Assembly: GCF_011038975.1 (NCBI RefSeq) | Contig: NZ_JAAKEC010000003.1 | Span: 1 to 64,000, forward strand | Direction of reading: 5' to 3' | Source: Adlercreutzia sp. ZJ176 | Lineage (GTDB): Bacteria > Actinomycetota > Coriobacteriia > Coriobacteriales > Eggerthellaceae | Length of the DNA stretch: 64,000 nt | Shown here: positions 1-64,000 of the stretch, one piece after another | How the letters are laid out: each line of letters starts with the position of its first letter | How positions within the stretch are numbered: the stretch's first letter is position 1 | Program-made: the position numbers and the translations under genes | Notes under the pieces: model-generated | Told to the model about the DNA's origin: nothing | The model's database searches: none | Seen by the model: only the letters and a program-made list of their open reading frames with translations

Positions 1-144
1 TTCCCATGATTGCCTCCTGTCTCGCATGGCGAGAAGGCACATGGGACTATGTTATGACATCGGATGTGCCCGCATTCTGCGACACTGACAGACCTAATGC
101 CTGGTGTTTGGCATTAAAGATGACAATTAACCGCTGTCAAACTA

Positions 145-213
145 TATTCGGATTTGCGTCACCAACTTATTCGGATTTGTGGTGGTCATTTATTCGGATT
201 CGTGGTATAGACT
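145..213 (+). repeat. three 23-bp direct repeats (iterons) upstream of the ATPase gene
   Basis: The core TATTCGGATT occurs at 145, 168 and 191, an exact 23-bp period (about two helical turns). The remainder of each unit varies. The array ends 46 bases before the start codon of the downstream ATPase, where a regulator binding site would be expected. No regulator can be named from the sequence. Confidence 0.6.
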
Positions 214-258
214 ACTGGAGATGCATCTTCCCTCCCGCACAAAAGAGGAGGCTTGGCC

Positions 259-1560
259 ATGAAAGCAAGCGGGATCGTCCCCGGTCCTTATCGGCCGCGC
301 ATCGTCGATGCCCAGGTGGATCGCTATCTTCGCCTGTTCGGCGCCGTGGAAGTGTCGGGGACGAAATGGTGCGGCAAGACATGGACGTCGCTCGCACACG
401 CGAGCAGCGTCACCTACGTCGACCGCGGCGCGAACCTGCAGATCACTCAAGCAGACCCCTCCTATGCGCTTGCAGGAGAACAACCACACGTCATTGACGA
501 GTGGCAGCGAGTCCCCGCCATCTGGGACACCGTTCGCCACGCCGTCGACGAACTAGGAGGGAGCAAAGGAGCGTGGATCCTCACCGGATCTTCTACCCCT
601 GAGAGATCCAAGACATCTCACAGCGGCGCAGGCAGGATAGGCCGCGTACGCATGCACCCCATGACGCTGCAGGAGTCGGGCGACTCAACGGGCGCCATAA
701 GCTTGTCGAAGCTGTTCGACGGGGAGTTTACGCCCTGCCAATGCCCCAACGGAATAGAGAATCTGGCGCAACTGATATGCCGCGGCGGATGGCCTGAAGA
801 GCTATCCGCCGATCCAGATGACGCGCAGATCGTCATACGCGAATACCTTGAGGCGATCCACGAGCAGAGCATACCTCATCTCGGCGGCTCAAGCGCCCTC
901 TCGCGGCGAGTCAGCCTCTCCTTGGCGCGCAACCTCTGCCAGTCAGCCACGCAGGCGACGCTCGCCCGCGACGTGTACAACCTCGAGACCGACGCCGTTC
1001 CGTCTGACGTTCAGAAACGTGCCTTGGCTGAGCATATCGGGCTTCTCATCAGGCTCTTCCTCGTAGACGAAGTTCCCGGATGGGTTCCCGCCACACGCTC
1101 TCCCAAGCGCATGCGCGTCAAGCCCAAGCGCTATTTCGCCGACCCCTCGCTTGCCGTAGCGCTGCTGGGATTGTCCGTTCAGTCCCTGCTCCAAGATTGG
1201 CAGACGCTCGGCCTTGCCTTCGAGAACTTGTGCATGCGAGATCTCGACGTATACGCCCGCGCACTGCCTGACACACCGTCCCAGCCGCTTCGCTACTACC
1301 ACGACGATTCCGGCCTCGAGGTCGACGCCATCATCGAGCGCGCTGACGGCCGCTGGGGTGCCTTCGAGATAAAGCTGAGCGAAGACAAGATCGACCAGGC
1401 GAGCTGCACCTTGACGCGCATGAGGAACAAAGTGCTGAAAGACCCGCGTGAGCGCGTGCGCGAGCCCTCCTTCCTCGCTGTCCTTACCGGCATGGGAGAA
1501 GTCGCCTACCGACGCGCTGACGGCATCTACGTGATACCCATTCGCGCCTTGGGAGCCTGA
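259..1560 (+). CDS. ATP-binding protein, AAA/DUF4143 family
   Basis: This 433-residue protein has the layout of the bacterial AAA-type ATPases with a C-terminal DUF4143 domain. A P-loop GTKWCGKT lies at residues 34-41 and an acidic DEW segment near residue 80 may serve as Walker B. The C-terminal third contains a nuclease-like stretch with DAII then EIKLS, as in members related to PD-(D/E)XK folds. The ATG at 259 is chosen because AGAGGAGG ends 7 bases upstream; a TTG six bases earlier is less likely. The gene stands alone, with a 23-bp iteron array just upstream. The family has no settled cellular role, and some members are carried on mobile or defence regions. Confidence 0.8.
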   Translation: MKASGIVPGPYRPRIVDAQVDRYLRLFGAVEVSGTKWCGKTWTSLAHASSVTYVDRGANLQITQADPSYALAGEQPHVIDEWQRVPAIWDTVRHAVDELGGSKGAWILTGSSTPERSKTSHSGAGRIGRVRMHPMTLQESGDSTGAISLSKLFDGEFTPCQCPNGIENLAQLICRGGWPEELSADPDDAQIVIREYLEAIHEQSIPHLGGSSALSRRVSLSLARNLCQSATQATLARDVYNLETDAVPSDVQKRALAEHIGLLIRLFLVDEVPGWVPATRSPKRMRVKPKRYFADPSLAVALLGLSVQSLLQDWQTLGLAFENLCMRDLDVYARALPDTPSQPLRYYHDDSGLEVDAIIERADGRWGAFEIKLSEDKIDQASCTLTRMRNKVLKDPRERVREPSFLAVLTGMGEVAYRRADGIYVIPIRALGA

Positions 1561-2339
1561 GATTGAGCGACTCGGAAATCGGCGCAGGGTGAATTATCGA
1601 ATCAGCCCTTCGCGCAGGGAAAGAAGTCAGCATAGGACACGTAGATGCCGCCAACTCTGGGCAGCTGCGGAAGCAGCAGCACAAGAACAGAAACCGTTAA
1701 GGCAACTGCTGTATATCAGCCACAAAGATTTGACATTCATGCTGATAGATCTTACGATTTTACTAGTACAAGCACCGATATGGAGGTTATTTTCCTCTTG
1801 GATCGGTGCTTTACTTTTGCGAGTCCCCGAACGGTGAGAAGTCACCCTTCCGGAGCTCTCGTAGTTTATCCGCCACCCAGCGGCTGGCACCTGCCGCAGC
1901 TGCGACGCTTCAGCTTTGAGGGCCCGTCGCTTCCCCATGCTACGGGAATTGCACCGCCTAACGTGCGTTCTCTATCAAACCTGACCCTTCGCCGACCAGA
2001 AAGCATCATCACAGCTTAACCGTGTTGACACACCCTTTGAAGGCCATTCAGCTGCTCGAAATCCGAGTCCGGAGCTCCTCACCGTGCCAAGGGGCGCCGC
2101 CACCACGTTTTCCCGGGATCCGCCGGAGCGATACCGAGGAGAGCTGCGGCAAATTCGCCACAAAGACATGCACCCTCACCTTGATCTGATCCTTTACCCT
2201 TTGCTCCTTGCCATTTTGCATGCATCAGCCTCCAGTTGTTATTTCCAACGCAAGCGAATCTGAGCCCGCGCTAAGCGAGCATTCCCAGAATAGGAACATG
2301 CCGCAAAGCGTCCTTGACGGCCGGCGTATAATCGATTGC
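1561..2339. other. gene-free region with first copy of a 119-bp repeat
   Basis: No convincing gene is seen. Open frames here have no ribosome binding site and unlikely composition. The region includes the first copy of a 119-bp direct repeat (1865-1983), after which base composition falls as the accessory island begins. Confidence 0.5.
1865..1983 (+). repeat. 119-bp direct repeat, left copy
   Basis: This segment matches 6346-6464 over the same length with scattered substitutions, starting TTTATC-YGCCACC and ending TCAAACCTG. The two copies, in the same orientation, bracket the AT-rich island that contains a restriction-modification system and a recombinase fragment. They may be relics of attachment sites or a repeat exploited by homologous recombination. 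Confidence 0.7.
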
Positions 2340-2595
2340 ATGACCAAAACCAGAGGACAGATAATCATCGTCCCAGGCTTGAACGTCTGGTCGTACGAAC
2401 TGAAGACCGCCGAGGCCTTAGCCAATGCCGGCTGCACGGTTGAGTTTGTTAAGAAAAGTGAGATCGATCGCGCAAAATAGGCATGTGCTTATAGACGGCG
2501 TCCCATGGGAGACCAAATCACCGACATCGTGTCGAACCGACATGAGCGACTACTGTATGTCAGCCGCTATGGGGGTGTTGCGATCACCAAATAAA
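2340..2595 (+). pseudogene. decayed nuclease-like gene (CdiA C-terminal type, WExKSP motif)
   Basis: The first frame from ATG 2340 reads IIIVPGLNVWSYELKTAEAL and stops at 2480. A second frame from about 2485 continues with VLIDGVPWETKSPT. Together these resemble small proteins in which a glycine-rich start, a helix and a VDGxxWExKSP core form a nuclease-like fold related to CdiA C-terminal domains. The frameshift and stop, and the loss of homology after about 2560, mark it as a relic. The family assignment comes from motif memory only. Confidence 0.5.
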
Positions 2596-2843
2596 CCGTG
2601 TTACACTACGTCCTGTCAAAGCGTTCGAACGGTGCGTACTGTGCCTACCTCAGCGCTTGGTTTTTTGATTCTAGGGTACATGGACACCGAGAACTCCCTT
2701 CCCGCTGCTGAGATCCTGCGCATCATGCCGACCGACGGCGAAGTCGCTAATCCTATCACGCGAATTGAAGTGCACATCGGCAGGTTTTCGCACCGATGTG
2801 CACTTCTCGTGCGCTTACATAGCAGTCCGCCGAGCGCGATCAG
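2596..2843. other. short gene-free stretch with strong hairpin
   Basis: No gene is supported. A short open stretch around 2681-2760 could be a fragment of a regulator but is too short to assign. The stretch ends with a perfect 14-bp inverted repeat. Confidence 0.4.
2767..2806. terminator. perfect 14-bp inverted repeat, possible terminator
   Basis: GAAGTGCACATCGG at 2767-2780 pairs perfectly with 2793-2806 around a 12-base loop. It lies just past the 3' end of the minus-strand membrane protein gene. No U-tract follows on either strand, so it is either a factor-assisted terminator or an RNA-stabilising hairpin. Confidence 0.5.
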
Positions 2844-3425
2844 TCAACGGGATAGTTTCTCCTTGCTTATATGCATTCCGAATCTCTCATAAATACGCGC
2901 CATACGTTTCAAGCACATCATTAGTACTAATATGAGATTACAGCTGATCATAACGACTATGCTGGATATGCAGGACCAAGCCATTCCTAATTCCTCAGCT
3001 CCCGCAATACCTATGCAATCGAATATAATCAAAACAACAGAGATCGTCATACCTTCAAAAATGCACCAAACGACAGAAAAGAAAAGCTCATCAAGGACAT
3101 CAACATCACCGTCATCAAAAATTGACCCTTGAGTGGTGCTGCCTTCCAGTGTCTTACGCTCCATCTTGTCATTTAGTTGGACTCGTGTTTGAAACAGGAA
3201 CACAGTCACCGCCCCCAAAAGCGCCGACACGACGGAGACTCCTGCAATTAGATTCGAAATACCCTGAAAGCTAAAACCTAGCACCGCGGAAGCGATTCCG
3301 ATCAATATGGGCAACCCAACTTGAATTGCTACATCAATAATAGAAACGCATCTCTTCCCGTTTCGCCAAACATACAGCGTGGAAATATAACGAGAAAGAA
3401 CTGTTTTGAGCGACAACTTACTCAT
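2844..3425 (-). CDS. four-helix membrane protein, unknown function
   Basis: The 193-residue product has four predicted membrane segments at about residues 31-53, 57-79, 112-136 and 147-168, in two pairs separated by a charged cytoplasmic loop (about 80-110) rich in Asp and Glu. It is the last gene of the operon with the unknown soluble protein (18-base gap) and the adenine methyltransferase. Its AT-rich codon use differs from the chromosomal backbone. The soluble plus membrane pair beside a restriction-modification system resembles two-gene membrane-acting defence systems, but I recognise no named family. A start at 3425 follows TAGGGT. Confidence 0.65.
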   Translation of the reverse strand: MSKLSLKTVLSRYISTLYVWRNGKRCVSIIDVAIQVGLPILIGIASAVLGFSFQGISNLIAGVSVVSALLGAVTVFLFQTRVQLNDKMERKTLEGSTTQGSIFDDGDVDVLDELFFSVVWCIFEGMTISVVLIIFDCIGIAGAEELGMAWSCISSIVVMISCNLILVLMMCLKRMARIYERFGMHISKEKLSR

Positions 3426-3443
3426 TCTTAAACCCTAGCGATA

Positions 3444-4358
3444 TCAATATCTGCCGGAATAGTCCAAAGCCATTTCTTGACATTTTGCAACAAAATCGGT
3501 ATCCGATAGCTCAGTTCCATCGGGATTATTGATCGGAATATACAGATAAGGCGCTCTGGGATCCTGATCCAATGAAAACGTAGTGGTTTTACCATCCTCT
3601 CCGCGAAGGGTCAATTTACCTTCTATCGAATCAGCATCATCTAAGCTAAAACCGAAGTCTTCAGCAACCTCAATCAATGTGGCCCTTCGTTCATCCTCGT
3701 TCTTTCCAATGAATTGCTCGAGGGTACGCTTCCCCCAGATTGTGAACTTATCAGGCTTTACTACATAACCCAACGTACCGCTGTAGGAACTTGTCCGATC
3801 TGCGGAGTCTGATGATTTTTTCTTTACGTTAATACTTAGCTCAGCCAAGGTCGCAGATCGAAGCCATTCCTCTGCTCCGTAGACTCGATTTGCATGTATC
3901 GTTACCGTAGGAACGCTATGAACAAAATCTTTTCTAAAAAGCGCCAGATAGTTAACTCCAGCACTGACCCTATCGGAATACTCGCTAAAGAAAAAAGCTG
4001 TCTCGCCATTTAGGGGAACATGGCAATACGCACGGGTGACTGTCGATACCGGGTCATCGCGCTGTATTTCATAACGAACGTCTGCGTAATCATTTGGATT
4101 TAAGACCTTGGATTCTTCGCCCCACTTAGCTACTGATAAATGCATTAAGCAACTTTCATCATTGAGTCGGGTATAGTTTTGACGCTCAATCATCGTTTGA
4201 TGGTATTCATCCCGCGTTTCGCAAAAAGTGCACCCGTTAAAAAAACGCTCGAAATGGTCAAGAAGGTTGATGTTCTCTAGATCACTTGGAGCAATTGCCT
4301 CATCGGGATGTCTTTTTCTATTGAATTTTAACGAATGGGCAACTAATGACCTGCTCAT
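3444..4358 (-). CDS. unknown soluble protein of the restriction-modification operon
   Basis: A 304-residue soluble protein with no signal peptide or membrane segment. A CTFC motif lies near residue 44 and the second half is rich in acidic and Lys-Ser stretches. I do not recognise the family. It sits 26 bases after the methyltransferase gene and 18 bases before a four-helix membrane protein gene, so the three are probably one transcript. AAAGG precedes the ATG. Position suggests either an accessory of the restriction-modification system or the sensor or effector of a separate two-gene defence module. Kiwa (KwaA/KwaB) was considered because of the membrane/soluble pairing, but no DUF4868 resemblance was seen. 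Confidence 0.6.
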   Translation of the reverse strand: MSRSLVAHSLKFNRKRHPDEAIAPSDLENINLLDHFERFFNGCTFCETRDEYHQTMIERQNYTRLNDESCLMHLSVAKWGEESKVLNPNDYADVRYEIQRDDPVSTVTRAYCHVPLNGETAFFFSEYSDRVSAGVNYLALFRKDFVHSVPTVTIHANRVYGAEEWLRSATLAELSINVKKKSSDSADRTSSYSGTLGYVVKPDKFTIWGKRTLEQFIGKNEDERRATLIEVAEDFGFSLDDADSIEGKLTLRGEDGKTTTFSLDQDPRAPYLYIPINNPDGTELSDTDFVAKCQEMALDYSGRY

Positions 4359-4384
4359 TTTTCTAGCCTTTCATACAAGCTAGC

Positions 4385-5206
4385 CTAAGCGCTTACCGTC
4401 TCGACCTTCTTTGGTCCACGTTTTCTAAAAGAAGTTCCAGCCTGAAGCAACAGACTACGAGTTCTTTGGATCGAATAATCATATTTTGATGCGAGATCGT
4501 TTATTGAGACTCCGTTCTCATATTCGACACGAAGAGCTTTTCCAATTTTTGCGGATACCTCCTTTGGAATCCTTTCATTTGGATCAATAGGAGGCATAAT
4601 GGGGCCACCTTCATAACCCTTAAAGACACGACCTTGGGGCGTAATCTCCTCATCAGCCTCATTGCCCCAAACCTCCCAATGCGGTTGTGGATATCGCGCA
4701 AATAGTTCTAAATACGGTCCAGGGGAGCAATCCATGATTAGCTTGTATTGTTCATCTGGCTTTCGACTATGCTCGCGCTTTCTTGTTTCGATCATATTGA
4801 CCTGACTCCGACCGGGAGCAAGTGTTCTCATCTTTCCTTTGACACCAAAAAGAAGCAGCTCAGTCACATTGCGAAAATAGAAGCCTACGCCTCTCCCGTC
4901 GGGACCTCCGTCTTTCCGTCTTTTTGCCCAAACGATGTTTGAGACATATTTGAATCCCCAAGCCCTCATGACCTCAAGTCCCTCAGGCAGCAGCGCGTTA
5001 GGCACCCATAAATAAAGATGTGCATTGTCTGCAGCGGCATCGGCAACCGATAACGCTTTTATCTCGTCAAGCGACATCGTTGCATAACGACCTAAACGTT
5101 TGTGTTCTGGCGCAACCTTTCCAGTTCGATTGCTAAAACGCCAGGGCGGATCAGCGAGAATAGTTGAAAAGCCACCTGGAACGTTCGGGAGAGGCTCTAT
5201 GTTCAT
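4385..5206 (-). CDS. MT-A70 family DNA adenine methyltransferase with C-terminal helix-turn-helix
   Basis: The catalytic DPPW motif is at about residues 19-22, the signature of MT-A70 N6-adenine methyltransferases such as M.MunI. The central region has the family segments LYLWVPNALL and ELFARYPQPHWEVWGNE. The last 60 residues read as a separate helix-turn-helix (INDLASKYDYSIQRTRSLL) with a basic tail, which could bind DNA and autoregulate. AAGGAG lies 6 bases before the ATG. It is transcribed divergently from a BglII/BstYI-family endonuclease, so it is the expected cognate modification enzyme, and is followed by two unknown genes. Confidence 0.85.
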   Translation of the reverse strand: MNIEPLPNVPGGFSTILADPPWRFSNRTGKVAPEHKRLGRYATMSLDEIKALSVADAAADNAHLYLWVPNALLPEGLEVMRAWGFKYVSNIVWAKRRKDGGPDGRGVGFYFRNVTELLLFGVKGKMRTLAPGRSQVNMIETRKREHSRKPDEQYKLIMDCSPGPYLELFARYPQPHWEVWGNEADEEITPQGRVFKGYEGGPIMPPIDPNERIPKEVSAKIGKALRVEYENGVSINDLASKYDYSIQRTRSLLLQAGTSFRKRGPKKVETVSA

Positions 5207-5251
5207 TAATTTCTCCTTGCGACAACTGTTTTTTTATATTCTACTCTAATT

Positions 5252-5269
5252 AGATCTATTTTTAGATCT
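5252..5269. promoter_or_regulatory. two AGATCT sites in the divergent R-M promoter region
   Basis: AGATCT occurs at 5252-5257 and 5264-5269, 12 bp apart, in the 80-bp AT-rich gap between the endonuclease and methyltransferase genes. AGATCT is the site of BglII and one of the sites of BstYI (RGATCY), the family to which the endonuclease belongs. Methylation or binding here could couple expression to modification state; that is inference. Confidence 0.55.
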
Positions 5270-5286
5270 ATTTCGGTAAACATATC

Positions 5287-6141
5287 ATGAGCCTGTGCAA
5301 TTATCATATGTGCATGATCGAAACTTACACATACCAAAGAGTTCTTCCGGAAACCATCCTCGAAAAGTATTGTTTCCTAGAGACCGGCTCTGCAACTCAA
5401 ATTGCAAGCGTCGTTGACGAAGATGCCTTTAAGGACGTAATAGACGTTCTTGGGGGTTTTAGTCTAACCGGTCAACTCCTTTTAACTAAAGGAGGGAGTC
5501 GCGGTCCCATTCCCCGTCTTATCGATGGCGCGTTCGAGTCGCGCGGTTGGATTGAGGCTCGTGTTGATCTGTATAAAAGAGCGTTCCTGTTTCCAGGACA
5601 TAATTCTCCCACTGTCAAAGACGATCCCTTGGGTACGAGAGCCAATGAAGTTTTGATTTCGGAGACATATCAACAGGGATATTCAGTTGACAATGTCAAG
5701 GACCGCATAGCGCTGGATGTGGAATGGAATCCAAAAGACGGAAATCTCGATCGTGACTTTTCAGCCTATCGGGCGTGGCATCAAGAAGGATTGATTGATG
5801 CCGCTATTTTGATCACACGAATACAAGACGATACGAAGAAGCTTGCAAAGCAAATCTGGGATGAGTTTGTAGAGCGAAATCCCCAGCTTAAAGGTAAGGC
5901 TCAACCCGTTGAGTACGGAACTACTACTACAGCCAACTTCGAGAAAGCTCGCGAACGAGTGTTGAGGGGCGACCTTGGAACCTGTCCGATCTTAGTAGTT
6001 GGTATTGGCGAACAGACTTGGGATGGTTTACCGTGGGATGGACGCAAGGTTCAGTACTTCAAGGGTGAAGGTTTTTTGGCACTGGTAGATTCATTCGAGG
6101 AAATCCCTCCCGACATAACGTACGAGATAGTGTCAATCTAA
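5287..6141 (+). CDS. type II restriction endonuclease, BglII/BstYI family
   Basis: The 284-residue protein carries the family core: IALDVEWNPKD with Asp/Glu metal ligands, then DRDFSAYRAWHQEG and IDAAILITR, and later VEYGTTTTANF and GTCPILVVGIG. BglII and BstYI cleave A^GATCT and R^GATCY, so a GATC-centred site is expected. Start choice is uncertain: the ATG at 5287 is used, but ATGs at 5308 and 5314 are possible and none has a clear ribosome binding site. It is divergent from the methyltransferase gene. AT-rich composition and island location indicate transfer. Confidence 0.85.
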   Translation: MSLCNYHMCMIETYTYQRVLPETILEKYCFLETGSATQIASVVDEDAFKDVIDVLGGFSLTGQLLLTKGGSRGPIPRLIDGAFESRGWIEARVDLYKRAFLFPGHNSPTVKDDPLGTRANEVLISETYQQGYSVDNVKDRIALDVEWNPKDGNLDRDFSAYRAWHQEGLIDAAILITRIQDDTKKLAKQIWDEFVERNPQLKGKAQPVEYGTTTTANFEKARERVLRGDLGTCPILVVGIGEQTWDGLPWDGRKVQYFKGEGFLALVDSFEEIPPDITYEIVSI

Positions 6142-6145
6142 GTTT

Positions 6146-6343
6146 ATGGAACCCATCATGCAAATGAAACTGTTCCGCAAGGATAACGACTTCGCAGACC
6201 TCAAGTTCCACGAGCTTCGCCATACCCAAGCAACACAACTCCTTGCGAATGGCGTTGACATGAAGACCGTGCAGACCCGCATGGGTCACGCAAATGCTTC
6301 GATCACACTGAATTGGCATGTGCACTCCGTCTCCTCAACCTAG
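6146..6343 (+). pseudogene. 3' fragment of a tyrosine recombinase (integrase)
   Basis: Only the C-terminal 50 or so residues of a phage-type integrase remain: FHELRHTQATQLLANG contains the HxxR box and MGHANASITL the second conserved His region; the catalytic Tyr is not evident because the sequence diverges at the end. It begins five bases after the endonuclease stop with no ribosome binding site. It is the likely relic of the element that delivered the island, and lies right beside the right 119-bp repeat. Confidence 0.8.
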
Positions 6344-6345
6344 AT

Positions 6346-6464
6346 TTTATCTGCCACCCAGTGGCTGGCACCTGCCGCAGCTGCGGCGCTTGAGCTTTGA
6401 GGGCCCGCCGCTTCCCCATGCCACGAGACTTATGCCGTCTGACGTGCGTTCACTGTCAAACCTG
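6346..6464 (+). repeat. 119-bp direct repeat, right copy
   Basis: Second copy of the 119-bp repeat found at 1865-1983, same orientation and length. It begins at the end of the integrase fragment and marks the right edge of the AT-rich island; sequence beyond it is GC-rich and contains dispersed repeats. Confidence 0.7.
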
Positions 6465-6469
6465 CTCGT

Positions 6470-6594
6470 GTCGTCCTGAGCGAGCGAAGCGAGTCGAAGG
6501 ACCTGGGTTCGGGCACGGCACGCTTGCGTGCGCTTTCCTCTCGCGGCCAGATCCTTCGACTCCGCGCCCTTCGGGCGCTCCGCTCAGGATGACA
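6470..6594. repeat. dispersed palindromic element, copy 1
   Basis: The ends GTCCTGAGC and GCTCAGGATGAC are inverted, and inner arms GTCGAAGGACCTGG and CCAGATCCTTCGAC pair as well, so the whole unit can fold into a long hairpin. Closely related units occur at 23385-23511 and 30445-30572, always in intergenic DNA. The type matches REP/MITE-like repeats of Coriobacteria-type genomes; no transposase is linked to it. Confidence 0.8.
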
Positions 6595-6745
6595 TGGGAG
6601 GACAGCATGGCGGGCACTCCGGTTGGGATGGCATGGAGGGAACAACTTGCTGCCGAAATGGCACAAGAAAACTAGCTGGTTCTCAAAGCAGCGCAGGAAG
6701 AGTAGTCGACTGCACAGGATGGCGTAATTCGTGCGAGGTCATGCG

Positions 6746-6822
6746 TGCGTGTCCGCGTCATGATGCGCGGGAGCGGCAAACCCCGTGGCGTTAAAAGCAA
6801 GCGCATCAGCGCTTTACACTTT
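6746..6822 (-). terminator. repeat module with terminator hairpin after vsr
   Basis: This segment matches 23549-23632 over about 75 bp. Read on the minus strand both copies give AAGCGC-N4-GCGCTT then GCTTTTAA, and both sit immediately after the stop codon of a minus-strand gene (vsr here, ackA at the other site). A shared, mobile terminator cassette is the simplest reading. Confidence 0.55.
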
Positions 6823-6834
6823 TCCTCGGGCGCC

Positions 6835-7413
6835 TCACACTCTCGCAGGAAGACGGTCGGCGTGGGGCGGGTCGGTTTCGCGGCGGACGGCTTCGTGGAG
6901 CTTGCGGCGAGTGGCTTCGAGCTGGTCCTTCTTGAGCTCGTGCTCCCAGACATAGACCACCTTCCAGCCGGCCTCCTCGAGGGCGTGACGCGTGCGCGCG
7001 TCACGCTCGACGTTGCGGTCGAACTTGGCCTGCCAGTACGCCACGTTGCTCTTGGGCTGCGGCAGGTCGCACACCGGGCAGCGATGCCAGAAACACCCCA
7101 TGACGAAGATCGCGATCTTGCGGCCGGGGTACGCGATGTCGGGGTGTCCCGGCGCCTTCTTCCAGTCGAGTCGGTAGCCGGGATAGCCCAGCTCGCGCAG
7201 CATTGCGCGCACCTTGAGCTCGGGTGTGGTGTCGCGGCGCTTGTTGCCCTGCATGCACTTGCGCACCGCCGCGCTCGTGGCAGCGGGCGCCTGGCGCAAG
7301 ACGTCATCGGCTGCGCTCGTAGCAGCGGGCGCCTGGCGCAGGACGTCATCGGCCGCGCTCGCCGCCGCAGGCGGCTGCGCGAGCGCGCCCTCTTCTACCT
7401 CGGGTTTTCGCAC
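6835..7413 (-). CDS. vsr: very short patch repair endonuclease (Vsr)
   Basis: The C-terminal 140 residues match Vsr: TTPELKVRAMLRELG, then KAPGHPDIAYPGRKIAIFVMG with the catalytic Asp, and the zinc-site stretch CFWHRCPVC. Vsr nicks T:G mismatches arising from deamination of 5-methylcytosine. The first 50 residues are not family-like: they hold near-identical repeats of AADDVLRQAPAATS encoded by a roughly 42-bp tandem repeat at about 7275-7370. GTG 7413 is preceded by AGGAAC and lies 9 bases after coaBC, making this the last gene of the ileS-lspA-rluD-hemH-coaBC operon. No C5 cytosine methyltransferase, the usual partner, is present in the window. Confidence 0.88.
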   Translation of the reverse strand: MRKPEVEEGALAQPPAAASAADDVLRQAPAATSAADDVLRQAPAATSAAVRKCMQGNKRRDTTPELKVRAMLRELGYPGYRLDWKKAPGHPDIAYPGRKIAIFVMGCFWHRCPVCDLPQPKSNVAYWQAKFDRNVERDARTRHALEEAGWKVVYVWEHELKKDQLEATRRKLHEAVRRETDPPHADRLPARV

Positions 7414-7422
7414 GCTGCGTTC

Positions 7423-8781
7423 CTATCGCAAGCTCACAGCCGCATCGAGGACAGCATCTGCGAGCACAGCCTTGCTCATGAGCGGCAGCTCGCGCGTTCC
7501 TTCCGCGTCGACGAGCCACACCTTGTTGTCATCGGTGCCGAAGGCGCGGCCCTCCCCCACCTCGTTGGCGACGATGAGGTCGGCGTGCTTGGACGCGAGC
7601 TTGCGGCGCGCGTTGCCGAGCACGTCGTCCGTCTCGGCGGCGAAGCCCACCACGCGCTGGTCGGCGCGCTTCTCCCGCGCGAGCGTCGCGAGGACGTCGG
7701 GGTTCTCCGTAAGCTCGACGACGCGAAGTGACGCGTCGTCAGCGCCCTTCTTGAGCTTGCGCTCGGCAGGGCGGGCGGGTCTGAAGTCTGCTACCGCCGC
7801 CGTGAACACCGCGATGTCGGCGCCTGCGAAGGGCGCGCGCGCCGCGTCGAGCATCTCGCGCGCCGTCTTGACGCGGATCACGCTCACGCCCTCGGGCGCC
7901 TCGAGCGCCACCGGCCCTGAGACGAGCGTCACCTGCGCGCCGCGCGCCGCCGCGGCGGCGGCCAGCGCGTATCCCGTCTTGCCGCTCGAGTAGTTGGAGA
8001 GGTAGCGCACCGCGTCGAGGGGCTCCACGGTCGGCCCCGCCGTCACCATCACGCGCAGGCCGGCCAGGTCACGCGCCGGCGTGCCAAAGGTCGCAGAGCC
8101 GGCAGCGGCCGCTTCCGCGCCCGCTGATGCTTCCTCGTCCGAGCAACCGTCCGCCACACTTGCCGACGCTTCCGCGCCGCCAGCGCCTACCTCCGCCGAC
8201 GCTTCCGCTTCCGCACTGCCAACGCTCTCGCCCGCGGCCCTCGCCTCGCGCAGCGCCTCGAGCGCGGCGCGCACGATGACGTCCACGTCAGCCAAACGCC
8301 CGCGACCCACGTCCCCGCAGGCCAGATACCCCTCGTCCGCCTCGATGACGCGCACGCCGCGCCCGCGCAGGCGCGCGAGGTTCTCCTGCGTGGCAGCCGC
8401 CTCGTACATATGCACGTTCATGGCGGGCGCTATCAGAAGCGGCGAGGTGGTGGCAAGGGCGGTGGTGGTGAGCAGGTCATCGGCGATGCCGCAGGCTATC
8501 TTGGCCGCCACGTTGGCCGTGCACGGCGCGATGAGGAACACGTCGCACTCTTGTGCGAGCGAGACATGGTGGATGGGGTCGCTCGCGTCATCGAACAGGC
8601 CCACGGCGACTGGCTCGTGCGTGAGGGCACGGAACGTGGTGGGGCCCACGAACTCACACGCGTGCTCAGTCATGACCACCTTGCACCGCACGCCCGCCTT
8701 CTGCAGGCCGCGCACGATCTCGCAGCTCTTGTAGGCGGCGATGCACCCGGTCACGCCCACCAAAACACACGGCTCGCTCAT
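7423..8781 (-). CDS. coaBC: bifunctional phosphopantothenoylcysteine decarboxylase/phosphopantothenate-cysteine ligase
   Basis: CoaBC makes 4'-phosphopantetheine from phosphopantothenate and cysteine in coenzyme A synthesis. The N-terminal flavoprotein (about residues 1-175) shows GVTGCIAAYK, the PAMNVHMY substrate motif and ACGDVGRGRLAD with the active-site Cys. The CoaB part (about 240-452) shows VTAGPTVEPLDAVRYLSN and SSGKTG. Between them lies an unusually long linker of about 60 residues made of Ala, Glu, Ser and Gly. The start codon overlaps the hemH stop (ATGA), and the gene shares an operon with ileS, lspA, rluD and hemH. Confidence 0.95.
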   Translation of the reverse strand: MSEPCVLVGVTGCIAAYKSCEIVRGLQKAGVRCKVVMTEHACEFVGPTTFRALTHEPVAVGLFDDASDPIHHVSLAQECDVFLIAPCTANVAAKIACGIADDLLTTTALATTSPLLIAPAMNVHMYEAAATQENLARLRGRGVRVIEADEGYLACGDVGRGRLADVDVIVRAALEALREARAAGESVGSAEAEASAEVGAGGAEASASVADGCSDEEASAGAEAAAAGSATFGTPARDLAGLRVMVTAGPTVEPLDAVRYLSNYSSGKTGYALAAAAAARGAQVTLVSGPVALEAPEGVSVIRVKTAREMLDAARAPFAGADIAVFTAAVADFRPARPAERKLKKGADDASLRVVELTENPDVLATLAREKRADQRVVGFAAETDDVLGNARRKLASKHADLIVANEVGEGRAFGTDDNKVWLVDAEGTRELPLMSKAVLADAVLDAAVSLR

Positions 8782-10091
8782 CGTTCGTCCTTTCGCGCGC
8801 TTTCTGCCGCGCCCGCGCGGTCCTCGTCGAGCGCATCACCCACGTACGGCGCGAGCACGTGCGCCAGCACGCGCAGATGCGCCTTGCTCTTGTTGAGGCA
8901 CGGCACGTACGTGAACGCCTCGCGCACCTCAGGCGCCTCGCGCACCGCGCGCGCCGCATGCGCGCCGGCCCCCTTCGCCATGCGAACCGCACCAGGCTCC
9001 CCTTGCGCGCCAGCCCCCTTCGCCACGCGCGGCACGCTGGTCTCCCTCTTCGCGCCAGCACCGCCCTTCCCTTCCGCGCCCGCGCCAGCCGCGCGCAGCG
9101 CTGCCAGGTACCCCGGCTTGAGCTCGCGTTCCACGTCGTAGAGCGTCTCGAGGCAGTCCACCGCGAAGTTCGGGCACACCATGAACACGCGCGAGCGCGC
9201 GCCCGACTCCGCCCAGCTCGCAAGCTTTTGCGATGCGAAGGGCGCCAGCCACTCGCGCCCCTTGTCGAAGCGGCACTGGTAGGCCACCGTCCAACGCCGG
9301 CGCTCAAGCCCGAGCTCGTTGGCCACGCCCAGGCTCGTGGCGCCCGTCTGAAGCTCGTAGGTGTCGCCGCGCTCGATGTCCGAGAGCGGGATGGAGTGGA
9401 ACGAGAACAGCAGGCGGTCGTCGGAGTCCACCTCAAAGCCCGCGCGCTTCACGGAAGCCGCGATGGCACGCAGGTAGACCGGGTCATCGTGGTAGTTGTC
9501 GATGACGGTGACCTCGCCCTTGAAGCGCGCCTTGCGCACCGCGCGCGCCACGCCGTCAGACACCGCGCCCGTGGTGGAGTACGCGCTCTGGGGGTACAGC
9601 GGCAGCACCACGAGGGAGTCGCACCCCGAAGCGCGCAGGTCGCGCACCGCGTGCGGCAGGGTCGGCGCGCTGTAGCTCATGGCGAAGTGCACCTCCACGT
9701 CAAGCCCGCGCTCGCGGTAGTACGCCGCGAGTCCCTGGGAGAGTCGCTCGTGCGCGACGATGAGCGGCGAGCCCTCGGGCGTCCAGATGGCCTGGTACTT
9801 CTCGGCCGAGGCAACGGCGCGCTTCGGCAGGATGAACAGGTGCAGGATGCACCACCACAGCACGCGGTTCATCGGCGCGATGCGCGGGTCCATGAGGAAG
9901 CGCCCCAGATAGGCCCGCACCGCCGCCGGCGTGGGCTCCTCGGGCGTCCCCGTGTTCACGAGGAGCACGCCGGTCCTCGCGCGCCTGCCCGCGGCAGCTT
10001 GATCGCCCGCCGCGCCGCGCGTCCTCCCCGCGCGCCGCCCGTTCGCGCCTGCGCGCACGCCCGCATTCGCCCCGCCCGCGGCCTCAGTCAT
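8778..10091 (-). CDS. hemH: ferrochelatase (coproporphyrin or protoporphyrin type)
   Basis: The enzyme inserts iron into a porphyrin in the last steps of heme synthesis. Family landmarks are GVLLVNTGTPEEPTP at the start of the core, LPLYPQSAYSTTG, and FSFHSIP with the catalytic His. Actinobacterial members usually act on coproporphyrin III, so that substrate is likely but not shown. The N-terminal 40 residues are basic and low complexity, and about 50 Ala/Gly/Lys residues are inserted just before the conserved C-terminal helix (YVPCLN...VLAPYV). ATG 10091 overlaps the end of the pseudouridine synthase gene by 8 bases and its stop overlaps the coaBC start. Confidence 0.92.
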   Translation of the reverse strand: MTEAAGGANAGVRAGANGRRAGRTRGAAGDQAAAGRRARTGVLLVNTGTPEEPTPAAVRAYLGRFLMDPRIAPMNRVLWWCILHLFILPKRAVASAEKYQAIWTPEGSPLIVAHERLSQGLAAYYRERGLDVEVHFAMSYSAPTLPHAVRDLRASGCDSLVVLPLYPQSAYSTTGAVSDGVARAVRKARFKGEVTVIDNYHDDPVYLRAIAASVKRAGFEVDSDDRLLFSFHSIPLSDIERGDTYELQTGATSLGVANELGLERRRWTVAYQCRFDKGREWLAPFASQKLASWAESGARSRVFMVCPNFAVDCLETLYDVERELKPGYLAALRAAGAGAEGKGGAGAKRETSVPRVAKGAGAQGEPGAVRMAKGAGAHAARAVREAPEVREAFTYVPCLNKSKAHLRVLAHVLAPYVGDALDEDRAGAAESARKDER

Positions 10092-11136
10092 AGATGACCC
10101 CTTCGATCGAAGGCTTTGGCGAACGCGCCATGAGCGCGGCCACCTCCTCGCCCGCCGCCGTCTTGCCCATGCTGCGCGCCTCCAAGCCGTCGAGCACCGC
10201 GGCCAGGTCACGCGGCAGGTTGTCCGCGAAGGAGAGCTCCTCGCCCGTCAGGGGGTGCTCAAAGCCCACGCGGAAGGAGTGCAGGAACTGCCGCTTGAGG
10301 CCGAGCTGGGCCTCGGGGTCGCGCGGGCCGTTCGCGACGTACACCGGGTCGCCCACGATGGGGTGGCGCGTGTACTGCATGTGCACGCGGATCTGGTGCG
10401 TGCGCCCCGTGAACAGCTTGCACTCGATGAGCGTGTAGCCGTCGTCGCGCCGAGCGTGCTCGAAGCGCTCGAGCACCCGAAACGTCGTGATGGCCTCGCG
10501 CGCGGAGGGCACGTCGCGCACCGCCATGCGCGTGCGCTCGCTGGCGGCGCGCGCGATGGGCGCATCGACCATGCCCGTGTCGTGCGCCATGACGCCGTGC
10601 ACGAGCGCGATGTAGCGCCGGTCGATGGCGCGGGCGCGGATGTCGTCCATGAGCGCGCGGCCCGCCTCGTCGGTCTTGGCCGCCAGCATGAGGCCGCTCG
10701 TGTCGCGGTCGAGCCGGTGCACGATGCCGAGGCGGTCGTCCTCGCCCTGCACATTGCACAGGTTCTCGGCCCCGCAGTGGAAGATGAGCGCGTTCACCAG
10801 CGTGCCGTCGGCGTGGTCGACGCTCGGGTGGCACACGAGCCCCACCTGCTTCGAGAGCACGATGAGGTCCTCGTCCTCATAACGTATGTCCAGGTCGATG
10901 GGCTGCCCGTACACGGGGAGCTGCTCGGGCTCATCGTCGAGCTCGCAGACGATCGCCTCGCCCGCGTTCACCTTGTGCTTCTTCGCGGCCACGCGCCCTC
11001 CCACGAGCACGCGCCCCTCCTCGACGGCGCGCGCAGCCGCCGAGCGGCTCGCGTACAGGGCATGCGCAGCCAGAAGCGCGTCGAGGCGCGATCCCGCGTC
11101 GGCGGCGGTGGCCACGTGGCAGACCGAGCGGCTCAT
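10084..11136 (-). CDS. rluD: RluA/RluD-family 23S rRNA pseudouridine synthase
   Basis: The 350-residue protein has an N-terminal S4 RNA-binding domain (about 10-75) followed by the RluA-type catalytic domain with the signature GIVHRLDRDTSGLM, whose second Asp is the nucleophile, and FTGRTHQIRVHM. It isomerises uridines in large-subunit rRNA; which positions cannot be read from sequence, so the symbol marks family rather than proven specificity. ATG 11136 is chosen over upstream codons because it has AGGAG at good spacing and overlaps the lspA stop in an ATGA, the arrangement used throughout this operon. Confidence 0.92.
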   Translation of the reverse strand: MSRSVCHVATAADAGSRLDALLAAHALYASRSAAARAVEEGRVLVGGRVAAKKHKVNAGEAIVCELDDEPEQLPVYGQPIDLDIRYEDEDLIVLSKQVGLVCHPSVDHADGTLVNALIFHCGAENLCNVQGEDDRLGIVHRLDRDTSGLMLAAKTDEAGRALMDDIRARAIDRRYIALVHGVMAHDTGMVDAPIARAASERTRMAVRDVPSAREAITTFRVLERFEHARRDDGYTLIECKLFTGRTHQIRVHMQYTRHPIVGDPVYVANGPRDPEAQLGLKRQFLHSFRVGFEHPLTGEELSFADNLPRDLAAVLDGLEARSMGKTAAGEEVAALMARSPKPSIEGVIYD

Positions 11137-11756
11137 GAGGCGCTCTCCTGCCGCCACTCGAGCGCGAGCGCTGCGAACACCAGGACGACGCCGCAGGTCA
11201 CGCCGATGTCAGCCACGTTGAACACCGGGAAGTCGATGAACGTGGGCTCGATGAAGTCCACCACGTACCCCAGGGCGAAGCGGTCGAGCGCGTTGCCGAT
11301 GCCGCCCGCGAACACGAGCGCGAGCCCGACGTTCATCACGAGCGAGGAGGTGCGCGCCGAGGCCACGGCGTAGGCCAGAAGCGCGCCGCACACCACGACG
11401 GCGAGCACGCCGAGGGCGAAGGTCATGTCGCCGAACATGCCCCACGCCGCGCCCGTGTTGTGCACGAGGCGCAGCTGGAAGACGCCCGCGAAGGGCCCGG
11501 CGACAAGTTCGCCGGGCTCGTAGGCGTTAAACGCCTGCTTGGAGGCGATGTCGAGCACCAGCCACGCGCACGCCACCGCGCAGAACGCGACCAGGTTGCG
11601 GACGCGCCGGGACGCCGGGACGCCCGGGGCAGCCGCGCCCGCAAGCTCTGCCGCGCCCGCAAGCTCCACGCCCACCGAAGCGTCCGCGCCCGCAAGCTCC
11701 ACCGGCCCCGCGCCCTCCGCGCCCGCGCCCTTTTCGCCAAATCGCTCGTCAGCCAT
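11133..11756 (-). CDS. lspA: lipoprotein signal peptidase (signal peptidase II)
   Basis: LspA cleaves lipid-modified prolipoproteins in the membrane. Four hydrophobic segments are present, with the family motifs NTGAAWGMF, GGIGNALDR and FNVADIG; the Asp residues of the last two form the catalytic dyad. The first 45 residues are an added Gly/Ala/Glu-rich tail not found in typical 160-residue LspA. ATG 11756 is preferred to a TTG at 11768. It is 15 bases downstream of ileS and overlaps rluD by 4 bases. ileS-lspA adjacency is common in bacteria. Confidence 0.94.
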   Translation of the reverse strand: MADERFGEKGAGAEGAGPVELAGADASVGVELAGAAELAGAAAPGVPASRRVRNLVAFCAVACAWLVLDIASKQAFNAYEPGELVAGPFAGVFQLRLVHNTGAAWGMFGDMTFALGVLAVVVCGALLAYAVASARTSSLVMNVGLALVFAGGIGNALDRFALGYVVDFIEPTFIDFPVFNVADIGVTCGVVLVFAALALEWRQESAS

Positions 11757-11771
11757 GCCGCTCAGCAAGTC

Positions 11772-14633
11772 TTATTCCGCAGACGCGGAGAAGCCGATGG
11801 CGTCGAGCGCATCGCCGCAGCGCGCGCACACGTCCGGGTGCGCCGCGTTGCCGCCGAGCTCGCGGAAGTTCCAGCAGCGCGGGCACTTCTCGCCCGACGC
11901 CGGCTCCACGCGCGCGCTCGGCTCCTGCGCGTCCGCGCATGCCTCGAACGTCACGCCCGCCACGATGAAGAGCTCCTCATACACGCCGGCGTCGAACCGC
12001 TCCAGCTGCTCGAGCGTCGCAAGCGGCACGCTCACGCGCACCACAGCCTCCTGGCTCTTGTTGATGGCCTTCGCCGTGCGCGCGTCCTCGAGCGCCTTGG
12101 TGACCACCTCGCGCACGGAGAGCACCTGCTCCCACGTGCCGAGGATCCCCGCGCACACCGCCTCGTCGGGCAGCGCCGGCGCGAAATCGGCGCGCGCGGG
12201 CCAGCCGGCGAGCTGCACGCTGCAGGCGCGGTCGGCGCGCGTGCGCGCGGCCGGTGGGAAGTGCTCCCACACCTCGTCGCAGGTGAACGACAGGATGGGC
12301 GAGAGCACGCGCACGAGCACCTCGAGGATGTTCATGAGCACGGTCTGCACGGCGCGGCGCCGCATGGACGCGGGCGCCTCGGAGTACAGGCGGTCCTTCG
12401 TCACATCCATGTAGACGGCCGACAGGTCGTTCACGAAGTCGTATGCGAGGCGGTAGACGTTGTTGAACTTGTACGCCTCGTAGCTGGCCTCGACCTCAGC
12501 AAGCAGCGCCGCGGTCTTCGCCATCATGTACTGGTCGATGGGCTCGAGGTCATCCCACGTCATCGACGAGGCAGCCGCGTCGTCGTAGTCGTTCAAGTTC
12601 CCGAGCAGGAAGCGGAAGGTGTTGCGGAAGCGGCGGTACGCGTCCGAGACCTGCTTGAGGATGCCGTCGGAGATGGACACGTCCTGGGAGTAGTCGACGC
12701 TGGCCACCCACAGGCGCAGCACGTCGGCACCGTACTTGTCGCAGACCGCGGCGGGGTCGATGCCGTTGCCGAGCGACTTGGACATCTTGCGGCCCTGCTC
12801 GTCGACGGTGAACCCGCAGTGCATGACGCTTCTGTAGGGCGGCACCCCGTAGGCGCCCATGCTGGTGAGCAGCGAGGACTGGAACCAGCCGCGATGCTGG
12901 TCAGAGCCTTCCAGGTACATGTCCGCCGGGAAGGTGAGGCCCTCGGCGGAGCGGTGCTTGCACACGCTCGTGTGCGTCACGCCCGACTCCCACCACACGT
13001 CGAGGATGTCCTTCTCGGGCACCAACTCGGTGCCCCCGCAGCGCGCGCACTTCGTGTTCTTCGGCAGGTACTCGCGCGGCTCGCGCGTGAACCACGCGTC
13101 GGCGCCCTCCGTGCGGAACAGCTCGATCACCGCGTCAAACGTCTCGGCCGTGGCCACCGTCTCGCCGCACTTCGCGCACTTGAACACGGGGATGGGCACT
13201 CCCCAGGAGCGCTGGCGCGAGATGCACCAGTCGGGGCGGTCGGCCACCATGGACCCGATGCGGTTCTTGGCCCACTCGGGGATCCAGGTCACCTCGGAGC
13301 CGATGGCGTGCAGCGCGTCCTCGCGCAGGGAGTTCTTGTCCATCGACACGAACCACTGGTCAGTGGCGCGGAAGATGACAGGCTCATGGCAGCGCCAGCA
13401 GTGCGGGTAGGAGTGGTTGATCTCCTGCTTGGCCACGAGCGTGCCCTGCCCGCGCAGCCACTCGATGATGACGGGGTTGGCCTCGTCCACGTCGAGCCCG
13501 GCGAAGCGGCCCGCCTCGTCGGTGAAGCAGCCGTTGTCGTCGACCGGCATGAGCAGCGGGACGTCGAACTCGATGCCCACGAGGTAGTCGTCCTGGCCAT
13601 GCCCCGGGGCGGTGTGCACGCAGCCGGTGCCGGTGTCGAGCGTGACGTGGTCGCCGTAGATGATGGTGCCCTTGAGGTCCTGGCGCACCGGGCAGGTGTA
13701 GGTGAGGCCGCACATCTGCTTGCCCTTGAGGGTGACGGGCTCGCCCTGCGCGCTCTCCACGAAGCGGTAGCCCTCCCAGCCGGCCACCTCGGCCACCTGC
13801 TCCACGAGCTCGCGCGCCATGATCATGTTCACGCCGTCGACGACCACCATCACGTAGTCGGCCTCGGGCGCGAGCGACACGGCGGTGTTCGCCGGCAGCG
13901 TCCAGGGCGTGGTTGTCCAGATGAGCACGTAGGCGTCGCCCTCGGCTCCCGCGGCCTCGAACACGCCGGGCATGAGGTCCATCTTGAAGCGCACGAAGAT
14001 GGACGGCGACACCTCGTCGCCGTACTCGATCTCCGCCTCAGCGAGCGCGGTGTGGCAGCGCTTGCACCAGTGGATGGGCTTGCGGCCGCGGTACACCGAG
14101 CCCTTCAGGTACATCTCCTTGAAGATCTCAACGTTGCCCGCCTCGAAGTCAGGGAGGTAGGTGAGGTAGGGCTTGTCCCACTCGGCGTTCACGCCGAGGC
14201 GCTTGAAGCCGTCGCGCTGGACGTTCACGTACTTCGTGGCCCAGTCGCGGCACAGCTTGCGCAGCTCGGGCTGGCTCGTGGCCGCCATCTTCTCGGGGCC
14301 CAGGGTCTTCTCGACCATGTGCTCGATGGGCTGGCCGTGGCAGTCCCAGCCGGGGATGTAGGGGGTGAAGTAGCCGCGCTGCGCATGGCTCTTCACCACG
14401 AAGTCCTTCAGGATCTTGTTGAAGGCGTGGCCGATGTGGATGGGACCGTTGGCGTAGGGCGGGCCGTCGTGCAGCACGAAGGGCTTGCCGTCCTTGTTCT
14501 TCTCCAAAACGCGATGGTAGATGTCCTCTTCAGCCCACTTCTCCAAGCGCTTCGGCTCGTTGGCGGGCAAGTTGCCCCTCATGGCGAAGTCGGTCTGAGG
14601 GAGGTTCATGGTCTCTTTATAGCTGTTAGCCAC
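11772..14633 (-). CDS. ileS: isoleucyl-tRNA synthetase
   Basis: This 953-residue class I synthetase charges tRNA-Ile. The HIGH box appears in PIHIGHAF, the KMSKS loop in GRKMSKSLGNG, the editing domain occupies about residues 200-400, and the C-terminal zinc finger is CPRCW and CARC. The GTG at 14633 (SYKETMNLPQTDF start) is preferred to the ATG at 14609 because the extra residues are typical of the family and GGGAAG lies five bases upstream. It heads the lspA-rluD-hemH-coaBC-vsr operon. The 257-base leader shows no T-box conserved element. Confidence 0.95.
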   Translation of the reverse strand: MANSYKETMNLPQTDFAMRGNLPANEPKRLEKWAEEDIYHRVLEKNKDGKPFVLHDGPPYANGPIHIGHAFNKILKDFVVKSHAQRGYFTPYIPGWDCHGQPIEHMVEKTLGPEKMAATSQPELRKLCRDWATKYVNVQRDGFKRLGVNAEWDKPYLTYLPDFEAGNVEIFKEMYLKGSVYRGRKPIHWCKRCHTALAEAEIEYGDEVSPSIFVRFKMDLMPGVFEAAGAEGDAYVLIWTTTPWTLPANTAVSLAPEADYVMVVVDGVNMIMARELVEQVAEVAGWEGYRFVESAQGEPVTLKGKQMCGLTYTCPVRQDLKGTIIYGDHVTLDTGTGCVHTAPGHGQDDYLVGIEFDVPLLMPVDDNGCFTDEAGRFAGLDVDEANPVIIEWLRGQGTLVAKQEINHSYPHCWRCHEPVIFRATDQWFVSMDKNSLREDALHAIGSEVTWIPEWAKNRIGSMVADRPDWCISRQRSWGVPIPVFKCAKCGETVATAETFDAVIELFRTEGADAWFTREPREYLPKNTKCARCGGTELVPEKDILDVWWESGVTHTSVCKHRSAEGLTFPADMYLEGSDQHRGWFQSSLLTSMGAYGVPPYRSVMHCGFTVDEQGRKMSKSLGNGIDPAAVCDKYGADVLRLWVASVDYSQDVSISDGILKQVSDAYRRFRNTFRFLLGNLNDYDDAAASSMTWDDLEPIDQYMMAKTAALLAEVEASYEAYKFNNVYRLAYDFVNDLSAVYMDVTKDRLYSEAPASMRRRAVQTVLMNILEVLVRVLSPILSFTCDEVWEHFPPAARTRADRACSVQLAGWPARADFAPALPDEAVCAGILGTWEQVLSVREVVTKALEDARTAKAINKSQEAVVRVSVPLATLEQLERFDAGVYEELFIVAGVTFEACADAQEPSARVEPASGEKCPRCWNFRELGGNAAHPDVCARCGDALDAIGFSASAE

Positions 14634-14890
14634 CGGAGCTTCCCAACCTTTCGTACGTACTTCAAAAAGCCTCTTAACGTAAACTTGTTCAGTATATGTC
14701 AACCTCGCAGGCGTTTCTATCGCTCGCAGGAAAAACGGATGCGAAAAGCGCGCAGATGATGCACGGCCGCTTGGAGCCTGTCGGTTTATCCCCACGTAGC
14801 GAATTCGTGACAAACGAGCCGACGGCGACACGCATGCGGACGCGCATGCGGTAGAATGGCACAGGTTCACCCTGACCACAAGGAGCGCTC

Positions 14891-15763
14891 ATGGATTTCG
14901 AAATCGTCACCGACTCGAGCAGCAACCTCACCGAAGACATGATCGAGGAGTTCGGGCTGCACATCCTGCCGCTCACGTTCATGGTCGACGGGCAGCAGCG
15001 CCAGAGCTACCTCAAGGGGGCGCACACCGACCTCTCCCAGTTCTACCGCATGATGCGCGAGGGCAAGGTCATCACCACCTCGCTGCCCAACCTCGCCGAG
15101 TCCGAGAAGCTCCTGCGCTCCCTGCTTGAGGCCGGGCGCGACGTGCTCTACATCGGGTTCTCAAGCGGGCTGTCGGGCACCTACGAGGCAACTGACCTGC
15201 TCCTTCGCGAGCTGGCCGAAGAGTACCCCGCGCGCACCATCCGCACCGTCGACACGCTGGCCGCCTCGGGCGGCGAGGGCCTTTTAGTCTGGCACGCCGT
15301 GCAGCGCGCCCGCGCAGGCGCGAGCATCACCGAGGTGCACGCGTGGCTCGAGGAGAACAAGCTGCACCTGGCGCACTGGTTCACGGTGGACGACCTCATG
15401 TTTTTGTTCCGCGGCGGGCGCGTGTCGAAGACGAGCGCGTGGGCGGGCACGCTCCTGAACATCAAGCCCGTCATGCACGTGGACGACGAGGGGCACCTCA
15501 TCCCGCTCGAGAAGGTGCGCGGGCGCAAGAAGTCGCTCAACGCGCTCGTGGACCACATGGCGAAGACGGCGCTGGCGCCCGTCGAGGACCAGATGGTGTT
15601 CATCACGCACGGCGACTGCCTCGAGGACGCCGAGTACGTGGCCGCGCAGGTGAAGGAGCGCCTCGGCGTGCGCGACGTGGTCATCAACTGGGTCGACCCC
15701 GTGATCGGCGCGCACTCCGGCCCCGGCACGATGGCGCTCTTCTTCCTGGCGTCCGGACGCTGA
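14891..15763 (+). CDS. DegV family fatty acid-binding protein
   Basis: The 290-residue protein matches DegV/FakB: an N-terminal IVTDSSSNL segment, the lipid head-group motif TTSLPNLAES, FSSGLSGTYEA, and RGGRVSK in the second domain. FakB proteins present fatty acids to the kinase FakA for phosphorylation; no fakA is seen here. It is divergent from ileS, with AAGGAGCGC ahead of ATG. A single-gene unit. Confidence 0.92.
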   Translation: MDFEIVTDSSSNLTEDMIEEFGLHILPLTFMVDGQQRQSYLKGAHTDLSQFYRMMREGKVITTSLPNLAESEKLLRSLLEAGRDVLYIGFSSGLSGTYEATDLLLRELAEEYPARTIRTVDTLAASGGEGLLVWHAVQRARAGASITEVHAWLEENKLHLAHWFTVDDLMFLFRGGRVSKTSAWAGTLLNIKPVMHVDDEGHLIPLEKVRGRKKSLNALVDHMAKTALAPVEDQMVFITHGDCLEDAEYVAAQVKERLGVRDVVINWVDPVIGAHSGPGTMALFFLASGR

Positions 15764-15795
15764 GCACACGCATAGTCCTGCCGCACCCAAGTAGC

Positions 15796-15858
15796 TGCTA
15801 TAATGGGGCTGTTAGAACCGAGGCACGGTGATGATTGGGTCCCTACCGTCTCGGTTCT
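15796..15858 (+). promoter_or_regulatory. extended -10 promoter and hairpin ahead of higA
   Basis: TGC-TATAAT at 15796-15804 is an extended -10 element. Ten bases later AGAACCGAG (15814-15822) pairs with CTCGGTTCT (15850-15858), with an inner ACGGT/ACCGT pairing. The transcript then runs into the toxin relic and higA. The hairpin occupies the place where the body of a higB toxin gene would be expected. Confidence 0.55.
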
Positions 15859-15860
15859 CT

Positions 15861-15929
15861 TCGTTTAAGTTTCTTAGCTACTTCAAGCCCGATGGCGTAT
15901 ACGATGTTGAAATTTGCGACTACCACTGA
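15861..15929 (+). pseudogene. C-terminal remnant of a HigB/RelE-type toxin gene
   Basis: The frame ending TGA 15927-15929 reads YFKPDGVYDVEICDYH, which resembles the C-terminus of HigB toxins (FxDGDAYDVxxxDYH). It ends 14 bases before higA, exactly where higB normally ends. The rest of the toxin is missing and replaced by promoter and hairpin sequence. Confidence 0.6.
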
Positions 15930-15943
15930 ATCGGGAGGATGCC

Positions 15944-16294
15944 ATGAGCGATGAGATCTATTTGAGGGAAGATGCCCTGCTCATAGGCCGAGAGCCTATC
16001 CATCCCGGCGAGTTTCTCCGGGAGGACTACATGCCGGAGCTCGGTTTGAGCGTGGCGGAATTGGCAAAGCGGCTTGGCGTCACGCGCCAGACGGTGAACG
16101 AGATCGTTCGCGAGAAACGCGGTCTCAGCCCCGAGATGTGCCTGCGGCTGGGGCGGCTGTTCGGCACCACCCCGCAGTTCTGGATGAACATGCAGCAGAA
16201 GGTAGACCTGTGGAACTCCATGGAGCTGCACTGCGAGGACATCGAGAAGGTGGAGCCGCTCGAGGTGCCCGAGCTGGCGATGGCCGCCGGGTGA
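15944..16294 (+). CDS. higA: HigA family antitoxin, orphan
   Basis: The 116-residue protein has the HigA core: IHPGEFLREDYMPELGLSV, the helix-turn-helix AELAKRLGVTRQTVNEIV, then KRGLSPEMCLRLGRLF and PQFWMNMQ. Such proteins neutralise HigB mRNA-cleaving toxins and repress their own operon. The ATG at 15944 follows GGGAGG by six bases. Upstream only the last 20 or so codons of a toxin remain, so this is an orphan antitoxin that may act as an autonomous regulator or protect against an unlinked toxin. Confidence 0.9.
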   Translation: MSDEIYLREDALLIGREPIHPGEFLREDYMPELGLSVAELAKRLGVTRQTVNEIVREKRGLSPEMCLRLGRLFGTTPQFWMNMQQKVDLWNSMELHCEDIEKVEPLEVPELAMAAG

Positions 16295-16319
16295 CACGCA
16301 CACCATCAGCGCAATGACC

Positions 16320-16940
16320 TCAATCCAAAGAGAAGGTCACCTCGACGTCGCCGCTTCCGAGGATCTCCCTGAGCTCCGCATCGCTTACGCCTTCTATCTT
16401 GCCGACGCGCGTGAGGCTCCAGGAGTTGACGTCGTAGTAGATCGTCAGCTGATCTCCCTGGTAGAGAATGATGTCCCCAGGCGCAGTGGTGATCTGCGCG
16501 TCGGAGGTCGGGAGCGACTGGCCGATAGGCCCGATCTTCTCCATGGAGCCGTAGTCGCGCATGGCGATGGTGAGGGGTCCGTGGGCCAGCAGCTCGACGA
16601 GAGCCTGCGCCGAGGGGCTTTCCTCGAGGCTGGCGCGAAGCTCCCGCCCGTTAACTGAAACGGCGATCTGAACAGTTTGAGCATCCGCCTGCCCCGCCTC
16701 CTTGGCATCAAGGTCGCCGGACGATCCGCTGGATGATCCTCCGGGCAGTCCGCCGGACGCTTCCGCAAGCTGGGCCTGCTCCTGGGATTGGGCCTGCTCC
16801 TGGGCTAACGGCTCCTGCTGGCCCTCTGGCTGCGCGCTGCAACCGGCCAAGCCGGCTCCCAGGCAGGCGACGATGAGACAGAAAGTCGCCATCGTCGCCA
16901 TCGTCGCCGTTGAGCCCATAACGGCGTTCCCGCGTTTCAC
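16320..16940 (-). CDS. lipoprotein with cyclophilin-like domain
   Basis: A hydrophobic signal segment ends in the lipobox LAGC (about residues 27-30), so the protein should be lipid-anchored, presumably through the LspA pathway. A Gln/Glu/Gly/Ser-rich linker follows, then a C-terminal domain of about 115 residues with VQIAVSVNGRELRASLEES, LPTSDAQITTAPGDIILYQGDQLTIYYD and a terminal beta strand, which fits the cyclophilin-like fold family. GTG 16940 is chosen because GGAGGAGG lies five bases upstream. Function unknown; convergent with higA. Confidence 0.8.
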   Translation of the reverse strand: MKRGNAVMGSTATMATMATFCLIVACLGAGLAGCSAQPEGQQEPLAQEQAQSQEQAQLAEASGGLPGGSSSGSSGDLDAKEAGQADAQTVQIAVSVNGRELRASLEESPSAQALVELLAHGPLTIAMRDYGSMEKIGPIGQSLPTSDAQITTAPGDIILYQGDQLTIYYDVNSWSLTRVGKIEGVSDAELREILGSGDVEVTFSLD

Positions 16941-17024
16941 TGAGCCTCCTCCGACCAGAGATACTCCGTTAGATCGGCTCATTATTATTTGGCTGAATCA
17001 GCGGAATTGCAAATACCTATAGCG

Positions 17025-17215
17025 CATCGAGAAGTAGAGCCTGCGGGCATGATCTGCCAAATCAGGGAATTACCTGGGAGAACAGTTGCGATCGCTGAGC
17101 TTGGCGTCACGTGTCAAGCGATGAACAAGGTCATTCACAAGAAGCGCAGGGGTCTATGGCGGCCGTCCGATTGCGCGTCTTGGCGCTCGCGCGCGAGGGC
17201 CTGGTTGCGCTACAC
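17025..17215 (+). pseudogene. relic of a second HigA-type antitoxin gene
   Basis: The frame upstream of dinB reads EPAGMICQIRELPG then TVAIAELGVTCQAMNKVIHK and KKRRG, a recognisable but decayed version of the HigA core (HPGExL, helix-turn-helix, KRG). After KKRRG the matching frame shifts (RPIARLGARAR). No start codon with a binding site is seen. Confidence 0.5.
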
Positions 17216-17222
17216 TAGCCTT

Positions 17223-18512
17223 ATGAGCGACGACACCGACAACCTGCTTCTCCCTTGGGAGGGACCGGCCATCCTGCTGGTCGACCTCGACGCGTTCTTC
17301 GCCTCGGTCGAGCAGCTCGACCACCCGGGCTGGCGCGGCAAGCCCGTCATCGTGGGCGGCGACGCCGACGCGCACGGCGTGGTGTCCACCTGCTCGTACG
17401 AGGCGCGCGCCTTCGGCGTCCGCAGCGCGATGGCCGCCTCGCTCGCGCGCGAGCTGTGCCCCGAGGCCATCTGGACGCGCGGCCACTTCAGCCGCTACCG
17501 TGAGATGTCGAACGCCATCATGGGCATCCTGCGCGACGAGACGCCGCACGTGCAGCAGGTCTCCATCGACGAGGCGTTCATGGACGTCACCCCCACGAAG
17601 GTGAACCACGAGCATCCCGTGAGCGTCGCGCGGCGCATCCAGGCGCGCGTGGCCGCGCTCGGCGTGACGTGCTCGGTGGGCGTGGGCACCACGAAGTCGG
17701 TGGCGAAGGTGGCCTCTGACATGGACAAGCCGCGCGGCCTCACCGTGGTGTACCCCGGCAGCGAGGCGACGTTCCTCGCCCCTCTGCCCGTGCGCACGAT
17801 GAGCGGCGTGGGCGCCTCGGCCGAGCGCGCGCTCGTGAGCCACGGGGTGCGCACCTTGGGCGACCTGGCGCGCGCCGACGAGGGGCTTCTGCGCAAGGTG
17901 TTCGGCAAGAACGCGGGCATGATGCGCGCCCGCGCTGCCGGTGGCGACACATCGCCCGTCGAGGCTGACGACACGGTGAAGTCGATCTCGAACGAGGTCA
18001 CCTTCGCGCGCGACCTCACCGAGAGCGAGGAGGTCACCTCGGCGCTCTCCACCATCGCCGCGAAGGTGGGCCGGCGCCTGCGCCGCAAGCAGCTTTCCGG
18101 GCGCACGCTCGGCATCCGCGTGCGCTACGCCGACCGCACCACGCGCTCAGCTCAGATGCGCCTGCCCCGGCAGACCGACGACGAGCTGTTCTTCACGCCC
18201 TACGCGTTGCGCCTCTTGGAGGACTTGTGGCAGCCCGGCATGAGGATTCGCCTGCTCGGCGTGAGCATGACGGGGTTCGAGGAGGAGGGCGTGGTGCAGG
18301 AGGCGCTCTTCGACGTGGACGAGGCGGCGCCCCTCGACGACGGCGTGCGCAGCCCGCTGATCGCAAGCGAGGAGAAGCGGCGCGGCCTTCTGGCGGCCAC
18401 CGACGCGCTCAAGGAGAAGTTCGGGGAATCGGCCGTGCGGTTCGGCTGCGAGCTGCGCAACGAGCGGAACACCACCGGCTCGAGCTCGAAGAACCCGGCC
18501 GACTACAAGTAG
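17223..18512 (+). CDS. dinB: DNA polymerase IV (Y-family)
   Basis: This 429-residue translesion polymerase shows the catalytic motifs VDLDAFFASVEQ and SIDEAFMDV, and the little-finger region with RTLGIRVRYADR. A long upstream extension of the frame belongs to a HigA relic and is not part of the gene. ATG 17223 lies only five bases after a TACACT -10 element preceded by TTGCG, so the message may be leaderless. No SOS box was recognised. Convergent with coaX. Confidence 0.94.
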   Translation: MSDDTDNLLLPWEGPAILLVDLDAFFASVEQLDHPGWRGKPVIVGGDADAHGVVSTCSYEARAFGVRSAMAASLARELCPEAIWTRGHFSRYREMSNAIMGILRDETPHVQQVSIDEAFMDVTPTKVNHEHPVSVARRIQARVAALGVTCSVGVGTTKSVAKVASDMDKPRGLTVVYPGSEATFLAPLPVRTMSGVGASAERALVSHGVRTLGDLARADEGLLRKVFGKNAGMMRARAAGGDTSPVEADDTVKSISNEVTFARDLTESEEVTSALSTIAAKVGRRLRRKQLSGRTLGIRVRYADRTTRSAQMRLPRQTDDELFFTPYALRLLEDLWQPGMRIRLLGVSMTGFEEEGVVQEALFDVDEAAPLDDGVRSPLIASEEKRRGLLAATDALKEKFGESAVRFGCELRNERNTTGSSSKNPADYK

Positions 18513-18586
18513 GCCGAACGAGCCTTCGGGGCACCTTGCACGGCGATCCTTGCGGCCGGCTGCAAGCAGGCCCGCCCCCCCTTCGC

Positions 18587-19492
18587 CTACCGGCGGTTCG
18601 CGGCGTGCAGGAGGACGAGCCCCTTGAGCGTGAGCGCGGGCTCAACCACCACGTCGTGGCGCATGAGCGCGCCGAGCGCGCCGGCGTCGCGCCCCGAGAG
18701 CACCACCGTGGTGCGCTCGCAGCCCATCTCGGCCCACACCATGTCGATCAAGCCGTCGATGCGCGCGACCTCGCCCATCACGATGCCCGCCTGCATGGCC
18801 TCGCGCGTGGAGCGCCCCACCACCGACGCGGGCGCCTTCACCTCCACCATGGGCAGCCGCGCCGCCGCCGTGGCGAGCGCCTCGGCCGACAAGCGCAGCC
18901 CCGGCGCGATGATGCCGCCCGCGAACGCGCTTCGGGCGTCGAGCACCTCGATGTTGGTCGTGGTCCCCAGGTCGACCACCACGGCGGGCGCGCCGTAGAG
19001 CTCCTTGGCGGCCACCATGTCGGCCACGCGGTCGGCGCCCACCTCGCCCGGGTCGCTGTAGCTCATCTTGAGGCCGGTCTTGAGGCCCGGGCCCACCACG
19101 AGCGGCGCGCGGCCGCAGAGGCGCGACGCCGCCTCGACCCACACGTCGGTGAGCGGGGGCACCACCGACGACACGATGCCGTCGCGGGGGCGCAGGGGGG
19201 CGGACGGGAACGCGGGCGCGGGCGCACCGCCGCGCGCGGACGCGGGCGCACCGCCGCATGCGAACGCGCCACCGCGCGCAGGCACCGCCCCATCGCCGCA
19301 TGCCGCCGCGTCCATGCGGGCGAGCCCCTCGCCGAGCGCGCCGAGGAAGGCGCGCAGTGCGCAGAGCGCCTCGTCGGCGGTCGCGCGCGGGTCAGTGGAG
19401 GTCTCCCAGGTGGAGAGGAGCGCGCCGTCGCGCGCCACGCCGAAGCGCGTGGTGGTGTTGCCCGCGTCGATGACGAGCACCGACTCGCGCAT
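18587..19492 (-). CDS. coaX: type III pantothenate kinase
   Basis: CoaX phosphorylates pantothenate, the first step of coenzyme A synthesis, complementing CoaBC elsewhere in the window. The ASKHA-fold motifs are VIDAGNTTTRFG at the start, GADRVADMVAA, and VVDLGTTTNIEVLD. About 35 Gly/Ala/Pro residues are inserted at roughly 65-100, between the first strand-helix unit and the VSSVVPPL strand. ATG 19492 is taken. The gene lies 42 bases downstream of the glycosyltransferase gene and probably shares its transcript. Confidence 0.93.
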   Translation of the reverse strand: MRESVLVIDAGNTTTRFGVARDGALLSTWETSTDPRATADEALCALRAFLGALGEGLARMDAAACGDGAVPARGGAFACGGAPASARGGAPAPAFPSAPLRPRDGIVSSVVPPLTDVWVEAASRLCGRAPLVVGPGLKTGLKMSYSDPGEVGADRVADMVAAKELYGAPAVVVDLGTTTNIEVLDARSAFAGGIIAPGLRLSAEALATAAARLPMVEVKAPASVVGRSTREAMQAGIVMGEVARIDGLIDMVWAEMGCERTTVVLSGRDAGALGALMRHDVVVEPALTLKGLVLLHAANRR

Positions 19493-19533
19493 GCCCTCGC
19501 CGCCTTTCGCCACGATGCCCCGCTTCCCTTCGC

Positions 19534-20553
19534 CTAGTTGAACTTGAAGATCTTCTGCGCGATGTGGTAGCCGCCGAGGCCCGCGCGCCGCCCCACCTCG
19601 GTGGGGATGTTCGTGCTCAGGTTGAGCACGTTCGTGCGAATGCGGCGGTACAGCGCCACGTCGGCATCCTTCAGGTAGGCCCAGATCTCCTCGCGCTTGC
19701 GCTCGTCCTCGGGCGTGTTGCGCATGCGCAGGAACACCGAGCAGATGCACATCATCATCGCAAGGTAGTTCTCCAGGTAGTGGCGCAGGCGCTTCTGCTC
19801 GATGGACATCACGTCAACCGCGTCGATCATGATGCGCGTGATGCGCAGCTGCTGGTCGATGCGGCCCATCATCACGCTCTCGTTCACCGACTGCCCCTCG
19901 CGCCCGATGAAGTAGCGGTACATGTCCACGTCGAGGTAGTACATGGTCCGCACGTGGGGCAGCGGCTCGTACACGAAGATGTTGTCCACGTAGAAGCAGT
20001 GCCGCGGCAGCTCGAGCGCCATGTCGCGCAGAAGCTCGGTGCGGTAGATCACCGAGTGCATGAGCAGGTACTGCGACGGGCCGAACGTGCCCACCTCGTC
20101 CCAGGTGAACTCCTGCTCGACGGGGAACACGTTCTTGTAGCGCATCACGGTGCGCGTGTTCTCGTAGACCTTCTCGTACACGTAGTTCGCGATGACGAGG
20201 TCAGTGGGGTCCTTGAGCTCCATCTGGCGGCGCAGGTAGCGCATGACCCGCTCCATGGCGTCGGCGTCGAGCCAGTCGTCGGAGTCGACCACCTTGAAGT
20301 AGCGCGCCGAGGCGTGCGCGAGCCCGGCGTTCACCGCCGCGCCGTGCCCGCCGTTCTCCTGGTGGATGGCGCGGATGACGTCGGGGTGGCGGCGCGCCCA
20401 CTCGTCAGCCTTCTCAGGCGTGGCGTCTTTGGTGGAGCCGTCGTCGACGATGAGGATCTCAACGTCGTCGCCGCAGGCCAGAAGCGACTCGATGCACTTG
20501 TCCATGTACTCCGCGGAGTTGTGGCACGGAACTGCAAACGTGATGGTCTTCAT
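19534..20553 (-). CDS. family 2 glycosyltransferase
   Basis: A 339-residue GT-A enzyme beginning FAVPCHNSAEYMDKCI, with the nucleotide-sugar site ILIVDDGSTKD and the DxD-type motif VVDSDDWLD. The C-terminal part carries no clear membrane segment, so it acts at the cytoplasmic face. It is 9 bases downstream of the UDP-galactopyranose mutase gene, which suggests transfer of galactofuranose or a related sugar in cell-surface polysaccharide synthesis; the acceptor is unknown. Confidence 0.9.
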   Translation of the reverse strand: MKTITFAVPCHNSAEYMDKCIESLLACGDDVEILIVDDGSTKDATPEKADEWARRHPDVIRAIHQENGGHGAAVNAGLAHASARYFKVVDSDDWLDADAMERVMRYLRRQMELKDPTDLVIANYVYEKVYENTRTVMRYKNVFPVEQEFTWDEVGTFGPSQYLLMHSVIYRTELLRDMALELPRHCFYVDNIFVYEPLPHVRTMYYLDVDMYRYFIGREGQSVNESVMMGRIDQQLRITRIMIDAVDVMSIEQKRLRHYLENYLAMMMCICSVFLRMRNTPEDERKREEIWAYLKDADVALYRRIRTNVLNLSTNIPTEVGRRAGLGGYHIAQKIFKFN

Positions 20554-20562
20554 GCCCGCGCC

Positions 20563-21810
20563 CTACTCCTCCGCAGCTTCCTGCGCAGACGCGCGCTCGT
20601 CGAGGATGCCGTGTGACAGGTCGAGCGCGAGCCCCACGATCTTGTCCATGTTGTAGTAGCGGTACTCGGCGAGGCGCCCGAGCGGGTGGAAGTTCGACAG
20701 CGACTCAGTGAGGCGGCGGTAGCGCTCGTAGTGCGCGTTGTTCTCGTCGTTGATGATGGCGTAGTAGGGAATCTGCGCGTCGGGGTCGGTGTAGGCGCGC
20801 GAGTACTCCTTCATGATGGTGGTGTTCGGCGCCTTCTGGCCGGTCATGTGCTTGAACTCCGTGACGCGCGTGTAGTCCTCGGTCACCGTGTAGTTCACCG
20901 TGCCGCAGGGCAGCTTGTACTCCTCGTCGTAGGTCTCGTAGACGAAGTCGAGGCTGCGGTAGGGCAGGCGCCCGAAGCGCGCGAGGAAGAGCTCGTCGAG
21001 CGGGCCGGTGTAGACGATGGGGCCGGTGAAGCTCACGTCGTGCAGCTTGATGGCGGACAGCTGCGCGTCCTCGGAGTCGTCCTCGAACTCAAGCTCGAAC
21101 ACGCTCGTGGCGTCGGTGTTCAGGCACACCTCGATGCCCTCGTAGTCGAGCATCTGCTCGAACAGGTCGGTGTAGCCGCGCACGGGCATGCCCTGGTACT
21201 GGTCCTGGAAGTAGCGGTTGTCACGCGAGATGAACACGGGCACGCGCGCGGTCACGCTCGGGTCGACCTCCTCGGGCGTGAGGCCCCACTGCTTCTGCGT
21301 GTAGTAGAGGAACACGTTCTTGTACACGAAGTCGGCGATCTCGCGCAGTTCGGGGTCGTCCTGGGCGCGCAGTTCGTTGATGGTGACCTTGCGGCCGTCG
21401 CCGAACACGTCAATCAGCTTCTCGGTGAGGTGCGCGGCGCGCTCCTTGCCGAACGCGATCTCCATGGAGTTCTTGTTGAAGGGAACGGGCAGGTAGGTGC
21501 CGTACCAGTCGGCGAGCACGTTGTGCTGGTAGCCGATCCAGCCCGTGAAGCGGCGCAGGTAGGAGAACACGCGGCCGTCGTTGGTGTGGAAGATGTGCGG
21601 CCCGTAGCGATGCACGAGGATGCCGGCCTCGTCGTGCTCGTCGTACATGTTCCCGCCGATGTGAGCGCGCTTCTCGATGACGAGCACGCGCATGTCACCT
21701 CGCTCGGCGAACTCGCGCGCACACACCGCGCCGGCGAAGCCGCTGCCCACGACGACAGCGTCAAAGCTATTGATGTCAATGTCCTTGTAATCGGTGTACT
21801 GCACGCCCAC
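20563..21810 (-). CDS. glf: UDP-galactopyranose mutase
   Basis: Glf converts UDP-galactopyranose to UDP-galactofuranose using reduced FAD. The FAD-binding VVVGSGFAGAVCA is near residue 20, followed by IEKRAHIGGNMYDE, YGPHIFHT and FNYRS-region equivalents (LPYRSLDF). GTG 21810 is preferred because AAAGGAA lies five bases upstream; a further upstream ATG at 21840 has no binding site. Followed by a family 2 glycosyltransferase, its probable partner in galactofuranose incorporation. Confidence 0.94.
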   Translation of the reverse strand: MGVQYTDYKDIDINSFDAVVVGSGFAGAVCAREFAERGDMRVLVIEKRAHIGGNMYDEHDEAGILVHRYGPHIFHTNDGRVFSYLRRFTGWIGYQHNVLADWYGTYLPVPFNKNSMEIAFGKERAAHLTEKLIDVFGDGRKVTINELRAQDDPELREIADFVYKNVFLYYTQKQWGLTPEEVDPSVTARVPVFISRDNRYFQDQYQGMPVRGYTDLFEQMLDYEGIEVCLNTDATSVFELEFEDDSEDAQLSAIKLHDVSFTGPIVYTGPLDELFLARFGRLPYRSLDFVYETYDEEYKLPCGTVNYTVTEDYTRVTEFKHMTGQKAPNTTIMKEYSRAYTDPDAQIPYYAIINDENNAHYERYRRLTESLSNFHPLGRLAEYRYYNMDKIVGLALDLSHGILDERASAQEAAEE

Positions 21811-22111
21811 GAGCGTTCCTTTCTGTTTGACGAGGGCCATGCCCGCGCGCCGTGCGCCGGGCCGAACCGCAAGCACGGCGCCGAGGGCGGGCCGCACGCT
21901 GCCTACCTCGCGCACCCCGCGGCCCGAACGCCGCAGCATTATCGGGGATATTGTACGATAGCCTGCGGCGACTCCGACCCGCGCGCCGTCTCTCCGCGGG
22001 CAACACCATACAAACCGAATAATTCAGCCGCACGGCACGCACGCAGGGTGCGCGGGCGCGCCGGGCGCGTATGATGGGCTCACGTCATCTGCACCAGAAA
22101 GGACTTTTTCC
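21811..22111. other. divergent promoter region between glf and pta
   Basis: No gene. The gap holds the start regions of two divergent transcripts. TATGAT at 22070-22075 is a candidate -10 for pta; on the other strand TACAAT and GATAAT near 21940-21965 are candidates for glf. No good -35 elements or operators were recognised. Confidence 0.4.
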
Positions 22112-23119
22112 ATGAGCACCTTCCTTGACACCATGCTCGAGCGCGCCCGCGCCGACAAGCAGACCATCGTCCTGCCCGAGGGCAACGACGAGCGCACGCT
22201 GGCCGCTGCCGAGAAGATCCTCGCGCTCGGCGTGGCCGACCTCATCATCTTGGGCGACGAGGCCGCCATCGCCGCGAGCGGGCACGCGCTCGACGGGGCG
22301 CGCATCATCGACCCACGCACCTCGGACATGCGCGCTGACCTGGCAGAGCACCTCTGCGAGCTGCGCAAGCACAAGGGCATGACGCCTGAGCAGGCCGATG
22401 CGCTCATCAGCGACGAGCTCTACTTCGGCGTGATGATGGTGAAGCAGGGCCTGGCCGGCGGCATGGTGGCGGGCGCGTGCCACGCCACGGGCGACGTGCT
22501 GCGCCCCTGCCTGCAGATCCTCAAGACGGCGCCAGGCGTCAAGCTCGTGAGCTCGTTCTTCGTCATGGTGGTGCCTGACTGCGACCTGGGCCAGCAGGGC
22601 ACGTTCATCTTCTCCGACTGCGGGCTGGAGGTGCAGCCCGATTCCGAGCGCCTCGCGCACATCGCCGTGAACTCCGCGCGCTCGTGGAAGACGCTCATCG
22701 GCACCGAGCCCGTGGTGGCGCTGCTGTCGCACTCCACGTACGGCTCCGCGAAGAACGACGACGCGAGCAAGGTGGTGCGCGCCGTCGAGATCGCCCGCGA
22801 GCTGGACGGCGCGCTTGCGCTTGACGGCGAGCTGCAGCTCGACGCCGCCATCGTGCCCTCCGTGGGCTCCTCGAAGGCGCCCGACTCCCCCGTCGCCGGG
22901 CGCGCCAACGTGCTCGTGTTCCCCGACATCGACGCAGGCAACATCGGCTACAAGCTCGTGCAGCGCCTGGCGAAGGCCGAGGCATACGGCCCCATCACGC
23001 AGGGCATCGCCGCGCCCGTGAACGACCTCTCCCGCGGCTGCACCGCCGATGACATCGTAGGCGTGATCGCCATCACCTGCGTGCAAGCGCAAGCGCAAGC
23101 CCACGCGACTGAGAAGTAG
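22112..23119 (+). CDS. pta: phosphate acetyltransferase
   Basis: A short-form Pta of 335 residues converting acetyl-CoA and phosphate to acetyl phosphate. It shows IVLPEGNDERTL at the start, MMVKQGLAGGMVAGACHAT, ELQLDAAIVPSVG and the C-terminal GPITQGIAAPVNDLSRG. AAAGGA precedes ATG. Together with ackA about 560 bases downstream, on the opposite strand, it forms the acetate/ATP pathway expected in a fermentative gut anaerobe. Confidence 0.95.
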   Translation: MSTFLDTMLERARADKQTIVLPEGNDERTLAAAEKILALGVADLIILGDEAAIAASGHALDGARIIDPRTSDMRADLAEHLCELRKHKGMTPEQADALISDELYFGVMMVKQGLAGGMVAGACHATGDVLRPCLQILKTAPGVKLVSSFFVMVVPDCDLGQQGTFIFSDCGLEVQPDSERLAHIAVNSARSWKTLIGTEPVVALLSHSTYGSAKNDDASKVVRAVEIARELDGALALDGELQLDAAIVPSVGSSKAPDSPVAGRANVLVFPDIDAGNIGYKLVQRLAKAEAYGPITQGIAAPVNDLSRGCTADDIVGVIAITCVQAQAQAHATEK

Positions 23120-23127
23120 GGCGGTTG

Positions 23128-23190
23128 CGGGTGCCTGGGCGGGTGTTTGGGTGCGTGCCTGGGCGGGTGCCTGGGTGCGTGCCTAGGTGC
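23128..23190. repeat. short degenerate tandem repeat after pta
   Basis: Units related to GGGTGCCTGGGC and GGGTGCGTGCCT alternate for about 60 bp immediately after the pta stop. No coding frame or hairpin explains it. Confidence 0.5.
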
Positions 23191-23237
23191 GTTCGCAAGG
23201 GGCACCTCACGCCAGCCTGAGCGAGCGTTCCTCCCCT

Positions 23238-23511
23238 CGTGTCATCCTGAGCGAGCAGCCCCCCTCATGTCATCCTGAGCGAGCGAAGCGAGTCGAAGGA
23301 TCTGGCCCCGGGCACGGCGCGCCCGCATGCCATCCCAAACGCGAAAGCGCCTTAGCGTCACCCCGAGTGATCCTTCCTTTCCCCGTGTCATCCTGAGCGA
23401 GCGAAGCGAGTCGAAGGATCTGGCCCCGGGCACGGCGCGCCCGCATGCGCAACCCACCCGCGGCCAGATCCTTCGACTCCGCGCCCTGCGGGCGCTCCGC
23501 TCAGGATGACA
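23238..23511. repeat. dispersed palindromic element, copy 2, with extra half-copies
   Basis: A full unit at 23385-23511 begins GTCATCCTGAGCGAGCGAAG and ends GCTCAGGATGAC. Two left-half copies at about 23238-23258 and 23268-23330 precede it, the second nearly identical to the left arm of the full unit, which suggests duplication in place. Same family as 6470-6594 and 30445-30572. Confidence 0.8.
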
Positions 23512-23548
23512 TAAAGGAGTTGCCTGGGATGGCACGAAGGGCGAGCTC

Positions 23549-23632
23549 AAGCGTGTGTGCCCGCGTCATGATGCGCGGGAACGCCCAAACCCCGTGGCAT
23601 TAAAAGCAAGCGCGTCAGCGCTTAGCACTTTA
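23549..23632 (-). terminator. repeat module with terminator hairpin after ackA
   Basis: Second copy of the module at 6746-6822. On the minus strand it reads AAGCGC-tgac-GCGCTT then GCTTTTAA and lies about 45 bases past the ackA stop. It follows a palindromic element here as it does at 6.5-6.8 kb, so the two repeats travel as a composite. Confidence 0.55.
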
Positions 23633-23677
23633 ACGGCGGGCGCTCCACCCGGGATGACACAGGATGAGAGCGCAGCC

Positions 23678-24901
23678 CTAGAACAGGTGGAGCTCGTCGG
23701 CGAGCATCTTCTCGTGCAGGATCTCGAAGGTGTCGCGCGCGATCATGTACTCCTCGTTGGTGGGGATGATGAGGATCTGAACCTCGGAGTCGTCGGTGGA
23801 AATCTCGCGCTCGCCGCCGCGCAGCTTGTTCTTCTGCAGGTCGAGCTTGATGCCGAGCGGCTGCAAGCCCGCGAAGATCAGTCGGCGCATCTTGTCGCAG
23901 TTCTCGCCGACACCCGCGGTGAGCACGACGGCGTCGACGCCGCCCATGACGGCGATGTACTGACCGATGTACTTCTTCACCGAGTTCGAGTACATCTCGT
24001 AGGCGAGCTGGGCGCGCTCGTTGCCGCTCTCGGACGCCTCGCGCACGCTGCGCAGGTCGTTCGACACGCCTGAGATGCCCAAAAGCCCTGACTGCTTGTT
24101 CATCAGGTTGTTGACCTCTTCGGCGCTCAGGTTCTCATGCTCCATGAGGAACGGGACGACAGCTGGGTCCACCGCGCCGCAGCGCGTGCCCATCATGAGG
24201 CCGTCGAGCGGCGTCAGGCCCATCGAGGTGTCGACCGCCACGCCGTGGTCGACGGCCGACATCGAGCAGCCGTTGCCGAGGTGGCACGTGATGAGCTTGA
24301 GGTCGTTGAGCGGCTCGTCGAGGAAGGCCGCCGCGCGCTCGGCGATGTAGCGGTGCGACGTGCCATGCGCGCCGTACTTGCGAATGGAGTACTTCTCGTA
24401 CATCTCGTACGGCAGCGGGTACATATACGCCTTCGGGGGCATGGTCTGGAAGTAGGAGGTGTCGAACACCGCCACCATGGGCTTGCCCGGCATCTGCTGC
24501 TGGCAGGCGCTGATGCCCATGAGGGCCGCCTTGTTGTGCAAAGGCGCGAGCTCGGCGAGCTCGTCGATCTTGGCGATCACGTCATCGTCGATGAGCACCG
24601 AGCGGTCGAAGTACTTGCCGCCCTGCACGATGCGGTGCCCGATGGCGTCGATCTCGTCAAGCGAGTCGATGGCCTTGGTGGGACCGGAGATGAGCGCCTC
24701 GAGCACGAGCGACATGGCGTCGTTGTGGTCGCTCATCGCGGCGTCGATGACCACCTCGTTGTCGTCGAGGCCGTGCTTGTGGAACGCCTCGGCCGAACCG
24801 ACGCGCTCGCAGATGCCCTTGGCGAGAACCGAGTGGGTCTCGACGTTGATGAGCTGGTATTTCAAGGAAGATGATCCTGCATTGATTACGAGTACGTTCA
24901 A
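23678..24901 (-). CDS. ackA: acetate kinase
   Basis: AckA makes ATP and acetate from acetyl phosphate. The 407-residue protein starts VLVINAGSSSLKYQL and carries VFDTSYFQTMP, GTSHRYI and CHLGNGCSMSAVDHG. The start is a TTG at 24901 with GGGAGG at good spacing; no ATG is available before the conserved N-terminus. It works with pta across the intervening repeats. The 217 bases upstream to the HIT gene hold its likely promoter and nothing else recognised. Confidence 0.95.
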   Translation of the reverse strand: MNVLVINAGSSSLKYQLINVETHSVLAKGICERVGSAEAFHKHGLDDNEVVIDAAMSDHNDAMSLVLEALISGPTKAIDSLDEIDAIGHRIVQGGKYFDRSVLIDDDVIAKIDELAELAPLHNKAALMGISACQQQMPGKPMVAVFDTSYFQTMPPKAYMYPLPYEMYEKYSIRKYGAHGTSHRYIAERAAAFLDEPLNDLKLITCHLGNGCSMSAVDHGVAVDTSMGLTPLDGLMMGTRCGAVDPAVVPFLMEHENLSAEEVNNLMNKQSGLLGISGVSNDLRSVREASESGNERAQLAYEMYSNSVKKYIGQYIAVMGGVDAVVLTAGVGENCDKMRRLIFAGLQPLGIKLDLQKNKLRGGEREISTDDSEVQILIIPTNEEYMIARDTFEILHEKMLADELHLF

Positions 24902-25118
24902 CGATCCGCCTCCCTTAGAACGAGTTGTATCCCGTTATTTTACGCTGTCGCCAAAGGTGACCCCGATCATGAGGAGACACTTTCGGCGAGTGGCGCGCGG
25001 CAGGCACGTGTCTTTCCGCGCCAAGCCTCCGTCGAACTTTAGCCACGTTCCCACCGCGTTCCCGCCGCGCTTTCGTCGAGCCTTCACCAGGCACCCGCCG
25101 CGCTTTCGCACAGGGACG

Positions 25119-25472
25119 CTACTCGACCGCAGGGCTGCCGTCGTTCATCTGCGCGCCGCCGAGCACGTGGATGTGGATGTGGTGCACGCTCTGGCAGGCA
25201 TGATCGCCCGTGTTCACGAGCGTGCGGAAGCCGCCCTCGGTCACGCCCTTGATCTCGGCCACCTTCGCCACGGCGCCGAAGAGGCGCCCCATCTCGTCTG
25301 CGGGGATGCCGTCGGCGATGTTGTCGTAGTGGTTCTTCGGCACGATGAGGGTGTGCACCGGCATCATGGGGCTCACGTCCTCGAAGGCCAGCACGTCGTC
25401 GTCCTCGTACACCTTCGTGCAGGGGATCTCCCCCGCCACGATCTTGCAGAACAGGCAGTCGTCCTTGCGCAT
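25119..25472 (-). CDS. HIT family hydrolase (HinT-like)
   Basis: A 117-residue histidine triad protein with CLFCKIVAGEIPC at the start and the active-site HHIHIHVLGG near the C-terminus. HinT enzymes hydrolyse adenosine phosphoramidates and aminoacyl-adenylates. GAGAGA precedes the ATG. It lies about 110 bases downstream of xseB in the same direction. Confidence 0.93.
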   Translation of the reverse strand: MRKDDCLFCKIVAGEIPCTKVYEDDDVLAFEDVSPMMPVHTLIVPKNHYDNIADGIPADEMGRLFGAVAKVAEIKGVTEGGFRTLVNTGDHACQSVHHIHIHVLGGAQMNDGSPAVE

Positions 25473-25583
25473 GGTTCTCTCTCCTTTTCGTCGGTTCCTT
25501 TCGGGTTGCTGCGGGTTGGCTGCTGCGGAAAAGCTCCCGCAGATGAGCTGCCGCAGGCGGGTTGCCCGCAGGCAGGTTGTCGC

Positions 25584-25841
25584 CTACGCCTTCTGGAGCG
25601 TGGTGTCCAAGGTCGCGTCGTCAGGTGCAGGCGCAAGCTCGCCCATGAGCACGTCGACCTGCTGCTCGGCGGCGTCGAGGCGCTTCTGCAGCGACGCGAG
25701 CAGGGAGACCCCGCGCGCGTAGCTTTCCAGCGACTCCTCAAGCTCGAGCGTGTTGGACTCGAGCACGTTCACGACGCCTTCGAGCTCGGCCATGGCCTGG
25801 CGAAACGTCAGCTCCTCGACCGGCTTCAATTCCTCATTCAT
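25584..25841 (-). CDS. xseB: exodeoxyribonuclease VII small subunit
   Basis: An 85-residue protein with the XseB core ELTFRQAMAELEGVVNVLES and LEESLESYARGVSLL. Several copies bind each XseA to form exonuclease VII. Its start overlaps the end of xseA by 8 bases, consistent with translational coupling. The C-terminal 25 residues are divergent. Confidence 0.93.
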   Translation of the reverse strand: MNEELKPVEELTFRQAMAELEGVVNVLESNTLELEESLESYARGVSLLASLQKRLDAAEQQVDVLMGELAPAPDDATLDTTLQKA

Positions 25842-27207
25842 CGCTATCCTCCCATGGTTCCAGCGCCGTTGTGATGCGCTGCGTGCCTACTACCTTGCAG
25901 TTGACGACGCCGTCGGAGACGGTGAGCTCCACGGCGTCGGACGAGCGGACGTCGTCCACGGACTTCACCACGCCCCCGCGCTCGTCGCGCGCGATGGCGT
26001 AGCCGCGGGCGAGCACCATAAGCGGCGACAGGTCGTTCAGGCGCGCCGCCATCATCGAAACGTCGCCCGCGAAGCGCCGCGGCAGCGCGCGGCCCTGATA
26101 GCGCAGGCGCTCGGCGAGCGCGCACGTGCGCTGCCCCTCGCGCTCGCCGAGGCGCGAGAGCGAGCCGGCGAGCAGGGCGCGCATGCCCTCGAGCGCACGG
26201 CGGTCGGACGCGATGGCCTGCGGGAGCGCCGCGTGAAGGCGCCCGGACAGCTCGTCGAGCGCACGCGCGTCAGCCTCGAACAGGCGCATCGGCTCGCGGA
26301 AGAGCGGCAACGCCGCCATGAGCTCCACCCGGCGGCTCGACGCGACCACGCGCGCCCGCTCGCGCGCGGCGAGCGCGGACGCGAGCGCATCGAGGCGCGC
26401 ACGCACCTCGGCGCCTTCGGGCGCCACGCCCGCGGCGGCGTACGTGGGCGTCGAGGCACGCACGTCGGCCACCATGTCGGCGATGGAGGTGTCGGGCTCG
26501 TGCCCGATGCCCGTGACCACCGGGACCGGCATGTCGGCGATGGCGCGCGCGAGGCGCTCGTCGTTGAACGGCATGAGGTCCTCGAACGACCCGCCGCCGC
26601 GCACCACGAGCACCACCTCGGCGCCGGCCATCACCACGCGCTGCATGCCTTCCACGATGGCCGCCGGCGCTCCCGCGCCCTCGACCGGCACGCCGGCCAG
26701 AAGCACGCGCGCCAGCGGCCAACGGCGGCGCAGCGTGCGCAAAACGTCATGGACCGCCGCGCCGCGCGGCGACGTGACCAGGCCGACTGCCTGCGGATAC
26801 GCTGGCAGGGGCCGCTTGCGCTCAGGTGAGGTGAGACCCTCGGCCGCGAGCTTGCGCGCGAGCTCGGCCACCTGCAGGCGCAGGTTGCCCTCGCCCGCGA
26901 GCGCCACCGAGAACACGTCGAAGTTCATGCGCCCCTTCGCCGCGTAGAGCGTGAAGCGGCCGGTGAGCTCCACGAGCGCGCCGACGCGCAGCTGCACGCC
27001 CGCTGCCTGGTAGCGGTTGTTCCACATCATGCACGGCAAGGAGGCGCTTCTGTCCTTCACCGTGAAGTAGACGGCCTTGTAGCCCGGCTTGTTGGAGACC
27101 TCGGACACCTCGCCGACGAGGCGCACCACCACGCCCTCGAGCGCGCCCTTGGCCAGCGCCACCGCGCCCGAGACCGAGAGAGCCTCCTGCCGCTCGCTAC
27201 TCCTCAC
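25834..27207 (-). CDS. xseA: exodeoxyribonuclease VII large subunit
   Basis: The 457-residue subunit has an N-terminal OB fold (about residues 15-110), the catalytic region with GLVTSPRGAAVHDVL, VLVVRGGGSFEDLMPFNDE and ITGIGHEPDTSIAD-like sequence (VTGIGHEPDTS), and a long C-terminal coiled coil. It degrades single-stranded DNA. Its first codons overlap the upstream zinc peptidase gene by 11 bases and its end overlaps xseB. Confidence 0.95.
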   Translation of the reverse strand: MRSSERQEALSVSGAVALAKGALEGVVVRLVGEVSEVSNKPGYKAVYFTVKDRSASLPCMMWNNRYQAAGVQLRVGALVELTGRFTLYAAKGRMNFDVFSVALAGEGNLRLQVAELARKLAAEGLTSPERKRPLPAYPQAVGLVTSPRGAAVHDVLRTLRRRWPLARVLLAGVPVEGAGAPAAIVEGMQRVVMAGAEVVLVVRGGGSFEDLMPFNDERLARAIADMPVPVVTGIGHEPDTSIADMVADVRASTPTYAAAGVAPEGAEVRARLDALASALAARERARVVASSRRVELMAALPLFREPMRLFEADARALDELSGRLHAALPQAIASDRRALEGMRALLAGSLSRLGEREGQRTCALAERLRYQGRALPRRFAGDVSMMAARLNDLSPLMVLARGYAIARDERGGVVKSVDDVRSSDAVELTVSDGVVNCKVVGTQRITTALEPWEDSDE

Positions 27208-27871
27208 GCTGGCCGAGCAGCCACAGAAGCTGCAGGATCGAGGTGAGGGCCGCCGCCACGTACGTGAGCGCGCACGCCTGCAGGACGCTCGCGGTGCCGC
27301 CCTGCTCGGCTGCGGGCGCGCCGACGTTGGCCAGGTACGCCTTCGCGCGGCGCGACGCGTCGAACTCGACCGGCAGCGTGACGATCTGGAAGAGCACCAC
27401 CACGGCGTACATGATGATGGCCAGCGTGGTGAGCTCCAAGATGTTCATGATGATGCCGAGCATCAGCAGGAAGATCCACGCGTTCGACGCGAGGTTCACC
27501 GCCGGGACGAGCGAGCCGCGGATGCGCATGGGGGCGTACCCCTCGGCGAACTGGCAGGCATGCCCCACCTCGTGGCAGGCCGTGGCGATCGACGTGATCG
27601 ACGTGCCGCGGTAGGCGTCAGGGTCGAGCGTGATGGAGTTGTCACGCGGGTCGAAGTGGTTCTGGTCGGGGCCGCCCATGCGGATCTCCACGCCCGACAC
27701 GCCGTGGTAGGACAGCATGTGCTGGGCCATCTGCGCGCCGGTGTAGCCGCTCGCCGAGCCCACGCTGCGGAACTTCTTCAGCTGGTGGTTCACCCACCAC
27801 GTTGCCCCCATGCCGATGACGAGCGTCACCACGATGAGGGAAAGGTAACTCATGGACATGTTGCGTCTCAC
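27197..27871 (-). CDS. neutral zinc metallopeptidase, YugP family
   Basis: The 224-residue protein has an N-terminal membrane helix, the zinc-binding motif ATACHEVGHACQ (HExxH) at about residues 93-104, and further hydrophobic segments in the second half. The spacing and the flanking GYTGAQMAQHML and DHYDPR-like (NHFDPRDNSI) segments are typical of the YugP/DUF zinc peptidase family. Probably membrane bound; substrate unknown. It is the first gene of the unit with xseA and xseB. Confidence 0.88.
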   Translation of the reverse strand: MRRNMSMSYLSLIVVTLVIGMGATWWVNHQLKKFRSVGSASGYTGAQMAQHMLSYHGVSGVEIRMGGPDQNHFDPRDNSITLDPDAYRGTSITSIATACHEVGHACQFAEGYAPMRIRGSLVPAVNLASNAWIFLLMLGIIMNILELTTLAIIMYAVVVLFQIVTLPVEFDASRRAKAYLANVGAPAAEQGGTASVLQACALTYVAAALTSILQLLWLLGQREE

Positions 27872-28040
27872 TCCTTCTCGGTTGGTCTACGTGCTTAGGG
27901 GGCATTATATCCGACAAACGTACGAATGATGTACCACAGGTGGAACACCGTCAAACATTCGCAACCCGCGCGGGCGCAGGCCCCTGCCCGCATGCGGGGC
28001 GCGCCCCACGTCACCGCTCCCACGCGCGCCGCGCACCCTC

Positions 28041-29189
28041 CTACGGCTGTCCCACGCGCGTCACCTTCACGCCGCCGCCCTCGAGGCTCAGCGAGATCCT
28101 GCCGGCCAGAAGGTCGAGCAGCTCCTCGCCCACGATGGCGCGGCGCCACCCGTGCAGCACGTCGACGTCGGTGTGCCCGCGCGCCACCTGGCAGAGGTCC
28201 GCATGGCTCGCGAGCGTCTGCATGGCTACGCCGTTCTCCCGCGCGCGCAGGCGCACGACGGCGTTCATGAGGTCGAGCTCCGCGTCGACGTTCGGCTCGT
28301 TGCGCGATGAGCGGTCCACTTCCGGCCACTCGTCCTCGGGCAGGGCGTACGACTTCCTCATGAGGTCGGCCACCGTGCGCGCGTCGCGCGTGGTGAGGCG
28401 CTCGCGCACGCCGCGCACCATGAACAAATCGTCGATCGTCGCCGCCTCGCGCTTGCACACCTCCACGATCTGCTCGTCGGTGAGCACCCACTTGCGCGGC
28501 ACGTCGCGCCTTCGCGCCTCCACCTCGCGCCACGCGGCCACCTCGCGCGCCGCCGCGAGCTGCTTGCGCGAGAGCTGGTTGCCGCGCTTGAGCCGGCGGA
28601 AGCGCTCGCGCGGGTCGCTCTCGTAGCGCGCTGGGTCCACCAGGTCGTCGAAGTCGCGCTCGAGCCAGCCGAGGCGCCCCTTCTTCTCGAGCGCCTCGGT
28701 GAGGACGCGGTGGACCTGCGGCAGGTACACCACATCGTCGGCCGCGTACCTGAGCTGCGAGTCGGACAGGGGCCGGCGCGACCAGTCGGTGAACGAGTCG
28801 ATCTTCTTGAGCGACACGCCGCAGGTGGCGCTCACGAGCGCCCCGTAGCCGATCTGCTGGGTGTGCCCGATGAGCGCCGCTGCGATCTGCGTGTCGAACA
28901 CCGGGTGGGGCAGCACGCCGATCTCGCGGTAGAGGATCTCGAGGTCCTGCCCGCCCGCGTGGAAGAGCTTCAGGACGGACTCGTCAGCAAGCAGCGGGGC
29001 GATCACGCGCAGGTCGCGCACCGCGAACGGGTCGATGACGGCCACTTCGCTGTCGGTCGCCATCTGGAGCAGGCACAGCTTCGCGTAGTAGGTCTTCTCG
29101 CGAAGGAACTCCGTATCGATGGCAAGAAGGGAGGAGGACCTCGCGCGCTCGACGAACGCCTCGAGGCTTTCCTGGTTCGCTATGTACAC
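28041..29189 (-). CDS. rnd: ribonuclease D
   Basis: A DEDD-family 3' exonuclease for tRNA and other stable RNA. The DEDD residues are seen in LAIDTEFLREKTYY, FHAGGQDLEIL and YAADDVVYLPQVH. HRDC-type helical domains follow at about residues 210-290 and 300-380. The start is GTG 29189; AGGAAC lies upstream. Divergent from the lipid kinase gene with 65 bases between. Confidence 0.93.
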   Translation of the reverse strand: MYIANQESLEAFVERARSSSLLAIDTEFLREKTYYAKLCLLQMATDSEVAVIDPFAVRDLRVIAPLLADESVLKLFHAGGQDLEILYREIGVLPHPVFDTQIAAALIGHTQQIGYGALVSATCGVSLKKIDSFTDWSRRPLSDSQLRYAADDVVYLPQVHRVLTEALEKKGRLGWLERDFDDLVDPARYESDPRERFRRLKRGNQLSRKQLAAAREVAAWREVEARRRDVPRKWVLTDEQIVEVCKREAATIDDLFMVRGVRERLTTRDARTVADLMRKSYALPEDEWPEVDRSSRNEPNVDAELDLMNAVVRLRARENGVAMQTLASHADLCQVARGHTDVDVLHGWRRAIVGEELLDLLAGRISLSLEGGGVKVTRVGQP

Positions 29190-29254
29190 CGAGTTGTTCC
29201 TAACATGATCACAGTTTGTAGTACCATGCCATTGTAGCTTGGGAAAGGAAATCT

Positions 29255-30169
29255 GTGAAACTGCTCGTGATAAATAACCTGGCTTCCGGCTTCGGCGAGG
29301 GCGCGGTCTACGACTTCGTGCGCTCGTTCGCGGCCGACGGCGACGAGGTGACGATGCGCTCCACGGACGGCAGCTCGGATCTGCGCACCTTCCTCCATGA
29401 CGCCGAGGACTACGACGCCGTGGTGGCCGCCGGCGGAGACGGCACCATCGCCACGGTAACCTACCTCTTGGCGGACACTGGTATCCCGGTGCTCCCCTTC
29501 CCCTCGGGCACCGCCAACCTGCTCGCCATGAACCTCGCCTCGCCCACCGAGCCGCACGCGCTCGCCAAGATGACGCGCGAGATGCGCTGCATGGACTTCG
29601 ACATCGGCGAGATCGAGCTCCCGGGCGGCGAGCACTGCGGATTCTCCATCATGGCGGGCGCCGGCTACGACGCCACCATCATGAAGGGCGCTGCCGCAGG
29701 CAAGAAGCTCCTCGGCCCCATGGCCTACTTCACCTCGGCCGTGGCCAACGCCACGCCCCAGCACGCCACGTTCACGCTGAGCATCGACGGGCGCGAGGTG
29801 AGAAGCTCGGGCGTGGGCGTGCTCATCGCGAACTTCTCGAAGATCCAGTTCGACCTCTCGCTCGTGCATGAGAACCTCCCGCGCGACGGGGCGTTCGACG
29901 TGGTGGTGCTCAACACCAAGGACGCCTTCGGGCTCATCCCCGCCCTGATCGCCTGCGTGCTCGACCGCTCGGGCGAGTTCCCCGGGCGCACGGACGCACT
30001 CGAGATCTACCGCGGGCGCGAGATCACCGTCGAGGCCGACCCGCCGCTGGTAGTGCAGTACGACGGCGAGGTCACGAGCTACACCACGCCGTTCGCCGTG
30101 CGCATGCTGCCCAAGGCGGCGCGCTTCATCGTGTCAGAGGAATGCTGCCGCGTCTTCGCCGAGGCGTAA
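29255..30169 (+). CDS. diacylglycerol/lipid kinase (DagK, YegS/BmrU-like)
   Basis: The 304-residue protein has the kinase motif VAAGGDGTI near residue 52 and the second conserved block LPFPSGTANLLA. It phosphorylates a lipid diol such as diacylglycerol at the membrane face. The start is GTG 29255 with GGGAAAGGAAA upstream. Single gene, followed by repeat-rich intergenic DNA. Confidence 0.92.
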   Translation: MKLLVINNLASGFGEGAVYDFVRSFAADGDEVTMRSTDGSSDLRTFLHDAEDYDAVVAAGGDGTIATVTYLLADTGIPVLPFPSGTANLLAMNLASPTEPHALAKMTREMRCMDFDIGEIELPGGEHCGFSIMAGAGYDATIMKGAAAGKKLLGPMAYFTSAVANATPQHATFTLSIDGREVRSSGVGVLIANFSKIQFDLSLVHENLPRDGAFDVVVLNTKDAFGLIPALIACVLDRSGEFPGRTDALEIYRGREITVEADPPLVVQYDGEVTSYTTPFAVRMLPKAARFIVSEECCRVFAEA

Positions 30170-30694
30170 GAGGCGAAGGGCGCCTGGGCATCCAGGCCAC
30201 TACGCAACAGGGACGAAGGGCGCCTGGGCGCGGGCCGCTGCGCATCAGGGGCGCCTTGGCGCGAGGGGCTGCGCGGGATGGGGACGCCTGGGCGCGGGGC
30301 TGCTGCGCATCAGGGGCGCCGGATGCGTCTGACGGGCGGCCAGTCCGCTGAGCGAGGACCTCCCCCGTATCGTCCCAAGCGAGCAGCCTCCCCGTGCCAT
30401 CCCAAGCGAGCAACCTCCCCGTGCCACCCTAAGAGAACAACTCCCGTGTCATCCTGAGCGAGCGAAGCGAGTCGAAGGATCTGGCCCCAAGCACGGTGCG
30501 CCCGCATGCGCAACCCCCTTGCGACCAGATCCTTCGACTCCGCGCCTTACGGCGCTCCGCTCAGGATGACACGGGGAGGGCATAGAAGGGCGCTCCGCTC
30601 GGGTGACATGGGGGGCGAGCGCCCAAGCGCGGGCCACTACACAACAGGGGCGCCTGCACGTCGCGCGTCCAGACGTCCCCGCGTCGCGCAGCGT
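30170..30694. other. repeat-filled intergenic region
   Basis: No gene. The first 180 bases hold degenerate tandem GGGCGCCTGGGCG-like units, followed by short CCCAAGCGAGC-type half repeats and one full palindromic element at 30445-30572. Confidence 0.6.
30445..30572. repeat. dispersed palindromic element, copy 3
   Basis: It opens with GTCATCCTGAGCGAGCGAAG and closes with GCTCAGGATGAC, with the inner arms GTCGAAGGATCTGG and CCAGATCCTTCGAC (CCAGATCC). Nearly identical arms to copies at 6470 and 23385; the central loop differs. The terminator module seen after the other two copies is absent. Confidence 0.8.
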
Positions 30695-31516
30695 CTAGGC
30701 GCGGTCGTCGAGCGTGCGCTCCTTGACGGCCTGGCTGGCCTTCCAGCGCGCCAGGTTCGCGTTGTAGCGCATCTGGATGAGCTCGAGGATCACCGCGAAC
30801 ACCATGGCGAAGTAGACCATGAGCTTCTCGAGGTGCATGTCGAGCACTTCGATGCCCGTGGTGATGCCGGCCGCGTCAAGCACGAGCAGGACGCCGATGG
30901 CGGTGATGAACACGAGCGCCAGAAGCTTCATCTCGACGTTGCGGTTGATGAAGTCGGCGATGAAGTCGATGAACACCATCATAACCACGATGGCCACGAT
31001 GACGGCGATGATCATGATGATGAGGTGCTCGGCGAGGCCCACCGCCGTGATGACCGAGTCGATGGAGAACACGAGGTCCATCACCATGATGGTGCCGACG
31101 GCCTGGGGAAGCGAGAGCATATGCAGAAGCGCGTGAACCTCGGAGCTCTTCGCCTTGATCTCGGTGAGGCGCAGCGCGTCGAGGAGCTCGACGATGCCCT
31201 TGTAGATGAGGTAGCCGCCGCCGGCGAGCATGACGAGGTCGCGTATGGAGAAGCCGTGTGAGAAGTCGCCGAGGTCGAGGGTGAACAGCGGCGTGGTCAT
31301 GTGCACGAGCCAGCTGGCGAAGCAGAGGAACAAACAGCGCATGATGAGCGCGCCGGCCAAGCCGAGCTTACGGCCGATGTGCTGCTTGTCCTCGGGCAGG
31401 CGGTTCGTGGTGATCGAGATGAACACGATGTTGTCGACACCGAGCACGATCTCGAGGAATATCAGGGTGATGAGGCTGATCCACGCCTCGGGTGTCGCGA
31501 AGATCGAGAAGTCCAC
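30695..31516 (-). CDS. terC: TerC family membrane protein, probable manganese exporter
   Basis: The 273-residue integral membrane protein has seven to nine hydrophobic segments and the TerC metal-site motifs EIVLGVDNIVFIS and DLVFSIDSVITAVG. TerC/Alx/MeeF-type proteins export or balance manganese and metallate exported enzymes. GTG 31516 is used because AAAGGAG lies five bases upstream. A yybP-ykoY type riboswitch and intrinsic terminator occupy the leader, which supports a manganese role. Confidence 0.93.
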   Translation of the reverse strand: MDFSIFATPEAWISLITLIFLEIVLGVDNIVFISITTNRLPEDKQHIGRKLGLAGALIMRCLFLCFASWLVHMTTPLFTLDLGDFSHGFSIRDLVMLAGGGYLIYKGIVELLDALRLTEIKAKSSEVHALLHMLSLPQAVGTIMVMDLVFSIDSVITAVGLAEHLIIMIIAVIVAIVVMMVFIDFIADFINRNVEMKLLALVFITAIGVLLVLDAAGITTGIEVLDMHLEKLMVYFAMVFAVILELIQMRYNANLARWKASQAVKERTLDDRA

Positions 31517-31542
31517 ACGCGCTCCTTTCGGTTTGCTTCCAC

Positions 31543-31601
31543 AAAAAAACTCATGGCGCAAAGCCGATGATCCGCTGCGTCATCGATTCTGCGCCATGAG
31601 T
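31543..31601 (-). terminator. intrinsic terminator of the terC leader
   Basis: On the minus strand ACTCATGGCGCA (31590-31601) pairs perfectly with TGCGCCATGAGT (31549-31560), followed by seven U residues. The 5' arm shares CATGG with the end of the riboswitch aptamer, so aptamer and terminator are mutually exclusive. Confidence 0.85.
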
Positions 31602-31711
31602 CTCGTTAATTAAGATGCGCCAGACCGCTTGTTGCCAAGGTGCAACCGCGCTGCCATGATGTTGAACGCATCGCGCTGTTTCGCGCCAACTACTCCCCCA
31701 TGGAGTGCGTT
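31594..31711 (-). ncRNA. yybP-ykoY manganese riboswitch upstream of terC
   Basis: The minus-strand leader carries the conserved yybP-ykoY elements in order: GGGGGAGTAG, then TTCAACATCATGG, CCTTGGCA, and CGAGACTCATGG at the 3' side. CCATG at the 5' end can pair with CATGG at the 3' end to close the aptamer. Closing it sequesters the 5' arm of the downstream terminator, so manganese binding should allow read-through and raise terC expression. Recognition is by eye; the class is known to sense Mn2+. Confidence 0.85.
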
Positions 31712-31712
31712 C

Positions 31713-31741
31713 ATGCTATCAGAGGGCAGAGCCAGCCGCAA
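31713..31741 (-). promoter_or_regulatory. promoter of the terC riboswitch transcript
   Basis: On the minus strand TTGCGG (31736-31741) and TAGCAT (31713-31718) are separated by 17 bases. Transcription would start just ahead of the aptamer. Confidence 0.65.
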
Positions 31742-31750
31742 TGCTATAAT
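31742..31750 (+). promoter_or_regulatory. extended -10 promoter of the downstream membrane protein gene
   Basis: TGC-TATAAT ends at 31750, 34 bases before the start codon at 31784. It overlaps the divergent terC promoter. No clear -35 is seen. Confidence 0.6.
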
Positions 31751-31783
31751 CGGCGGAGTCACAAAATATTACAAGGAGTTTGC

Positions 31784-32614
31784 ATGGCATTCCAGCTTCC
31801 TTTCGGCTCCCTGCGCGATCCCGCGCGCATGGAGCGCCCGCGGGCCGCTGCTGCGCCGCTGCCGGGCTTCGAGAACGAGAACATCCGCTACCTCGACGCG
31901 CCGGCGCTCGCGCGCCCCCTCGAGCTGCCGCAGCCGGTGCGCGCCGGGGCGCTCGCTGGCATGCTCGTGGCCGCGGTCATCGGCGGGGTGTTTCTGTTCC
32001 AGTACTTCGACGCCATCGTGAACGCGCCTGCGCGCGAGCAGGCGGCGCTCGAGGAGAACCTCGCGCGCGAGGTGCCCATCGAGGTGCCTGCGCTCGTGTC
32101 GTTCATGACGATGAGCGACCAGGAGGTGATGGACGCGCTCAACGCGTCAGGCGCCACCCTGTACGAGCGCGTGGCGCCGGGCACCTCCGAGGACGGCAGC
32201 TTCGAGGTCATCAAGCTGCCCGAGGGCGTGACGGTGGCCGACGCGGGCGCGATGTACCTCACCGGCATCGACAACCTGAGCGCGGCTGACGCGGTGCGCC
32301 TGCTCAACGGCGCGTGGGACCTCACCGTGAACCACACGAGCGGTTCGTTTGCGCGCGTGCGCTACGCCGACTTCACCTCGCTGTCCGTCCAGGAGGCCGT
32401 GCAGAGCGCCATCAACGCCGCCGGGCTCGCCGAATGCGCCATCGACGACTCGGGCGTCGACGAGTCGGGCAACACCTACGCGGCCGGCGTGATCGAGAGC
32501 GAGGGCAACGTCTACAACTGGCGCGTGTCCGCCCTGCCGCTCTCCGAGATGTACGACATCAGCGGCATCCCCGCAAGCGCCAGCTACGTCGGAATCAAGC
32601 TGACGAGCGCGTAA
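31784..32614 (+). CDS. single-pass membrane protein of unknown function
   Basis: The 276-residue protein has a Pro/Ala-rich cytoplasmic N-terminus (1-50), one membrane helix at about 53-75 (ALAGMLVAAVIGGVFLFQYF) and an extracytoplasmic domain of about 200 residues that is acidic and begins with a helical stretch. I do not recognise the domain. AAGGAG lies five bases before ATG 31784. It has backbone composition and is probably a lineage-conserved envelope protein. Divergent from terC. Confidence 0.75.
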   Translation: MAFQLPFGSLRDPARMERPRAAAAPLPGFENENIRYLDAPALARPLELPQPVRAGALAGMLVAAVIGGVFLFQYFDAIVNAPAREQAALEENLAREVPIEVPALVSFMTMSDQEVMDALNASGATLYERVAPGTSEDGSFEVIKLPEGVTVADAGAMYLTGIDNLSAADAVRLLNGAWDLTVNHTSGSFARVRYADFTSLSVQEAVQSAINAAGLAECAIDDSGVDESGNTYAAGVIESEGNVYNWRVSALPLSEMYDISGIPASASYVGIKLTSA

Positions 32615-32795
32615 GGGAGGGCCGGCCAGGGCTTCCAAGCCCCTCGACCAGGGCGTTCAGGTCCCTCGGCCATGGCCGCCAAGCCCCTCGGCCAAACCGG
32701 CCAGGGCTGTCAAGCCCCCCGGCGAAGCCGGCCAAGCCCCCGGCTAGGGCTCGATCAGGTTGATTCCCGCTGTAACGGAGCGCTTTCGGCGGTGT

Positions 32796-32916
32796 TTCGG
32801 CGGCGAACGCCCTGTCGGTGCTTCGGCGGCAAGCCCCTGTCGGTGCCTCGGTGGAGAACGCCCTGTCGGTGCTTCGGCGGCAAGCCCCTTTCGGCGCTTC
32901 GGTGGAGAACGCCCTG
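32796..32916. repeat. 25-26 bp tandem array, about five units
   Basis: Units start at 32796, 32822, 32847, 32873 and 32898. Two variants alternate: TTCGGCGGCAAGCCCCTGTC and a version with GTGGAGAACGCCCTG, which gives a higher-order period of about 51 bp. No spacers, so it is not a CRISPR. Confidence 0.75.
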
Positions 32917-32934
32917 CCCGCCACTCACTCGGAA

Positions 32935-33001
32935 CACCGACAACGCCCCCTTTCCATCCACCTCCTCGGGAAAGCTGGATGGAAAACGCCCGTTGTCGGT
33001 G
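32935..33001. repeat. large imperfect palindrome 1
   Basis: CACCGACAACG (32935-32945) pairs perfectly with 32991-33001, and TTTCCATCCA (32951-32960) with 32976-32985. The same two arm sequences recur in the next palindrome. Confidence 0.75.
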
Positions 33002-33019
33002 CTTCGAGCCCCAAAAACC

Positions 33020-33125
33020 ACCGACAACGCGCCTTTTGCATCCACTTTCTTCGGGAAATCACCGATAACGGCCTCGTTTCATCCAGAATCACCTGAGGGG
33101 TGGATGGAAAAGCGTCGTTGTCGGT
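33020..33125. repeat. large imperfect palindrome 2
   Basis: ACCGACAACG (33020-33029) pairs with CGTTGTCGGT (33116-33125), and GCATCCAC (33038-33045) with GTGGATGG (33100-33107), one mismatch. A further ACCGATAACG lies in the middle. The arms match those of the preceding palindrome. Confidence 0.7.
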
Positions 33126-33181
33126 AACCGGACTGCGAACATGCCTTTCTGCCCATATGCCACCCGCGAATAAACGGTCCC

Positions 33182-33313
33182 TACACACTTTTTCGCCTAT
33201 ATCCCAGATGGGGCGAGGGGATCGTGTGGTCGGAGCTCCATCATCAGACGCCGCGCCCATATGCGATCGACTGATGATGGATTACACACTTTTTGAAACT
33301 TAACCCTATATCC
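33182..33313 (+). repeat. two copies of a TACACACTTTTT...CTATATCCC motif
   Basis: TACACACTTTTT at 33182-33193 with CTATATCCC at 33197-33205, and again at 33283-33294 with CTATATCCC ending at 33313. A third copy lies at 34354-34377. Read on the minus strand it is GGGATATAG then AAAAGTGTGTA. All copies are intergenic. Confidence 0.6.
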
Positions 33314-33379
33314 CGCGATACGCCCGCGATCCCCGCCAACGCTTCTGGAGCGAACCCCTCAAACGACCCGTAAAGGATC

Positions 33380-33417
33380 CGAAAAGCAAAGCAGCCCTGG
33401 GAGATTCCCAGGGCTGC
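33380..33417 (-). terminator. terminator of the tRNA-Gly/Cys/Gly transcript
   Basis: GCAGCCCTGGGA (33391-33402) and TCCCAGGGCTGC (33406-33417) form a perfect 12-bp stem; on the minus strand it is followed by TTTGCTTTT. It lies 15 bases past the last tRNA gene. Confidence 0.85.
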
Positions 33418-33431
33418 ACGATGAGCAATGG

Positions 33432-33504
33432 AGCGGACAACGGGGTTCGAACCCGCGACCCCCACCTTGGCAAGGTGGTGCTCTACCAGCTGAGCCATGT
33501 CCGC
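33432..33504 (-). tRNA. tRNA-Gly (GCC)
   Basis: On the minus strand GCGGACA at the 5' end pairs with TGTCCGC at the 3' end; the anticodon loop reads CTTGCCAAG and the T loop GGTTCGAAC. Discriminator base U. CCA is not encoded. Identical to the copy at 33671-33743. Confidence 0.97.
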
Positions 33505-33529
33505 ATGTTAGGTTGTCAAAGCCGAATGG

Positions 33530-33600
33530 AGGCGACGCCCGGATTCGAACCGGGGGTGAAGGCTTTGCAGGCCTCTGCCTTACCACTTGGCCACGTCGCC
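33530..33600 (-). tRNA. tRNA-Cys (GCA)
   Basis: Acceptor GGCGACG/CGTCGCC, anticodon loop CCTGCAAAG with GCA, T loop GGTTCGAAT, discriminator U. It lies between two identical tRNA-Gly genes in one minus-strand transcript. Confidence 0.97.
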
Positions 33601-33670
33601 ATTTTCAAGCTTGCCGTCATGTAAGAGGCTGGCCATTGCGTAAGCCTGACCAGCCTCGATGTGACAATGG

Positions 33671-33743
33671 AGCGGACAACGGGGTTCGAACCCGCGACCC
33701 CCACCTTGGCAAGGTGGTGCTCTACCAGCTGAGCCATGTCCGC
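33671..33743 (-). tRNA. tRNA-Gly (GCC), second copy
   Basis: Base-for-base the same as the tRNA-Gly at 33432-33504. First gene of the tRNA cluster; a good promoter lies 14 bases upstream. Confidence 0.97.
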
Positions 33744-33756
33744 GTCGCGAAGAGAT

Positions 33757-33785
33757 ATATTAGAGGAACTTAAACTCTCATGCAA
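33757..33785 (-). promoter_or_regulatory. promoter of the tRNA-Gly/Cys/Gly cluster
   Basis: On the minus strand TTGCAT (33780-33785) and TAATAT (33757-33762) are 17 bases apart, placing the start just before the first tRNA. Confidence 0.8.
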
Positions 33786-34071
33786 GCATTTTTTTCAACT
33801 TTTTTACGAACGTCTTGCCGAGGCGTGCGGCACGCACCAGCCCCGAAACTCATCATGCTCGGCGTACCTCAAAACCTCTCTCTCGGTTTTGGTCCAAGAT
33901 ATTGGGCGCACCTCACACAGGCGTTGCGGTTGCTTTGAAAAGCTACCGCGCGCACCAGCTGGCGCGCGGGCTGAGGGCAGCAAAAAAGCGGCAACGCAGA
34001 CGGCGACACGGGCAGGAGGGACGCAACCCCTTCCACCCTCCCCTTCTGGCAAAAATTCTTGAAAAAGGGGC
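33786..34071. other. gene-free stretch between tRNA units
   Basis: No gene, repeat or RNA was recognised. Short open frames lack ribosome binding sites. Confidence 0.4.
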
Positions 34072-34099
34072 TTGTCAGATTCTGTTGCTCTGTTAAAAT
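34072..34099 (+). promoter_or_regulatory. promoter of tRNA-Val
   Basis: TTGTCA (34072-34077) and TAAAAT (34094-34099) with a 16-base spacer, 42 bases before the mature tRNA. Confidence 0.75.
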
Positions 34100-34141
34100 A
34101 TTTTCTTGCTGACGCGGTAATGCGATGCACACCATATACGT

Positions 34142-34217
<76 letters not shown>

Positions 34218-34226
34218 TGAAATTCG

Positions 34227-34251
34227 AAAGCGGTCTTCTGGCCGCTTTTTT
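34227..34251 (+). terminator. terminator of tRNA-Val
   Basis: AAGCGG-N8-CCGCTT followed by a run of U residues, 10 bases past the tRNA. Confidence 0.88.
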
Positions 34252-34558
34252 GCTGCCATCAGCGCAAACACCCTCATGCCGGGCCAAGGCGCTCCTCCGC
34301 CATGCGTGACCTATGTGTGACGTCGTATCCTTACGCGATCGATTAATCACGATTACACACTTTTGTTCCTATATCCCCGTCCGCAAGCTTGGCGCTGCCC
34401 TGCCGCTAGGGAATTAGCCACGCCTTGGCGCTTCTTCCCTCCTCGCCGTCTCCCAGGCGCCCTCACGGGCGTCTCCCTGTCCCAAGGGAATCCCGTCGCA
34501 CGCCTTGGCGTACTCCCCCAGCTCTCTCCTCGCCGCTTTTCTGGTGCTCTGGCGGGCG
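34252..34558. other. gene-free stretch with third TACACACTTTT motif
   Basis: No gene. TACACACTTTT at 34354 and CTATATCCC at 34369-34377 repeat the motif found twice near 33.2 kb. The remaining 180 bases lead up to the stop of the cation efflux gene and show CGCCTTGGCG half repeats only. Confidence 0.45.
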
Positions 34559-35464
34559 CTACCGGTAGGACTCGTCCTCGCCGTAGGGCTCGATGTGGAC
34601 GAGGACCTCCTTCACGTTGGGATGGCGCTTGATGACCTCGCGCTCGAAGGCGTCGCCGAGCTCGTGGGCCGCGCGCACCGTCATCTCGGGGTCGACGAGC
34701 GCATGCAGGTCGCAGTACACCTCCGCCTCGGTGCCGCGCGTGCGCACGCAGTGCACCTCGACGAGGCCCGGCATCTCCCGCGCGATGGACTCGATGTCCT
34801 CGGGCGGGATGCACGCGTGGTCGGACAGCGTGCGCAGCGCCGTGCGGAACACGCCCACCGCCGACAGGAGGATGAACACCGTCACGATGAGCGCCATGAT
34901 GGGGTCAGCCGCCGGGAAGCCCGCCGCCACGAAGCCGAGGCCCGCGATGACGCCGATGGACACGAACGCGTCGGAGAGCGTGTGGGCCGCGTCAGCTGCG
35001 AGGATCTCGCTGCGCAGCTCCTTGCCGCGCCGCCGCTCGTAGAGCGTGACGCCAAGGTTCACCACAAGCGTGGACACCATGACCACGAACGACACGGGCG
35101 TGACCTCCGCGGTGTAGCTCTGGCTCATGAGCTTGCCCACCGCGCCCGTGCCCACCTCGAAGGCTGCGAGCACGAGCAGCACGCCGATGGCCATAGAACC
35201 GTACGTCTCGAACTTCGCATGCCCGTAGGGGTGCCCTGCGTCGGCCGGGCGGCCCGCCACGGCGATGCCCACGAGCCCGATGATGTTGCCGAGCGAGTCG
35301 AACACCGAGTGGATGCCGTCGGCCTGCATCGAGGCAGAGTTCGAGGCCAGGCCGTAGAAGAACTTCGCCGCCGCCACCGCCAGGTTGAGCACGAACACGA
35401 TCCAGAGCACCCGCTCCACGCTGCGCGCGTGGTCGGTCTTTTCCGAGGAGCCGAAACGAGCCAT
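34559..35464 (-). CDS. cation diffusion facilitator family transporter
   Basis: The 301-residue protein has six membrane segments and the two CDF metal-binding motifs, DGIHSVFDS in helix 2 and DAAHTLSDA in helix 5, with a cytoplasmic C-terminal domain containing VHCVRTR and HPNVKEVLVHIEP. It exports divalent cations such as zinc, iron or manganese in exchange for protons. ATG 35464 follows GGAGGAGGG. Monocistronic, between tRNA genes. Confidence 0.92.
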   Translation of the reverse strand: MARFGSSEKTDHARSVERVLWIVFVLNLAVAAAKFFYGLASNSASMQADGIHSVFDSLGNIIGLVGIAVAGRPADAGHPYGHAKFETYGSMAIGVLLVLAAFEVGTGAVGKLMSQSYTAEVTPVSFVVMVSTLVVNLGVTLYERRRGKELRSEILAADAAHTLSDAFVSIGVIAGLGFVAAGFPAADPIMALIVTVFILLSAVGVFRTALRTLSDHACIPPEDIESIAREMPGLVEVHCVRTRGTEAEVYCDLHALVDPEMTVRAAHELGDAFEREVIKRHPNVKEVLVHIEPYGEDESYR

Positions 35465-35497
35465 GCGCCCTCCTCCCCACAAGACGGAATCTGATGC

Positions 35498-35523
35498 AAA
35501 AAAGCCCCGCTGAGCGGGGCTTT
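35498..35523. terminator. bidirectional intrinsic terminator
   Basis: AAAGCCCCGC-TGA-GCGGGGCTTT with A-runs on the left and T-run on the right; on the minus strand it ends the tRNA-Leu transcript. Confidence 0.88.
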
Positions 35524-35535
35524 CAATTTCAATGG

Positions 35536-35621
35536 TGTCGGAGGCGGGATTTGAACCCGCACACCCGGTATGTGGGCACTAGCACCTCAAGCTAGCGTGT
35601 CTGCCGTTCCACCACTCCGAC
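35536..35621 (-). tRNA. tRNA-Leu (GAG)
   Basis: A class II tRNA of 86 bases. Acceptor GTCGGAG/CTCCGAC, anticodon loop CTTGAGGTG with GAG, an extended variable arm, T loop GGTTCAAAT, discriminator A. CCA is not encoded. It follows secG on the same strand. Confidence 0.96.
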
Positions 35622-35719
35622 ATGCTTTTTTGCAGCGACGAATAGTTTAGCAGAATGGCGCTGCAATGCAACAAGAATTTTCAACTTTTCTTGCTGCGGC
35701 GCGCTGGGCTGCGCTGGCG

Positions 35720-35974
35720 CTAGGCGCCGATCGTCCCATGCGGGTAAATGACCATGAGCACCAAAAGCGACACCATGAACACGATCGCGCACGCGATGGT
35801 GATGCGGTCGAGGTTCTTCTCGATGACGCTCGTGCCCGTCTGGGTGGAGTACATGGAGCTCGCGATCATGTCGGAGATGCCCGTGCCCTTGCCCGAGTGC
35901 ATGAGGATGAACACGATCATGCCCACGCCCGACAGCACGAGCAGGATGAGAAACACAATAACCAGAGGATTCAA
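35720..35974 (-). CDS. secG: preprotein translocase subunit SecG
   Basis: An 84-residue protein with two membrane helices (about 3-24 and 60-80) and the SecG central region FILMHSGKGTGISDM. It associates with SecYE in protein export. Located after gpmI at the end of the glycolytic gene run, a common arrangement. Confidence 0.93.
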   Translation of the reverse strand: MNPLVIVFLILLVLSGVGMIVFILMHSGKGTGISDMIASSMYSTQTGTSVIEKNLDRITIACAIVFMVSLLVLMVIYPHGTIGA

Positions 35975-36040
35975 AGTTTCACTCTTCTCTCGGAGGAATA
36001 ACTACCTTTACACAAATTCGTTATTATAGCGCAACCTCCG

Positions 36041-37642
36041 CTACGAGGCAAGCAGGCACGAGCCCGTCATCTCGCCGGGCACCGCAAGCCCCACGGCGGC
36101 CAAAAGCGTCGGCGCGATGTCGGCCAGACACCCTACCTCCCCGCTTAGGGCGAGGCCCGCCCCCGTCTCATCCACCAGCACGAACGGCACGGGCGCCGTG
36201 GTGTGGGCCGTGTGCGGCGTGCCGTCCGGCGCGATCATCTTGTCGGCGTTGCCGTGGTCGGCCGTGACGAACGCCACGCCGCCCTTGCGCGCCACCGCGT
36301 CGAGCACGCGCCCCACGCCCGCGTCGACCGCCTCGACGGCGGCCACCGCGGCGGGGATCACGCCGGTGTGCCCCACCATGTCGCAGTTCGCGAAGTTCAC
36401 GATGTACACGTCGGCGGCGTCATCGTCGATGGCCGCGGCCAGCGCCTCGGCCACCTCGGGCTCGCTCATCTCGGGCTTGAGGTCGTAGGTCGCCACCTTC
36501 GGGCTCGCGATGAGCTTGCGCTCCTCGCCCGCCTTCTCCTCCTCGCGCCCGCCGTTCAAGAAGAACGTCACGTGGGCGTACTTCTCGGTCTCCGCGATGT
36601 GGTACTGAGCAAGCCCCGCATCAGCCAGCACGTCAGCCAGCACGTTGTCGGGGAACTCCTTCGGGAAGGCCACCGCCGCCGGGATGTCGGGGTCGTACTC
36701 TGTGAGGCACACGAACGTGACCTGCGGCCAGCGCGCGCGCTCGAAGCCCGCGAAGCCCGCGTCCGTGAGGGCGCGCGTGATCTCGCGCGCGCGGTCGGGG
36801 CGGAAGTTGAAGAAGATCACCGCGTCGCCGTCGCGCATGCCGCGCCCGCTCAGGGCCACGGGCACCACGAACTCGTCGGTCACGCCGTCGGCGTAGGACG
36901 CCTCCATGGCCTCGACGGGGCCGAGCTGCGTGAGGTTCGCCGCGCTCGTGAGCGTGTCGTAGGCGCGCGCGACGCGGTCCCAGCGGTTGTCGCGGTCCAT
37001 GGCGTAGTAGCGCCCCTCGATGGAGGCGATCTCCATCACGCAGCCGCTCTCGGGCGCCTCCTTCGTGAGCCGGGCCATGACGTCGGCCAGCTCGCGCACG
37101 TACCCCGCGCCGCTCGAGGGCGGCACATCGCGGCCGTCCATGAAGCAGTGCACCATGACGTGCGGCACGCCCGCGTCGCGCGCCGCCTCGAGCAGCGCGT
37201 AGAGGTGGGCGTTGGAGGAGTGCACGCCGCCGTCGCTTAGGAGCCCCATGAGGTGCAGCGCGGCGCCCGGCGCCTTCGCCGCCTCGAACGCCGCGGTGAT
37301 CTCGGGGTTCGTGACGATGGAGCCGTCTGCGCACGCGCGGTTGACGCGCGTGAGCTCCTGGAACACCACGCGTCCCGCGCCGATGTTGAGGTGCCCCACC
37401 TCGGAGTTGCCCATCTGGCCCGCCGGCAGGCCCACGGCCTCGCCCGACGCCTCGAGGCGCACCCAGGGGCGCGTGGCGAACAGCTCGTCGAGCACGGGAG
37501 TCTGCGCGAGCGAGATGGCGTTTCCCTCCCCCGGCTCCTCGAGGCCGAAGCCGTCCATGATGATGAGGCACGCCGGGAGGCGCAGGGACGCGCGATCGGC
37601 GCCCTGCGCCTCCTTTCCTTCGTTGAACTGCTCAGACGCCAT
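36041..37642 (-). CDS. gpmI: 2,3-bisphosphoglycerate-independent phosphoglycerate mutase
   Basis: The 533-residue metalloenzyme interconverts 3- and 2-phosphoglycerate. Motifs are LIIMDGFGLEE with metal-binding Asp, QMGNSEVGHLNIGAGR with the catalytic Ser, MDGRDVPPSSG, ASIEGRYYAMDRD, and VTADHGNADKM. The ATG directly abuts the tpiA stop; its binding site must lie inside tpiA. Part of gap-pgk-tpiA-gpmI-secG. Confidence 0.95.
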   Translation of the reverse strand: MASEQFNEGKEAQGADRASLRLPACLIIMDGFGLEEPGEGNAISLAQTPVLDELFATRPWVRLEASGEAVGLPAGQMGNSEVGHLNIGAGRVVFQELTRVNRACADGSIVTNPEITAAFEAAKAPGAALHLMGLLSDGGVHSSNAHLYALLEAARDAGVPHVMVHCFMDGRDVPPSSGAGYVRELADVMARLTKEAPESGCVMEIASIEGRYYAMDRDNRWDRVARAYDTLTSAANLTQLGPVEAMEASYADGVTDEFVVPVALSGRGMRDGDAVIFFNFRPDRAREITRALTDAGFAGFERARWPQVTFVCLTEYDPDIPAAVAFPKEFPDNVLADVLADAGLAQYHIAETEKYAHVTFFLNGGREEEKAGEERKLIASPKVATYDLKPEMSEPEVAEALAAAIDDDAADVYIVNFANCDMVGHTGVIPAAVAAVEAVDAGVGRVLDAVARKGGVAFVTADHGNADKMIAPDGTPHTAHTTAPVPFVLVDETGAGLALSGEVGCLADIAPTLLAAVGLAVPGEMTGSCLLAS

Positions 37643-38413
37643 CTACATCGCTGCCTTCACGATCTCGATGAACGACTTCGCCTTGAGCGACGCGCCGCCG
37701 ATGAGGCCGCCGTCGATGTCGGGCTCGGCGAGCAGGAGCGCAGCGTTGCCCTCGTTCATGGAGCCGCCGTAGAGCACGCGCATGGCGTCGGCCGTCTTGT
37801 CGCTGTAGATCTCGGCGAGCGTGGCGCGCACCGCCGCGCACACCTCCTCGGCCTGCTCGGGGGTGGCGGTGCGGCCGGTGCCGATGGCCCAGATGGGCTC
37901 GTAGGCCACCACCGCGCTTTTCGCCGCCGCCTCGTCAACGCCGGCGAACGCCGCGCGCACCTGGGCGCACACGTACTCGAGGTACGAGCCCTCGTCACGC
38001 ACGGCGAGCGACTCGCCCACGCACACGATGGGCTTGATGCCGCCGTCGACGAGCGCCTTGACCTTCTTGTTCACGTCCTCGTTCGTCTCGCCGAACAGCC
38101 CGCGGCGCTCCGAGTGGCCGACGATGCACCACTCGCAGCCGATCTCGCGCAGCATCTCGATCGAGATCTCGCCCGTGTAGGCGCCCTTCGGCTCCCAGTA
38201 GACGTTCTGCGCGCCCACGCCCACCTTCAGGTGGTCGAACTCGAACACGTTCACCACCGGCTTGAGGTCGACGTACGGCGGGCACACCGCCACGTCGACG
38301 GTCTCGAGCCAGTCGCGGTAGAAGTCGTAGGAGATCTCCTGCGCGAGCACCACGGCCTCGCCGATGGTGTTGTTCATCTTCCAGTTGCCCGCGATGAGGT
38401 TCTTTCTGGTCAT
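37643..38413 (-). CDS. tpiA: triosephosphate isomerase
   Basis: A 256-residue TIM barrel. NLIAGNWKMN carries the catalytic Lys, CIVGHSERR the catalytic His and VVAYEPIWAIGTG the catalytic Glu; LYGGSMNEGN binds phosphate. ATG 38413 follows AAAGGA; a GTG overlapping the pgk stop is less likely. Eleven bases after pgk. Confidence 0.96.
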   Translation of the reverse strand: MTRKNLIAGNWKMNNTIGEAVVLAQEISYDFYRDWLETVDVAVCPPYVDLKPVVNVFEFDHLKVGVGAQNVYWEPKGAYTGEISIEMLREIGCEWCIVGHSERRGLFGETNEDVNKKVKALVDGGIKPIVCVGESLAVRDEGSYLEYVCAQVRAAFAGVDEAAAKSAVVAYEPIWAIGTGRTATPEQAEEVCAAVRATLAEIYSDKTADAMRVLYGGSMNEGNAALLLAEPDIDGGLIGGASLKAKSFIEIVKAAM

Positions 38414-38424
38414 GTGAGGTCCTT

Positions 38425-39601
<1,177 letters not shown>

Positions 39602-39615
<14 letters not shown>

Positions 39616-39841
39616 GTTCACTTCCTAGCAAATCGGGTTTGTTCATGCCGCCGAGCGTGCTCATCAGCTCGCGCAGCATCTCAGTCTGCTCGCGCTGCGC
39701 TGCGGCAACCTGCTTGAGAGCCTCGGCACTCTCCTTCGTAGCCTGCGCCATGTCGAAGAACTTCTTCAAGATGAGCAGCGCGACGACGAGGGGGATCAGA
39801 TAGATGAAAGCGGCCATGACGGCTGGGAGCATGTTCCCCAT
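39602..39841 (-). CDS. small membrane protein with coiled coil, unknown function
   Basis: A 79-residue protein with an N-terminal membrane helix (about 6-27) and then a charged helical segment (FFDMAQATKESAEALKQVAA) likely to form a coiled coil. An excellent AAAGGAGGTG precedes the ATG, and the end overlaps the pgk start by 14 bases, so it is translated and coupled to pgk. It lies between gap and pgk. No function is known to me. Confidence 0.8.
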
Positions 39842-39863
39842 AGGCAGAGCACCTCCTTTGCAG

Positions 39864-39898
39864 AAAAGCCCCGGGGGCCGACCAGGAACCCGGGGCTT
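39864..39898 (-). terminator. terminator downstream of gap
   Basis: AAGCCCCGGG (39866-39875) and CCCGGGGCTT (39889-39898) form a 10-bp stem; on the minus strand it is followed by TTTTC. It separates gap from the pgk unit, perhaps partially. Confidence 0.8.
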
Positions 39899-39961
39899 AA
39901 TAAATCATAAATCGCGCAGCGTCGAGCCGTCCGCCGTTGCGTCAGCAACGGCGGCACAAAC

Positions 39962-40975
<1,014 letters not shown>

Positions 40976-41070
40976 TCACAAGATACTCCTCAAAAACCCT
41001 TGCTCAGGGTTGATTACCTGACTCGTACAGCATAGCACGCCTCGCGCCGAATCGCGGGCGCGTGTCAGCT

Positions 41071-42018
41071 TCAGTATACGCGCTCGTCCCCCGGTATCTC
41101 GCGGGCCATCTGCTCGAGGCGGCGGACGCGATGGTAGACGGCTGACTTCGACAGCGGCGGCGTCGAGTGGCTCCCGAGCTCCTTGAGCGACGCGTCGGGG
41201 AAGGTGACGCGCAAGCGGATGAACTCCTGGAGCGCAGGCGGGAGGTTCTCCATGCCGTAGTGCTCGAGCACGGCGCGGATGGTGAAGAGCTGCTCCACCG
41301 CGGCGTTCGAGGCCTTCTGCTGGTTGGCGAGCTCGGCGTTGATGGCGCGGTTCACGTCGTTGCGCACTGACTTCACCACGCGCTGCTCCTCCATGAACAG
41401 GGCCGACGCGTGCGCGCCCACGAACGCCAGGAACTCCAGGATGGCGTTTCCGCTCTTCAGGTAGACCATGTGCGAGCTGCGCCGCTGCATGACGCGCGCG
41501 GTGATGTCCTTCTCGGCCATGAGCGCCACGAGCCCCTCCGCGAGCTCCTCGCTCTCCACGGTGATCTCGAAGTGGAAGTCGCTCTTGGGGTTCGAGATGA
41601 AGCCCGACCCCAAAAACGCCCCGCGCAGGTACGCCGCCGCGCAGCACTGCTTCGCCACGAGGTCGGGCTTGATGCCGAGCTCGAGGCCGTCCTCGGGCGA
41701 GAGCACGCCCATGTCGCGCAGCGCGGGGGCCAAGGCGGGCTGCGCGGGGACCTCGATGAGGTAGTTCGGCGTCTTGTGCAGCACGCTGCGGCGCACGGTG
41801 AGGTCGGTCTTGAGCTGGTAGAGCGTGTGCAGAAGGCGGATGATGAGGCGCGCCACGGAGGGCACGTCGGTGGCCACCTCCATGCGGTAGCGCCCCGGGC
41901 CGCTCACGAACAGCGTGCCCTCGATGCGCACGAGCGCGGCGAGCGTGGCCTTCTCGCAGTGCGAGCACTCGGGCGCGACGTGGGCGATCTCGTCCTTCAC
42001 ATCTGAGGTAAACGACAT
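41071..42018 (-). CDS. whiA: DNA-binding protein WhiA
   Basis: The 315-residue protein joins an N-terminal LAGLIDADG-like domain (YLRGAFLGSGFISNP) with a C-terminal helix-turn-helix (LKELGSHSTPPLSKSAVYHRVRRL). WhiA regulates sporulation or division genes in actinobacteria and chromosome segregation in Firmicutes. The whiA-yvcK-rapZ-uvrC order is a conserved Gram-positive cluster. Confidence 0.95.
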   Translation of the reverse strand: MSFTSDVKDEIAHVAPECSHCEKATLAALVRIEGTLFVSGPGRYRMEVATDVPSVARLIIRLLHTLYQLKTDLTVRRSVLHKTPNYLIEVPAQPALAPALRDMGVLSPEDGLELGIKPDLVAKQCCAAAYLRGAFLGSGFISNPKSDFHFEITVESEELAEGLVALMAEKDITARVMQRRSSHMVYLKSGNAILEFLAFVGAHASALFMEEQRVVKSVRNDVNRAINAELANQQKASNAAVEQLFTIRAVLEHYGMENLPPALQEFIRLRVTFPDASLKELGSHSTPPLSKSAVYHRVRRLEQMAREIPGDERVY

Positions 42019-42029
42019 GCCTTAAGACC

Positions 42030-43178
42030 CTACCCCCGCCTCGCCTGCGTGAGCTTGACGACCTGCAGAAGCGCGTTGCGCAGCGCCTCGGGGGAATGCC
42101 AGGTGGGACGCTCGGCGTCGGCGAGGTCGCGCGCGAGGACCACCGGGCCCATCGACTGGATGGCCTGGAGGTCGTGGTAGTTGATGGACACGGGCCGCAC
42201 CTTGCCCGCAAGGCGCGCGTCGTCGAGGCCGGCGGTGGAGGCGTGGTCGGAATCGCGCCCCGTCATGGCGTTGAAGCGGTCGTTCGCCGGGCTGTCGGCG
42301 CGCAGCGGCACGCGCGTGTGCACGAGCACGTAGTCCACGAGCCCCGCCATGCCGTGGTCCATGAGCGCCTCCACGTGCTCGCGCGCGGTGAGGCCCCACG
42401 TCTCGCCCTGCACGTCGGCGAGCGAGCACACGAAGAGCACGCGCCCGCGCGAGGCGCGGATGGCGTCGATGATGCCGGGCACGAGCAGGTTGGGGATGAT
42501 GGAGGTGAACAGCGACCCGGGGCCGAGCACGATGAGGTCGGCCTCGCGCAGCGCCCGCAGCGCCGGCTCGTACGCGGTGATGCCGCCGCCTGACGCGGAC
42601 GCGCACAGGCGCACGCGCTCGAGCGCCGTGTGCGAGTGGCACGCCACCGCCTGCCCGTCGAGCACGCGCCCGTCGCGCGTGGTGGCCGCGAGCGTCACGT
42701 GGTCGAGCGTAGAGGGATGCACGTGCCCCTGCGCGTCGACGAGGCGCTCGCAGATGCGTATGGCCTCGGGGAACGAGCCGCACGCGTCCTCGAGCGCGGC
42801 GAGCATGAGGTTGCCGAGCGCGTGGTCGCGCGCCACGGCGAAGCGGTACTTGAACGCGCGCACGAGAGGGTCCTGCGGGTCGCGCGCGAACGCGGCGATG
42901 CACTTGCGGATGTCGCCGGGGGGCGTGACATCGGCCTCCTCGCGCAGGATGCCCGTCGAGCCGCCGTCGTCGGCCATGGCCACCACCGCGCTCGTCTCGA
43001 TGCCGAGCGAGAGCAGCGTGCGGATGGACATGGGCGCGCCCGTGCCGCCGCCGACCACCACGGCGCGCAGGCGCGGCCCGCCGTGCGCGAGCACGTCGAG
43101 GCGCGGCAGCTTGCTGCGAAGCGCCGAGAACGACCCGGTGGCTGACGGGTCGACGCGGAACGGCTGCTTGGTGGCCAT
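42030..43178 (-). CDS. yvcK: gluconeogenesis factor YvcK/CuvA-like
   Basis: The 382-residue protein has AVVVGGGTGAPMSIRTL, MADDGGSTGILRE, PPGDIRKCI and VLGPGSLFTSIIPNLLVPGI, the UPF0052/CofD-like signatures. YvcK proteins bind UDP-sugars and affect carbon flow and cell-wall synthesis. ATG 43178 follows CAGGAA. The family core starts at about residue 40, after an added N-terminal segment. Confidence 0.93.
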   Translation of the reverse strand: MATKQPFRVDPSATGSFSALRSKLPRLDVLAHGGPRLRAVVVGGGTGAPMSIRTLLSLGIETSAVVAMADDGGSTGILREEADVTPPGDIRKCIAAFARDPQDPLVRAFKYRFAVARDHALGNLMLAALEDACGSFPEAIRICERLVDAQGHVHPSTLDHVTLAATTRDGRVLDGQAVACHSHTALERVRLCASASGGGITAYEPALRALREADLIVLGPGSLFTSIIPNLLVPGIIDAIRASRGRVLFVCSLADVQGETWGLTAREHVEALMDHGMAGLVDYVLVHTRVPLRADSPANDRFNAMTGRDSDHASTAGLDDARLAGKVRPVSINYHDLQAIQSMGPVVLARDLADAERPTWHSPEALRNALLQVVKLTQARRG

Positions 43179-43189
43179 GATGTTCCTGC

Positions 43190-44269
43190 CTAGCACGCGT
43201 CCGCGGGAGCGGGGGCCGCGGCGGGGATGCCGGGAGCCGCGGGGGCGCCGGGGGCGCCGGGGGCGCCGGCAGCGCTGGGGGCCGCCGCTCCGCCCGCAGC
43301 CGCGCCGGCCGCGTCCACGTCCGCGTGCACGTCGGGCGACTCGGCGAGCACCGCCTCGCCCACGTGGCGGTCGGCCAGCTTGAGGTCGCGGTGCGCCACC
43401 GACACGCGGTAGCCCTTGGTCTTGAGGTAGTCGCCCGTCGACTCGGCGAGCGCCACGCTGCGGTGCTGCCCGCCCGTGCACCCCACGGCGATGGCGAGCT
43501 GCTGCTTGCCCTCGGCCACGTAGCCCGGCATCACCACGTCGAGCAGGTCGTGCCAGCGGTGCCTGAACTCGATCGTCTCCTCGCGCAGCATCACGAAGTC
43601 GCGCACCGGCGCGTCGAGGCCCGTCAGGGGACGCAGGTCGGGGTCGTAGTAGGGGTTCGGCAGGAAGCGCACGTCCATCACGAGGTCGGCGTCGAGCGGC
43701 GCGCCGTGCTTGAAGCCGAACGAGTACACCGTGACGGCGAGGCCGCGGCGCTCGCTGCCGGTGCCGAAGAGCGAGCGAATGGTGGTGCGCAGCTTCTGCG
43801 GCAGCATCTCGGTGGTGTTGATCACGTGGTCGGAGGCGTCGTGCAAGTCCATGAGCAGCTGCCGCTCGCGCTGGATGCCCTGGACGATGGTGGTGCCGTC
43901 GGTGCACAGCGGGTGCCGGCGGCGGCTCGACTTGTAGCGCGCGACGAGCTTCTCGTCATCGGCGTCGAGGAAGAGCATGCGGTAGTCGATGCCCTCTTCG
44001 CGCAGGCGCCCGAGCTGCGCGTCGAGCGAGCCGAAGTAGCCGCCGTTGCGCGCGTCGCACACCACGGCGAGGCGCTTGCGCTCGCCCTCCCCGCCCGGGC
44101 GCTCGTTGAGCTCGATCAGGTTGCCGATGAGGCTCGCCGGTAGGTTGTCCACGCAGAAGTACCCCAAGTCCTCGAACACGTGCATGGCCTCGGTTCGCCC
44201 CGCGCCGCTCATGCCGGTGACGATCACCAGGTCGGGCATGTTCTTCAGATCCACGGGTTCGTCAGTCAT
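43190..44269 (-). CDS. rapZ: RNase adapter/nucleotide-binding protein RapZ (YvcJ)
   Basis: The 359-residue protein starts VIVTGMSGAGRTEAMHVFED (P-loop), followed by YFCVDNLPASL and the C-terminal domain with VYSFGFKHGAP, DVRFLPNPYY and GCTGGQHRSV. RapZ-type proteins bind nucleotides and small RNAs or signalling metabolites. The last 45 residues are an Ala/Pro/Gly-rich tail with PGAPGAP repeats, absent from typical members. ATG 44269 overlaps the uvrC stop by eight bases. Confidence 0.94.
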   Translation of the reverse strand: MTDEPVDLKNMPDLVIVTGMSGAGRTEAMHVFEDLGYFCVDNLPASLIGNLIELNERPGGEGERKRLAVVCDARNGGYFGSLDAQLGRLREEGIDYRMLFLDADDEKLVARYKSSRRRHPLCTDGTTIVQGIQRERQLLMDLHDASDHVINTTEMLPQKLRTTIRSLFGTGSERRGLAVTVYSFGFKHGAPLDADLVMDVRFLPNPYYDPDLRPLTGLDAPVRDFVMLREETIEFRHRWHDLLDVVMPGYVAEGKQQLAIAVGCTGGQHRSVALAESTGDYLKTKGYRVSVAHRDLKLADRHVGEAVLAESPDVHADVDAAGAAAGGAAAPSAAGAPGAPGAPAAPGIPAAAPAPADAC

Positions 44270-46421
44270 GGGCGCCTCCTTCGGTCGCGGCGCGCGCAAG
44301 CGCGTCCTCGGCGGTTCTCTTGTCCTCATTATACTGCTCGATCACGCGCACGAGCTCCTCGGCCACCTCGTCGGGCACCACGTGCGCCGCCTTGACTTCC
44401 TCGAGCGTGGCCGCCTTGAGGTTCTTGAACGACTTGAAGTGCTTCATCAGGGCCTTCTTGCGCACGGGGCCGAGACCCGCCACGTCGTCGAGGATGGAGG
44501 CCGTCATGCCCTTGCCGCGCAGCTCGCGGTGGAACGTGATGGCGAAGCGGTGGGCCTCGTCGCGCACCTGCTTCACCAGATACAGGCTCGCGCTGCCGCC
44601 GGGCAGGACCACGGGCCCGGTGTCCTGCCAGGGCACGAAGAGCTCCTCGTCGCGCTTGGCCAAACCGCACAGCGCGATGCCTGTGACCCCCATTGCGTCG
44701 AACATCTCGAGCGCGGCCGTGAGCTGGGGCTTTCCGCCGTCGAGGATGATGAGGTCGGGCTTTCTGCCGAAGCGCTCGTCGGCCATGCGCGCGGGCGCGT
44801 AGCGGCGGCTCATGACCTCCTGCATGGAGAGGAAGTCGTTCGCCTCGTCGAGCGGCGTCTTGATCTTGAACCGCCGGTACTGGTTCTTGTCGGGCTTGCC
44901 GCCCGTGAACACCACCATGGAGGCCACCGTGTAGGAGCCGTGGATGGTGGAGATGTCGAAGCACTCGATGCGCATCGGCGGGCCGTCGAGCGCGAGCGCG
45001 CTCTCGAGCTGCAGGAGCGCGTCGTTGATGCGCTTGTCATCGTAGTTCGTGCGCACCTTGTAGCGCATGAGCGTGTGCTTGGCGTTCGTCTCCGCCATGC
45101 CCACGAGCTCGGCCTTCTCCCCCTTCTTCGGGGCGGTGAAGCGCACCTTCGCCCCGTGCGCCGAGCCGAGCTTGCCCGTGAGCCACTCCTCCATGGCGCC
45201 GGCGTCCTCGGGCAGCTCCCGCACGATCACCTCGTGCGGGATGGAGGTGGTGGCGTCGTAGTAGCGCAGCAGGAAGTTGTGCTGCAGGTCCTGGTCGGGC
45301 ACGTCGCGCCCGCGGTTCAAGGTGAACTCGTTCGAGTTGATGATGCGCCCCTCGCGCACCATGAGCACGTGCGCGCCAGCCACCGTCTCCTCGCGGAAGA
45401 AGCCGACGACGTCGGCGTTGAGGTTGCGCGCCGACACGGCGTGCTGCTTGTCGGTGAGCGAGCCGATGGTGTCGATGCGGCTCTTGATGCGCGCCGCGCG
45501 CTCGAAGTCGAGCTCGGCGGCGGCCGCGCGCATGTCGGCGGAGAGCTCGTCGACGAACTCGCGGTGGTGCCCCGCGAGGAACCGCTCGACGCGGCGCACG
45601 TTCTCCGCGTACTCCTCGGGCGTGATCTGCCCGCAGCACGCGCCCGGCCCGAGCCCCACGTGGCAGTCGAAGCACGGGCGGATGGAGCCGTCGGACGTGA
45701 GGAAGGCGGCGGGCGTGGCGGCCTCGCCCCTGCTGGCGAGCTTCTCCAGCCTGCGCGTGAGGTTGCGCCAGTCCGCGCAGCTTGCGGCGCAGATCGGCAC
45801 CACGCGCCGCGCGATGTCGACCATCTCGCGCGCGGCGCGCGAGTCGGTGTAGGGGCCGAAGTAGCGCGTGGCGCTTCTGTGCCGCTCGCGCGTGTACTTG
45901 ATGGCGGGGAACGCGTCGCCCTTGGTGAGCGCGATGAAGGGGTAGGACTTGTCGTCCTTGAAGTCCGCGTTGAAGAACGGGCTGTGCTGGTTGATGAGGT
46001 TCTTCTCGAGCACGAGCGACTCGTGCTCGTTCTGCACCACGATGTACTCGAACGAGTCGATCTGGTCGACGAGCAGCGGGATCTTGGCGCGGTCGTCCTG
46101 GAAGTTCACGTACTGGCGCATGCGCGCACGCAGCTGCTTGGCCTTGCCCACGTAGATGACCTGGCCCGACGCGTCCTTCCAGAGGTACACGCCCGGGAGC
46201 GTGGGCACCGCGTCGAGTTCCCGCTTGATGCGCGCGATCTTGGTGGCCTGGGTCTCAGGGGTGGCGGGCGCGGCGGGACTGGCGGGCGCGGGGGCGCCAG
46301 GGGCCTCAGGCGCGAGTGCGCCGACGCCGGCAGGCGCGGTGGCGCCAGGGGCCTCAGGGGCCGCGGGCGCGCTGCTGGCGAGCGCGGGCGCGGGGACGGA
46401 GTTGTTCTCGAAATCTTCCAT
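44262..46421 (-). CDS. uvrC: excinuclease ABC subunit C
   Basis: UvrC makes both incisions in nucleotide excision repair. After an unusual Ala/Pro-rich N-terminal extension of about 57 residues come the GIY-YIG nuclease (LPGVYLWKDASGQVIYVGKA), the UVR motif (LDFERAARIKSRI), the RNase H-like nuclease with LIILDGGKPQL, and C-terminal helix-hairpin-helix motifs. At the head of the rapZ-yvcK-whiA transcript. Confidence 0.95.
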   Translation of the reverse strand: MEDFENNSVPAPALASSAPAAPEAPGATAPAGVGALAPEAPGAPAPASPAAPATPETQATKIARIKRELDAVPTLPGVYLWKDASGQVIYVGKAKQLRARMRQYVNFQDDRAKIPLLVDQIDSFEYIVVQNEHESLVLEKNLINQHSPFFNADFKDDKSYPFIALTKGDAFPAIKYTRERHRSATRYFGPYTDSRAAREMVDIARRVVPICAASCADWRNLTRRLEKLASRGEAATPAAFLTSDGSIRPCFDCHVGLGPGACCGQITPEEYAENVRRVERFLAGHHREFVDELSADMRAAAAELDFERAARIKSRIDTIGSLTDKQHAVSARNLNADVVGFFREETVAGAHVLMVREGRIINSNEFTLNRGRDVPDQDLQHNFLLRYYDATTSIPHEVIVRELPEDAGAMEEWLTGKLGSAHGAKVRFTAPKKGEKAELVGMAETNAKHTLMRYKVRTNYDDKRINDALLQLESALALDGPPMRIECFDISTIHGSYTVASMVVFTGGKPDKNQYRRFKIKTPLDEANDFLSMQEVMSRRYAPARMADERFGRKPDLIILDGGKPQLTAALEMFDAMGVTGIALCGLAKRDEELFVPWQDTGPVVLPGGSASLYLVKQVRDEAHRFAITFHRELRGKGMTASILDDVAGLGPVRKKALMKHFKSFKNLKAATLEEVKAAHVVPDEVAEELVRVIEQYNEDKRTAEDALARAATEGGAHD

Positions 46422-46478
46422 GCGAAGAAGTATAGCGGTTCTCCCCCGCGCCCGTTCGAGCGCGCACAGCGGCTGGCG

Positions 46479-46661
46479 CTACTCCTCAGCGAACTCCCAC
46501 AGGTCGACCCCGAGCTCCTCGGCCTTCTCGCAGAGCTCGCAGCCGTCCATGTCCTCGATGTCGGCCAGGTCGAGCAGAGCGCCCGGGAACCCTCCGAAGG
46601 CGGCCGTCCCGCAAAGGTCCTCCAGATGCTCCCGCAGCTCGTCAACGTTGATCTCGGTCAT
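46479..46661 (-). CDS. small acidic protein after brxL
   Basis: A 60-residue, strongly acidic protein with no membrane segment; it contains two Cys near the centre (MDGCELCEKAEELG) and several Leu-rich helices. GAAGGGG precedes the ATG. It lies 18 bases after the brxL stop on the same strand and 57 bases before uvrC, so it may be the last gene of the BREX transcript or a backbone gene next to uvrC. Family unknown. Confidence 0.65.
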   Translation of the reverse strand: MTEINVDELREHLEDLCGTAAFGGFPGALLDLADIEDMDGCELCEKAEELGVDLWEFAEE

Positions 46662-46679
46662 GGAATCCCCTTCCTCACG

Positions 46680-48836
46680 TCACAGGTCGAGCGCCTTGCG
46701 CGCGGCGGCCACCGCGTCCCCGTCAGGGTAGAAGTCGGGGCTCACCGCCCCCATGAGCTCGGGCGGCACGCTCTGCAGGTCCCGGATGGAGCTCATGGGC
46801 AGCAGGATCTTCTTCGCGCCGGCGTTGCGCGCCACGCGGAACATCTCCTCGAGCCCGCGCAGCTCGTCCATCGTGCCCGACAGGCGCACGATGCCCGGGA
46901 TGGCCATCGACGCCACCACGGGCCGGTTGCACGCCGCCGAGCACAAGCCGACGAACTCGGCGAGCGAGAGCTCGTCAGAGAGCCCCTTTCCCTGCAGGTC
47001 ATTATAGAAGAGCAGATAGTCCTTCTGCTCGCTGTGCATGCCCGCCGCCACAGACGATCCGCTGCCCTCGAAGCAGTGGAAGGCCGCCTGCATGCTCTCG
47101 TGCACCGTCCGCGCGCGGCCGATGCCCTCCGTCTCGAAGCCGAAGCTGCCGGCCACCGCCTTGTTCTCGAGCTTGTACATGGCGCATTCGCCCTCGAGCG
47201 AGCACCCGATGGCGAACACGTGCCCCGGCTGCAGCGGCCCCTCGGGGACGAGCGTGCCGCCCGACTGCTCGGGCACGCCCACCACCCGCACGCCCATGGG
47301 GTTGTCGGCGTCGACGTAGCCGAGGTTCACGTCGATGAACTCGACGCCTGCCATGATCTTGAGCTGCTCCTTCACGCGGCGCCGCCCCTCGACCGCGTAG
47401 TCGAGCAGCCGCGCGACGTCGTCCTTCCCCATCTTCCCGTCGGGGAACAGAAGCTTCGCCAGCCCCGAGAACGTCTTGCGCACGCCGATCTCGTCGCGCT
47501 TGTTGAAGTCGTTGTTCAACCGGAAGTGCGCGTCGATCAGGTGCGTGAAGTCACGCTTGCGCATCTCGTGGCAGAACTCGCTCAAACAGTCGGTTATGAG
47601 GCCGTAGTGCTCGGTGAGCAGGTCGCTGCGCATCTTGGGGACCTCCCAGCCGGGAAGGTAGCAGTGGATGCGGTCGAAGTACGCGGAGTCGTCGTGGAAC
47701 TCGGGCGGGAACGGCTCGAACAGATGCGTCGTCTTGAGCATGTTGCGCACCGAGTCGTTGATGTTGCCCTCGAGCACGATGGACGCATCGGCGTTGAGCT
47801 GGTCGCGCCCGCGCGCGTAGCTGCCCGAGGCCATGTAGTCCTTCATCACCTGCACGGCGTTCTTGTCCTTGAAGTTCATGCCCGCGACCTCGTCGAACGT
47901 GATGCAGTCCCAATGCCCCACGAGCCCCACGCGGTCGGCGCGCATGCTGTTCATGCGCCCGAACAGGTTGGCCGTGGTGGTCTGCCCGCCCGAGAGCAGG
48001 ATGGAGTGCGGCGACACCTCCTTGTAGAGGTGGCTCTTGCCCGTGCCGCGCGGCCCCAGCTCGCACAGGTTGTAGTTGCGCTCGATGAGCGGCACCATGC
48101 GCGCGAGGAAGTGCAGGCGCTCGCGCTCGGTGAGGGCGTCGGGCTCGTAGCCCGCCGAGCGCAGGATGAGGCTCTCCCACTCCCGGGCGGTGAAGCGCTC
48201 CCGCTCGGCGATGAGAGCGTCCAGGTCAAGGTTGGGCATCTGGATGGGCGTGAGGCTCACCACGTGGAACGGCGAGTCCTCTGGCCCGCGCTTCTTGCCG
48301 GCGGCGGCGCGCCTGCGTGCGGGGGTCGACCCGTCGAGGTCGAACACGTCGGCCAGGGCGTCCTCCTCCTCGTCGCCGATGCGCAGGTACTCGATGCGCA
48401 TGATGCACCAGATGCCGCCCTGCAGGATCTTGGTGTAGTTGCGCACGTACTCGGCGGGCATGACGAACGGCTCGATGGTGAGGTTCGTGAAAGACGCCAC
48501 GTAGATGTCCTTGTACTCGTCGAGGCGCGCCGACACCTTGTCGATGATGGTGTACTGCCCCAGCTCGCGGATCTTCGACTTGATGCGCTCGGACTCGTCG
48601 GGACGCACGTAGTTCTCCGCCAGGATGCGCCTGATGCGCGCCAAGCCCTCCTCGACCGTGTCCGCGTCGTCGGTCGAGCAGTACATGCCAAGCAGGTACT
48701 CCAGCACGAACGTGGGCACGTTGGCCCCGCGCTTCATGAGCGCCGTCAAGTCCTTGCGCACGATCTTGCCTGCGAAGCGCTCCACCACCTTGGCGTCGAG
48801 CTCGTCCGCTGAAAACGTGTTCGCCTCTTGGCTCAT
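46680..48836 (-). CDS. brxL: BREX system Lon-like protein BrxL
   Basis: The 718-residue protein has the BrxL N-terminal domain (DELDAKVVERFAGKIVRKDL), an AAA+ core with the P-loop ELGPRGTGKSHLYKEVSP, and a C-terminal Lon-like domain (VHESMQAAFHCFEGSGSSV and NAGAKKILLPMSS). BrxL is the terminal gene of type 1 BREX and acts with the DNA-modification complex in blocking phage. ATG 48836 follows AAAGGA. It lies 31 bases after pglZ. Confidence 0.95.
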   Translation of the reverse strand: MSQEANTFSADELDAKVVERFAGKIVRKDLTALMKRGANVPTFVLEYLLGMYCSTDDADTVEEGLARIRRILAENYVRPDESERIKSKIRELGQYTIIDKVSARLDEYKDIYVASFTNLTIEPFVMPAEYVRNYTKILQGGIWCIMRIEYLRIGDEEEDALADVFDLDGSTPARRRAAAGKKRGPEDSPFHVVSLTPIQMPNLDLDALIAERERFTAREWESLILRSAGYEPDALTERERLHFLARMVPLIERNYNLCELGPRGTGKSHLYKEVSPHSILLSGGQTTTANLFGRMNSMRADRVGLVGHWDCITFDEVAGMNFKDKNAVQVMKDYMASGSYARGRDQLNADASIVLEGNINDSVRNMLKTTHLFEPFPPEFHDDSAYFDRIHCYLPGWEVPKMRSDLLTEHYGLITDCLSEFCHEMRKRDFTHLIDAHFRLNNDFNKRDEIGVRKTFSGLAKLLFPDGKMGKDDVARLLDYAVEGRRRVKEQLKIMAGVEFIDVNLGYVDADNPMGVRVVGVPEQSGGTLVPEGPLQPGHVFAIGCSLEGECAMYKLENKAVAGSFGFETEGIGRARTVHESMQAAFHCFEGSGSSVAAGMHSEQKDYLLFYNDLQGKGLSDELSLAEFVGLCSAACNRPVVASMAIPGIVRLSGTMDELRGLEEMFRVARNAGAKKILLPMSSIRDLQSVPPELMGAVSPDFYPDGDAVAAARKALDL

Positions 48837-48867
48837 GGCGTGATGTCCTTTCCTTGCGCCCTCTTCG

Positions 48868-51492
48868 CTAGAATCCGAAGTCATCCAGGGGCATGAACGC
48901 GATGTCGACGGAGAACTCCTCTTTCCACGCAACGCGCCCGCCCTCGTGCTCGCGCGCGACCAGATAGCACGGCTCCGCCGGGGCGAACGCCCGCTTGGCG
49001 GAGAGGGCGAAGGCCACCTGCGTGACGCGCTCGAGCTCGCTTGCGCTCGCGCTGTCCGCGTGCACCAGGCGCACGTCGCTGACCTCGTTGCCTGACGCGT
49101 CGGTGAGCACCAGGTCGTAGGCGCGCGGCGCCACCTTGCCCGCCACCGCCTCGGTCTGGAACAGCTCCACGCGGAACAGCGCGCTCGTGATGCGCCGGTT
49201 CGTCGAGACGAGCTGGAGCGTCGTCGGGCGAGTCTCCTGCGCCCCCTTCGCACCTGCGCGCAGGCTGCGGAAGCGGATGACCGGGACGCACAGCTCCTGC
49301 AGGCTCGCGCCGCCGTGCACGTAGCGCTCGCCCGCCCCGGGACGCTTGATGCGCGTGCAGTCGCGCGGGGCGAAGCCGGCGAAGGGGCCGTACGCGCTCA
49401 TGTCGACGCGCGCGAGCACGTCGGAGGTCGCACCGTCGCGCGCCACGGCGAAGCGGCGGCCCTCGAGCACGCTCTCGCCTTCGAGCACGTCGCGGCCCAC
49501 GCGCTCGAAGGCGCGCAGGGGCTTGCGCGTGAAGAGGAAGCCGTGGTCGGCGGTCACCACCACGCGCGTGATGCCCATGCCGCTCACCGCCCGCTTCGCC
49601 AAGGCGCAGACGTCCTCGATCGCGTCGGCGCACGCCTCGAACACCTCGCCTTCCGTGGGAAGCTTCTCGCCGGCGGCGTCGATCTTGTTGTGATACACGT
49701 AGACCACACGCGCCTGCGCCGTCGCCTGCTTGAGGTCGGCCGTCTTCATGCCGAGCACGTCGGGCGCGCGCAGGGCGCAAGCCTGCGGCACGCGCCCGCG
49801 CAGCACCGCCTGGCGCTGCTCGGTTGTGCCGGTGGGCAGGCCGTCGGCGAGCACGCTGCGCGCGCCGGCGTCGAAGGCGAGCGCGGCGTGGGGAAGCAGG
49901 GCCGCCATGCCGAACTCCGTGACGGAGGGGAAGGCCGCCTGCATGGTGTCGAGGCGCGCCTGCCCGCGCATCTGGCGCTCGAGACGGTCCGCCAGCTCGC
50001 ACGCCACCTCGAAGCGCAGCGCGTCGGAGACGATCGCGCACACGCGATGCCCTGCGGAAAGCTCCGGCTCCACCACGTCGGCGAAGAAGCGGCGCTGGTC
50101 GGGCACGTCCTCCACGCACCCGCGCACGGCCCATTGCGAAAGCGCCGCGCGCGTCCAGCACGCCGTGCTCTCGGGCAGAAACCAGCCGTTGTACAGGCGG
50201 TCAGCCCAGTCGGCGAGGGCGCTCGCCTCCTCCTCGAGAAGCGGGCTCGGATCCTTCGCGCTGCGGTTGAGCGCGCAGACGAGCCTCCGGTACGCCGTGT
50301 CCATGGCATGCCAGTCCTCGACGTAGGCGCGCCACGCCTCGTGGGCGCGGGCCAGGTGGAACCCCTGGGTGTGCCTCAGGTAGAACGCCTGCATGTCGGC
50401 GGCGGCCGAGAGCAGGTCGAAGTACGGCTCGACGCACTCGTACCACCCCAGGCAGCGGCGCGCCTGCACGACGGGCCCCACCTCCTCGCAGCGGTGCGCG
50501 CCCTGCGCCAGCGAGCCCATCAGGTCCTGCAGGATGCGCTCGTTCACGCAGGGGAACACCTCGCAGCGCCCGAGGGCCGCAAGCGGAAGCTCGGCGAAGC
50601 GCCGCGGCAGGTTGCAGGCGTCCTCCACCTCGCGGCACGCCTCGTAGAGCGCCGCATATGCCGCCTCGTCGTCGCAGGACATCCAGCCGCGCACCACGTT
50701 GAGGCAGAACTGCGCGCAGGCGGGCGCCAGGTAACGTTCAAGGCCCTTGAGGTGGGCGGGATCCATCGTCGCCGACGAAGCCGTGACCAGCACGTGCGCG
50801 CTGAGGGAGCGGGAGTCGGCCACGTCGCCCGCATATCCGGTCACGTGCTCCACCAGCCGCTCGAGCGCCGCGCGGGCACCGAACTTCTCCACGCCGCAAA
50901 GCGCGCCCTCCCCCGCGCGAAGCCTGAGCAGAAGCGCCCGCACGATGGCCTCAGGCGACACCTCGGCGCTGCCGAGCAGCACGGCCAGCACGCCGCAGCG
51001 GACCTCAGCCGAGGTCCGCGGTGCGCCCACGCGGCTTTTGAAGCGCGCCGCGCGGTCCTTCGCCGCGAAGAAGCCCTTGAGCTCAGAGAGCGCCGCGCGC
51101 ACCTCGTCGGTGTCGGCGGCGTCGAGCTGGTCGACGAGCAGCGAGAGGTAGTCAGCCTGGAAGCTCTCGGCGTACAGCTCCACGTCGGCGAGCCAGTCGC
51201 CCTCGAGGCTGCCGCGGGCGCGACGGCGGTACACCAGGACGTCGCTCTCCACGTCGTCGCGCGCGAGGAGCTTCTTCACCGCGAAGAGCCCGCCTGGCTC
51301 GGCGCGCACGAGGCGCACCAGACGCGGGAGCGGGGGCGCATCCGCCCCGCCGAAGCCCGCGGCCTCGAGCTTCGCGAACACGTCGGCGAACTCGCCCTCC
51401 GCGTCGTGCCAGATGACGATGCGGCGGCGCGCGCAGTCGGGCAGCGGAGCGGCAAAGCGCCGTGCGAGCTGGTCTTCTACGTCGATATGCAT
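48868..51492 (-). CDS. pglZ: BREX alkaline phosphatase-like protein PglZ
   Basis: The 874-residue protein is the defining BREX component. The C-terminal PglZ domain is recognised by VCAIVSDALRFEVACELA, FPSVTEFGMAALLPH, VYVYHNKIDAAGE and VVVTADHGFLFTRK, the alkaline-phosphatase-fold metal ligands. The N-terminal half is helical. The ATG follows GAAGGACC, 11 bases after the pglX C-terminal ORF, so the two are coupled. Confidence 0.96.
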   Translation of the reverse strand: MHIDVEDQLARRFAAPLPDCARRRIVIWHDAEGEFADVFAKLEAAGFGGADAPPLPRLVRLVRAEPGGLFAVKKLLARDDVESDVLVYRRRARGSLEGDWLADVELYAESFQADYLSLLVDQLDAADTDEVRAALSELKGFFAAKDRAARFKSRVGAPRTSAEVRCGVLAVLLGSAEVSPEAIVRALLLRLRAGEGALCGVEKFGARAALERLVEHVTGYAGDVADSRSLSAHVLVTASSATMDPAHLKGLERYLAPACAQFCLNVVRGWMSCDDEAAYAALYEACREVEDACNLPRRFAELPLAALGRCEVFPCVNERILQDLMGSLAQGAHRCEEVGPVVQARRCLGWYECVEPYFDLLSAAADMQAFYLRHTQGFHLARAHEAWRAYVEDWHAMDTAYRRLVCALNRSAKDPSPLLEEEASALADWADRLYNGWFLPESTACWTRAALSQWAVRGCVEDVPDQRRFFADVVEPELSAGHRVCAIVSDALRFEVACELADRLERQMRGQARLDTMQAAFPSVTEFGMAALLPHAALAFDAGARSVLADGLPTGTTEQRQAVLRGRVPQACALRAPDVLGMKTADLKQATAQARVVYVYHNKIDAAGEKLPTEGEVFEACADAIEDVCALAKRAVSGMGITRVVVTADHGFLFTRKPLRAFERVGRDVLEGESVLEGRRFAVARDGATSDVLARVDMSAYGPFAGFAPRDCTRIKRPGAGERYVHGGASLQELCVPVIRFRSLRAGAKGAQETRPTTLQLVSTNRRITSALFRVELFQTEAVAGKVAPRAYDLVLTDASGNEVSDVRLVHADSASASELERVTQVAFALSAKRAFAPAEPCYLVAREHEGGRVAWKEEFSVDIAFMPLDDFGF

Positions 51493-51503
51493 GAGGTCCT
51501 TCC

Positions 51504-52472
51504 CTACTTCACCCGAGACAGCACGTCGGCGAACTTGGCGTAGTTCACCTTCACGCCGTCGTCGAGGTCGATCTCGATCATCTGGTCCGCCAGGTGGTGC
51601 ACCTTCTCCTCGAACGCGCGCGTCTCGGAAAGCTGCGCGCGCAGCTTCGTCAGCTGCTTCTGCAGCTGCACCTTCTGCGACTTCTCGGCCGCGTCGAGCG
51701 CGTCGGCGAGGTGGTCGATCTGTGCCTCGTAGCGCGCCTGCATGCCGTGGACGTACTCCGTGCGCAGGCGCGCGAGCAGGTCAGGCTGGTAGCGGTGCAG
51801 GTAGACGAGCGCCTTGAAGCCGTTCTTCTTGCCCGAGTCGAACTGCCAGTAGATCGGGCGCTTCTTGTAGGTCTGGCAGTGGTCCTTGAAGAACTCCTTG
51901 AGGAAGTAGCTGCGTATCACCGCACGCGGCGAGCCCGTGCCGCCGAGCGCGTCAGCCACGAAGGCCAGGTTCTCCTCGAGCGTGTCGGCCCCGTAGGCCG
52001 CGCGCACGAACTCGACGAAGCGCCCCACGATATCGTCGTCGAAGTAGTCGTCGTCCGTGATGGGGATGACGTTGTCGGCGTCGGGCAGGAAGGTGACCTG
52101 CGCGGGATCGGGCATCTTGGCCAGGTAGTCGTCGAGCGTGTCGCCCTGGTTGGCCAGCACCAGGCCTTCGACGTCGAGCGAGTAGCGGCCGAACATGCAG
52201 CCCACGGCGTAGCTGATGAGCGAGGTGATCTCGTCGCGCTTGGTGCGGACGTACTTGTTGCCCCTGAACGACGCGGGGATCTCCTCGGGCGTGTCGAACA
52301 CGCGCGCCACCGACACGTACTTGTCCTCCACCTCGATAGGCACCTCGCCCACCATGTCGTAGATCTCCGCGAAGATGCGGTTGAGCTCCTCCTCGTTGGC
52401 CTTGAGCTGGTCGAATCGGGCGTTGGCCTCGGCCTTCCACGCCTCGTACTTGTCGGCGATGAGCGTAGCCAT
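51504..52472 (-). CDS. BREX methyltransferase PglX, separated C-terminal part
   Basis: The 322-residue product matches the C-terminal quarter of type 1 PglX: LKANEEELNRIFAEIYDM, SYAVGCMFGRYSLDVEGLV, YFDDDIVGRFVEFV, IYWQFDSGKKNGFKALVYLH and a terminal coiled coil. Full-length PglX joins this directly after the ETSWDFKRHPL region, which here ends the upstream ORF 2.4 kb away. This part has its own start with GGAGGG at ideal spacing, so it can be made as a separate chain. Together the two parts total 1177 residues, the usual size of the whole protein. Confidence 0.9.
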   Translation of the reverse strand: MATLIADKYEAWKAEANARFDQLKANEEELNRIFAEIYDMVGEVPIEVEDKYVSVARVFDTPEEIPASFRGNKYVRTKRDEITSLISYAVGCMFGRYSLDVEGLVLANQGDTLDDYLAKMPDPAQVTFLPDADNVIPITDDDYFDDDIVGRFVEFVRAAYGADTLEENLAFVADALGGTGSPRAVIRSYFLKEFFKDHCQTYKKRPIYWQFDSGKKNGFKALVYLHRYQPDLLARLRTEYVHGMQARYEAQIDHLADALDAAEKSQKVQLQKQLTKLRAQLSETRAFEEKVHHLADQMIEIDLDDGVKVNYAKFADVLSRVK

Positions 52473-52530
52473 CAGGCGGCCCTCCTTTCGTTGCGAGCGG
52501 CTTTATAGGGTACAAATGTTCTTGTGTTTT

Positions 52531-52539
52531 TGGTATAAT
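52531..52539 (+). promoter_or_regulatory. extended -10 promoter for the 41-residue peptide
   Basis: TGG-TATAAT at 52531-52539 is a consensus extended -10. Transcription would start near 52546, giving a leader of about 65 bases before the peptide start. No good -35 is needed or seen. Confidence 0.7.
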
Positions 52540-52609
52540 GGAAGCCGGTCAACGGAGTAAGTCCCGTGTGCTGGCAGCGCCTTCTTCTCAGGAAGGAGGT
52601 GAGGTGCCT

Positions 52610-52735
52610 ATGGAGTTGATTATTCAGATTATCGGACTTGCGACGGCAGTTGTGAGCCTGGTGTCGACGATAGTTAAAGCCATATCCGTAGCACGGGGCG
52701 AGCGCCCCAAACTGAAGGGCGGTCGTAAGCGCTAG
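52610..52735 (+). CDS. 41-residue membrane peptide, candidate type I toxin
   Basis: The peptide has one hydrophobic helix (IIQIIGLATAVVSLV, residues 4-24) and a basic tail ending GGRKR, the layout of Fst/TxpA/holin-like type I toxins. A near-perfect GGAAGGAGGTG precedes the ATG. The 3' end overlaps a perfect 12-bp hairpin, and a convergent extended -10 promoter 70 bases downstream could drive an antisense RNA. It lies in the insert that divides pglX, on the strand opposite to the BREX operon. An upstream in-frame ATG falls within the promoter and is rejected. Confidence 0.65.
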   Translation: MELIIQIIGLATAVVSLVSTIVKAISVARGERPKLKGGRKR

Positions 52736-52751
52736 TTGACTTACGACCGCC
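52718..52751. terminator. shared 12-bp hairpin at the end of the peptide gene
   Basis: GGCGGTCGTAAG (52718-52729) pairs perfectly with CTTACGACCGCC (52740-52751), with the stop codon in the loop. Neither strand has a long U-tract, so termination may be imperfect. Confidence 0.6.
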
Positions 52752-52799
52752 TGGAAAACCAACGGCGCTGCCCGCATCGGGAAACACGGGCATCCGCTG
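52718..52799 (-). ncRNA. candidate antisense RNA to the peptide mRNA
   Basis: TGC-TATAAT on the minus strand (TATAAT at 52805-52810) is an extended -10 element pointing at the peptide gene. The predicted RNA of about 80 bases would hold a TGCCCG/CGGGCA stem (52769-52792) and then the 12-bp hairpin at 52718-52751, which overlaps the last codons of the peptide. This is the size and form of type I antitoxin RNAs, but no direct evidence of transcription exists. Confidence 0.45.
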
Positions 52800-52918
52800 G
52801 CCATATTATAGCAGGAATCGCACACCTGATAGCCATCGGCAACGTAAAGAATACGTGTGTTTTCCTGGGAACCGTTGGAAATGCAAGTGCGCTCGCTCAA
52901 CTTGCAAAATACAGCATC

Positions 52919-52947
52919 TTGCAAGCGACAGCAGCGCGTGGTATAAG
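52919..52947 (+). promoter_or_regulatory. promoter of the DUF3800-associated RNA
   Basis: TTGCAA (52919-52924) and TATAAG (52942-52947) with a 17-base spacer and a TGG extension. The start would fall at about 52954, the first base of the first repeat. Confidence 0.75.
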
Positions 52948-52952
52948 GAAGG

Positions 52953-53180
52953 TGGTCCTCCCGCAAGGGTCGGCCTCCAAGAGCCGGGGGGTGCCCCCCG
53001 GCAACCGGCAGCGGCTTCTTCGGAAGATTGCTCGTCCGGGTCGAAAGCGAGAGCTTACGACAAAGATTCGGAGTCCTCGAGAGAGGGGCACCGACGATCG
53101 GGGACAAGGCCCCGGTACCCAATTGGTCCTCCCGCAAGGGTCGGCCTCCAAGAGCCGGGGGATGTCCCCCGGCATTTTTA
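52953..53180 (+). ncRNA. structured repeat RNA upstream of the DUF3800 gene
   Basis: Two 51-bp units, 52953-53003 and 53124-53174, begin TGGTCCTCCCGCAAGGG and differ at only two positions. Those two positions face each other in the GC-rich hairpin (G-C in unit 1, A-T in unit 2), a compensatory change. Each unit also has a CCC-GCAA-GGG tetraloop hairpin. Unit 2 is followed by TTTTT, making an intrinsic terminator. The 120 bases between fold into CTTC-TTCG-GAAG and GGGG...CCCC stems. Promoter, repeats, terminator, then a protein gene is the order of type III toxin-antitoxin loci; Rfam also lists several DUF3800-associated RNA motifs. Confidence 0.75.
53154..53180 (+). terminator. intrinsic terminator ending the repeat RNA
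   Basis: GCCGGGGGATGTCCCCCGGC followed by ATTTTTA. It lies about 100 bases before the DUF3800 start, so read-through would control expression of that gene. Confidence 0.85.
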
Positions 53181-53281
53181 TATTGCTTCACCGAGTGAAC
53201 CAAAAAGAAGAGCACAGCATATTCAGCTTCATTTCGCCTCTCAGCACAAGACGCGAGCGGCAAGTCGGAAGGAGCGAGAAA

Positions 53282-53953
53282 ATGAGGGAGGTCTCCGTCT
53301 TCGTCGATGAATCGGGCGATTTCGGCGAAACATCCCGCTTCTACTTGATCACGCTTGTCGTCCACGATCAATCCATCGACATCATCAAAAGCATTTCCCG
53401 TTACGAGGCATCGCTGCAAAGTCGCAACCTGCCGAACATACCCATGCACTTCAGCCCGCTGATCAACGGAAACAACGGCTACAGGAAGCTGAGCCTTGGT
53501 CAGAGGAAGTTGCTGCTTTCCGCCTTCCAAGTGTTCGCCATGCACTTGCCCGTGCGCTACAAAACGTTCGCGCACCGTAAAAATCGCTTCCGAAGCTCCG
53601 CGCAACTCATGCAAAAGCTCAAGCAGGAACTCACTCTGTTTCTTTTCGACAATCTTGATTTCTTTCAGTCGTTCGACGTCATCAAAATCTATTACGACAA
53701 CGGACAAGAGGAAATATCCAAAGCGCTGCATAGGGCCGTGGAGTACGCGCTTTCCAAGAATGCCCTCATCTACAAGGACGCGTCGCCTCGAGACTATCGG
53801 CCTTTCCAACTCGCAGACTTCATCTGCGGAATCGAACTGACCGCCTTGAAGTTCGACCAGCAATGCCAAACGTCCACCGACGAGCTGTTCTTCGGTGGTT
53901 CCGTGAGTTTCAAGAAAAACTATTTGAAGAAGCTGAGACGAAAAAGTCTGTAG
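53282..53953 (+). CDS. DUF3800 protein
   Basis: The 223-residue protein starts VSVFVDESGDFG, the acidic motif of DUF3800, which has an RNase H-like fold; the C-terminal RPFQLADFICGIE carries another family Asp. The acidic residues suggest a nuclease or nuclease-like role. ATG 53282 follows GGAAGGAG by six bases; the frame extends upstream but that part is the structured RNA. It lies in the pglX insert, antisense to the BREX operon, and is convergent with the HEPN gene. Composition is close to 50 percent GC, lower than the backbone. Confidence 0.85.
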   Translation: MREVSVFVDESGDFGETSRFYLITLVVHDQSIDIIKSISRYEASLQSRNLPNIPMHFSPLINGNNGYRKLSLGQRKLLLSAFQVFAMHLPVRYKTFAHRKNRFRSSAQLMQKLKQELTLFLFDNLDFFQSFDVIKIYYDNGQEEISKALHRAVEYALSKNALIYKDASPRDYRPFQLADFICGIELTALKFDQQCQTSTDELFFGGSVSFKKNYLKKLRRKSL

Positions 53954-53970
53954 GGCTATGGAGACAGCGC

Positions 53971-54062
53971 GGAAGCCGGGCCCCGCGAACACGCGGGTAC
54001 TCCGGCTTCCACTTCCTAACCCCCGCAGGGGCGGCATCTGTGAAACAGAGTAGCATGCCGCA
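53971..54062. other. two nested hairpins between the convergent DUF3800 and HEPN genes
   Basis: GGAAGCCGG (53971-53979) pairs with CCGGCTTCC (54002-54010), with CCGCG/CGCGG inside. Then GCGGCAT pairs with ATGCCGC with CTGT/ACAG inside. Neither is followed by a U-tract, so they look like structured RNA or stabilising 3' ends rather than standard terminators. Confidence 0.5.
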
Positions 54063-54114
54063 AAAGCAAGCTGAACAGCCGAGGAAGTAAAGCTCAAATT
54101 ATTGCCAGACTTTA

Positions 54115-54828
54115 TCATTCTTGCACACTGTCAATCACATTTGGCTGATCAATGGATTCGACTAAAATCCTGTACCAGGCTTCCAGCGTGTCTAGTTTCA
54201 CTATCATCCGCATACGAATCTCAAGCAAAGAACCTTCTGGCTTTTCTTCTCCTTCATATTCAACCTTTTGTGGTTTATTCCCATCTTCAAGGAAAATATA
54301 TGCATCTGTTCCACGAAGCAGCACCGCTATTCGACCATGAGCAAAGGCGTTTCTGATGTGTCTGCACACACTTTCGATGCACGAATCCTCTTCGCCGTTT
54401 TCCTTTCTTCCGATAAACAGTGCAGCGCGTTCGTCGAGAGAATCAAAAGCATCTGCACCATTGCTCGACAAATCAAGGTTCGCGAGATTCAGCTTCATTC
54501 CTTTACGCAAATACACAAACTCAAATTTTGTGCAATCCAGACCGAATGGGAGTAGAAATTGTTCATCAAAAAATGCTCTGTTCTGAGTACGCGACCCCTT
54601 CTTTGGATCGCAGGATGAGCAGAACATATTAATGCACGACGGATTAGCCAAACAGCTTATTTCTTTAATCGGAGTTCGCAGCAAGAACCAACATGCAAGT
54701 TTTTCCACACGTCTATAGACTTCACCAATTCCGTCAAGTGGATACTTCTCAAGTACAGGGAACTTGCTCTTCTGCACAATAACTAAATCGCTTGCAGGGG
54801 TCTTTTTTCTTTTTTGCTTATCAGTCAT
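54115..54828 (-). CDS. HEPN-motif protein inserted in the BREX operon
   Basis: The 237-residue protein has RNAFAH at residues 159-164, the R-x4-H motif of HEPN ribonucleases, in the context CRHIRNAFAHGRI typical of the family. A CSSC pair lies near 70-73. HEPN proteins are frequent RNase toxins and abortive-infection effectors. The ATG begins six bases after the stop of the pglX N-terminal ORF with no separate binding site, so it is probably translated by coupling and made with BREX. AT-rich composition, unlike brxC and pglZ. No antitoxin partner such as MNT is adjacent. Confidence 0.7.
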   Translation of the reverse strand: MTDKQKRKKTPASDLVIVQKSKFPVLEKYPLDGIGEVYRRVEKLACWFLLRTPIKEISCLANPSCINMFCSSCDPKKGSRTQNRAFFDEQFLLPFGLDCTKFEFVYLRKGMKLNLANLDLSSNGADAFDSLDERAALFIGRKENGEEDSCIESVCRHIRNAFAHGRIAVLLRGTDAYIFLEDGNKPQKVEYEGEEKPEGSLLEIRMRMIVKLDTLEAWYRILVESIDQPNVIDSVQE

Positions 54829-54834
54829 ACAGCA

Positions 54835-57402
54835 TCACACCAGCGGATGACGTTTGAAATCCCAGGAGGTTTCAAACGAATCGTAATCAGATTTGGAAAG
54901 ATCAACGGAATAAGAAGCAGCCACCAGAACGTCTTCAGATTCAGTGATCTTCATATTGAAAGGGTATTGAGAGATCTGTCCAGGCTGAAAATCTAAGGTT
55001 GCCGACATAAACCTAGCCACATGCATACCAACTGCCGAATTAAGAAAGGCCATGGACGCCAATAAATTTGGACGTCTCCCGAACGCAGCCGGGCCCGTCA
55101 TATCAAACAAATACCCTTGTTCTTTGTAGCGAACTGCCAGAACACCACTCGACACGCGAGACCAAGATACCATTGGCTGAAAGTTTAGAGAGTCTTTTAC
55201 AAGGACAGCGCCCGCTTTTCTTAACTCAACGCCACCCTTTCCCCAGTTAACCACATACTCGTTATTTCCATACCATTTCTTGAATTGGCCGCCTTTGTTG
55301 TATGGAAGCCATATTATGAAATCCGAATAGGGATAATCGCTCGGAGCACCTCTTCTATCCGAAGACACTTCATGCCATAAGCGCAAGAATCTATCATTAT
55401 TGCAGGTAGCCATCCCTAAATGCGTTTCAGTATTCGAACCGAGAGATGGATTTTCGAACGCCTTCAACATGGCGCCACTGGCCCAGTAGGCTATGGGGGT
55501 GCCGGGGATTTTTGAGAAGGAGCTGGCGCTTCGGCGGTAGAACCAGCCGCAGTCTGGGTTTTCGATGGCCTCCCTTATCGCCTGCTCTTTCGCCTGCTCG
55601 TTCTCGAAGTCAACAAGGCGCAGGTACGTTGCTGCAGCATCGGTGTGAGCACCCGAATAGACCGTCGCCGTTGTCGCGACGACCTCCCCGCCAATCGCGC
55701 TGAATGCGCGCGTGCCGAGATGCGCCATCGAGACGATCGAGCAACTTGCGAGAAGCTTCCCGCGCATGGCCTCGAAGCTGCCGAGGAACATCCAGCTTTG
55801 CATGGTGACCATGGCGGAGTAGCCGCTGGCGTCCGCCAGAGTGAAACCTCGCTCGACGAAGCAGGTGCAGAGGTCGCGCTTGCTGTCGGGGTAGCTCTTC
55901 TTCGTCCAGCTCGCGAGCCACTTGTTCATGTTGGACGAGCCCATGTAGGGCGGATTGGCCACGACGACGTCGTAGGTTCTTGCGAGAGGCGCGCAGTTCT
56001 GCTGCATCTGGCGCAGCTTGTCGCGAGCGGCGTCGGCGAACAGGTTGCCGGCTGCGGCCTGCTCATCCAAGACGCGCAGCGCTTCGTCAAGCGCCGCCAA
56101 GTCTGCGGCATCGGGCGCGAACAGGCTGCCGCACTCGTCGGCGTGCGCCATGGCGTCCAGCAACGCCGTGCGCTTTCCCAGCTCAGAGACGAGCTGTAGC
56201 TCGCCTTCGTCAAGCTCAGCCCTTCGCAGGCACGTGATGCGCGGCCGCACTCCCCTGCGCAGGAAGCGGCTGTCGTACTCGCACGCCTTCATGGTAAGCG
56301 CGAAGCTCGCCATGGCCGCCGCGCGCGGGTCGATCTCCATGCCCGACAGGTTGTTCTCCAGCACGAGGCGCGGGATGTCGCGACGCACGTAGCCCGCCTC
56401 CTCGTAGATGCTCGCCAGCAAGTCAAACGCATACACCAGGATGTGGCCCGAACCGCACGCCGGGTCAACCACGGTGATCTCCTCGGGCGAGGACACGCGC
56501 CGAAACGCCACGCGGGCATCATCCTCGTTCGCGATGTAGTACGGCATGCGCCCAGCGAGCTGCGAGCTCGGGGTGTTCTGCATCCACAAGCGCCCGAGCG
56601 AGTTCTCCACCAGGTAGCGCACGATCCATTCGGGCGTGAACAGCTGCGTGGCCGGCGCGATGGCGTCGCGCTCCGCCTTCCTGCCCTTCTTGAAGCCGGC
56701 GAACACCTCGTCCTTGCGCTCCGACACGTAGTACTGGTACATCCAGCCGACGATGCGCACGCCCTCGCCCGCATCTTCCCCCTCGCCTTCGCGCCAGTCG
56801 GACTCGGGGATGTCGCTCACCAGGTGCGCGAGCACGCCGTCGTGGTGCAGGAGCCCCGCGGGCAGCAGCAGCTCCATGGCGCTTCCCACCGGCTCGAACA
56901 CGTCGGGCATGCACCGGGACAGCTCGTTGCACTGCGCGAGGAACAGCAGACGGAACAGCGCCTCGTCGTCGCCTGAGCCCATGGCCTCCACCACGCGATC
57001 GGCGTCGAGCCCCTCGATGCGCACGTCAAGCGCGCGTGTGAGCACCTGCGGGGAAAACGAGCCGTCCTCGCCCGACAGGATGCGCACGCGGCGCGGAATG
57101 CGGTCGTTCAGCTCCATGAAGCGGATGGCCGCCATGCGGTTGAACCACGTGTAAGCCGCCTCCTCCATGAGGCGCTCGAAGCTGTCCGCGTAGCCCGCGC
57201 CCGCGGCCGGCCCCAGCTTGTCGATGAGCAGGCCGCGCCGGCGCTTCTCGGCACCTGAGAGCACGCGGCCCTCTATGACGTCGGCGTCCTTCGGGTCGTG
57301 CCCGTCCTCGCGGATGCCCCAGTAAAGCGCCCGCTGCCTCACCTGGCGCAGAAGCTCGGCGCGCGCCCAGGTGCAGAAGTTCTTGACGGCGGTGTCGTTC
57401 AT
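54835..57402 (-). CDS. pglX: BREX adenine-specific DNA methyltransferase PglX, N-terminal part
   Basis: The 855-residue chain contains the N-terminal helical domain, SAM motif I (VVDPACGSGHILVYAFDLL, about residue 312), the catalytic NPPY motif (VVANPPYMGSSNMNKW, about residue 483) and the target-recognition region. It ends at SFETSWDFKRHPLV, a point that is internal in ordinary 1200-residue PglX; the missing part is the ORF at 51504-52472. PglX methylates host DNA at an asymmetric adenine site. From about residue 650 on, codon use turns AT-rich, suggesting replacement of the recognition region. AGGAGGGGGAG precedes ATG. Confidence 0.93.
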   Translation of the reverse strand: MNDTAVKNFCTWARAELLRQVRQRALYWGIREDGHDPKDADVIEGRVLSGAEKRRRGLLIDKLGPAAGAGYADSFERLMEEAAYTWFNRMAAIRFMELNDRIPRRVRILSGEDGSFSPQVLTRALDVRIEGLDADRVVEAMGSGDDEALFRLLFLAQCNELSRCMPDVFEPVGSAMELLLPAGLLHHDGVLAHLVSDIPESDWREGEGEDAGEGVRIVGWMYQYYVSERKDEVFAGFKKGRKAERDAIAPATQLFTPEWIVRYLVENSLGRLWMQNTPSSQLAGRMPYYIANEDDARVAFRRVSSPEEITVVDPACGSGHILVYAFDLLASIYEEAGYVRRDIPRLVLENNLSGMEIDPRAAAMASFALTMKACEYDSRFLRRGVRPRITCLRRAELDEGELQLVSELGKRTALLDAMAHADECGSLFAPDAADLAALDEALRVLDEQAAAGNLFADAARDKLRQMQQNCAPLARTYDVVVANPPYMGSSNMNKWLASWTKKSYPDSKRDLCTCFVERGFTLADASGYSAMVTMQSWMFLGSFEAMRGKLLASCSIVSMAHLGTRAFSAIGGEVVATTATVYSGAHTDAAATYLRLVDFENEQAKEQAIREAIENPDCGWFYRRSASSFSKIPGTPIAYWASGAMLKAFENPSLGSNTETHLGMATCNNDRFLRLWHEVSSDRRGAPSDYPYSDFIIWLPYNKGGQFKKWYGNNEYVVNWGKGGVELRKAGAVLVKDSLNFQPMVSWSRVSSGVLAVRYKEQGYLFDMTGPAAFGRRPNLLASMAFLNSAVGMHVARFMSATLDFQPGQISQYPFNMKITESEDVLVAASYSVDLSKSDYDSFETSWDFKRHPLV

Positions 57403-57414
57403 GATCTCCCCCTC

Positions 57415-60400
57415 CTAGCGCACGCTCACGGAATCGGCGTCGCGCAGGGCCTCCATGAGCTTGGCGCGGATGGCCTCCACGTACGCGTCCACGTCGTCCT
57501 CGCTGGTCAGGCGCTTGACCGGGCACAGTTCGGCGCGCGATACCGTCTTGGGCTTGCGCGGGCGCGGCGTCGGCTCCTTCGCTTCGCGCTCCTGCGGCTC
57601 GACCAGCCGGTTGTCAACGCTTCGCAGCTGCGCGATTCGCCACGCCTCAAGCTGCGACTTCAACGCGTCGAGGTCCTTGCAGAGCCGCGCAGCATGAACC
57701 TCGGACTCAAGGCGCTCCGCGCGCTCGCCCACGTCGGCGACGAGCGCGGAGGTTGCGGTGCCCACGGGGTCCGCCTCCTGCGCGTACTTCCTCACCTCGT
57801 CGCACACGGCGCCGACGAGCGAGAGCACGTCGCCGCGCTTGGCGCGGACGGCCTCGTCGTGCGCGCTTGAGATCGCCCGGGTGAGCTCGTTGAGCTTCGG
57901 AATGCGCTCATAGGGCGCGTCCATGCCCAAGATCTCGTCGAGGGCGCTGGCCGCTTCCTGCGCCGCGGCGTCGCCCGCCAAGTACACGGACTCCTGGCGC
58001 GCAAGCTCGCGCGCCGCGCGCGCCTCGTCGAACAGGCGCTGCTGGTTCGGGAAGAAGCCGCTCACCTTCTCCATGTCCTCCTGCCAGTCGAGCAGGTCGT
58101 CCTCCTTGGCGGTGAACTCCTTGAGCAGCGCCTTCTCGTCGGACGCGCACCCCAGGATCTCCTGCGCGAGACGGGCGCCCTGGGTCACCACGTCCTTGCC
58201 AGGGTACGGGGCGCGCGCGTACTCCTTCGCCAGAAGCCCGCGGCAGCCCTCCTCCTGATCCTGCAGCGCCTCGCGCACCGCACGCGTGAGCGAGTCGACG
58301 TCCTCAGGTGCCGCCTTGTGCGTGAGGTCTGACAGCAGGCCTCGCGCCTGGCTCACCAGCGCCGCCGAGGGGAGCTCGCGCTTCTGCACCGTCGCCTGGT
58401 CGGCCTCGCGTTCACGCAGGACCTTCAGCAGCCTGCGCTGGTCGGACAGGTCGCGCGGGTCGAGCAGCTTCCCCGCCTCCCGCACCACGGCCTTCTGGTC
58501 CGCCACCAGGCGCGCCACCGTCGCCGCGATGTCGAGCTCGCGCCAGCCGAAGGGCGCCGCGGCGAACTTGCGGTGGATGTCGCCCATGCTCGTGGGCTGG
58601 TGCGTGCGGTGCTGCAGCTCCAGGAACTTCGCCACCTCCTCCAAGGCGCGCTCGTTGCCGCCGCCCATGCCGGCAAGCCCCGGCTGCGCCTCGCCGCGCA
58701 AGGCCCGGATGAGGTCCTCGTCGCCCAAGGCGGGCGTGACAACGTAGTCGGCCTTCGTGAACGTGGAGGTCACCAGCTCGTCGAGCACGCCTTCCATGAC
58801 CTGCTTCGCGGTGGTCGCGCGCGGGCGCACCGCGTGGCCGGCAACCGCGCAGCGCGCGTGCAGCAGCGCGTCCTCCAGCATGGCGCGCGCCTCCTTCTCG
58901 CTCGCGCGCGCCTGGCTCTGCTTGCCCCTGATGATGCTCTGCCGGCCCTCGGGCAGCTGCGCCACGTTGAGGCGCTTGACGTACTTGTCCACCTTGGCCG
59001 CGTACGAGAGCGCCTCGAAGTAGTCGGACTCGGTTGACAACACCACGAGCGCCTGACCCGCCTGCGCCGCCGACCTGAGCGCCAGCTGCCCATCGTCGGC
59101 CTGCGCGAGCGCGTGGGCCACCGTGATCACGTTGAGCTTCATGCCGTTGGAGGTCGGCCCATAGGGGCTATCGTCCACGAGGCGGTCGAAGGGGAAGTCG
59201 TTGGCGCCCTTGCGGTGCTTGCGGCTGTTGCAGATGTCCTCGAACAGGATGCGCTTCACGCGCTCGAGCACGAGTGCCACGTCCACCTCGGTGTCGTTGA
59301 TCTCGCGCGTGACGTCCTGCTCCTCGTCCGTGAGGAAGCTGTATGCGTCGCCGTTGCGCGCCACGTAGTTCTCGCGCACCAAGCGCTCGAGCGACAGCTT
59401 CACCTGCTCGCGCAGGGAGATCTTGTCGGCGTTCACGTCGTCGACCATGAGGATGGCGATGTTGCCCACCGTGGGCTTCACGTCGTTGACGTAGCGGATG
59501 AGGTAGAGGGTCTTGAGCACCTCGACGTCCTGCAGCTGCAGTCCGTGCGACTCCTCCGCCGCGCGCTGGCAGCGGTCGATGACCTGGCGGATGCCGTGCT
59601 CGAGGAAGGTGGTGATGGTGTCGTAGAAGCGCCAGAACGGCACGAGCGCCGCGGTGTCGCGGTCCTGGACCTTCTGCGCGGCCTCCTGGAAGCCCGACAG
59701 CATGCTGCGCTCGCCGCCCGAGAGGTGCTTGCCCGCGTTGCCGTGCTTGCGGATCTCGGCCAGCACGTTGGGCATGAGCTTGAACTGGTAGCCCACGAAC
59801 GGGTAGCTCTCCGCGAAGTCGGCCGCACTGGCGTATCCCCGCAGGTCGCTTTGGCTCTCGTCGAACGTGAACAGGTTCTTCAGCACGGCCGACAGGCCCG
59901 CGTAGTCAGCCTCGAGCTGCAGGCGCGCGGCGTCGGTCTTCTCCAGCACGCGGCGCCTGATCACCTCGTCAACGCTGCTCGACGAGAGCGACAGGCGCGT
60001 GTTGAAGCGCCCCTGGATCTTCGAGAAGTCGTTGCCCGCCACGCGGGTCACCTCGTCGATGGCCTCCTGGCTGGTGACCATCACCCACACGCGGCCTCTG
60101 CACTTCGTGCCGAGCTCCTCCACGATGGTCTGCAGGTTCAGCATGAGGTTCACGTCCGAGCCGATGAACTGCCCCACCTCGTCGGCCATGAACAGCAGGC
60201 GGAACTTACCGCCGCACGCCGCGGCGCGCGCGTCCACGTAGGCACGCACCTCGTCGGTGAGCTGGTCAACGCTGATGGCGTCGCTCTCCGTGCCGTCGAA
60301 CCAGTGCTGCGCGGCCTCGCGGCTCATGCCCAGGACCTCCACGAGCGTCTCCACCACGTCGTCCTCGAAGAACACGTAGTCGCTGCGCGCCTCAAGCCAG

Positions 60401-60981
60401 CTTGCGCCGTTTATGCGTTCGAACGCAGCGCGGAACTCGCCCGTCTTGCGTGCGCGCTCCACGAACTGCTCGAGGCGCGCGAGCTTCAAGTCCTCGCCGT
60501 AGAAGCCGCGGTGCTCGTAGAACACGCGCGCGAACGAGCGCAGAAGCGCCGTCTTGGCCTCCGCGCCCTCCTTCCACTGGCCGCCCTTGTTGTCGATGTT
60601 GAACAGGATGGCCTCGGTGGGCACCGAGCATGCGCGCCTCATCTGGCTGTACACCAGCGGGTCGGCGACCTTGCCGTCGAAGTAGTCGATGGCCTGCCTG
60701 CCGCCCACCTCCTGGTTCGACAGCAGATACGAGAGCATCTTGAGGAAGTGCGACTTGCCGCTGCCGAAAAAGCCCGAGATCCACACGCCGATCTTGTCGG
60801 TCGGCACGTCGATGGCGCGCGTGTAGCTCTCGAAGAAGTCTGCGAAGTGGCGCTGGAGCTCGCGCGTGATGACGTACTCGGAAAGCTCCTGCCGCGTGGC
60901 TTCCTCGTCGGTTTGCGCGACCTTGACGACGCCGTTGATCGAGCGGTTGATGTCTTTGGAGAAGAGGGATTTAACCTGCAT
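57415..60981 (-). CDS. brxC: BREX ATPase BrxC (PglY-like)
   Basis: The 1188-residue protein begins with the DUF499-like/BrxC region and a P-loop GFFGSGKS at residues 70-77; later LLFMADEVGQFIG and VMVTSQEAIDEV fit Walker B and sensor segments, and a long coiled-coil C-terminal half follows. BrxC is an AAA+ ATPase of the core BREX complex. AAGGAG precedes ATG. It lies 9 bases after brxB and 12 before pglX. Confidence 0.95.
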   Translation of the reverse strand: MQVKSLFSKDINRSINGVVKVAQTDEEATRQELSEYVITRELQRHFADFFESYTRAIDVPTDKIGVWISGFFGSGKSHFLKMLSYLLSNQEVGGRQAIDYFDGKVADPLVYSQMRRACSVPTEAILFNIDNKGGQWKEGAEAKTALLRSFARVFYEHRGFYGEDLKLARLEQFVERARKTGEFRAAFERINGASWLEARSDYVFFEDDVVETLVEVLGMSREAAQHWFDGTESDAISVDQLTDEVRAYVDARAAACGGKFRLLFMADEVGQFIGSDVNLMLNLQTIVEELGTKCRGRVWVMVTSQEAIDEVTRVAGNDFSKIQGRFNTRLSLSSSSVDEVIRRRVLEKTDAARLQLEADYAGLSAVLKNLFTFDESQSDLRGYASAADFAESYPFVGYQFKLMPNVLAEIRKHGNAGKHLSGGERSMLSGFQEAAQKVQDRDTAALVPFWRFYDTITTFLEHGIRQVIDRCQRAAEESHGLQLQDVEVLKTLYLIRYVNDVKPTVGNIAILMVDDVNADKISLREQVKLSLERLVRENYVARNGDAYSFLTDEEQDVTREINDTEVDVALVLERVKRILFEDICNSRKHRKGANDFPFDRLVDDSPYGPTSNGMKLNVITVAHALAQADDGQLALRSAAQAGQALVVLSTESDYFEALSYAAKVDKYVKRLNVAQLPEGRQSIIRGKQSQARASEKEARAMLEDALLHARCAVAGHAVRPRATTAKQVMEGVLDELVTSTFTKADYVVTPALGDEDLIRALRGEAQPGLAGMGGGNERALEEVAKFLELQHRTHQPTSMGDIHRKFAAAPFGWRELDIAATVARLVADQKAVVREAGKLLDPRDLSDQRRLLKVLREREADQATVQKRELPSAALVSQARGLLSDLTHKAAPEDVDSLTRAVREALQDQEEGCRGLLAKEYARAPYPGKDVVTQGARLAQEILGCASDEKALLKEFTAKEDDLLDWQEDMEKVSGFFPNQQRLFDEARAARELARQESVYLAGDAAAQEAASALDEILGMDAPYERIPKLNELTRAISSAHDEAVRAKRGDVLSLVGAVCDEVRKYAQEADPVGTATSALVADVGERAERLESEVHAARLCKDLDALKSQLEAWRIAQLRSVDNRLVEPQEREAKEPTPRPRKPKTVSRAELCPVKRLTSEDDVDAYVEAIRAKLMEALRDADSVSVR

Positions 60982-60990
60982 GGGAGCTCC

Positions 60991-61665
60991 TTACACCAGG
61001 TCGAAGGCCCGATAGTAGTTTCCGTCCGTCAGCTTGTTGAAGAGCACGAGCGACTGCCCGTCAAACGACCCGGGGTACATCAGCACCACCGGCATGTCCT
61101 CGAAGAGGTGCTGGATGTTGTCGAGCAGCACGTGCGCCCGCAGGAACGGGTACACCTCCCCCACCCCGGTGATGAGCAGCACGTCGCCGGGCTGGTGGTC
61201 GGGGTAGTTGACCTCGCTCACGAACGCCTCGGGCGTCGCGGTTTTCTGCAGCTGCTTGAGCAGGCCCTCCTGCCCGCGCTTCTGCTCCTGCTTGGGTATG
61301 GCGTCGAGGATGCGCTTCCTTCGGCAGATCTCGAGCAGCGCATCGTAGAGGTTGCGCTCGACGATGCGGCAGGGAAGGATGCCCGCGTCCGCCTCGTGCT
61401 TGAGGCGGACCACGAAAGCCCGCATCTGCAGCTCGAGGGCGGGGTCGTAGCAGAAGGTGAAGATGCCCACCTCGTTGCCGAGGCCGCGATTGCCCAGGAA
61501 GTCAGGCTGGGCGAGCCGCTCGCGCAGGACGGCGCAGCGGTGATCGAAGTCCGCCTGCGCCTTCTCGCGGCGCGTACGACAGGACGCGGGCTCAGAAGAG
61601 CGGCACGACGTGGATGAGCCTGCGGACGGACGGCGCGTGCCAGACACTTGACCTGCCATGCTCAC
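60991..61665 (-). CDS. brxB: BREX protein BrxB (DUF1788)
   Basis: The 224-residue protein has the DUF1788 features EVGIFTFCYDPALELQMRAFV and DVLLITGVGEVYPFLRAH with VVLMYPGSFDGQSL near the end. The first 35 residues are Ser/Arg-rich and poorly conserved. GTG 61665 overlaps the brxA stop; an ATG two codons later is equally possible. Confidence 0.92.
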   Translation of the reverse strand: MSMAGQVSGTRRPSAGSSTSCRSSEPASCRTRREKAQADFDHRCAVLRERLAQPDFLGNRGLGNEVGIFTFCYDPALELQMRAFVVRLKHEADAGILPCRIVERNLYDALLEICRRKRILDAIPKQEQKRGQEGLLKQLQKTATPEAFVSEVNYPDHQPGDVLLITGVGEVYPFLRAHVLLDNIQHLFEDMPVVLMYPGSFDGQSLVLFNKLTDGNYYRAFDLV

Positions 61666-62257
61666 GCCCCTTCCGTGCAGTTGAAGGCGGGCAGCAGGCA
61701 GGCGTCGCCGTTGGCGACCATGACGCGCTTGAGGTCAGGGTCGAGCAGGATGGGCTCGAGGGCGTGGTAGCGCACCTGGGAGAGCATGCCCGCCTGGAGC
61801 AGGCTGTTCGCCAGCGTGCTCGCGACGCGCTGCGCGGTCGACTCCGACAGGCGCGCCCCCGGCTCGCGCTCAGCCTGGTAGCGAGCGAGAAACGCGCTCA
61901 TGTCAGCGCGCGTGAAGCGGTAGTCCAGCGTGCGGTAGCGCACGGCCACCTCGTCGAGCAGCAGGCGGTAGACGATGTCGAATACGCGCGCCATGCCGTA
62001 GAGGTTGGCCTGCGCGGCCTGGTCGTGCGCGCCACGCGCCACGAGCTCGACGAGTTCGTCCGACTGCAACGCGTCGAGCCGCCGCGCGCAGGCGCGTGCG
62101 ATGCGCGGAACGGAGTTGACGGTGGGATATTGGAAGAGGTTCTCGCCCTTGGCGAGGGACACGATCTCGGGAGTGCTCTTGCCTTGCAGCCGCAGCTCGG
62201 CCACAAGCCTCATCTCCCTTAGGAGGAAATGCTCTCTACTGAGAGACCCCCCCCCAT
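61662..62257 (-). CDS. brxA: BREX protein BrxA (DUF1819), start interrupted by a G9 tract
   Basis: The frame from 62246 downward encodes a typical BrxA of about 197 residues: SREHFLLREMRLVAELRLQG, ENLFQYPTVNSVPRIARACA, and a winged-helix C-terminus. BrxA is a small DNA-binding BREX component. The only well-placed start is ATG 62257, whose G begins a run of nine G. With nine, the ATG frame reads MGGGLSVESISS and stops; with ten (or seven) it enters the brxA frame. As sequenced the gene is therefore out of frame with its start, unless an internal ATG at 62213 is used, which would remove the first conserved helix. Confidence 0.85.
62247..62255 (-). repeat. nine-base poly-G tract at the start of brxA
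   Basis: Nine C residues on the plus strand, reading as ATGGGGGGGGGT on the coding strand. Homopolymer tracts of this length at the start of a gene are classic slipped-strand phase-variation sites. PglX of the Streptomyces Pgl system is known to vary through a G tract. Confidence 0.85.
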
Positions 62258-62321
62258 GACTGTTTCTTCGTTTAGCACCACAGCACCACTCCGCACGTGT
62301 TGAAGATGAGCATTCCTCACA

Positions 62322-62327
62322 ATTATA
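62322..62327 (-). promoter_or_regulatory. -10 element of the BREX operon promoter
   Basis: TATAAT on the minus strand, 65 bases before ATG 62257. It excludes the upstream in-frame ATG at 62348 as the start of brxA. The -35 region is weak. Confidence 0.6.
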
Positions 62328-62793
62328 GCGCACGAATCGGTTCCCCACCTAACAGCCTCCTGCTCAGTCTCGCCCGCGAAACCAACTCGCGTTCGCTCGA
62401 TGCCCAAAGCAGCTTGACGGCGCAAGACGCCCCCTGCCCGCAGGCAGACTGACGCTACAGCCGAGAAGAAGCTGCGATTTGAACGTTTAGTTTTAGGTAG
62501 CATAACCCGAGAAACGCGAATAATGTTGCGCAACAAATCGTGGCGCACGCAGGCACATCGCGCTGAATCAAGGGCTTGTTTCAGCGCTGTTCACGGCAAC
62601 GATAAGCGCAAAGAGGGGTCCTGGCTTCGCAAAAGAACGCGTATGCTTGCTTGGCGACTTTGGCGCGAAGGTCGCCTTCGCCCCGCGCGCCTCTTTCGCC
62701 CCGCGCGCTGCCTTCGCCTTGCGCGCCTCTTTCGCCCCGCGCGCCTCTTTCGCCCCGCGCGCCGGCTGCCTTCGCATCTTGCCCCTTCGCCGC
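62328..62793. other. gene-free region upstream of BREX with GC-rich tandem repeat
   Basis: No gene is supported. A 109-residue frame on the minus strand runs into the poly-G tract but lacks a binding site. Degenerate 18-bp units related to CTTTCGCCCCGCGCGCCT repeat five times at about 62673-62764, just past the stop of the DUF523 fusion gene. Confidence 0.5.
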
Positions 62794-63831
62794 TTAGAAG
62801 CGCCCCTGGGCGCCGCTCGTGTAGCGGGCGCGCACGATGTCATCGCGGATGATGCGGAACGCCTCGTCCTCGCCGCGGTCGGCGAGCAGGTGCAGCATGT
62901 ACTCGAGCAGGTTCGCCGTCTCGGGATGCATGGTGTAGCGGGCGCGTCCCTCCTCGTAGTACGCGAGCGCGCTCGCGTCGGTGTAGGCGTCGCCCTGGTA
63001 CACCTTGCAGGCGGCCACGCGGTCGCAGAACATCTCCACCACGTAGCGCGTGGGCATGGGCGCGCCCACGATGCGCCCGTCGCCCTTGCCGCGCACGTCG
63101 GTCCAGTACTCGTAGTGGTGGCGGTTGCGCCCCTTGTGGTGAAGCCACGCCTCGCAGAAGCCGCGCTCCTCGCGCTCGGCGGTGTTGGGGCTGCGCGTGC
63201 CCTGGTAATAGCGCATGCCCGTGCGAAACTCGGTGGGCGTGTACTTCGAGAGGTCGTGGAGGAGGCCCTGCTTGTAGAGCCCCACGCGGAAGCAGTGGCG
63301 CATGACCTGGATCTTGTGCGCGTTGATGGTGCGCAGGTGCCGGCGCGCCATGGAGAGGGTGCCGCGCGGCGGCTCATAGCGTTTTCCCAGATGGAGGGGG
63401 AGCTCCGCCTCGTCGATGACGAAGACGTTGCGGTCGCGCAGAAGCTTCGCGGTGACGCCGTAGCCGGGGCGCAGCGTGCCGGTGAACGTGCCGTCGTACA
63501 CCTGGCGGCTGCCGCACGAGGGGCTCTTCGCCTTGAGGACGGCCATGCGGCACCCCTCGCGCCGCATGAGCGCGAGCGTGGCCTCGGCGCCGCGCACGAA
63601 CGCGTCGGTGACGTCGGCGCCGTCGCGCGCCGTCACCTGCCAGCGCGCGCCCGCGTGCGTGATCTCGCTCGGCTCGCGCGGCGTGGGCAGGCCGCCCGCC
63701 ACCTCGGGGCAGACGGGGATCACCTCGACGTCATCGCGGTCGAGGAGGGCGAGGGCGGCCTCGCATGGCTTGGAGGCGCCGTCGTAGCGGCACGCCTGCC
63801 CCAGCAGACACGCGCTCACCGCCACCTTCAT
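62794..63831 (-). CDS. DUF523-DUF5662 fusion protein
   Basis: The 345-residue protein joins an N-terminal DUF523 domain (residues 1-150: VAVSACLLGQACRYDG, VCPEVAGGLPTPREPSEI, LKAKSPSCG with conserved Cys residues) to a C-terminal domain of about 165 residues with HCFRVGLYKQGLLHDLSKYTP, WLHHKGRNRHHYEYW and RYTMHPETANLLEY, a His/Asp pattern like HD-type hydrolases (DUF5662). Function unknown. ATG 63831 begins the family core; upstream sequence is low complexity. It precedes the BREX promoter in the same direction. Confidence 0.85.
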   Translation of the reverse strand: MKVAVSACLLGQACRYDGASKPCEAALALLDRDDVEVIPVCPEVAGGLPTPREPSEITHAGARWQVTARDGADVTDAFVRGAEATLALMRREGCRMAVLKAKSPSCGSRQVYDGTFTGTLRPGYGVTAKLLRDRNVFVIDEAELPLHLGKRYEPPRGTLSMARRHLRTINAHKIQVMRHCFRVGLYKQGLLHDLSKYTPTEFRTGMRYYQGTRSPNTAEREERGFCEAWLHHKGRNRHHYEYWTDVRGKGDGRIVGAPMPTRYVVEMFCDRVAACKVYQGDAYTDASALAYYEEGRARYTMHPETANLLEYMLHLLADRGEDEAFRIIRDDIVRARYTSGAQGRF

Positions 63832-63953
63832 GCGCGGCTTGCACGGCCTGCGCGGCCCCCCGTGCGATGCCGCCTCCCGTGATGTCACCTGACGCAACCC
63901 TCCGCCTTCCGCTCATCCGAAGCCCTGTCGTACCGTGCCGATGGTAGCACAAA

Positions 63954-63986
63954 GCGGGGGCGTGCGCTCCAGGCGCACGCCCCCGC
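63954..63986. terminator. 13-bp perfect GC-rich inverted repeat
   Basis: GCGGGGGCGTGCG (63954-63966) pairs perfectly with 63974-63986 around a seven-base loop. No U-tract. It may end a transcript entering from beyond the window. Confidence 0.55.
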
Positions 63987-64000
63987 CCTTGCCAGCGAAG

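Follow-up and report, generated by a model that had tools for sequence, protein, structure and literature searches.

A type 1 BREX operon whose pglX is divided into two open reading frames around a slot of variable content

In type 1 BREX systems such as those of E. coli HS and Salmonella D23580, PglX (or BrxX) is made as a single chain, canonically of about 1,200 residues. Divided subunits are found in type I restriction, where split or half HsdS proteins are broken in the spacer helices, the elements by which their recognition modules are otherwise connected. In Salmonella PglX two spacer helices occupy residues 850–960 (PMC11341690). The precedent for an RNase encoded in the operon of a DNA-marking defence system is PrrC, which belongs to the EcoprrI type IC restriction operon (PMC12707154). 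Auxiliary or backup effectors of BREX (HEPN, Schlafen, PARIS and OLD) have been catalogued, and BREX-linked HEPN genes are already known (PMC12839542); the main text of that catalogue does not contain the word “split”, and it is not known to describe a conserved slot inside pglX or the turnover of its contents. Finally, some DUF3800 genes, which encode RNase H-like proteins, are preceded by a structured non-coding RNA associated with them (PMC10910872).

The stretch of DNA analysed here (the window) comprises 64,000 nucleotides from Adlercreutzia sp. ZJ176. Its BREX locus resembles those of E. coli HS and Salmonella D23580 in having the complete type 1 gene set in the order brxA-B-C-pglX-pglZ-brxL, with PADLOC profiles for all six. 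The genes lie on the minus strand: brxA (61662–62348; PADLOC BrxA, 2.4e-32), brxB (60991–61665; BrxB, 5e-53), brxC (57415–60981; BrxC, E = 0, full length), pglZ (48868–51492; PglZ, 1.9e-200) and brxL (46680–48860, 5' end approximate; BrxL, 2.6e-265). Instead of a single polypeptide, PglX is encoded by two translatable open reading frames, as the original prediction had it: pglXN of 855 amino acids (54835–57402, minus strand), whose product ends in ...SFETSWDFKRHPLV before the stop codon, and pglXC of 322 amino acids (51504–52472, minus strand; 64.4 % GC), whose product begins with MATLIADKYEAWKAEANARFDQLKANEEELNRIF. Both align consecutively to single PglX profiles, namely to positions 1–869 and 877–1170 of the 1174 in PADLOC PDLC02521, and to positions 1–899 and 906–1209 of the 1210 in NCBIfam BREX_1_MTaseX. 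On the evidence of these alignments the window PglX is a split variant of the type 1 BREX protein and not the canonical single chain. The insert of 2.4 kb reported between the two parts measures 2,362 bp, six bases do separate the end of pglXN (stop at 54835) from the next open reading frame (54828), and the translation start of pglXC is intact, with the Shine-Dalgarno sequence AAAGGAGGG directly ahead of it (52480–52488, minus strand). RefSeq names the pglXC product “hypothetical protein” in the record checked; annotation pipelines miss it because its score of 400 bits falls under the NCBIfam PglX cut-off of 500 bits.

The first chain would supply the N-terminal, methyltransferase and target-recognition domains and end in the first spacer helix, and the second chain would contribute the second spacer helix and the C-terminal domain (CTD) with its metal site. 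The SAM motif DPACGSG and the NPPY motif are present in the methyltransferase part and the metal-ligand residues in the CTD; among relatives, N parts that are complete retain the catalytic motifs, and C parts the metal-ligand positions. Predicted alone, the pglXC product reaches a pLDDT of 92.4 and its model aligns with the CTD of solved BrxX/PglX structures (8c45/9ewz) with a TMq of 0.81–0.90. The split maps to residues of about 885–890 of Salmonella PglX, in the turn between the two long spacer helices, and the chains would most likely reassociate through pairing of these two antiparallel helices. Unlike the break in split HsdS, the one in PglX leaves the methyltransferase and recognition domains on one chain and a conserved C-terminal domain on the other, and unlike in single-chain PglX, it contains a cargo slot that is always filled.

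The same split, at the same junction residue, recurs in at least 27 complete relatives of the same taxonomic order, belonging to three families, in addition to the window, and a split pglX is also carried by the finished Collinsella aerofaciens replicon NZ_OY725717.1. This recurrence excludes an assembly error as the cause. Outside the order, no standalone PglX C part was found in a phylum-wide sample. Relatives with a fused gene read through in frame with a linker of 0–15 residues (78 in one of them), and those on viral contigs mostly have a fused pglX, with one split. The dN/dS of pglXC lies between 0.03 and 0.17 (about 0.1), comparable to the values for brxC and pglZ in those genomes, which indicates purifying selection. 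Taken with a junction shared by three families, the conserved motifs and the intact CTD models, this suggests that PglX is very probably a functional two-chain enzyme in this lineage of gut bacteria. The original reading is thus borne out insofar as it proposed a functional split PglX with cargo and not an inactivated gene. It does not hold for the nested 2.4-kb module as the agent of the split, since, to judge from the sequence comparison, the split is an old one that does not depend on the HEPN/DUF3800 module, itself one of many alternative occupants: a search of relatives for the same insertion point with other cargo did find differing cargo at this junction. A recent random insertion as the source is likewise contradicted by the recurrence of the split and by the selection on pglXC.

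None of the split loci in N-C order (27 complete relatives and the window) has an empty slot. Slot lengths range from 722 to 6,887 bp and the contents differ from locus to locus; at the remaining BREX junctions, genes are separated by median distances of 29–57 bp, and just four such junctions in all are longer than 500 bp, among them one that only seems wide because of IS21. Within one genus, homology between loci breaks off at the pglXN stop codon and returns at the pglXC ATG. We are therefore highly confident that the slot is a permanent feature, exchanged as a unit between these two points, and the split enzyme and the exchangeable slot, taken jointly, are strongly favoured by the comparison of loci. 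In nearly all loci the first slot gene begins 0–45 bp past the pglXN stop, so that its expression appears coupled to that of pglX; transcription probably runs on from pglXN into the slot. As far as domain matches indicate, it is usually headed by a gene of the abortive-infection or toxic-effector type, mostly a suspected RNase. Divergent HEPN-motif proteins occur in 15 of 28 slots, RiboL-PSP HEPN proteins in two and SIR2 in two more, FRG cargo is present in a further lineage, and about nine of the 28 lack a recognised toxic domain or a clear first gene. At the window junction neither a transposase or integrase nor terminal repeats or a target duplication were found; in line with the original prediction, Pfam detected neither enzyme in the three insert proteins tested.

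The first cargo gene of the window (54115–54828, minus strand; 42.9 % GC) begins 6 bp beyond the stop codon of pglXN and encodes a 237-amino-acid HEPN-motif protein with RNAFAH at residues 159–164. R159, N160, A163 and H164 are invariant in 15 divergent members, most of which are 11–25 % identical to the window protein, and the R-x4-H spacing is at the short end of the R-phi-x4-6-H range. PF18736 is matched by eight of these 15 proteins, all below the cut-off (best 1.2e-4), and Cas13e weakly by two. An AlphaFold model of the window protein returned nothing significant in the PDB or BFVD, and PDB sequences gave no match when scanned by hmmsearch with the HEPN alignment. The HEPN assignment is accordingly putative, a suspicion grounded in the R-x4-H motif and the sub-threshold profile matches. 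The locus resembles EcoprrI in that a DNA-marking defence system has a suspected HEPN RNase gene nested in its modification operon, and it shares putative suicide-type nucleases within a BREX locus with the auxiliary effectors listed in the BREX catalogue. However, its cargo lies inside a split methyltransferase gene, the pglX slot takes many unrelated effectors, and any guarding here would be hypothetical. Since the 237-residue protein contains no ABC-ATPase domain it is not a PrrC, though it might act like one. No antitoxin or guard partner was identified within the window.

Convergent with the HEPN gene, the second cargo gene (53282–53953, plus strand) encodes a DUF3800 protein of 223 amino acids (Pfam PF12686, 6e-8), homologues of which are found in the slot of 11 further complete loci with a split pglX. 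A structured leader with an intrinsic terminator lies upstream (proximal copy at 53124–53174, second copy at 52953–53003, both plus strand). This arrangement recalls the DUF3800 genes with associated RNA, but the window leader has no Rfam match and sits in a BREX slot. A hydrophobic open reading frame of 41 amino acids (52610–52735, plus strand) is type I toxin-like; a homologous element is found in the L060 slot, as two direct copies, in the L035 slot, and also elsewhere in its own genome. Between the DUF3800 module and pglXC there is a weak LexA-like box, GTACAAATGTTC, with one mismatch (52510–52521, no strand assigned), and similar boxes accompany DUF3800 slot elements in several relatives. 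In loci with an opposite-strand DUF3800 gene, pglXC may have its own promoter.

Methyltransferase parts are 92–100 % identical between loci and recognition domains are mosaic; in the window, the target-recognition end of pglXN has a GC content of 45.8 % against 66.4 % for the methyltransferase part. Beside methyltransferase domains of this identity stand unrelated cargo proteins (HEPN, SIR2, FRG, HTH-like). Co-travelling of cargo and recognition domain can be rejected within one genus: L038 and L054 have their cargo in common (94.6 % DNA identity) and differ in recognition domain, and the pairs L036/L038, L045/L046 and L053/L054 each share a recognition domain and differ in cargo. Judging from these pairs, the two are swapped independently.

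It seems scarcely credible that a mobile module has recently interrupted pglX in a BREX system undergoing loss. The insert and the target-recognition domain did come by transfer, to go by their low GC content (43–51 % versus 64–72 % in the surroundings), and a genuine disruption is known in relative L058, where IS21 lies inside pglXN. Yet the same split with different inserts in three families, the purifying selection on pglXC, its intact start, ribosome-binding site and motifs, the failure to find a transposase or target-site scar, and a slot that is never empty all speak against such decay. The permanent filling of N-C slots would also suit a cargo protein acting as a third subunit with a structural role, linking the two PglX chains or adjusting their activity, but this is very unlikely, as the cargo is unrelated between loci despite nearly identical methyltransferase domains, and permuted loci, in which pglXC directly precedes pglXN, have no gene between the parts in all but one case. 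These permuted loci bear inverted extra copies of the recognition domain downstream of pglXN, which, with the mosaic domains, points to a split serving specificity switching by domain exchange, cargo simply collecting behind. Such a role is on the unlikely side, given that it leaves unexplained the never-empty N-C slots and their enrichment in effector-type first genes, and that recognition domain and cargo move independently.

Within the favoured picture of a functional two-chain PglX with an exchangeable slot, the cargo might consist of selfish or stabilising addiction passengers, similar to toxin-antitoxin systems and mechanistically unconnected to PglX, for which the slot is a safe landing site. 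This is quite possible, if somewhat short of an even chance. The HEPN gene of L058 and its opposite-strand MNT-type nucleotidyltransferase resemble a HEPN/MNT toxin-antitoxin pair, the 41-residue open reading frame and the DUF3800 gene with its own promoter and leader are self-contained, and a relative 51 % identical to the window HEPN protein sits outside BREX. Mere passengers would be at odds with the close, apparently expression-coupled position of the first gene, and with the repeated use of one site while the other BREX junctions remain tight. A guard mechanism for the slot cargo, suggested by analogy, is put forward only tentatively: HEPN-type cargo would be a backup RNase held quiet by BREX/PglX as long as that complex is intact, or by some other partner in the cell, and phage inhibition of BREX would free it and abort the infection, as with PrrC in the EcoprrI operon. 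The broader notion that PglX is both a DNA-marking sensor and a lock on whichever effector fills the slot (HEPN, SIR2 or others), which BREX-inhibiting phages would then trigger, must be considered doubtful. If it were true, the lasting division of a defence methyltransferase would serve to house a cartridge of replaceable suicide effectors within the enzyme's own operon, under the control of the assembled split enzyme.

PglX can thus be specified by two open reading frames that part at the spacer helices, which bears on the role of its conserved, unexplained C-terminal domain and on whether this domain acts in trans. The gap between pglXN and pglXC is a defined place in which to seek new anti-phage effectors, and it renders the question of PrrC-like guards built into BREX directly testable.

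In the window, BREX pglX consists of two minus-strand ORFs, pglXN (54835-57402; 855 aa, ending in ETSWDFKRHPLV-stop) and pglXC (51504-52472; 322 aa, starting at MATLIADKYEAWKAEANARFDQLKANEEELNRIF), within a complete type 1 operon (brxA, brxB, brxC, pglX, pglZ, brxL). Both ORFs and the insert between them are as originally noted, and the two align to a single PglX model: pglXN covers positions 1-869 and pglXC 877-1170 of PADLOC PDLC02521 (1174 positions), and 1-899 and 906-1209, respectively, of NCBIfam BREX_1_MTaseX (1210 positions), without overlap in either case. Since a search of the genome itself returned a single pglXC and a single pglXN, there is no spare full-length pglX. In the RefSeq record of a finished Collinsella aerofaciens replicon, pglXN is named 'PglX', and both pglXC and the intervening genes (the cargo) 'hypothetical protein', for pglXC probably because the C part scores 400 bits against the NCBIfam PglX model, below its 500-bit cut-off.

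The original view that a 2.4-kb nested module split the gene finds no support: the split is old, is not due to the insert in the window and recurs in relatives with other gaps. Among 397 genomes sampled from the window's order, about 35, in families f1, f2 and f4, have a separate C-part ORF, mostly of about 320-370 codons and 68-80% identity; other genomes of the sample encode a single fused PglX, whose C part is mostly near 50% identical. Locus comparison revealed the same split with different cargo, in the order N-cargo-C, in 27 relatives (gaps of 722-6,887 bp). The remaining junctions of these operons have median lengths of 29-57 bp; the brxC-pglXN junction exceeds 500 bp in 1 of 25 cases, owing to an IS21 inside pglXN, and the pglXC-pglZ junction in 3 of 23. 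This IS21 (istA/istB-like; L058, 7413-9685), in another genome than that of the window, is a true disruption and serves as a contrast case. No empty slot was seen among the N-C split loci compared, and in fused relatives the junction is read through in frame with a linker of 0-15 residues (78 in one). A permuted order, brxC-pglXC-pglXN, occurs in L061, L062, L064, L065 and L070, and also in L063, with only 12-17 bp from pglXC to pglXN in five. In a C-part tree, split and permuted loci group together, and the fused forms branch outside this group or at its base; because support is mixed, a single origin of the split appears likely rather than proven. A short low-GC viral-database contig, L099 (IMGVR_UViG_3300034684_000336), carries a split pglX with an FRG-domain gene as cargo (3940-7283); its N part is apparently truncated, and IS21-like genes come after the locus. 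As it shares the split, the arrangement may extend beyond the window's order.

The C part very likely makes a functional protein, in line with the original suggestion of a functional split instead of inactivation. Its dN/dS of 0.03-0.17, estimated across close genomes (the window is too distant from its nearest relatives for a direct estimate), lies in the same range as those of brxC and pglZ, and most loci have a ribosome-binding site upstream of pglXC. Modelled alone, it folds confidently (pLDDT 92.4), and superposition on BrxX/PglX of E. coli and Salmonella yields query TM-scores of 0.81-0.90. The metal ligands of E. coli BrxX, D997, D999, D1012 and Y1113 (PMC11842806), correspond in the alignment, counted by hand, to C-part residues D131, D133, D146 and Y240, which are invariant or near-invariant across 23 homologues. 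In Salmonella PglX, the recognition domain (662-849) is followed by two spacer helices (850-960) and a C-terminal region (961-1225) (PMC11341690). The break, at about 885-890, therefore lies in the spacer, where the turn joining the two helices is its most likely place; the C-part model opens with a 33-residue helix. The two chains would reassociate via the spacer helices, and PglX presumably reassembles from them.

The first gene of the slot between the two parts starts 0-45 bp past the pglXN stop codon in nearly all loci and is frequently of effector type. Of 28 slots, that of the window among them, 15 encode a divergent protein in which the motif R-N-x2-A-H is invariant; its gene comes first in 14 loci and lies further inside in L041. 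These proteins are mostly 11-25% identical to that of the window (one about 50%); eight of the 15 weakly match the Pfam HEPN family pEK499_p136, and two weakly match Cas13e. RiboL-PSP HEPN and SIR2 proteins, each in two slots, exceed Pfam cut-offs; among the bigger additions are SNF2/DrmD-like helicases and an AAA plus DUF2357 pair. In the L058 slot, a HEPN gene followed by an oppositely oriented nucleotidyltransferase is reminiscent of HEPN/MNT toxin-antitoxin pairs. A 1,128-aa slot protein of unusual architecture combines RNA polymerase alpha-CTD and sigma-70 region 4 domains (L035, 9834-13220). Outside BREX, a relative of the window HEPN (51% identical) overlaps the end of a 586-aa ORF (L034, 6232-8684), possibly forming a two-gene system.

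A DUF3800 gene, divergent from pglXC, is present in 12 of the 28 slots. Ahead of DUF3800 genes lies a conserved leader of promoter, hairpin and terminator, whose first hairpin shows some covariation and which has no match in Rfam (window 52953-53281; L002, L037, L039, L043, L044, L048-L051, L056, L059, L067, L073). The leader is duplicated in the window and L059; DUF3800 associates with ncRNAs (PMC10910872). LexA-like boxes GAACNNNNGTTC occupy fixed -61/-35 positions upstream of pglXC in the DUF3800-carrying slots of L037, L049, L050 and L056, and all slots together contain 19 LexA-like sites with at most one mismatch, against about 3 expected. The genome's own lexA promoter has three boxes of the same kind, and the window a weak one upstream of pglXC (52510-52521). 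SOS control is plausible in the relatives and a candidate for the window.

Cargo and recognition domain are exchanged separately. Within one genus, the methyltransferase parts share 91-100% identity as far as about residue 480, beyond which the recognition domains are mosaics. Three pairs of loci (L036/L038, L053/L054, L045/L046) have a common recognition domain and different cargo, and L038/L054 the reverse, with cargo of 94.6% DNA identity. Homology between loci stops at the pglXN stop codon and restarts at the pglXC start, so the cargo is swapped as a unit, probably through recombination in the flanking coding sequence; no recombinase was seen in the slots examined. The low-GC stretch of the window comprises the recognition domain (45.8%), HEPN (42.9%) and DUF3800 (50.9%) and is flanked by the methyltransferase part (66.4%) and pglXC (64.4%). 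An element with a 41-aa hydrophobic ORF, type I toxin-like, is conserved in the window (52610-52735), L060 (4689-4811 and 10348-10470), L035 and L003. Two direct 305-bp copies of it bracket the AAA/DUF2357 cargo of L060, a possible route of slot growth. L062 and L063 have extra inverted recognition-domain copies downstream, which look like specificity switching by inversion.

HEPN and other backup nucleases are already known from BREX loci; the main text of the source describing them (PMC12839542) does not mention a split pglX. The nearest precedent for a HEPN gene in the slot is PrrC, which resides within a type IC restriction locus and is switched on by phage inhibition of that system (PMC12707154). 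BREX has an inhibitor in the DNA mimic Ocr, whose binding sites on PglX are the recognition and C-terminal domains (PMC11842806). By analogy with PrrC, the slot HEPN protein, a putative RNase and backup effector, would be produced beside PglX and kept silent as long as the complex is intact. It is about equally likely that the cargo genes are addiction modules occupying a safe landing site. In the open-access main texts searched, there was no description of the split or slot.
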